Of a DNA stretch of 26,212 bases, positions 1 to 26,212 are shown one piece after another. The stretch lies in IMG/VR virus record IMGVR_UViG_3300024346_008868, positions 1 to 26,212 of that record. The stretch is one strand, 5' to 3'. Below the pieces are notes generated by a model. It did not search any database, had not been told where the DNA came from, and worked only from the letters and a program-made list of their open reading frames with translations. The number at the start of each line of letters is the position of its first letter. The stretch's first letter is position 1. The position numbers and the translations under genes are program-made. This DNA is from a virus.

Positions 1-1053
1 CATATTGATTATTGGATTGTATGTGATACAGGATCAACAGATAAAACTTGTGAAATTATTAGGAAATTTTTTGAAGAAAAAGGAATACCTGGTGAATTAC
101 ATATTGATGAATGGGTAGGTTATGACCATAATAAAACATTAATGATGAAAAGGGCTAAAGATAAAGCCGATTATGTTTTACACTTAGACGCTGATGATTT
201 ATTAATTAATGATTTAGAATTTACTAAAGATGATATAGGAGGGGATGCTTATTATATAAATGTAATTCGTGGAGAATTTAAATATAAAGCTTTTATTATT
301 TTTAATAATAGATTAACTTGGAGATTTTGTGGTGTTGCTCATACCATTATAAAATGCGAAGAAAAAGAACATTATTCTACAAAAGATATAACAAATAGAA
401 ATCATTATGTTTCATCAGAAGGAATTGGTTCAAGAGCTTTTGATCCAAATAAGTTCTTATACGATGCTGAAAAACTAAAAAAACAATTTTTTGATACTTT
501 ATTGTCTGATCCTGATAATTTAAATAGTAGGTCAGTTTTTTACACAGCTCAAAGTTACCAAGATTCTGGAATGTATGATGAGGCAATTAAATGGTATCGA
601 CTATATACAAAATTAAATAATAGCTGGATTGAAGAACTTTTTGAATCACATATGAGAATTGCTATTTGTATGATGAAACTTAACTATGGTCTAACCGAGA
701 TTGAAAGAGAAATGTCAATTGCTCTTAACTTATGTGCCGACAGGGCTGAACCAAACTTCCATATTGGAAAATATTGTAATCAAATGGGTGAATTTGAAAA
801 AGGATATTCATATTTAAAAACAGCAAAATCTAAAAACCTTAATAGTGTAAAAGAAAAATATATTTTATTTATTCAAGAAAATATGTACGGAGATTATAAC
901 AATGATGAATTATCAGTATCTTGTTTCTGGACAAAAAGATTTGAAGAAGGTTACCAATATTTGTTAGAAATACTAAATGATTTTAGATTTGAAAGTCAAA
1001 AAGAAAGATTATTAACTAATCAAAAACATTTTCAAGACAATTTTACTTTTTAA
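1..1053 (+). CDS. Family 2 glycosyltransferase with TPR-like C-terminus (5' truncated)
   Basis: The frame is open from base 1, so the true start lies outside the window; the first internal ATG (142) is not the start. Bases 25-42 encode DTGSTD, the nucleotide-binding signature of family 2 (GT-A fold) glycosyltransferases, and bases 187-198 encode DADD, the metal and sugar-nucleotide binding DxD motif. After about base 530 the protein becomes helical, with repeated Tyr/Ala patterns (AQSYQDSGMYDEAIKWY) that look like TPR repeats, often found behind this GT2 domain. It should move a sugar from a nucleotide donor to an unknown acceptor in the cytoplasm. It is followed after 9 bases by the next sugar gene, so it probably belongs to the same operon. 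The family is clear; the donor and acceptor cannot be read from the sequence. Confidence 0.85.
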   Translation, partial: HIDYWIVCDTGSTDKTCEIIRKFFEEKGIPGELHIDEWVGYDHNKTLMMKRAKDKADYVLHLDADDLLINDLEFTKDDIGGDAYYINVIRGEFKYKAFIIFNNRLTWRFCGVAHTIIKCEEKEHYSTKDITNRNHYVSSEGIGSRAFDPNKFLYDAEKLKKQFFDTLLSDPDNLNSRSVFYTAQSYQDSGMYDEAIKWYRLYTKLNNSWIEELFESHMRIAICMMKLNYGLTEIEREMSIALNLCADRAEPNFHIGKYCNQMGEFEKGYSYLKTAKSKNLNSVKEKYILFIQENMYGDYNNDELSVSCFWTKRFEEGYQYLLEILNDFRFESQKERLLTNQKHFQDNFTF

Positions 1054-1062
1054 TTTATACAT

Positions 1063-2220
1063 ATGTCCATTTATATTATTACTCCATGCTCTAGGATCCA
1101 ATCCCTCCATGAGATTTCTAAAACTATACCCAAAGAATGTATTTGGGTTATTGTTTATGATTCCAATTATAATGATCAAATATTACCATACGGTGATATA
1201 ATTTTAAGACCAAAAAACATAAGAGGTAATTATGGGAAACCACATATAAATTATGCTTTAGATGTATTAAAACTAAAAGATTCAGACTGGTTATACGTTC
1301 TAGACGATGATAATATTATTCATCCAGATTGGTATGAAACCATATCTTCAGTTTGTAGTGATAGATATAATATTTTAAGTTGGGGACAATTATGGAATGA
1401 TGGTACAATAAGACTAAAACCAACAGAGCATATGGTGTTTCGAGCAGTCGATCAAGCAAGCTACATGTGGAGATTTGGATTTAATCCAGTAGCTAGATTT
1501 GATGAAAATTATTTTGGAGATGGCAAGTTTGTTGAAAAATTAGGTCAAAAATCCCATCTAATTGATAAATATATTAGCTACTATAACTATCTCTCCCTAG
1601 AATCATTTACAGAGGAAGAAAAATTAGATTTTAGTGCTGGGACTCCAAAAAATAACAATAATTCTACTATGGATTTTAATAAAAATAATTTACTGACGGC
1701 CCAAGATGCCATGAATTTATCAAGGATAGAACAACTTGACTATTCAACTATTAACACAACTGATGTATCTCACATCAAAGAAATCTATTTAAAATCTATA
1801 AAATACAGAGGAGGAACTGCCTGTGAGGTTGGTAGCTTAGGTGGTCAAGGCACACTCTCGTTATGCTTAGCTGGACTTGATGTAACCTCATATGATAATG
1901 ATGGACACAAAGGATTTAAAGATAAACGAGAAACTTTGTGTAAAGATTTTAATGTTAATTGGATTGTTCAAGAAGGACTTTATGCCTTAACTGATGATGT
2001 AAAATATGATGTTGTATTCCATGACTCATATCACTTTGAAGAGGTAATTCCTGAATTGGTAGCATTTTGGTTTTATAAAGTTAAAAATAAAGGAATGTTA
2101 ATTGTTCATGATGTTGAAACTTTTAGTCATGAAAGATTTATGTTTTTAATTGGTAATCCAAGATTTGAAAGAACAAAAGATATTCATGGTAGAGAACTTG
2201 GAACATATTATAAAAATTAA
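1063..2220 (+). CDS. Bifunctional GT-A glycosyltransferase-like / SAM methyltransferase fusion
   Basis: This 385-residue protein appears to join two enzymes. Residues 1 to about 190 begin with a Rossmann-like strand (YIITPCSR) and contain DDD at 81-83 inside LYVLDDDN, the metal-binding pattern of GT-A glycosyltransferases. RFDENYFGDG near 150 is where such enzymes carry their catalytic acid. After an Asn-rich linker at about 195-210, residues 250-385 resemble a class I methyltransferase: EVGS at 255-258 fits the glycine-rich SAM loop, YDND follows one strand later, and VVFHDSYHFE and LIVHDVE fit later strands of the Methyltransf_24 type. The stop codon overlaps the next start by one base (TAATG), implying coupled translation. 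The GT call is fairly secure and the methyltransferase call good; that one chain does both steps on one glycan is inference. Confidence 0.7.
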   Translation: MSIYIITPCSRIQSLHEISKTIPKECIWVIVYDSNYNDQILPYGDIILRPKNIRGNYGKPHINYALDVLKLKDSDWLYVLDDDNIIHPDWYETISSVCSDRYNILSWGQLWNDGTIRLKPTEHMVFRAVDQASYMWRFGFNPVARFDENYFGDGKFVEKLGQKSHLIDKYISYYNYLSLESFTEEEKLDFSAGTPKNNNNSTMDFNKNNLLTAQDAMNLSRIEQLDYSTINTTDVSHIKEIYLKSIKYRGGTACEVGSLGGQGTLSLCLAGLDVTSYDNDGHKGFKDKRETLCKDFNVNWIVQEGLYALTDDVKYDVVFHDSYHFEEVIPELVAFWFYKVKNKGMLIVHDVETFSHERFMFLIGNPRFERTKDIHGRELGTYYKN

Positions 2221-3455
2221 TGAACCCAACAAATTGTGATACTTTAATTATTGGTGCTGGAATAACAGGACTTTCATTAGCTTCTTTTTTAGATACTGAT
2301 GATTATCTAATTGTTGAAAGGGATTCTGAGGTTGGGGGGTATTGCAAAACAATAATTAGAAATGGGTTTGTTTGGGACTACTCAGGACACTTCTTTCACT
2401 TTAATAATCAAGAAATTAAAGATTATGTATTAGAGAATATTGAGTGTGACGTAGTTACAGTTAACAAAAAAAGTCACATATATTATAAAAACCGATATAT
2501 AGATTTTCCATTTCAAAACAACATAGACCAATTACCAACAGATGAGTTTGTTGAGTGTTTATATGACCTAAAAAACACGGGAAATGGTGAAGTTAATACA
2601 TTCACAGATTTTGTTAAAAACACGTTAGGAGAGTCAATTTGTGATAAGTTTATAATACCATATAATGAAAAGTTATATGCTTGTGATTTAAATAATTTAG
2701 ACTATGATGCGATGGGAAGGTTCTTTCCAAAACCAACAAATTTTAATGATTTACTTACCCAACTAAAAAACAAAAATAAGACCGAATCTTACAATGATAC
2801 ATTCATATACCCAACAGGTGGCAGTGTTGAATTTGTTAAATCATTACTTAAACGAGTAAATCAAGATAATATTTTATTAAATACTGAAATTATTAATATT
2901 GACCTTAAAAATAAAATAGCTCAAACAAATACCGGATACATCAAGTTTAATAAATTGGTGAATACAATGCCGTTTGATACCTTTATGAAATTGACAGGTG
3001 AGAAAATTAATAATCTTTCATCAAATAAAGTAGTTGTATTTAATTTAGGATTTAATAAGTTAACTGACATCAGTTCAAATTGGGTGTATTATCCTAATGA
3101 TGAAATATTCTACAGAGTTGGATTTTATAATAATATATTTAAAACCGATAAGATGAGTTTGTATGTTGAAATTGGTATGGATAAAAATCAAGAAGTTGAT
3201 GAACAAATTTTATTAAAAAAGATACTAGAAGACTTAAAAAAATCAGGTGTAATTGTTAATCAAAAATTAATAGACCATCAAATGATTATTATGAATCCAG
3301 CGTATGTTCACATCACAAAAGAATCAAAAGAAATTTATAATGACTGGTGTGAAAAAAATAATCCAAACGGTTTATTTTCTATTGGTAGATATGGTTCTTG
3401 GACATATTGTTCTATTGAGGATAATATTATACAAGCAAAAAATTTGTTAGTATAA
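2220..3455 (+). CDS. FAD-dependent UDP-galactopyranose mutase-like oxidoreductase
   Basis: The 411-residue protein opens with a dinucleotide-binding fold: IIGAGITGLSLASFL at about residues 10-24 (GxGxxG), then an acidic strand end (IVERDSEVGG) that would bind the FAD ribose. SGHFFHF near residue 55 resembles the histidine-rich stretch after the first strands of UDP-galactopyranose mutases. IPYNEKLYACDLNNLD and MGRFFPKP in the middle are typical of the amine-oxidase/mutase-like flavoproteins found in surface polysaccharide clusters. The C-terminus (SIGRYGSWTYCSIEDNI) fits the last FAD-contacting segment. True mutases convert UDP-Galp to UDP-Galf; this protein may do that or a related sugar ring or redox step. 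It overlaps the upstream gene by one base. The flavoprotein class is certain; the mutase reaction is plausible only. Confidence 0.7.
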   Translation: MNPTNCDTLIIGAGITGLSLASFLDTDDYLIVERDSEVGGYCKTIIRNGFVWDYSGHFFHFNNQEIKDYVLENIECDVVTVNKKSHIYYKNRYIDFPFQNNIDQLPTDEFVECLYDLKNTGNGEVNTFTDFVKNTLGESICDKFIIPYNEKLYACDLNNLDYDAMGRFFPKPTNFNDLLTQLKNKNKTESYNDTFIYPTGGSVEFVKSLLKRVNQDNILLNTEIINIDLKNKIAQTNTGYIKFNKLVNTMPFDTFMKLTGEKINNLSSNKVVVFNLGFNKLTDISSNWVYYPNDEIFYRVGFYNNIFKTDKMSLYVEIGMDKNQEVDEQILLKKILEDLKKSGVIVNQKLIDHQMIIMNPAYVHITKESKEIYNDWCEKNNPNGLFSIGRYGSWTYCSIEDNIIQAKNLLV

Positions 3456-3494
3456 ACTTGGTTATTTAAAATAATTATATTATATTATCCATCA

Positions 3495-3502
3495 TATTTA
3501 TA
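3495..3502 (+). promoter_or_regulatory. TATTTATA box upstream of the second sugar-gene block
   Basis: TATTTATA lies 20 bases before the ATG at 3523, in a 67-base gap between two sugar genes. The same box (TATTTATA or TATTTATC) occurs in six further intergenic gaps of the window. The surroundings are A/T only, so this single copy could be chance; the recurrence is the evidence. It suggests that genes from 3523 onward have their own promoter, shared in type with the tail genes. Confidence 0.45.
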
Positions 3503-3522
3503 ATAAATAAGGTTTACATTTA

Positions 3523-4518
3523 ATGAAGGATTTAATTTTAATCACGGCTTATTGTCCAACACCAGAAAAAAGAAAAATACTACATGATTTAGTAATTGGA
3601 CTACAACCTATTAAAAAAGATTTTGATTTAATGGTTGTTAGTCATACTCCTATTTCATCTGATGTTCAAGAACATGTTAATTGGGCTATATATGATGAAG
3701 ATAATGAATTATTAACAGGATGGGAATATCAAAATCAACCATGGTTCCACCCAGATAACAAATTAATTCAATCTGTCTTTTTTGGAAAAGGAAATACATA
3801 CCTTCCTGTCCATAAACAATTAATTACTGGTTATTCATTAGCTAAAACGTTTGGATATGAAAAAATCCAATGTATAGAATATGATGCTTATTATCAAGAT
3901 TTTACTGAATTTTATGATAACTCAAAAGCATTAGATAAATATGATGCTATTTTATATACCAAAGAAAATGGATATGGTGAAATTAATATTCAATTTGGTT
4001 TAGGACATTTTCACGCTACTAAAATTTCATCATTAGATAAAAGAGCTTTTAACTATAATCGAGAAGAAATGATGGAGGAAATACTTGATTCTAAATCTAA
4101 AACTACTGAAAAAAGAACTCAAGATATTTACACATCTAATAACAATAAAGTTTTATTTAAAGACCATTCATTATTATTAACAGGAGGAAATAAAGTTAGA
4201 TTAGTTAATTTTCATGCTTTAGATCTTGAAATACAATGGGCTGTTCCATACTATAACCAATATACAGATGAAATTGATTTCGTAGCATGGAATGAAGATA
4301 GAGATTATCCTTCAAAAGTAATTGTTATTGTAAATGATAATAAATTATTTGATTTTTCATTAGGTGGTAAATTTCATTGGTCTACTAAATCTTTAGGTAA
4401 ATTTAATGATATTAATACTATTACAGTAATAGTAAACAATAAACTAAAAAACCACATTGAATTAAATGATTCAAATAGGAAACTATTTAAACAAACTAAC
4501 TTTATAAAATATGATTGA
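3523..4518 (+). CDS. GT-A-like glycosyltransferase-family protein, paralogue of the gene at 6395
   Basis: I do not recognise a named family with certainty. The 331-residue protein starts with ILITAYCPTPEKRKILHDL and is clearly related in its first 130 residues to the protein at 6395-7312 (ALITSFCNTEEKLKVLHDN). Both have a short acidic motif at the same place: EYDAYY at 119-124 here, DYD at 118-120 there. That position and the preceding hydrophobic strand fit the DxD metal site of GT-A glycosyltransferases, though here the first Asp is Glu. The last 90 residues are beta-rich (IVIVNDNKLFDFSL, ITVIVNN) and unlike the paralogue. It lies directly behind a TATTTATA box and overlaps the next gene by 8 bases. 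A sugar-transfer role is inferred from the motif and the cluster. Confidence 0.55.
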   Translation: MKDLILITAYCPTPEKRKILHDLVIGLQPIKKDFDLMVVSHTPISSDVQEHVNWAIYDEDNELLTGWEYQNQPWFHPDNKLIQSVFFGKGNTYLPVHKQLITGYSLAKTFGYEKIQCIEYDAYYQDFTEFYDNSKALDKYDAILYTKENGYGEINIQFGLGHFHATKISSLDKRAFNYNREEMMEEILDSKSKTTEKRTQDIYTSNNNKVLFKDHSLLLTGGNKVRLVNFHALDLEIQWAVPYYNQYTDEIDFVAWNEDRDYPSKVIVIVNDNKLFDFSLGGKFHWSTKSLGKFNDINTITVIVNNKLKNHIELNDSNRKLFKQTNFIKYD

Positions 4519-5443
4519 ATTTATTGAATTTAATTCTGAAAAAACAGGAATTAAATTTTTGTCCCATTTTTCTACCCCAAAAACAGTAACTCTTCTTGTA
4601 TCAGATGGTTATACTGGTCTTAATTTATGGAAAGATAAAATTACAATATCCCCAAATTTTTATTATCATTTTAATGCCCAAATTTTCTCATCAGAAAGAC
4701 AATTTGAAATATTTGATGAATATGAAAATGAAAAATTATTTTCTGTTTTTTTAAAATTAAATAATTATCCTTCAATAGAAAAGATTGATAAATTAAAAAT
4801 TTTAAAATCCTATAAATATAATTCATTTGAACAGGGTGCTGGATTACCTGTATTTGAAATTTTTTTAAATAAAGAATATGAAAATGAAACCGTAAAAATC
4901 CAAGAAGGGGATATAGTTTTTGATATTGGAGCTAATATAGGTATATTCAGTTTATATTCAATATGTAATTTAGCTAAAGAAATACATTGTTTTGAACCTG
5001 GAGAAAAACAGTTTAATGCCATAAAAAATAATTTGAGTAGTAAATTTAATAATTTATATGCTAATAATTTAGCTGTTACAAAAAATAAAGGAACTACAAA
5101 ATTTTACTTAAATAATTCTTCTGTAACTAATAGCACTTTTGCTAAATTATCTGACAATTATATAGAAGTAGAAACTATTGATATAGAAACTTATGTTAAT
5201 AATAATAATATTTTAAAAATAGATTATTTAAAAATAGATTGTGAAGGGGGAGAATATGAAATAATAGAATTCATAAGTGAAAATTTTTTAAAAGAAAAAA
5301 TAAATAAAATATGTTTAGAAGTTCATATTTTTAAAAATGAAGATAATTTAAAATTAGAAAAATTGATAAATAAATTACATAAATGTGGTTTTATAGTAGA
5401 TAAAAAAGGAAACATGCTTTATTGTAAAAATATAATTTTCTAA
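4511..5443 (+). CDS. FkbM-type SAM-dependent methyltransferase (copy 1 of a tandem pair)
   Basis: The 310-residue protein has a beta-rich N-terminal domain of about 95 residues and an FkbM methyltransferase domain. FDIGANIGIFS (Asp at residue 138) is the SAM-binding loop, IHCFEPGEKQF carries the acidic residue that holds the ribose, and IDYLKIDCEGGEYEII near 245 is the signature after strand 4 of the FkbM family. Known FkbM enzymes O-methylate hydroxyls of sugars or polyketides, so a glycan-capping role fits the neighbours. The N-terminal domain (SDGYTGLNLW) also occurs in the next gene but not in the third FkbM gene at 10495. It overlaps the upstream gene by 8 bases. The coding sequence is extremely A/T-rich, with one 60-base stretch (5281-5340) holding only six G or C. 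Confidence 0.85.
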   Translation: MIEFIEFNSEKTGIKFLSHFSTPKTVTLLVSDGYTGLNLWKDKITISPNFYYHFNAQIFSSERQFEIFDEYENEKLFSVFLKLNNYPSIEKIDKLKILKSYKYNSFEQGAGLPVFEIFLNKEYENETVKIQEGDIVFDIGANIGIFSLYSICNLAKEIHCFEPGEKQFNAIKNNLSSKFNNLYANNLAVTKNKGTTKFYLNNSSVTNSTFAKLSDNYIEVETIDIETYVNNNNILKIDYLKIDCEGGEYEIIEFISENFLKEKINKICLEVHIFKNEDNLKLEKLINKLHKCGFIVDKKGNMLYCKNIIF

Positions 5444-5457
5444 AATATAAAACATAC

Positions 5458-6393
5458 GTGATAATATTTAAAGAATTTATAGATAATAAAAAAGGAATCC
5501 AATTCGAATCCTTAGAACCCCTAAATATTATTATTAAAATAATAGATGGGTATACAGGGCTTTGTTCATATCAAGAAAAAATGTATGTTAAACCTAATAT
5601 CATTTATTATTTTTCCCACCCAGTAGAAATATATCATAGAAGATTTGAAATATGGGATGATGAGTTAAAAACAATGTATTTAAAAATAGATTCTACATTA
5701 AATGAATCTATAAATTTAAAATATTTAGATAAATATAATGTATTAAAAGATTATAAATACAACAACCCCCAAGATAAAGACCCTGCTCTTTCATTATATG
5801 AAATATTTATCACTAAAATATATGATAAATTTTTTGAAGTAAACAAAGGAGATGTTGTTGTTGATATTGGAGGGAATTTAGGATTATTTTCATACTATTC
5901 ATTATGTAAAGGAGCTAAACAAGTTTATTGTTTTGAACCCTCACCTCAATCTTATAATTGTATAAATGAAAATTTTAATTTCCTTAATTTAATAGTTGAA
6001 CAATCAGCTGTAGGGGCTAAAGATGGTGAAGTAACTTTTAATATTAATCCTGAAAGTTCTATTAATTCTTCTATGTTTGCTAGTGATGAAAATAGTCAAA
6101 CAATTACCTGTAAGTCTATTAATCTTAACAATTATATAAAAAATAATAATATAGAAAAAATTGACTATCTTAAAATAGATTGTGAGGGAGCAGAGTATGA
6201 AATTATTGAAAGTTTAGACGAACATTACCTAACTAATAATATTAATAAAATATGTTTAGAGTATCATTTAAATAAAAACGGCGAAATCCATACTATTTTA
6301 AATAAATTAAAAAAATGTGGTTTTAATGTTAATTTTGAATATGGAGACTATCAGATTAATGATGAATTAGGAATAATATATGCTCATAAATAA
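5458..6393 (+). CDS. FkbM-type SAM-dependent methyltransferase (copy 2 of a tandem pair)
   Basis: This 311-residue paralogue of the preceding gene matches it over the full length. The N-terminal domain has IDGYTGLCSY where copy 1 has SDGYTGLNLW. The SAM loop is VDIGGNLGLFS (Asp 136), the ribose-binding strand is YCFEPSPQSY, and the family signature is IDYLKIDCEGAEYEII. I take the GTG at 5458 as start because no in-frame ATG is near and the translated start (MIIFKEF) lines up with copy 1 (MIEFIEF). The arrangement points to an in-place gene duplication followed by strong divergence. The likely role is O-methylation of a sugar, perhaps at a different position or on a different sugar from copy 1. 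Confidence 0.85.
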   Translation: MIIFKEFIDNKKGIQFESLEPLNIIIKIIDGYTGLCSYQEKMYVKPNIIYYFSHPVEIYHRRFEIWDDELKTMYLKIDSTLNESINLKYLDKYNVLKDYKYNNPQDKDPALSLYEIFITKIYDKFFEVNKGDVVVDIGGNLGLFSYYSLCKGAKQVYCFEPSPQSYNCINENFNFLNLIVEQSAVGAKDGEVTFNINPESSINSSMFASDENSQTITCKSINLNNYIKNNNIEKIDYLKIDCEGAEYEIIESLDEHYLTNNINKICLEYHLNKNGEIHTILNKLKKCGFNVNFEYGDYQINDELGIIYAHK

Positions 6394-6394
6394 A

Positions 6395-7312
6395 ATGAAA
6401 AAAATTGCTCTAATAACTAGTTTTTGTAATACTGAAGAAAAACTTAAAGTGTTACATGATAATGTAAAAACAATAAAAGATTTAGGGTTAGATGTGATGG
6501 TATTTTCGCATTTTCAACTTCCAAAAAATATTAATAATCTTATAGATTATACTATAATTTCAAAGGAAAATCCTATAATTACTTGGCCCGAAAAAACTAT
6601 CAATCATTGGATTTCAATCCCACACAAAACCTTTAGGTATGATATGGCTACAAGTTTAGTTGATTATGGTTATGCTGTTTTAAATCAAATAAAACGAATG
6701 GCTTCTTTAGCGTTATCTATGGATTATGATTCTTTTTTTATTATAGATTATGATCTTAATATTACAAACTATGTAAAAAGTGTTTTATTAGATAATAAAA
6801 AAAATAGTTTTTTTCCTGCTAAAAATGTAAATGGTGAGACATGGCTAATAGGATTACGTTTAATCTCTTTAGATAGAGAACATTTAACTAGGTTTAAAAA
6901 TTTAATTACTAAAGAAAGTTATTTATTTAATAGTACAGATGTTGCTGAATCCTGGCTTCATAAAGCTATAAATTTTATCCCAGGAATTATTGAAGGTGAG
7001 CCTTTAGAAGATTTAATTTATAATTATAGTAATGTAGATTTTTTTGATCAATCTATAATAAAAGGGTTAAAATTATTTATACACAAAATCCCTAATAATG
7101 AACTTAAATTAATTTTTTATGATTTTGAAGAAATAAAAAATTTTATAATAAAAACAGAAGATTTTGAATATGAATATAATGTTGAAAAATGGGAGGAAAT
7201 AAATTTACCTTATAAAGAATATACTTCTTTTATTGTATTTTATGAAGAAAAAGAATATGATTTTACTGATATAATTTCTAAAATTATCTTTAATACATTT
7301 ATAAAACAATAA
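6395..7312 (+). CDS. GT-A-like glycosyltransferase-family protein, paralogue of the gene at 3523
   Basis: The 305-residue protein begins MKKIALITSFCNTEEKLKVL, aligning with the start of the protein at 3523 (MKDLILITAYCPTPEKRKIL). That is why I choose the ATG at 6395 rather than the in-frame ATG at 6380, which would overlap the upstream gene. FFIIDYDLN has Asp 118 and Asp 120 after a hydrophobic strand, a proper DxD motif, so this copy keeps the metal site that the paralogue shows as Glu-Tyr-Asp. The middle (ETWLIGLRLISLDREHL) and C-terminus are divergent. One base separates its stop from the next ATG region. The sugar donor and acceptor are unknown, and no named family is assigned. Confidence 0.55.
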   Translation: MKKIALITSFCNTEEKLKVLHDNVKTIKDLGLDVMVFSHFQLPKNINNLIDYTIISKENPIITWPEKTINHWISIPHKTFRYDMATSLVDYGYAVLNQIKRMASLALSMDYDSFFIIDYDLNITNYVKSVLLDNKKNSFFPAKNVNGETWLIGLRLISLDREHLTRFKNLITKESYLFNSTDVAESWLHKAINFIPGIIEGEPLEDLIYNYSNVDFFDQSIIKGLKLFIHKIPNNELKLIFYDFEEIKNFIIKTEDFEYEYNVEKWEEINLPYKEYTSFIVFYEEKEYDFTDIISKIIFNTFIKQ

Positions 7313-7313
7313 T

Positions 7314-9617
7314 ATGATTAAACCAAAGTTATACATTCATGGTTCTTATATAGGAACTACAGGTTATAATAATCATACTAGAGATTTTTTTAGAAAATTA
7401 TCTAATCACATCCAACTTAAAATCAGAAATTTTACTGTTGGTAGTTCATGGAACGGAAATAATGAAACACCTCATGATGGAGAAAAATATTTAACCGATT
7501 TAGATAAATCTCTTTTATATAAGCAACGATTATGGACTAGTGGGGAACAAATGGATGATTTTACTATTTATCCATCACAAGAAAAAGAATTTAATCACGA
7601 TATTGATTTAATTTTAAATGAAACTAACCATTATCTTTTTTATCAAAAGTATACAAAACCAAAAATTGCTTATAATGTTTGGGAATCAACACTCCAACCT
7701 AAAGATTTCTTTAATAAATTAAAAGAATTTGATGAATTATGGGTTCCTTCTAAATGGCAAAAAGAATGTTCTATTAAACAGGGTTATCCTGAAGATAAAA
7801 TTAAAGTAGTTCCTGAAGGAGTAGATGTTGATACATTTTATCCTGAACAAGTTGATTTATTAGAGGAATATAAAGATGGTAGATTTAAGTTTTTATTAAT
7901 GGGTAGATGGGACTATAGAAAATCCACAAAAGAAATAATCCAAACATTTTTAAAAACATTTTCAGATGATGAACCTGTAGATTTAGTAGTTTCTGTTGAT
8001 AATATGTGGGGCGAACAGATGGATGGTTTTAAATCAACAGAAGAAAGATTAGCTAGTTATGGTCTAGTACACCCAAGAGTTAAAATTATTCACTTCCCTT
8101 CAAGAGAAGATTATATTAAATACCTTAAAACAGGTCACGTATTTGTTTCTTGTGCTCGTTCCGAAGGTTGGAATTTACCTTTAATTGAGGCAATGGCTTG
8201 TGGAACTCCATCTATTTATTCTAATTGTTCTGCCCAATTAGAATTTGCTGAAGGTAAAGGATTTCCTATTAATATTATAGGGGAAAAAATAGCAGATGCT
8301 AATGACTATGGTAGATACAAAATGAGTGATCTTCCAGGTAATTATTATGAACCTGATTTTAATCATTTATCTCAAGTAATGAAATATGTTTATGAAAATT
8401 ATGAATTATGTAAACAAAAATCAATAACAGAATCTAATGATTTACGAGATAAATTTAATTGGGAAAGAATAGGTGAAATTGGTTATAAAACTATAATGGA
8501 ATTTTACGATAAAATAAATTCAAAAGAATATAAAAGTCAAATCCCCCAAAATGAAATTAAAGTAAGTTATTTAGAGGGACCTAAAGTAGAAATCGTTGGA
8601 TTTAAAGATGAAGAATACTTAGTAGAATTTTTAAATGAAAAAGATGAAGTAGTTTATAGTGATACCATCACTACTAATATGTGGACTTCGTGTTTAAGAA
8701 AGTATTATACTAAATGGAAAATTAGAATTAATGGAGTTATTGTTAATGAATTTGATTTAAATAATAAACGAGTTTTAATATCTATGGAATCTAAATCTAT
8801 AGGTGATACTATTGCTTGGGCTCCTTACGTAGTTGAGTTTGCTAAAAAACATAATTGTAAAGTATTCTTTAGTAGTTTTCATAACTCATTTTTTGAAGGA
8901 CTAGAACAATACAAAGATATAAACTTTATAAACCCAGGACAAGATGTTGACTGCTATACTATTTACAGATTAGGATGGTTTAGAGGGGAAGATAATAAAT
9001 GGGATAAATTTGAAATGTATCCTAATGTTATTAATTTAATTCCACTACAACAAACCACAACTGATATATTAGGTTTAGAATATAAGGAATTAAATCACGG
9101 ATTAAATTTTACCCCTAAACACAATCCAGAAACTAAAAAATATGTAATTTTAGCTCCAAATGCTACCGCCGGATGTAAAGAATGGACGTATGATAATTGG
9201 GTATCGTTGTCTATGATAATTAAAGATTTAGGATACGATATAATCCTGTTAACTCAAAACCCATATTATATAGACGGGGTAAAAAACATATGGGGAGAAA
9301 CTTGGGATATAGTAATGAATTACTTACATTATGCTGAGGCATTTATAGGACTAGGTTCCGGCCTATCTTGGTTAAACTGGGCATTAGGAAAACATACTTA
9401 TATGATTAATGGGTTTTCTAAAAAAGGGCATGAATTTACATCTAATGTAACAAGAATATTTAATGATAATGTTTGTATATTTTGTTGGAATGATGAAGTA
9501 TTTACTTTTGATGCTGGGGATTGGGATTGGTGTCCTGTATACCAAGGAACTTCAAAGCAACATATTTGTCAAAAGTCAATTACACCAATACAAGTATTTA
9601 ATAAATTAAAGTTGTGA
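7314..9617 (+). CDS. GT4 glycosyltransferase fused to an autotransporter-type heptosyltransferase (TibC/AAH-like) domain
   Basis: Two enzymes sit in one 767-residue chain. Residues 1 to about 400 are a GT4/GT1-type GT-B glycosyltransferase: GTTGYNNHTRDF at the start, VVPEGVDVDTFYP and GRWDYRKST (about 195) in the middle, and ARSEGWNLPLIEAMACGTPS (about 280-300), the nucleotide-sugar binding motif. Residues about 413-767 resemble the full bacterial autotransporter heptosyltransferase family. A beta-rich lead (GPKVEIVGF, EEYLVEFLNE, TNMWTSCLRKYY) is followed by a GT9-like domain (SKSIGDTIAWAPYVVEF, GLGSGLSWLNWALGK). Cys 721, 724, 740 and 752 form CX2CX15CX11C, like the four-cysteine metal site of TibC. 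Known members transfer heptose to serines of repetitive autotransporter passengers. The stop overlaps the next start by four bases (GTGA). Family assignment is from remembered motifs; the sugar used is unknown. Confidence 0.85.
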   Translation: MIKPKLYIHGSYIGTTGYNNHTRDFFRKLSNHIQLKIRNFTVGSSWNGNNETPHDGEKYLTDLDKSLLYKQRLWTSGEQMDDFTIYPSQEKEFNHDIDLILNETNHYLFYQKYTKPKIAYNVWESTLQPKDFFNKLKEFDELWVPSKWQKECSIKQGYPEDKIKVVPEGVDVDTFYPEQVDLLEEYKDGRFKFLLMGRWDYRKSTKEIIQTFLKTFSDDEPVDLVVSVDNMWGEQMDGFKSTEERLASYGLVHPRVKIIHFPSREDYIKYLKTGHVFVSCARSEGWNLPLIEAMACGTPSIYSNCSAQLEFAEGKGFPINIIGEKIADANDYGRYKMSDLPGNYYEPDFNHLSQVMKYVYENYELCKQKSITESNDLRDKFNWERIGEIGYKTIMEFYDKINSKEYKSQIPQNEIKVSYLEGPKVEIVGFKDEEYLVEFLNEKDEVVYSDTITTNMWTSCLRKYYTKWKIRINGVIVNEFDLNNKRVLISMESKSIGDTIAWAPYVVEFAKKHNCKVFFSSFHNSFFEGLEQYKDINFINPGQDVDCYTIYRLGWFRGEDNKWDKFEMYPNVINLIPLQQTTTDILGLEYKELNHGLNFTPKHNPETKKYVILAPNATAGCKEWTYDNWVSLSMIIKDLGYDIILLTQNPYYIDGVKNIWGETWDIVMNYLHYAEAFIGLGSGLSWLNWALGKHTYMINGFSKKGHEFTSNVTRIFNDNVCIFCWNDEVFTFDAGDWDWCPVYQGTSKQHICQKSITPIQVFNKLKL

Positions 9618-10504
9618 GAAAAGTATTAGTTTTTATAGAATCGTTTTCAATAGGAGATACAGTAGCGGCTGTTCCTTATGTTAATAAATTTCAAGAAGTA
9701 AACTCAACAGATGATGTTTTTATTAGTATAAATGATTGGTTAATACCTTATTTTTCTGCTGTTTACCCTAATTTAAAATTTATAGGTAAAAATACAGGTT
9801 ATGTTTTTGATAAAATTATTAACTTAATATATGATTATAATAAACCCCTCCAACAGGGTTATGCTGAACAATTAGGTTTTATTAATGCTCCTTATATTAG
9901 ACCTAATATTTTAATTCCTAATATGGAACGTTCTATAAAAAACAAATATGTTACTATAGGTGTTCATTCTACAATCCAAATGAAATATTGGAATCACCCA
10001 AAAGGTAAAAAGGTTCAACCTGAAGCCCCTTATTGGAATGAATTATGTGGGATGCTTCGTAAAGAAGGTTATACGCCAGTAGTTGTAGAACAAGATGAAC
10101 TATTTGGAGCTAATACTTTAAAAAATGGTTTACCAAATAAAGCTAATAAAAAATTCGGACAATCATTTTTAGAATCAATGAATTTAATTTACCATTCAGA
10201 ACTATACATAGGATTATCCTCAGGTATGTCTTGGGTTGCTCATGCTATGGGTAAACCAGTAGCTATGATAGCTAATTTTACTGAAGATTGGAATGAATTT
10301 GATTTATCAACACCTGATTATATTAGAATAACAAATAAAAATGTATGTCATGGATGTTGGAATTTAATTAATAAAGAATTTGAATTTGATCCTCATGGGG
10401 ATTGGTATTGGTGTCCAAAACATCAAAATACTAATAGACAATTTGAGTGTCATACATCAATAACACCAGAACATGTATTTAATGAAATAAAAAAATGGAT
10501 ATAA
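9614..10504 (+). CDS. Autotransporter-heptosyltransferase-like (GT9-type) glycosyltransferase, stand-alone copy
   Basis: This 296-residue protein is a paralogue of the C-terminal domain of the gene before it. It starts directly at the GT9-like domain (IESFSIGDTVAAVPYVNKF) and lacks the beta-rich lead. YIGLSSGMSWVAHAMGKPVA is the donor-binding segment. Cys 245, 248, 267 and 279 form CX2CX18CX11C with WYWCP and CHTSITPEHV around them, the same four-cysteine pattern as its neighbour. GTG at 9614 is taken as start because it overlaps the upstream stop (GTGA) and puts MRKVLVFIESFSIGDT in register with the paralogue. Close coupling suggests the two products act on the same substrate, either as partners in a mixed oligomer or in successive steps. 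The next gene overlaps by 10 bases. Confidence 0.8.
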   Translation: MRKVLVFIESFSIGDTVAAVPYVNKFQEVNSTDDVFISINDWLIPYFSAVYPNLKFIGKNTGYVFDKIINLIYDYNKPLQQGYAEQLGFINAPYIRPNILIPNMERSIKNKYVTIGVHSTIQMKYWNHPKGKKVQPEAPYWNELCGMLRKEGYTPVVVEQDELFGANTLKNGLPNKANKKFGQSFLESMNLIYHSELYIGLSSGMSWVAHAMGKPVAMIANFTEDWNEFDLSTPDYIRITNKNVCHGCWNLINKEFEFDPHGDWYWCPKHQNTNRQFECHTSITPEHVFNEIKKWI

Positions 10505-11178
10505 ACAATTTTGATTGGGGTTGGATGGAAAATCCCGAAGTAACAGATTTAAAACCTCTTTTAATTAAGGAAGTTTTTGAAGATAGAATTTATGAAAAAT
10601 TCTTTACTATTGATGAAGGTGATATTGTATTAGATATTGGTTCTTCTGTAGGACCTTTTGCTTATTCTATACTTGACAAAAAACCAAAACATATTTATTG
10701 TTTAGAACCAAGTTCCATAGAATTTTTAACATTAAATAAAAATTTAAGAGGGTTTCCTGTAACACCAATAAAAAAAGGAATTGGTGAACATAATAATGGA
10801 TTTTATTCTGATATGGTTTATGGAGAACTTGGTAATGAAAAAACTTTTATCGAAAGTATAAATTTTACTACTTTATTAAAAGATTATAGTTTAGATAAAA
10901 TTGATTTTTTTAAAATTGATTGCGAGGGAGGTGAATATCATGTTTTTACTCCTGAACATTTAGAATTTTTAAAAACAATTTCTAAAATAACTGGTGAGTG
11001 GCATTTACAAACAGAAGAAGAAAAATCATTATTTAGAAATTTTAGAGATAATATTTTACCTAATTTTAATAATTATGAAGTTTATTCGGTAGATAATATT
11101 GATATAAAATGGGATTTATGGAATGAACATTTTATAGAATATTATAGGCAAGTTATTATTTATATAGATAATCGTTAA
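10495..11178 (+). CDS. FkbM-type SAM-dependent methyltransferase (third copy, short form)
   Basis: The 227-residue protein contains LDIGSSVGPFA (Asp 47) as SAM loop, IYCLEPSSIEF for the ribose-binding strand and IDFFKIDCEGGEYHVF as the FkbM signature. It is a single-domain enzyme without the DGYTG-type N-terminal domain of the copies at 4511 and 5458, and its sequence is distant from them, so it is not a product of the same duplication. It overlaps the heptosyltransferase-like gene by 10 bases and is the last gene of the sugar cluster, 32 bases before the serine-rich virion protein. A role in O-methylating a sugar added by its upstream neighbours is the simplest reading, but the substrate is inferred from position only. 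Confidence 0.85.
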   Translation: MDINNFDWGWMENPEVTDLKPLLIKEVFEDRIYEKFFTIDEGDIVLDIGSSVGPFAYSILDKKPKHIYCLEPSSIEFLTLNKNLRGFPVTPIKKGIGEHNNGFYSDMVYGELGNEKTFIESINFTTLLKDYSLDKIDFFKIDCEGGEYHVFTPEHLEFLKTISKITGEWHLQTEEEKSLFRNFRDNILPNFNNYEVYSVDNIDIKWDLWNEHFIEYYRQVIIYIDNR

Positions 11179-11194
11179 AATTTTAAAACCCACA

Positions 11195-11203
11195 ATATTT
11201 ATC
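11195..11203 (+). promoter_or_regulatory. ATATTTATC box before the serine-rich repeat gene
   Basis: TATTTATC (11196-11203) is a one-base variant of the recurring box and lies only 7 bases before the ATG at 11211. If the box is a -10 element, the transcript would start at or next to the ATG, giving a leaderless or nearly leaderless message. Confidence 0.4.
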
Positions 11204-11210
11204 AATAAAC

Positions 11211-12050
11211 ATGCCATTACAAACTTTATCAAACACAAATATTACAAACGGTAATGTTATTCAAGCAGCAGATGTATCTCAATCTATTGATGCTTTTACC
11301 GGAGTTGTAGGATACGCTATCACTGTTTCTGGTTCATTTACATTTTCAGGAGCAACTACAGGTAGTGGATATTTTGCTAACGCTGTAAGTAGTTCTCGTT
11401 CTATAAGTAGTTCATATTCCATAAGTTCATCAGTAGCCATAAGTAGTTCATATGCTGCTTCCTCGTTAAGTAGTTCATATGCTTCTTCATCTTTAAGTAG
11501 TTCATATGCTACTAGTGCTTCATATGCTATAAGCAGTTCATATTCTATAAGTTCATCAGTAGCCATAAGTAGTTCATATGCTACTAGTGCTTCATATGCT
11601 ATAAGTAGTTCATATGCTGTAAGCAGTTCATATTCCATAAGTTCATCAGTAGCCATAAGTAGTTCATATGCTGCTTCCTCGTTAAGTAGTTCATATGCTT
11701 CTTCATCTTTAAGTAGTTCATATGCTACTAGTGCTTCATTAGCCATATCAGCAGACCAACTAGTAAATCAATATTATGATAATGGATCCGCTGTATTACC
11801 CGCAAATTTTAAATTTGTAGCAGGCAAAACAATAATGACATCAGGAGCCGCTACAAGTAGTGTGTTTCCTGTTTTATTAGGTAAAGTATTAGGTGATACT
11901 GTATGGATTAATGCCTCATACCCTGAAGCCTTCTCAACCACTCCTGGTCAATCTCTTCTTAAAGTTAATGTATCAAGCAGTGGCCAAGTATTAATTAGTG
12001 GAGCTCTTTCAGACTCAGGAACAGTTATATTTACAGGAACATATATTTAA
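11211..12050 (+). CDS. Serine-rich hexapeptide-repeat virion protein (probable glycan carrier)
   Basis: The 279-residue protein has three parts. Residues 1-59 (VSQSIDAFTGVVGYAITVSG, then a short Gly/Thr strand region) are a head seen in structural proteins of marine phages, to my memory. Residues 60-180 are a Ser-rich repeat built mainly on six residues, Y-A/S-I/V/T-S-S/A-S, with four nine-residue variants containing Leu; 66 of the 121 residues are Ser. Alternating Tyr/Ile positions suggest stacked strands, as in a beta-solenoid or fibrous trimer. Residues 181-279 form a beta-rich C-terminal domain ending FTGTYI. No signal peptide or membrane segment is visible, as expected for a virion part. 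It lies between the sugar cluster and the tail genes. A role as acceptor of the glycan is inferred from the Ser content and the heptosyltransferase-like neighbours; tail fibre or decoration protein are both possible. Confidence 0.7.
   Translation: MPLQTLSNTNITNGNVIQAADVSQSIDAFTGVVGYAITVSGSFTFSGATTGSGYFANAVSSSRSISSSYSISSSVAISSSYAASSLSSSYASSSLSSSYATSASYAISSSYSISSSVAISSSYATSASYAISSSYAVSSSYSISSSVAISSSYAASSLSSSYASSSLSSSYATSASLAISADQLVNQYYDNGSAVLPANFKFVAGKTIMTSGAATSSVFPVLLGKVLGDTVWINASYPEAFSTTPGQSLLKVNVSSSGQVLISGALSDSGTVIFTGTYI
11409..11523 (+). repeat. 115-base perfect direct repeat, copy 1
   Basis: This block is identical to 11625-11739, 216 bases downstream (72 codons, so in frame). It begins AGTTCATATTCC; the base before the block and the base after it both differ between the copies. 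Perfect identity over 115 bases, including synonymous positions, points to a recent duplication or gene conversion. Confidence 0.9.
11625..11739 (+). repeat. 115-base perfect direct repeat, copy 2
   Basis: Second copy of the block at 11409-11523. The bases between the copies (11524-11624) contain a partial third copy that starts near 11531 and keeps the segment AGTTCATCAGTAGCCATAAG but has lost the two Leu-containing nine-residue units. Confidence 0.9.
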
Positions 12051-12060
12051 AAAATAATAA

Positions 12061-12312
12061 ATGGAAAATAAAGTTTTAACCCCCGAAGAGTTACAAAAAT
12101 TAAAAAACACTCAAACTAACAGAAATGCTTTAATGAGAGATTTTGGTTTTATTGAATATCAAATTCAAGAATTAGAATTACAAAAAGAAGGCCTTATTGA
12201 GGCATTATCAAAAATAAAAAATGATGAAACTCAAATAGCTAAAGAATTACAAGAAAAATATGGTGAAGGAGCTGTTAACATAGATAAGGGAGAATTCATA
12301 CCCTCTAATTAA
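12061..12312 (+). CDS. Small coiled-coil protein of unknown function
   Basis: I do not recognise this 83-residue protein. It is rich in Glu, Lys, Gln and Leu, and residues 10-65 look helical, with a heptad-like spacing (IEYQIQELELQKEGLIEALSK) that suggests a short coiled coil. The C-terminus (GEGAVNIDKGEFIPSN) is polar. It follows the Ser-rich gene by 10 bases with no box between them, so the two are probably co-transcribed, and it precedes the sheath gene by 57 bases. A chaperone, adaptor or minor structural role would suit its size and position, but nothing in the sequence decides this. Confidence 0.7.
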   Translation: MENKVLTPEELQKLKNTQTNRNALMRDFGFIEYQIQELELQKEGLIEALSKIKNDETQIAKELQEKYGEGAVNIDKGEFIPSN

Positions 12313-12331
12313 TTTTTAACTCCTCTTGTCA

Positions 12332-12339
12332 TATTTATC
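12332..12339 (+). promoter_or_regulatory. TATTTATC box before the tail sheath gene
   Basis: The box lies 30 bases before the sheath ATG at 12370, in a 57-base gap. The leader carries no Shine-Dalgarno sequence; the start is preceded by TTTTAGAAAC. Confidence 0.45.
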
Positions 12340-12369
12340 ACAGAATAAAATCAATATAATTTTAGAAAC

Positions 12370-14487
12370 ATGGCAGAAACATTAATATCTCCTGGCGTAC
12401 TAGCAAGAGAAAACGACCAATCCTTTATCACGCAGCAACCTATTACAGTAGGTGCTGCTATTATTGGCCCTACAGTTAAAGGTCCTGTAGAAGTCCCCAC
12501 TGTTGTTACATCATATAGTGAATATGAAAATAAATTCGGTACTGGATTTTTAAGTGGTAGTCAAGTTTATACTTATTTCACCTCAATCGCGGCTTATAAT
12601 TATTTTGCAAACGGTGGTGAAACTTTATTAGTATCTAGAGTAACTACAGGTTCATTTACAGAAGCGACTACAGTAACTGGTTTGACTGGTTCTAATGGTG
12701 TTGTAAATGCAACTCCTTTAACAACAGCTTCAACTACTCTTGGTATAACTCCATTCTCAGCAAGTTTTGTTGCTGTTGGTTCAAGCTCATTTAATGTAAA
12801 TAATACTATTATTAATCTTACAGGAAGTGCTCAAGCAAATACTATTGGACAAATTAATATTAATGCTTCTACCTTTACAACCCCAACAACCTTTGCTTCA
12901 GGAATAGTAACTATTTTAAATGCTAGTTCTTCCGCAACTGCTTATACTTCATCTTTACAATACATAACAGCCTCTAGTAATATTGCTAATTTAACTTTAT
13001 CTTCTACTTCAAATGTTAGTGGAATAATTGGAAATACTTTCTTTACAATTTCAGGTAGTACTACAACTAATTTTAGTGGTGGTAAAAATACAGCAGCTTT
13101 AGTATTAGCAACTTTATCTGAAGGTGCTTTAATGAACGATACAGGTAGTGAAGATATTAGTGGTTCATTAGCATCAGGTTCTTCTGATAATATCAGATGG
13201 CAGGTTGCTAATAGTGATACTTCACAAGGTACTTTCTCATTAATTATCCGTCAAGGTAATGATAATATAGATAATCCTATTGTATTAGAAACTTGGACTA
13301 ACTTATCAATGGATCCAACAGCTCCTAATTTTGTTACTAAAGTATTAGGTGATCAAAAGAAAAATTATAATTCAACAACAATCCAAATTGAAGTATCAGG
13401 ATCTGTTCCTAACTTCTCAAGATACGTAAGAGTTAAATCAGTAGCTACTCCTACACCAAATTATTTCGATAATACGGGTAATGCAAAAACTCAATTTACA
13501 GCTTCAATTCCCGTAAATAGCAGTGGTTCATTTGCTAACGCAGTTGGAGATTTATATGCTGCTAGTTATGCTGGTGGATCCGGAGCTGCTTATTATGGAG
13601 ATATTACTACTGTAAGCAATATTCAAGGTTTAAATACAGGTAGTTATGATAATATGATTAATTTATTATCAAACCAAGATGATTATAAATTTAACGTTTT
13701 AATTACTCCAGGTATATTTAACTCACTCCACCCAACACAAACTACAAATATTATTAATAATACTCAAAACAGAGGTGATAATATTTATGTACTTGATTTA
13801 GTACCTTATACAGAACAAAATATTTCTTCAGTAGCTGCTCAAGCAAATGCAAGAAATACTTCATATGCTGCTTCATACTGGCCTTGGGTTCAAACAATAG
13901 AACCTAATACTGGAGCATTAGTATGGGTACCTGCTTCAACATTAGTAGCTGGTGTTTACGCTTATAACGATAGCGTTTCAGAACCTTGGTTTGCACCTGC
14001 AGGTATTAATAGAGGTGGTTTATCAACAGTAGTAAGAGCTGCTCAAAAATTATCACAAACACAAAGGGATAACTTATACATCAATAAAATAAATCCAATC
14101 GCTACTTTCCCAGGTACTGGGGTTGTAGTATACGGACAGAAAACATTACAAACTAAAGCAAGTGCTTTAGATCGTGTAAATGTTCGTCGTTTATTAATTG
14201 CAGTTAAGTCATACATTTCTCAAATTGCAAATAACTTAGTATTTGAACAAAATACTATAGCAACAAGAAATGCTTTCTTATCTCAAGTTAACCCATATTT
14301 AACATCAGTTCAACAACGACAAGGTTTATATGCTTTTAAAGTAATTATGGACTCTAGCAACAACACACCTGATGTAATCGATAGGAACCAATTAGTAGGT
14401 CAAATTTATCTTCAACCAACTAAAACTGCTGAATTCATTTACTTGAACTTCAATATTTTACCAACTGGAGCAACTTTCCCTGCATAA
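12370..14487 (+). CDS. Contractile tail sheath protein (T4 gp18-like)
   Basis: The 705-residue protein forms the contractile outer tube of the tail. The N-terminus (ISPGVLARENDQS, then VGAAIIGPTVKGPVEVP) is the usual start of phage sheath proteins. The C-terminal half carries the conserved core: WPWVQT and WFAPAGINRGGLS (about 540), then INPIATFPGTGVVVYGQKTL and DRVNVRRLLIAVKSYI, which build the ring contacts. The region at about 85-260 is Ser/Thr-rich and variable in character, probably a surface-exposed insertion; T4 gp18 is of similar size (659). It has its own upstream TATTTATC box and is followed by the tube gene, the standard order. The family call is very secure. Confidence 0.95.
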   Translation: MAETLISPGVLARENDQSFITQQPITVGAAIIGPTVKGPVEVPTVVTSYSEYENKFGTGFLSGSQVYTYFTSIAAYNYFANGGETLLVSRVTTGSFTEATTVTGLTGSNGVVNATPLTTASTTLGITPFSASFVAVGSSSFNVNNTIINLTGSAQANTIGQININASTFTTPTTFASGIVTILNASSSATAYTSSLQYITASSNIANLTLSSTSNVSGIIGNTFFTISGSTTTNFSGGKNTAALVLATLSEGALMNDTGSEDISGSLASGSSDNIRWQVANSDTSQGTFSLIIRQGNDNIDNPIVLETWTNLSMDPTAPNFVTKVLGDQKKNYNSTTIQIEVSGSVPNFSRYVRVKSVATPTPNYFDNTGNAKTQFTASIPVNSSGSFANAVGDLYAASYAGGSGAAYYGDITTVSNIQGLNTGSYDNMINLLSNQDDYKFNVLITPGIFNSLHPTQTTNIINNTQNRGDNIYVLDLVPYTEQNISSVAAQANARNTSYAASYWPWVQTIEPNTGALVWVPASTLVAGVYAYNDSVSEPWFAPAGINRGGLSTVVRAAQKLSQTQRDNLYINKINPIATFPGTGVVVYGQKTLQTKASALDRVNVRRLLIAVKSYISQIANNLVFEQNTIATRNAFLSQVNPYLTSVQQRQGLYAFKVIMDSSNNTPDVIDRNQLVGQIYLQPTKTAEFIYLNFNILPTGATFPA

Positions 14488-14503
14488 TTTTTTAAAAACT
14501 AAA

Positions 14504-14511
14504 TATTTATA
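14504..14511 (+). promoter_or_regulatory. TATTTATA box before the tail tube gene
   Basis: The box lies 22 bases before the tube ATG at 14534, within a 46-base gap. It would give the highly used tube protein a promoter separate from the sheath. Confidence 0.45.
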
Positions 14512-14533
14512 ACAAAAGAAATAATATAAAAAC

Positions 14534-15022
14534 ATGGCAATTTTAGATCCAAACGAAATATTTTTTACCGCCTTTGAACCTAAAGTACAGAATAGATTTA
14601 TTCTTTACGTAGACGGAATCCCTTCATACTTGATCAAAGGGGTAAGTGGAATAGAATTAACTCAAGAAGAAATTGTATTAAACCACATCAACGTTTACCG
14701 TAAAGTAAAAGGTAAATCTAAGTGGGGAGATATTACAATGACTTTATTTGATCCAATTACACCTTCAGGAGCTCAAGCAACAATGGAATGGGTTCGTTTA
14801 CACCACGAATCAGTAACTGGTCGTGATGGTTATAGCGATTTCTACAAGAAAGACTTAACAATTGATATTTTAGGTCCAGTAGGTGACATCGTTTCAGAAT
14901 GGGTAATTAAAGGTGCATTTATTAAAACAGCTAATTTCGGTGAATATAACTGGGATACAGACGCTGCAGCACAAAACCTTACAATTACAGTAGGAATGGA
15001 TTACTGCGTATTGAATTTCTAA
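14534..15022 (+). CDS. Tail tube protein (T4 gp19-like)
   Basis: The 162-residue protein is the inner tail tube subunit, stacked in hexamers inside the sheath around the DNA channel. The sequence pattern is typical of the gp19-like family: PKVQNRFILYVDGIPSYLIK at the start, a beta-rich middle (KGKSKWGDITMTLFDPI), the helix TMEWVRLHHESVTG, and strands DLTIDILGPVGDIVSEWVIKG and NLTITVGMDYCVL at the end. Length is as expected (T4 gp19, 163 residues). An intrinsic terminator follows 20 bases after the stop, so transcription from the box at 14504 can produce a short tube-only message. Base and codon use show more GAC, AAC and CGT than neighbours, consistent with high expression. Confidence 0.95.
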   Translation: MAILDPNEIFFTAFEPKVQNRFILYVDGIPSYLIKGVSGIELTQEEIVLNHINVYRKVKGKSKWGDITMTLFDPITPSGAQATMEWVRLHHESVTGRDGYSDFYKKDLTIDILGPVGDIVSEWVIKGAFIKTANFGEYNWDTDAAAQNLTITVGMDYCVLNF

Positions 15023-15042
15023 TTAAAAATAAAATTAAAAAG

Positions 15043-15069
15043 AGCTCGCAATTTTTGCGAGCTTTTTTG
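15043..15069 (+). terminator. Intrinsic terminator after the tube gene
   Basis: A perfect nine-base stem, AGCTCGCAA (15043-15051) with TTGCGAGCT (15055-15063), closes a three-base loop and is followed by further T (15064-15068); an A-rich stretch lies before the stem. The GC-rich stem stands out against the A/T-rich background. It is the clearest terminator in the window. Confidence 0.9.
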
Positions 15070-15078
15070 TTTTTCATA

Positions 15079-15086
15079 TATTTATA
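15079..15086 (+). promoter_or_regulatory. TATTTATA box after the terminator
   Basis: The box lies 30 bases before the ATG at 15117 and just after the terminator, so it could restart transcription for the baseplate and tape-measure genes. Confidence 0.45.
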
Positions 15087-15116
15087 TACGACAATAAAGT
15101 TATAACAAAACAGATT

Positions 15117-15863
15117 ATGGAAGAAAATAAATTTAAATTCCCGACAGAAACCGTGGAATTGCCCTCAAAAGGACTAGTTTACCCTTCTTCATCCCCCTTA
15201 TCTAAAGGATCAGTGGAAATGAAGTACATGACAGCTAAAGAAGAAGACATTTTAACAAACCAAGCATACATTAAAAAAGGTGTTGTGTTTGACAAATTAT
15301 TAAAATCCCTTATCATTACTGATGGGGTAAATTTAGATGATTTAATTGTTGGTGATAAAAATGCCCTTTTAGTTGCTGCTCGTGTTTTAGGTTATGGTGG
15401 AGACTATAAATTTTCATTGTATGGAACAGAATATGAGGTTGATTTAACTACCCTTGAAAATAAATTTTTCGGAAACGAAGATTTTGAAAAGGGGAAAAAT
15501 GAATTTAAATTTACTTTACCACATTCTAAAGTTGAAATTACTTTCAAGCTTCTGGATGGTAAAGTAGAAAAATCAGTTGACGCTGAATTAGAAGGATTAA
15601 AGAAAATAAATAAAGATTTATCCCCAGAATTAAGTACAAGATTAAAACATTTAATTTTATCAGTTGGTGGTAACTATGAACAAAAAGATGTTCGTGAGTT
15701 CGTAGATAATTATCTATTAGCAAAAGACTCTAGAGCGTTGCGAGATTATATTAAATCATTCCAACCCGACGTAAATATGACTATAAACCACGTGGATGCA
15801 GACGGCTTCGAGGAGGAAGTCACCATCCCCGTTACTCTTAACTTTTTTTGGCCTGAATCTTAA
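15117..15863 (+). CDS. T4 gp26-like baseplate protein / tail assembly chaperone
   Basis: The 248-residue protein resembles the T4 baseplate protein family (gp26-like, Pfam PF12322). It has VELPSKGLVYPSSSPL near the start, then KYMTAKEEDILTNQAYIKKG, a helical middle (VGDKNALLVAARVLGYGGDY) and a beta-rich C-terminus. In T4, gp26 is a baseplate hub assembly protein. By position, between tube and tape measure, it also occupies the place of the tail assembly chaperone of many phages, which is commonly made in two forms by frameshifting. The reading frame ends LNFFWPES at a run of seven T, and the next open frame (+1) continues past this stop. Family call moderate; a chaperone role is inference. 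Confidence 0.6.
   Translation: MEENKFKFPTETVELPSKGLVYPSSSPLSKGSVEMKYMTAKEEDILTNQAYIKKGVVFDKLLKSLIITDGVNLDDLIVGDKNALLVAARVLGYGGDYKFSLYGTEYEVDLTTLENKFFGNEDFEKGKNEFKFTLPHSKVEITFKLLDGKVEKSVDAELEGLKKINKDLSPELSTRLKHLILSVGGNYEQKDVREFVDNYLLAKDSRALRDYIKSFQPDVNMTINHVDADGFEEEVTIPVTLNFFWPES
15843..15849 (+). other. Possible +1 programmed frameshift site (seven T)
   Basis: The upstream frame reads AAC TTT TTT TGG. A +1 slip of the Phe-tRNA from TTT (15846-15848) to TTT (15847-15849) keeps full pairing and continues GGC CTG AAT into the frame of the next gene. The product would be 339 residues: 244 from the upstream frame and 95 from the downstream frame. A -1 slip would enter the third frame instead. The site lies in the genome position where tail assembly chaperones are known to be frameshifted. 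No stimulatory structure is obvious. Confidence 0.35.
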
Positions 15864-15882
15864 TTCAATAGCTGAAGAAAGA

Positions 15883-16137
15883 ATGGCTCTTTTTGCTCAA
15901 TTACATGATATATGTTTTTGGGGTCAAGGAGGTTATGATTTTGAAACTGTTTACAATTTACCTTTATGGTTAAAAAATTTTATCTTTAGCCAAATGCGAA
16001 AACATTATGACAAGACAAATAATAACGATCAAGATGAAGTAATACAAAAATCAATAGCTAATTTAAGAGCCGGAGCTATGCCTAAAGTAGCACCAAACCA
16101 AAAAGTATTATATAAAACAGAGGCATCAACAAAATGA
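15883..16137 (+). CDS. Small tail protein between gp26-like gene and tape measure (possible chaperone extension)
   Basis: I do not recognise this 84-residue protein by name. The start at 15883 (MALFAQLHDICFWG) comes 20 bases after the upstream stop. A longer version from the ATG at 15796 would begin inside the upstream gene with a different-looking, Arg/Ser/Pro-rich sequence, so I reject it. The frame is open through the upstream stop, and it may also be translated as a +1 frameshift extension from the T run at 15843. It is aromatic-rich with ETVYNLPLWLKNFIFSQMRK in the middle and a basic C-terminal tail. The stop codon lies inside a stem-loop. Its place directly before the tape measure suggests a tail assembly chaperone partner. 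Confidence 0.6.
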   Translation: MALFAQLHDICFWGQGGYDFETVYNLPLWLKNFIFSQMRKHYDKTNNNDQDEVIQKSIANLRAGAMPKVAPNQKVLYKTEASTK

Positions 16138-16144
16138 TGCCTCT
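16119..16144 (+). terminator. Stem-loop over the stop codon (terminator-like)
   Basis: AGAGGCATCA (16119-16128) pairs perfectly with TGATGCCTCT (16135-16144) around a six-base loop. The TGA stop of the small tail gene is the first triplet of the 3' arm. Only a weak T tract follows, so it may be an inefficient terminator or a message-end stabiliser. A TATTTATA box begins four bases after it. Confidence 0.6.
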
Positions 16145-16147
16145 TAA

Positions 16148-16155
16148 TATTTATA
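16148..16155 (+). promoter_or_regulatory. TATTTATA box before the tape measure gene
   Basis: The box lies 17 bases before the ATG at 16173, immediately after the stem-loop. Terminator-like hairpin then box is the same arrangement as at 15043-15086. Confidence 0.45.
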
Positions 16156-16172
16156 ACATATAATACCCTGTA

Positions 16173-18986
16173 ATGACCGATAGTAAAGAACAGTTAGCGG
16201 ATTTAAAAAAGCAAATTCAATCTCTTAACAATGAAATAGGAAGATTAGGGGGAGATGCTTATAAAAATTTAGATAAAATATTTGAGGGTTTCAATGGAGA
16301 TATAAAAAATGCTAAAACTTTTGTAAAACAATTAAAAGGTGAAGTAAGTAGTTTAAAAGATGTATTTGGTACTTTATCTACTACTTTAAAAAATGTATTA
16401 GCTGATTTAAAAGGAACAGTAGATCCAGCAAAACAAATAAATCGTTCTTTTGATAAATTAGAAAGCATTACAGGAAAATTAAGTCAGCATTCTAAAGATG
16501 AAGAAGTTTTATCCGTAAAACAGTTAAAAGTAACTCAAAAACAAGTTCAAGCCGAAATGGAAAGCTTGAGAATTAGAAGAGATGAACTTAAAATACTTAA
16601 AGACCAAGGTAAAGCAACAGCCGAACAAATCTCAACCTATGATGAAGTAAATAGTGCTTTAATAGATAAAAAATCTTATTTAGCTCAAATTTCCGAAGAA
16701 ACAGAGAAAACTTTACAAACCGAAAAAAATATCCAAAAAACTTTAGGTCTTACTGGACAACTTTTTAAAGGCATTCAGGGTACTTTAGCTAAAATAGGAA
16801 TTGAAGGTGAACACTTTGAGGATATGAATAAAAACCTTAGAGAAGCAGCTAAATCAGGTTCTGGGTTAAAAGTTATTGGAGCTGGTTTTAAAGAAATATT
16901 TAAAGGAATTGGATCAGCCTTAAAAGATCCATTAGTACAAGGAGCTATATTAGTAGGAGCAGCTTCTAAGTTATATCATTTATTTTCTGAATTTAATAAA
17001 GAATCAGTTGAACTAGCTAGAAATTTTGGATTAACAACAAAAGAAGGGGCTCACCTTCAACATCATTTTGAAGAAATAGCATCCTCTAGTACTAGTTTAA
17101 CTGCAACTGTTCCTAATTTAACAGAAGCTTTTACAAATTTAAATGGTTTAACTGGAACATTTGCTAATCTCTCAGAAGAAACATTAACTACTTATACGGA
17201 TTTAACAAAAGCAGTAGGTATTAGTGCTGAAACTGCTGGTATTTTTTATAAATTATCTTTAACAACAGGAAAATCTTTTAAAGGTACAACTGAAGAAATA
17301 CAAGGTCAAGTTAAATACCAAAAAGAACAACTTCATACTTCCTTAAGTGAAAAAACAATTATGGAAGGGATTGCTAAAACCACCTCGGCTCAAAGATTAT
17401 CACTAAGAGGAGGAACAGAAGCCCTTATACAATCAGTTATACAAGCTAAAAAATTAGGTTTAGAAATGAGCCAGCTAGACTCCATTTCTGATAGTATATT
17501 AAATATAGAATCATCTATTGCCGCCGAACAATCAGCTGAGTTGATGACCGGTAGGGAATTAAACGTAGAGGCTGCTCGTTATTATGCTAATACAAATCAA
17601 ACCCAAAAATTAGCAGAAGTATTATCTAAAGATATAGGAACAGCATCTGAATTCCTTAGTAAAAGTAGAATTGAAGCTGAAACATTAGCTGCAGCTTATG
17701 GTATGTCTCGTGATGCCCTTGGAGAAATGCTGGAGAGCAAAGAAATGCAAGCCAAACTTGACAGCCAGATGCATCAATTAGGTGCAGAAAATGAAAACGA
17801 ATTAGCTAAAAAATTCGCTGATAGAAAACTTTCATTAGAAGAAATTCGAAAAATAGGTGGTGATGAATTAGCAGATAAAGCATTAAATATTTCATTTCAG
17901 GAAAAACTTAATAATTTGATGGAGAAATTTAAAACAGCATTTGTTGTTGAATTGTCTCCTTATTTTGAAAAATTTGCTGATAGATTTGATAATTTTATTA
18001 AAGGTGGAGGATTAACGAGTTTTATAGATGGTGTTAAAACCTTAGCTCATGGATTAGGAAAAGCTATAGATCTTTTAACAAGTCCAGTAGTTTTAAAAAT
18101 TTTAGGAGGACTTGTTGGATTAAAAGCATTACGTTCTATATCTAACTTAGCACTTGGAACACATGGTTCTTCTATTTTCAAACCTACATATACCTCAGAA
18201 GTAGGACCTGGTGGTGCTGGAAATAATCCTTTAAGTAAAATTTCTTCAAAATTAAGTCAATTTGCTCCTGGAGGTTTTAAAGAATTTACTAAAAGTGGTG
18301 CTTATACTTTAGGTGGTGAAGCATTTGGTAAAAATAATAACTTACTTAGTGGTGCTGCTAAAGACGCAGTATTTAATGCTTCTAGAACTGCTGGTCCTGC
18401 TAGTATGGGTACTAAGGCATTAAGAACTTTTGGTAAATTTGGAGCATCTAGTTTAGGTAAATTTGCTGGAGGTCCTGGAGGAATGATAGCAGGAATGTTA
18501 ATAGATCCATTAACAGGTATGATCTCAGATAAACTAAAAGGACCTAATGGAGAGGCTACTGGTGCTTCAGATACTACAGATGTTGTAGGTGGTACTGCAA
18601 GTGCTGCACTTACAGGTGCGGCTATTGGTAGTATGATTTTTCCTGTAGTAGGAACAGCCGTTGGAGGTATTGTAGGAGGTGCTTATGGATTAATAAGTGG
18701 ATTAAATGATATAAGTGATAGAAAAGACGCAGAAGCAAAGGGTAAAAGAGCATTATCAGCTGCTCTTAAGAATAATAGCGAAGCCTCTAGAGCTCAAGCA
18801 ACATCTTCTTTAGTTTCTAAATACCAAAGTTTTGGAGAAACATCAGGAGCTGGAACTGAAGGAGTTGATAAAACAAACTCATTATTAGAAAGTATGTTAA
18901 ATGTGTTAAGTATCCCTAAACCAATTGAAATAAATGGTAATCAAGTGGGAGTAGCTGTAGGATATGATAACTATGCAATGCAATAA
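16173..18986 (+). CDS. Tail tape measure protein
   Basis: The 937-residue protein is the largest helical protein of the tail module and sits at the expected place, after the tube and chaperone genes. Residues 1-200 are rich in Lys, Glu, Gln and Leu and look like a long coiled coil (SKEQLADLKKQIQSLNNEIG). A hydrophobic segment lies around 233-271 (PLVQGAILVGAASKLYHLF) and another around 640-655 (VVLKILGGLVGLKAL). The C-terminal third is Gly/Ala-rich, with MIAGMLIDPLTGMISDKL and FPVVGTAVGGIVGGAYGLIS at about 822-842. Such segments are thought to enter the host inner membrane on DNA ejection. Using the common rule of about 1.5 angstrom per residue, the tail would be near 140 nm; that is inference. 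Confidence 0.85.
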   Translation: MTDSKEQLADLKKQIQSLNNEIGRLGGDAYKNLDKIFEGFNGDIKNAKTFVKQLKGEVSSLKDVFGTLSTTLKNVLADLKGTVDPAKQINRSFDKLESITGKLSQHSKDEEVLSVKQLKVTQKQVQAEMESLRIRRDELKILKDQGKATAEQISTYDEVNSALIDKKSYLAQISEETEKTLQTEKNIQKTLGLTGQLFKGIQGTLAKIGIEGEHFEDMNKNLREAAKSGSGLKVIGAGFKEIFKGIGSALKDPLVQGAILVGAASKLYHLFSEFNKESVELARNFGLTTKEGAHLQHHFEEIASSSTSLTATVPNLTEAFTNLNGLTGTFANLSEETLTTYTDLTKAVGISAETAGIFYKLSLTTGKSFKGTTEEIQGQVKYQKEQLHTSLSEKTIMEGIAKTTSAQRLSLRGGTEALIQSVIQAKKLGLEMSQLDSISDSILNIESSIAAEQSAELMTGRELNVEAARYYANTNQTQKLAEVLSKDIGTASEFLSKSRIEAETLAAAYGMSRDALGEMLESKEMQAKLDSQMHQLGAENENELAKKFADRKLSLEEIRKIGGDELADKALNISFQEKLNNLMEKFKTAFVVELSPYFEKFADRFDNFIKGGGLTSFIDGVKTLAHGLGKAIDLLTSPVVLKILGGLVGLKALRSISNLALGTHGSSIFKPTYTSEVGPGGAGNNPLSKISSKLSQFAPGGFKEFTKSGAYTLGGEAFGKNNNLLSGAAKDAVFNASRTAGPASMGTKALRTFGKFGASSLGKFAGGPGGMIAGMLIDPLTGMISDKLKGPNGEATGASDTTDVVGGTASAALTGAAIGSMIFPVVGTAVGGIVGGAYGLISGLNDISDRKDAEAKGKRALSAALKNNSEASRAQATSSLVSKYQSFGETSGAGTEGVDKTNSLLESMLNVLSIPKPIEINGNQVGVAVGYDNYAMQ

Positions 18987-18999
18987 TTTAATTTAATAA

Positions 19000-19007
19000 T
19001 ATTTATA
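19000..19007 (+). promoter_or_regulatory. TATTTATA box before the small repeat protein gene
   Basis: The box lies 10 bases before the ATG at 19018 in a 31-base gap. It is the last box of this type seen in an intergenic gap; the genes from 19018 to 25880 are separated by 2-8 bases and may all be read from here. Confidence 0.4.
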
Positions 19008-19017
19008 ATAAAATACT

Positions 19018-19341
19018 ATGGCACTTTTAGATATATTAAAAAACCAAGGATCCGTATTATCTAATACAGATGGTAAAAATCCTCAACCGTATGATGGAGC
19101 ATCTAATTACAGACAAGATTTAACTCTATCTCAATTAGATTTAGATGGTAAAAATCCAAAAAAATATGATCAAACAACTTCTGATTTACAATCAAAAGTA
19201 GGTTCTTCATTATATGATTTACCATTTAAGAATCCCCAACCATATAGTGGGGCTTCTAATTTTAAACAAGATTTAGCAAAATCACAATTAGATTTAGATG
19301 GTAAAACCCCAAACAAATATTTAGATAATTTACCTAAATAA
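19018..19341 (+). CDS. Small two-repeat protein in the baseplate region
   Basis: I do not recognise this 107-residue protein. It consists largely of two copies of a roughly 33-residue unit: residues about 19-52 (DGKNPQPYDGASNYRQDL, LSQLDLDGKNPKKY) and about 70-102 (FKNPQPYSGASNFKQDL, KSQLDLDGKTPNKY). The unit is polar with a central helix-like stretch and conserved NPQPY and LDLDGK motifs. It starts just behind a TATTTATA box and ends three bases before the tube-initiator-like gene. The position suggests a minor virion or tail-assembly protein; an extended, peptide-like linker binding two equal partners would suit the repeats, but this is speculation. Confidence 0.65.
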   Translation: MALLDILKNQGSVLSNTDGKNPQPYDGASNYRQDLTLSQLDLDGKNPKKYDQTTSDLQSKVGSSLYDLPFKNPQPYSGASNFKQDLAKSQLDLDGKTPNKYLDNLPK

Positions 19342-19344
19342 AAA

Positions 19345-21162
19345 ATGAGTTTAATAAAACTCTTAGCAGATATAAATTCCTTTTATAAGGATTACCCTTA
19401 TGCTAATAAGTATAAGGCAAGTGGTCAAAACCCTGGCCCTGACGTATCCTTTTTACCGTATGCCGTTAATACTGGATTTTTACAAAAAAGTTTAAATTTT
19501 GGAAGAGCCCCACAATATGATAGACCTGGAGGTGGTATTAGTGATCAACCTTATTTTAAGGTAGATACTAAAAAAGCTTTTGATTTACCTATGGAAGACA
19601 TAGGTCAAACCGGAGGTCCTGATTTTTATATAAGAGGTGGATTTTTATTAACTAAATCTATTGAAGAAGATGAAATCAGACTAACTAATTTTTTTAAATC
19701 TAGTAAGGGAGTATTATGGACAGTACAACAAAATATATTAGCTAAATCTTCTCCAGTATATCTACCCAATAATATTATTCCAAGGAACATTTACACACCG
19801 ATATCTACCTTAGCTCAGGCTGCTGGTAATCCTTTTGGTTTACATGTTAATAAAATGGGTTTAAATCCATTTGCTTCTCAAGGATTAGTAAATGAAAATT
19901 CTTATTTAAATTTAACTGAGAATGAATACAATACTGATTCTACCAATAGATTAACTATATTATATAATACTAAAATAGGAAAATTCATTTATGATAACGA
20001 CCAACAAATTGTTGATGTTAAAATAGCTAAACAATTTGGTATAAAAAATGATAATTTAGTTATTATAAATAGTACTTTAGGATTATACAATAGAAAAAGA
20101 GTTACAAATACAACCAACGAAACAATTGATTTTTATGGAACCAATTTTAGTACTTTTACATCTAAATTTTTAGGATCTGTTGGTAATTTTACTACTGATA
20201 ATGCACTAGCTCAAGCTACAGAATATCAATTTATTGGAGCTAACTCAAACACAGGTTATGGTTTAGGAACAGGCGATACTCCAATTGGTTTAGATGATTT
20301 TAGACAATATGTTCCTCAAAGTACTGCTTTTAATAGTTTTTTAGCTAAAAGTAATTATAAAGTTTATAACTTAAATGAAACTTTTGGAATATCAGATAAT
20401 GGTACTAGAGCAAAAAATGTAACAAACCAAAACACCGGATCCGCTTCACCTACAACAGTTGATAAAATAAATGCTACTTCAATATATAAAAGTGGTCAAG
20501 TTACACAATCAATCGCTGATTCTGATTTAATTCCATTTTATTTTCAAGTAGTAGACAATAACGATCCTTCTAAATATGAATTTATTCACTTTAGAGCTTA
20601 TATTGAAACCTTTGGAGATAATTTTCAATCAAACTGGAATTCATTCTCATACTCAGGAAGAGGAGAAAATTTCTATATTTTTAATAATTTTACAAGAAAC
20701 GTAAGTTTAACTTTTAAAGTAGCAGTTGAAAGTCAACCAGAATTAAAACCATTATATAGTAAATTAAACTACTTAGCATCATTAGCCGCACCAGATTATT
20801 CAACAGCCGGGTATATGCGAGGAAACTTTTTTAAATTAACTGTAGGAGATTATTTATCTGCTGTTCCTGGTTTTATGACTAATTTAACTTATACTATAGA
20901 CGCTAATTCCCCTTGGAATATAGGAAGATATAATGATCCTACTAAGGACAATTATGGTGAACGAGATTTAGAATCTTCTATTGTACCTATGGTTATAGAA
21001 GTTCAACTTTCATTTGTTCCTGTTCATAATTTCTTACCTAGAAAATCAAACAACTTTATTACCTCAGTAGAAGCCAATGGAACTAAAACTACAGATGGCA
21101 AAGTTACTAGTCCATTTATTAGTTTAGGTCAATATAACGAAGGATATAATACTAAAATATAA
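19345..21162 (+). CDS. Baseplate tube-initiator-like protein (T4 gp48/gp54 role)
   Basis: The 605-residue protein is a baseplate component that probably forms the platform on which the tail tube grows. The region from about residue 410 is the recognisable part: FRAYIETFGDNFQSNWNSFS, YSGRGENFYIFNNFTRNVSL, LKPLYSKLNYLASLAAPDYS, GNFFKLTVGDYLSAVPGF and ANSPWNIG. This pattern recurs, to my knowledge, in tube-fold baseplate proteins of myoviruses. The N-terminal 400 residues are polar and Asn/Tyr-rich without motifs I know and are long compared with T4 gp48 (364) or gp54 (320), so an extra domain is present. It lies between the small repeat protein and the LysM-like baseplate gene, with gaps of 3 and 2 bases. 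Confidence 0.65.
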   Translation: MSLIKLLADINSFYKDYPYANKYKASGQNPGPDVSFLPYAVNTGFLQKSLNFGRAPQYDRPGGGISDQPYFKVDTKKAFDLPMEDIGQTGGPDFYIRGGFLLTKSIEEDEIRLTNFFKSSKGVLWTVQQNILAKSSPVYLPNNIIPRNIYTPISTLAQAAGNPFGLHVNKMGLNPFASQGLVNENSYLNLTENEYNTDSTNRLTILYNTKIGKFIYDNDQQIVDVKIAKQFGIKNDNLVIINSTLGLYNRKRVTNTTNETIDFYGTNFSTFTSKFLGSVGNFTTDNALAQATEYQFIGANSNTGYGLGTGDTPIGLDDFRQYVPQSTAFNSFLAKSNYKVYNLNETFGISDNGTRAKNVTNQNTGSASPTTVDKINATSIYKSGQVTQSIADSDLIPFYFQVVDNNDPSKYEFIHFRAYIETFGDNFQSNWNSFSYSGRGENFYIFNNFTRNVSLTFKVAVESQPELKPLYSKLNYLASLAAPDYSTAGYMRGNFFKLTVGDYLSAVPGFMTNLTYTIDANSPWNIGRYNDPTKDNYGERDLESSIVPMVIEVQLSFVPVHNFLPRKSNNFITSVEANGTKTTDGKVTSPFISLGQYNEGYNTKI

Positions 21163-21164
21163 CA

Positions 21165-21473
21165 ATGAATAGATATACAACTGTTTTAGCCGAACTTACT
21201 ACAGAACAAACTCCTGTAGCATTTTATAAAAATCCTTTTTATCAAAGTATTCCTAATAATACTAATGATATATACATTATTACTTCTATAGAAGATAGAT
21301 TAGATTTATTATCAAATAAATTTTATAATTCAACTCAATATTATTGGGTTATAGCAATTGCTAATCCTAACAAAATTAATCCATCATCTTTATTTATAAC
21401 CCCAGGTACACAGATAAGAATACCTGCTAATCTTGATGGTATTTTATCAAATTTTATAGCAAATAATAGTTAA
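21165..21473 (+). CDS. LysM-like baseplate protein (T4 gp53-like)
   Basis: This 102-residue protein ends in a LysM-like segment: YYWVIAIANPNKINPSSLFI followed by TPGTQIRIP, at about residues 59-89, with the Trp, the Asn-Pro turn and the PGTxIxIP end typical of the fold. Short proteins of this kind join baseplate wedges to the hub or tube; T4 gp53 (196 residues) has the same type of domain but is longer. The first 50 residues (FYKNPFYQSIPNN, then YIITSIEDRLDLLSNKFYN) match the usual gp53 lead-in, to my memory. The gene is tightly packed, 2 bases after the tube initiator and 8 before the hub gene, in agreement with a baseplate role. Confidence 0.7.
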   Translation: MNRYTTVLAELTTEQTPVAFYKNPFYQSIPNNTNDIYIITSIEDRLDLLSNKFYNSTQYYWVIAIANPNKINPSSLFITPGTQIRIPANLDGILSNFIANNS

Positions 21474-21481
21474 TATAAGTT

Positions 21482-24400
21482 ATGGCTGAAATCAATGCAT
21501 TTTCATATCCTTCATTTGATCAAAGTGTAGTAGAACAAATAGGTTTACGACAAATTTACTTAGGAAATAATCCTATTATAAATAATAATCCTTTTACTCA
21601 ACAATGGAAATTTAATAATTCTTCATGGATGCGTTTAGCATCTTCTGTTAATTTAGACATTTCATCAGATATAAGCGGAAGCTCAGGATCTTCAGGTTCA
21701 AGTGGAACATCAGGTTCAAAGGGAAAAACACCCGGAAAGGTAGAAAAATTATTACAAAATATCTTCCCTAATGCTACTAATATACGAGAATATGCTGGGG
21801 ATAAACTAGCTAAAAGTTTTATTTTATATGGTGGTGTATCTGAATTAAAGAATGAAACAATAAACCAACAAGAAACCCTAGTATCTAATTTACGATCTCT
21901 TAACAATACAGATTATTTTATAAATACTAATTCTAGTGGAAATTTAATAAATAATTTTACTTATGGTTTTGGAGGACTAAGTCAAGGTATTAGACCTATG
22001 CCTGGTATAAAATCAATTAATATAACATATCTTAATAGGGGTACTAATGCTAGAGCTGAAATAGAAATAATAGCATTTACTAGAGAACAATTAGCTATAA
22101 TTGAAACTCTTTACCTTCATCCAGGATATAATATTTTAGTAGAATGGGGACATGCTTTATATATTGATAATGCAACAGGTGCTATTGTTCAACAAGACTA
22201 TAATAATACAAATGCTTTAACTAAACTTTTTTCAGGAAAACAATTTGATGTAGGAACTATGGCTAGAATAATTAATAATGATTCTTTAGCTCGTTCTGGA
22301 AATTATGAGGGCATGTTTGGTCCTATATCTAATTTTAATTATAAATTTAATCCAGATGGCACTTATACTATAACAGTATACATGCAGTCTGTAGGTTTAT
22401 TATCTGAATCTTTAAAACTTAATACTTCATCGGCTAATGCTAAATATCAACCAAATGTATCTGCTACATTATCTGAATTATTAGATCGGAAAGAAAAAGA
22501 AGAAGCAGAATTAGCTAAACTAACAGCAGCGAGAGCAATAGCTAAGGATGTTGTGGTGTATGCAGGTTCTCGTCAGGCAATTTTCGATGAAAATCATGCC
22601 CAAAGAGATAACACTTCTCAACTAGTAAATCAAAGTAAAAACAAGCCACCACAAACTGTTCAAGCTACTAGGCAAGAAAGTTCCACAGCAGCTGCTGAAA
22701 AAGTATTAGCTGAAACCCAAGCCGAATATGATAAATTAAAAAATGCCGAACCTGCTCCTGATAATGTAGTATCGTCTTTAAAATTTGCTAATATCTTAAA
22801 TTATTGGTTAGATAGTCAAAGACAAACAATGGATAACTATCAAAAAGATAATCCTCCAATTTCAATACTCTACGATTTATTAAATGCTAAAAACGGTTTA
22901 TATAGAAAAGGATTTGAAACAAGTTCAAAAAACCAAAAGCAAGAATTACAAAAAGATTCAAGTATAACAGTTATAAATGAACCAGGGACTGAAACTTATA
23001 TTAGATTAGGAACTTTATTACAATTTATAAGTAATAATTTATTAATATATAATGCTGAAAATACACCTATATTTACTATAGACTATGCTCAAAAAGATAA
23101 TTTTTGTACTAGGCACAATTATTCCCTATCCGGAGACCCAACAATATGCTTTATACAAAATCCAGATGTACCAGTAGGTATATATTCAAATTCAAAGGAA
23201 AGAACTGTTGGAGATTTTTTAGATAAAGAATTTCCCTTTAAAAAGGATTCATTTTTAGGATATACAATGAATATTTTTGTTAACCTAAATTTTGCTGCTG
23301 TAGCTTCCGTTCAGAATGTTGATTCAGATGGAAATGTTTCTTTATTTAATTATTTAAAACAAATAATGAATGGAATAAAATCATCATTAGGATATGTTAA
23401 TGATTGGGAAGTATCTTATGATTCGTTGAGAAATAAAATTACCATAAAAGAACTAGCATACATAAAAGCTGGGGATAAAGAATCGGAAGAAATAGCTAAA
23501 TTTAACATATATGGTTTTGAACCTGCTTCCGCAGGTTATAGTGAAGGTAGTTTTATTAATAGTGTTGATTTTAATGTAACTTTAGATTCTAAATTCCAAG
23601 CTAATGCTGTAACAAATGCTAATTCACAGGGTGAAGGGGGTGTTTTAGGAGAAGATACAACAGCAATGGCTACATATAATAGAGGATTAACTGATAGAAC
23701 ATTTAAAAGTAAATTCTCCCTAAATCTTCTAAATACAACACCCGAAGAAAAAACTCCAGCCCAATTTAATAAAGAAGAAATAGAAAAATTAAATTCTCTA
23801 GCAGGATCTTTTTATGGAACACGCCAAAGTATAGATACCAACAAAATAGGTGAATTTACTGGAGTATTAAAAACAGTAGGAAATTATTTAATTTCATATC
23901 AAATCAAGAAAGGCAATCGAAATCCTAAAACGGTAATTCCTTTTGATTTAAGTTTATCAATGATGGGGTTAGGGGGAGTAAAATTATTTGAAAAATATAC
24001 AACTGATGATAAAGTATTACCCCCAAATTTTTCCGATTTAAATTTTATAGTAAAAGCAGTAAGTCATACAATTACAGATAACCAATGGACTACAAAAATC
24101 CAAAGTTTAGCGGTTGCCGCTGGTAAGGAAACTACATATAAAGATGATACTTTATATGTTAAAGCAGTATTACAAAATCAACCTAGTGTAGCCTCTGGTA
24201 ATGCTTGGACTGGTAATGAACCACAATTTAGATCTAGACCTACTGTTAATTCTATTATATTACATATAGTTGATGGTAATCCAAATTCATCAGCTCAAGA
24301 GGTTGTAGATTATGTTGGAGGTTTTGCTAAAGCAAACGAATTAAAAAAGGCAAAATATGATTGGTGGAATAAAGCAGGCATCCATTATGCTGTTGATAGA

Positions 24401-24970
24401 TCTGGAAATACAGCAACAGGTATTCCTGAATTAAAAATTGCAGTTCATGGTGATACGTGGAACACATCGGGTGTAGGTATTGAAGTGGTAGGGGTATATT
24501 CACCAATCACTGTAACGGGAAAAGAAGGTTTTTATCTTAGTTATAATACTACAGTCAAAGTAGACAACGTGATAGATTTAGGATTTACATACGATGGAAC
24601 TAGAAAAACTCAAGAACTTACAGACCCTCAAATCGCATCTTTAGAAAAATTAATAAAAGAAATAATCTCTCGTTACCCAAATATTCAAAAAGGTATTACT
24701 GGAAAAAATCTATGGAAACAAGTATTTGGACTTACAAAAGGAAAACCGGCAATAAATTCCACAGTAGAATCCTCTCAGTGGACTATAGCGAATACAAATA
24801 GAAGAATTAAAGCAGGTCTAGGAAAGAAAGGGGAAACAATCCAAAAACAAACAACAGATTATAAACAATACGGAATATTTGCTCACGCAACCGGAGGAGG
24901 TTCTCATACTGATATTCAACCAACTCCTAAAGTAGTTGCTATGTTAAAACGTTTAGGATACACAGAATAA
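21482..24970 (+). CDS. Baseplate hub protein fused to a C-terminal N-acetylmuramoyl-L-alanine amidase
   Basis: At 1162 residues this is the largest protein here. The N-terminal part contains a short Ser/Gly linker (about 62-80) and hub-like sequence (MPGIKSINITYLNRGTNARA, then HPGYNILVEWGHALYI at about 218-233). A Lys/Glu/Ala-rich helical insertion follows at about 335-425, then beta-rich hub sequence to about 905. Residues about 920-1162 match the Amidase_2/PGRP fold: ILHIVDGN with His 928, GIHYAVDRSGN near 968, IAVHGDTWNTSGVGIEVVG near 989-1000, and FAHATGGGSHTD with His 1135 and Asp 1144. His, His and Asp would bind zinc as in AmiD. It should cut the amide between MurNAc and the stem peptide at the tail tip during entry. 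In T4 a separate lysozyme (gp5) on gp27 does this job. Confidence 0.8.
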   Translation: MAEINAFSYPSFDQSVVEQIGLRQIYLGNNPIINNNPFTQQWKFNNSSWMRLASSVNLDISSDISGSSGSSGSSGTSGSKGKTPGKVEKLLQNIFPNATNIREYAGDKLAKSFILYGGVSELKNETINQQETLVSNLRSLNNTDYFINTNSSGNLINNFTYGFGGLSQGIRPMPGIKSINITYLNRGTNARAEIEIIAFTREQLAIIETLYLHPGYNILVEWGHALYIDNATGAIVQQDYNNTNALTKLFSGKQFDVGTMARIINNDSLARSGNYEGMFGPISNFNYKFNPDGTYTITVYMQSVGLLSESLKLNTSSANAKYQPNVSATLSELLDRKEKEEAELAKLTAARAIAKDVVVYAGSRQAIFDENHAQRDNTSQLVNQSKNKPPQTVQATRQESSTAAAEKVLAETQAEYDKLKNAEPAPDNVVSSLKFANILNYWLDSQRQTMDNYQKDNPPISILYDLLNAKNGLYRKGFETSSKNQKQELQKDSSITVINEPGTETYIRLGTLLQFISNNLLIYNAENTPIFTIDYAQKDNFCTRHNYSLSGDPTICFIQNPDVPVGIYSNSKERTVGDFLDKEFPFKKDSFLGYTMNIFVNLNFAAVASVQNVDSDGNVSLFNYLKQIMNGIKSSLGYVNDWEVSYDSLRNKITIKELAYIKAGDKESEEIAKFNIYGFEPASAGYSEGSFINSVDFNVTLDSKFQANAVTNANSQGEGGVLGEDTTAMATYNRGLTDRTFKSKFSLNLLNTTPEEKTPAQFNKEEIEKLNSLAGSFYGTRQSIDTNKIGEFTGVLKTVGNYLISYQIKKGNRNPKTVIPFDLSLSMMGLGGVKLFEKYTTDDKVLPPNFSDLNFIVKAVSHTITDNQWTTKIQSLAVAAGKETTYKDDTLYVKAVLQNQPSVASGNAWTGNEPQFRSRPTVNSIILHIVDGNPNSSAQEVVDYVGGFAKANELKKAKYDWWNKAGIHYAVDRSGNTATGIPELKIAVHGDTWNTSGVGIEVVGVYSPITVTGKEGFYLSYNTTVKVDNVIDLGFTYDGTRKTQELTDPQIASLEKLIKEIISRYPNIQKGITGKNLWKQVFGLTKGKPAINSTVESSQWTIANTNRRIKAGLGKKGETIQKQTTDYKQYGIFAHATGGGSHTDIQPTPKVVAMLKRLGYTE

Positions 24971-24974
24971 AATC

Positions 24975-25880
24975 ATGTACTACCCAAAAAGCAAAATACA
25001 AACCAATCTTTATACTAATGGATATGAATTAGCTTATCTTTCTACATTAAATAATTATGTAGGATTTTATTACAAAACATATGACGGAAAATATTTTAGC
25101 GGAAAAAGTAATGATGATGTAACTAGTGAAGAATTATTAGATATTAAACCAGCTATTGATTCAAGTGAAGAATACCAAACTAGTCCCGAGTTTGATAACA
25201 TTAATGCTACCTTACTTACTATTGGTTATAATCAAATGAATCTTCCTATTTTATCTAAATTACCAATCTTTATCTATTCTACTCCAACACAAGATAATTA
25301 TAAAAATGGTAGATTTGAAAGATATTTTGTTAGAAAATCAAATGAACCTAAATTTATTGAAATAGATAAATTACAATTTGAAAGATTTTTAAGTAAAGAT
25401 CCTCAATACGCTTGGCAGTTTTATATTCCTTTTTTCATGACTTGGTCGATTGGAGGGGATAAAGATAAAGTTAAAGAAACAAATTTTAGAATAGCATCTC
25501 AAATACAATCAAATAATAAAGTATATGGGTTTATTAAATACCTTGAATTAACTGGAGGATTTGATAAATTTTACAAATACACAGAAGCATCTAATTTATA
25601 CACCGCTGGTGGAGAATTTAAAACCGCTAATGGACAAAACTATATAGGAGATTATCACATCCATGATAGTAAAGGACCTATGATAGGTAAAACTCATATT
25701 AAAGAACCTCATGGATATCTATTTCCGATAAACGAAGCAATTTCTCCACGAGCAATAAATCAACAAAAAAATATAAAACAAATCCAATCCACAAGTAGTT
25801 ATAAACCAACCCCAATGAATATGGGTGGTGGATATGGTGGAGGTGGAGGAGGTGGCGGAGGTGGAGGAGGAGGTTATTAA
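24975..25880 (+). CDS. Probable virion protein with polyglycine C-terminus
   Basis: I do not recognise a named family. The 301-residue protein has a short N-terminal segment with LYTNGYELAYLSTLNNYVGF and YYKTYDGKYFSGKS, a Tyr/Phe-rich middle, and GGEFKTANGQNYIGDYHIHD followed by GPMIGKTHIKEPHGYLFPI at about 214-255. The YHIH...GPMIGxTH pattern with several histidines is, as I recall, found in structural proteins of marine phages and could bind metal. From about residue 283 the sequence is nearly pure glycine bounded by Tyr (GGGYGG to the end), a flexible or sticky tail. It follows the hub-amidase by 4 bases and is the last gene before the presumed replication region, so a baseplate or fibre-attachment role is plausible. 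Confidence 0.65.
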   Translation: MYYPKSKIQTNLYTNGYELAYLSTLNNYVGFYYKTYDGKYFSGKSNDDVTSEELLDIKPAIDSSEEYQTSPEFDNINATLLTIGYNQMNLPILSKLPIFIYSTPTQDNYKNGRFERYFVRKSNEPKFIEIDKLQFERFLSKDPQYAWQFYIPFFMTWSIGGDKDKVKETNFRIASQIQSNNKVYGFIKYLELTGGFDKFYKYTEASNLYTAGGEFKTANGQNYIGDYHIHDSKGPMIGKTHIKEPHGYLFPINEAISPRAINQQKNIKQIQSTSSYKPTPMNMGGGYGGGGGGGGGGGGGY

Positions 25881-25890
25881 ACTTGGAATT

Positions 25891-25932
25891 ATAACCTTGG
25901 CTTCGTATATTAACGGAGTAAATCAAGGTTAT
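25891..25932 (+). promoter_or_regulatory. Two-part stem-loop covering the start of the polymerase-like gene
   Basis: ATAACCTTG (25891-25899) pairs perfectly with CAAGGTTAT (25924-25932), whose last two bases are the A and T of the start codon. Inside, CTTCG (25901-25905) pairs with CGGAG (25914-25918), using one G-U pair, around an eight-base loop. CGGAG is the best Shine-Dalgarno-like sequence in the neighbourhood, 12 bases before the ATG. Both would be hidden when folded. The 50-base gap lacks the TATTTAT box found before the tail genes. Confidence 0.5.
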
Positions 25933-26212
25933 GTTTTGGATAATAGAAACGGAAGAATCACTTGAGTATTTAACTCATAAAACAATAACGGAAGCGTTTA
26001 TTGAGATTATTCCACTACACGATAACATACATCCTGCTTTAAACGACGTGTCTTTAGTGTATATAAGACCGTTTAACGACACAAAGGGTTATATGTTATG
26101 CGTTGACCATAGCGAGACATTCTCGCTGTATAAAACGGCTATAGACGCATTACTACAAAAAATAGATAAGGTGTGGGTGCGTGATAAGAAAACAGCATTG
26201 TATTATTTTCCT
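25931..26212 (+). CDS. Probable N-terminus of a phage DNA polymerase (3' truncated)
   Basis: The frame is open from the ATG at 25931 to the window edge, 94 codons. The protein starts MFWIIETEESLEYL and continues FIEIIPLHDNIHPALNDVSL, YIRPFNDTKGYMLCVDH, VWVRDKKTALYYFP. This pattern resembles the N-terminus of family A DNA polymerases from uncultured marine phages, as I remember them; no catalytic motif lies within the window, so the call is tentative. It could be another replication protein with the same N-terminal domain. Base composition differs from the genes before it: G+C reaches about 40 percent in places, with more GAC, ACG and GCG codons. The start lies inside a stem-loop, suggesting translational control. 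Nothing links it to the tail operon except strand. Confidence 0.5.
   Translation, partial: MFWIIETEESLEYLTHKTITEAFIEIIPLHDNIHPALNDVSLVYIRPFNDTKGYMLCVDHSETFSLYKTAIDALLQKIDKVWVRDKKTALYYFP

Follow-up and report, generated by a model that had tools for sequence, protein, structure and literature searches.

A GT4 and TibC-Like Glycosyltransferase Fusion Encoded Among Tail and Fibre Genes of Uncultured Aquatic Tailed Phages

Closest Described Systems

TibC-type enzymes have been described as stand-alone dodecamers that act on bacterial virulence autotransporters, and the TibC/AAH bacterial autotransporter heptosyltransferases (BAHT; TIGR04414; PDB 4rap and 4rb4) are among the closest known relatives of the phage protein considered here. 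It has been reported that TibC initiates on protein Ser, that Asp-110, Thr-226, Lys-230, Arg-286, Trp-305, and four iron-finger cysteines are in use, with Arg-286 contacting adenine N1, and that a beta-hairpin thumb with Phe-265/Val-266 at its tip makes the contacts that build the dodecamer (PMC4358343). The phage protein shares with these enzymes the beta-barrel lead, the GT-B core, the four-Cys iron-finger, the catalytic Asp, and the donor-site Thr/Lys/Trp, but its TibC-like domain lies behind a GT4 domain, the thumb hairpin is deleted, Arg-286 is replaced, the family score is below the cut-off, and the gene is a phage gene without an autotransporter partner among the window ORFs or the families found.

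Several deposited phage proteins are closer in architecture. WWT39291.1 from the isolated Microcystis phage Mel-JY01 likewise carries a domain of this GT4 family and a TibC-like domain (TIGR04414, 317 bits) in one chain and is deposited as 'methyltransferase FkbM', but an insert of about 470 residues separates its halves and brings it to 1226 aa, and it is about 44% identical to the fusion. Similarly, A0A6J5SVC1 ('Glycosyltransferase Aah/TibC') and A0A6J5SUQ0, UniProt entries from uncultured Caudovirales phages, are among the best BFVD structural matches but have 924 and 936 aa and are deposited with automatic names only. Automatic names such as 'heptosyltransferase' or 'FkbM' conceal the fusion family. 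Papers on TibC-like phage enzymes were not found among open-licence PMC papers, nor was the fusion itself described there, so the remark in an earlier note on this DNA that such a fusion had not been described holds provisionally, with related sequences already deposited.

Two further systems are relevant to function. dGT1 of Streptococcus parasanguinis is a dual-domain glycosyltransferase that extends the glycans of the Ser-rich Fap1 sequentially (PMC5063993); like the fusion, it has two glycosyltransferase domains in one chain and is a precedent for sequential action, but its domains are unrelated (DUF1792 GT-D and GT-A), and it is bacterial and extends an existing glycan. Phage-encoded glycosylation of capsid and tail proteins in mycobacteriophage virions (Freeman et al. 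2023, as cited in PMC12619734) resembles the role proposed below, in other phages.

The Window and Its Gene Neighbourhood

The window is the whole 26,212-base stretch of DNA that was analysed. Its features are as follows.

1–26,212: IMG/VR virus record IMGVR_UViG_3300024346_008868
1–7312, plus strand: 5' glycan gene cluster (Pfam/NCBIfam profile matches)
within 1–7312, plus strand: 5'-truncated protein with a weak TPR match (profile search)
2220–3455, plus strand: amine-oxidase-like oxidoreductase (profile search)
3523–4518 and 6380–7312, plus strand: two related GT-A-like proteins, without Pfam or NCBIfam match
at 4511 and 5458, plus strand: two FkbM methyltransferases (profile search)
7314–9617, plus strand: the fusion, GT4 glycosyltransferase and TibC/AAH-like glycosyltransferase in one open frame of 767 aa
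7314–8522, plus strand: GT4 half, residues about 1–403 (PF00534, phrog_2170, GT4 fold match)
8553–8753, plus strand: beta-barrel lead, residues about 414–480 (seven strands in the model; TIGR04414 match starts at 414)
8754–9608, plus strand: TibC-like catalytic core and iron-finger (alignments to 4rap)
9614–10504, plus strand: second TIGR04414-like glycosyltransferase, hep2, 296 aa (TIGR04414, 193.9 bits)
10495–11178, plus strand: FkbM-type methyltransferase (TIGR01444, 38.9 bits)
11211–12050: protein rich in Ser, with SSSYA repeats, located after the glycan cluster and before the tail sheath
12370–14487, plus strand: tail sheath (PHROG tail sheath, 1.3e-70)
14534–15022, plus strand: tail tube, after the sheath (PHROG, 1.9e-22)

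From 12370 onward, PHROG profiles identify the tail genes of a contractile-tailed phage, namely sheath, tube, tape measure, and an amidase-bearing protein. Rfam and tRNA scans of the window gave no match. The neighbourhood partly recurs elsewhere: in 52 of 69 non-redundant loci, no more than 8 kb separates the fusion from a tail sheath gene, which commonly lies about 318 bp downstream; a homologue of the 10495–11178 FkbM gene directly overlaps the stop of the fusion in 12/69; and relatives of the GT-A-like pair, whose GT-A assignment comes from a weak fold match of the 3523 family, occur in 20/69.

Structure and Occurrence of the Fusion

The earlier note had read 7314–9617 as a complete GT4 domain followed by a complete heptosyltransferase-like domain with its beta-rich lead, and this is borne out by profiles, model, and homologues, with the GT4 part at about residues 1–400 and the TibC/AAH-like part at 414–765. 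Residues 15–388 match PF00534 (4.5e-12; 46.3 bits, above the gathering score of 26.4) and phrog_2170 (5.2e-32), and the E-x7-E motif (E284, E292) and the R198/K203 phosphate-binding pair are invariant in 30 homologues. An AlphaFold2 model of the fusion (pLDDT 84.5) matches GT4 enzymes with a TM of about 0.7; its domains are good internally, while their mutual placing is uncertain (pTM 0.59).

A first scan returned many full-length homologues with 59–72% identity, and a profile scan of IMG/VR found relatives in 378 viral loci, the best 80 of which match the fusion essentially end to end at 57–71% identity. A search for the architecture of GT4 with a TIGR04414-like domain, as the earlier note had suggested, shows that the fusion recurs: when 124 non-redundant TibC-like frames were sorted, 100 were direct GT4 fusions (contig ends truncate 12 of these), 2 had an insert between the halves, 7 had another N-terminal extension, in some cases including a more distant GT4 domain, and 15 were listed alone, of which 6 are cut at contig ends and 8 of the remaining 9 are the tandem partner, hep2.

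These counts bear on whether an assembly or annotation artefact joined two genes. A broken copy of the fusion gene in one contig (L016) counts in favour of such an artefact, but the junction is identical in about 100 non-redundant open frames from independent metagenomes and is also present, with an insert, in the isolated phage PP395634. Assembly joining is excluded because the junction is conserved in so many independent contigs, and an artefact is vanishingly improbable. The fusion is a genuine and widespread phage protein in which both domains are complete and the catalytic residues are intact.

Two further observations concern the integrity and architecture of relatives. The break in L016 lies at 8753–8879, in the GT4 half, and represents either a pseudogene or a sequencing error; a close copy in L007 is intact. 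In L253 (3907–8271), a 1454-aa chain combines FkbM, DXD glycosyltransferase, GT4, and TibC-like domains.

Comparison of the TibC-Like Half with TibC

The C-terminal half matches TIGR04414 (1.3e-57) over residues 414–765 and profile positions 11–371 of 374. The match to the family that the earlier note expected was therefore obtained, although its 195.5 bits fall 4.5 bits below the curated NCBIfam cut-off of 200; relatives in L023, L027, and L028 exceed that cut-off with 317, 332, and 277 bits. TibC is the best PDB match both by sequence (4rap, phmmer 1.1e-34) and by fold (4rb4, TM 0.75 by target length). The beta-barrel is present, with strands at 414–479 in the model, and the fold match covers 385 columns against the 380 residues of TibC.

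The window protein keeps D498, T618, K622, and W686, together with Cys 721, 724, 740, and 752. The equivalents of D110, T226, K230, and W305 (TibC numbering) are found in 71/71 fused C-halves and in 12/12 members of the hep2 set, and the four iron-finger cysteines in 70/71 and 12/12, respectively, with L027 as the sole exception. Arg-286, in contrast, is replaced by Val in the window protein and by V/I/T/L in 37 of 38 fused rows, whereas 7 of 8 stand-alone phage enzymes have Arg at this position. The thumb region has 20 residues in the window protein versus 30 in TibC, and the hairpin is absent; its length in the 38 fused rows has a median of 20 and a maximum of 34, compared with a median of 32 in the stand-alone phage enzymes, 7 of 8 of which keep both Arg and 32–33 residues. 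Fusion and the loss of thumb and Arg are thus associated, and since there are few independent events, cause and effect are not concluded. The fused and stand-alone forms provide a natural comparison for the roles of the thumb and Arg-286.

With Arg-286 replaced and no dodecamer thumb in the window protein, transfer of heptose to Ser cannot be carried over from TibC. Judged by its sequence, the fusion may act in the manner of autotransporter heptosyltransferases, but neither 'heptosyl' nor 'dodecamer' can be taken for granted, and in view of Arg-286, the thumb, the score cut-off, and the autotransporter partner, it should not be filed as a BAHT. As a separate observation, the fusion in L027 (997–3348) keeps Arg-286 in its TibC-like half and has lost all four iron-finger cysteines.

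Relatives, Tandem Partner, and Phylogeny

The reading of 7314–9617 as one fused TibC-like enzyme stands, and to it must be added the downstream gene, which the earlier note did not mention and which encodes a second TIGR04414-like protein. The GTG start of hep2 overlaps the stop of the fusion by 4 bases; hep2 is without the beta-barrel lead but keeps a thumb-length insertion, the catalytic residues, and the cysteines, and it accompanies the fusion in 8/69 loci.

The fusion belongs to a common phage family found in many uncultured aquatic tailed phages. In related phages, the same slot beside sheath and tube is filled by a TibC-like enzyme that stands alone, with about 400 aa, so the expectation of stand-alone enzymes of about 400 residues is true of the bacterial members and of this related phage clade. 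In the tree, one clade (100/100) unites most direct fusions. A second (100/98) is made up of the stand-alone enzymes beside tube genes, together with a single fusion from outside the first clade, and the tandem second enzymes group in a third (100/100). Within the fusion clade, some rows that bear stand-alone or hep2 labels are contig-cut fusions.

Five cellular loci on genome contigs, all in MAGs, have the GT4 half with a full-length or split partner. A cellular origin of the fusion was considered and rejected, as the evidence comes only from MAG contigs and at least two of them (L026 and L030) have adjoining genes for phage tails or fibres; 395 sampled genomes of the phylum of the MAG holding L028 yielded no further match to TIGR04414 over its full length. 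In L030, separate neighbouring proteins (5551–8358 and 9707–12481) carry the GT4 half, accompanied by an FkbM domain, and the TibC-like domain; this split version sits near a Gly-Ser repeat frame, a point in favour of the role proposed below.

Proposed Role and Order of Steps

The fusion, its conservation, its intact catalytic residues, and its setting among tail and fibre genes are observed; the enzyme activity, acceptor, donor, and step order are what we infer. This genomic setting suggests a phage that decorates parts of its own particle with sugars. We propose, with a chance of being right that we put no higher and no lower than that of being wrong, that this two-domain glycosyltransferase, encoded with tail/fibre genes, O-glycosylates phage structural proteins in two steps. 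The TibC-like half would take a sugar off its nucleotide donor and attach it, most likely at Ser/Thr hydroxyls of fibres or tail appendages. A second sugar would be put onto the same glycan by the GT4 half; adjacent FkbM methyltransferases and, in some phages, the tandem TibC-like enzyme would complete a methylated glycan. The earlier note's suggestion that a single chain might both begin a glycan on Ser and lengthen it stays a conditional reading of the sequence. One point against the proposed role is that related phages have the TibC-like enzyme without GT4.

The same neighbourhood can be read differently. The cluster genes are of the polysaccharide type (GT4, GT-A-like, a mutase-resembling amine-oxidase-like oxidoreductase, and FkbM), and the core of TibC is of the GT9 heptosyltransferase type (PF01075), as would fit an enzyme that, while the phage infects, builds or alters a host surface glycan (LPS or capsule) so as to exclude superinfection or change the receptor, and leaves virion proteins untouched. 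This explanation appears rather unlikely, given that the nearest solved relative with beta-barrel and iron-finger works on protein Ser (PMC4358343), that the genes lie within a tail/fibre module, and that neither a flippase nor a polymerase was recognised among the window genes with Pfam, NCBIfam, and PHROG profiles.

Within glycosylation of a virion protein, the order of the two steps may also be reversed, with the GT4 half priming Ser/Thr and the TibC-like half extending. In Gram-positive bacteria, serine-rich repeat adhesins are primed by GtfA, itself a GT4 enzyme. With this precedent and the changed donor site of the C-half, where the replacement of Arg-286 in 37/38 fused C-halves points to a changed donor and perhaps a changed acceptor, the reverse order is possible, and the GT4 half is conserved as well as the C-half. 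We nevertheless regard it as quite unlikely, in that TibC itself starts on Ser (PMC4358343) and stand-alone TibC-like enzymes without a GT4 half exist in related phages.

A TibC relative occurs in hundreds of tailed-phage contigs, mostly fused to GT4 and among tail/fibre genes, and the fusion is a concrete candidate for particle glycosylation by uncultured aquatic phages, with Mel-JY01 as an isolated phage suited to testing virion glycosylation.

Candidate Acceptors

In several loci, the fusion adjoins giant frames of Gly-Ser-Ser/Gly-Thr-Ser triplets with up to 47% Ser, and on visual inspection the C-terminal regions of two of these resemble tail-fibre chaperone domains. Collagen-like Gly-[Ser/Thr]-[Ser/Thr] frames turn up in the vicinity of the fusion in 10 of 13 long contigs, usually as the sole such cluster of the contig. 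Their distance from the fusion is shorter than that of random positions (Fisher combined p = 2.4e-4), also in contigs where the sheath is 25–260 kb away. In the reverse test, a TibC-like or GT4 half was found in 11/120 loci with Ser/Thr collagen repeats versus 0/117 Gly-Pro-X loci (p = 8e-4), a difference that lineage could explain in part, as the Gly-Pro-X control phages may differ in lineage and host.

A collagen-like fibre as the universal partner is unsupported in the sheath-adjacent lineage, where such a frame occurs within 7 kb upstream in 4/56 loci with the fusion versus 0/15 without it (not significant). The SSSYA protein was likewise rejected as a dedicated acceptor, its family being present with and without the enzyme (12/58 loci with a TibC-like gene versus 4/14 without) and so not tied to that gene; its members have a conserved N-terminus and a variable middle, and most are not Ser-rich. 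Because fibres are close in some contigs, while repeats are rare in sheath-adjacent loci and the SSSYA neighbour is inconsistent, a virion protein that is probably a Ser/Thr-rich fibre is given about an even chance of being the acceptor. A more specific proposal is offered only tentatively and is more doubtful than otherwise: GT4 fusion, along with thumb and Arg loss, would have produced a family of single-chain two-step O-glycosyltransferases that use a new donor and hyperglycosylate collagen-like tail fibres of the giant Gly-Ser/Thr type.

The giant frames were also recorded in their own right. One runs on the minus strand of L063 from 13156 to about 23142, and others occur in L012, L014, L015, L016, L021, and L048, the frames reaching up to 3,328 aa; they probably break assemblies, as several contigs end inside such frames. 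In the window, the amidase-bearing tail protein (21482–24970) contains a short linker, GSSGSSGSSGTSG, which is similar in kind to the giant fibres.
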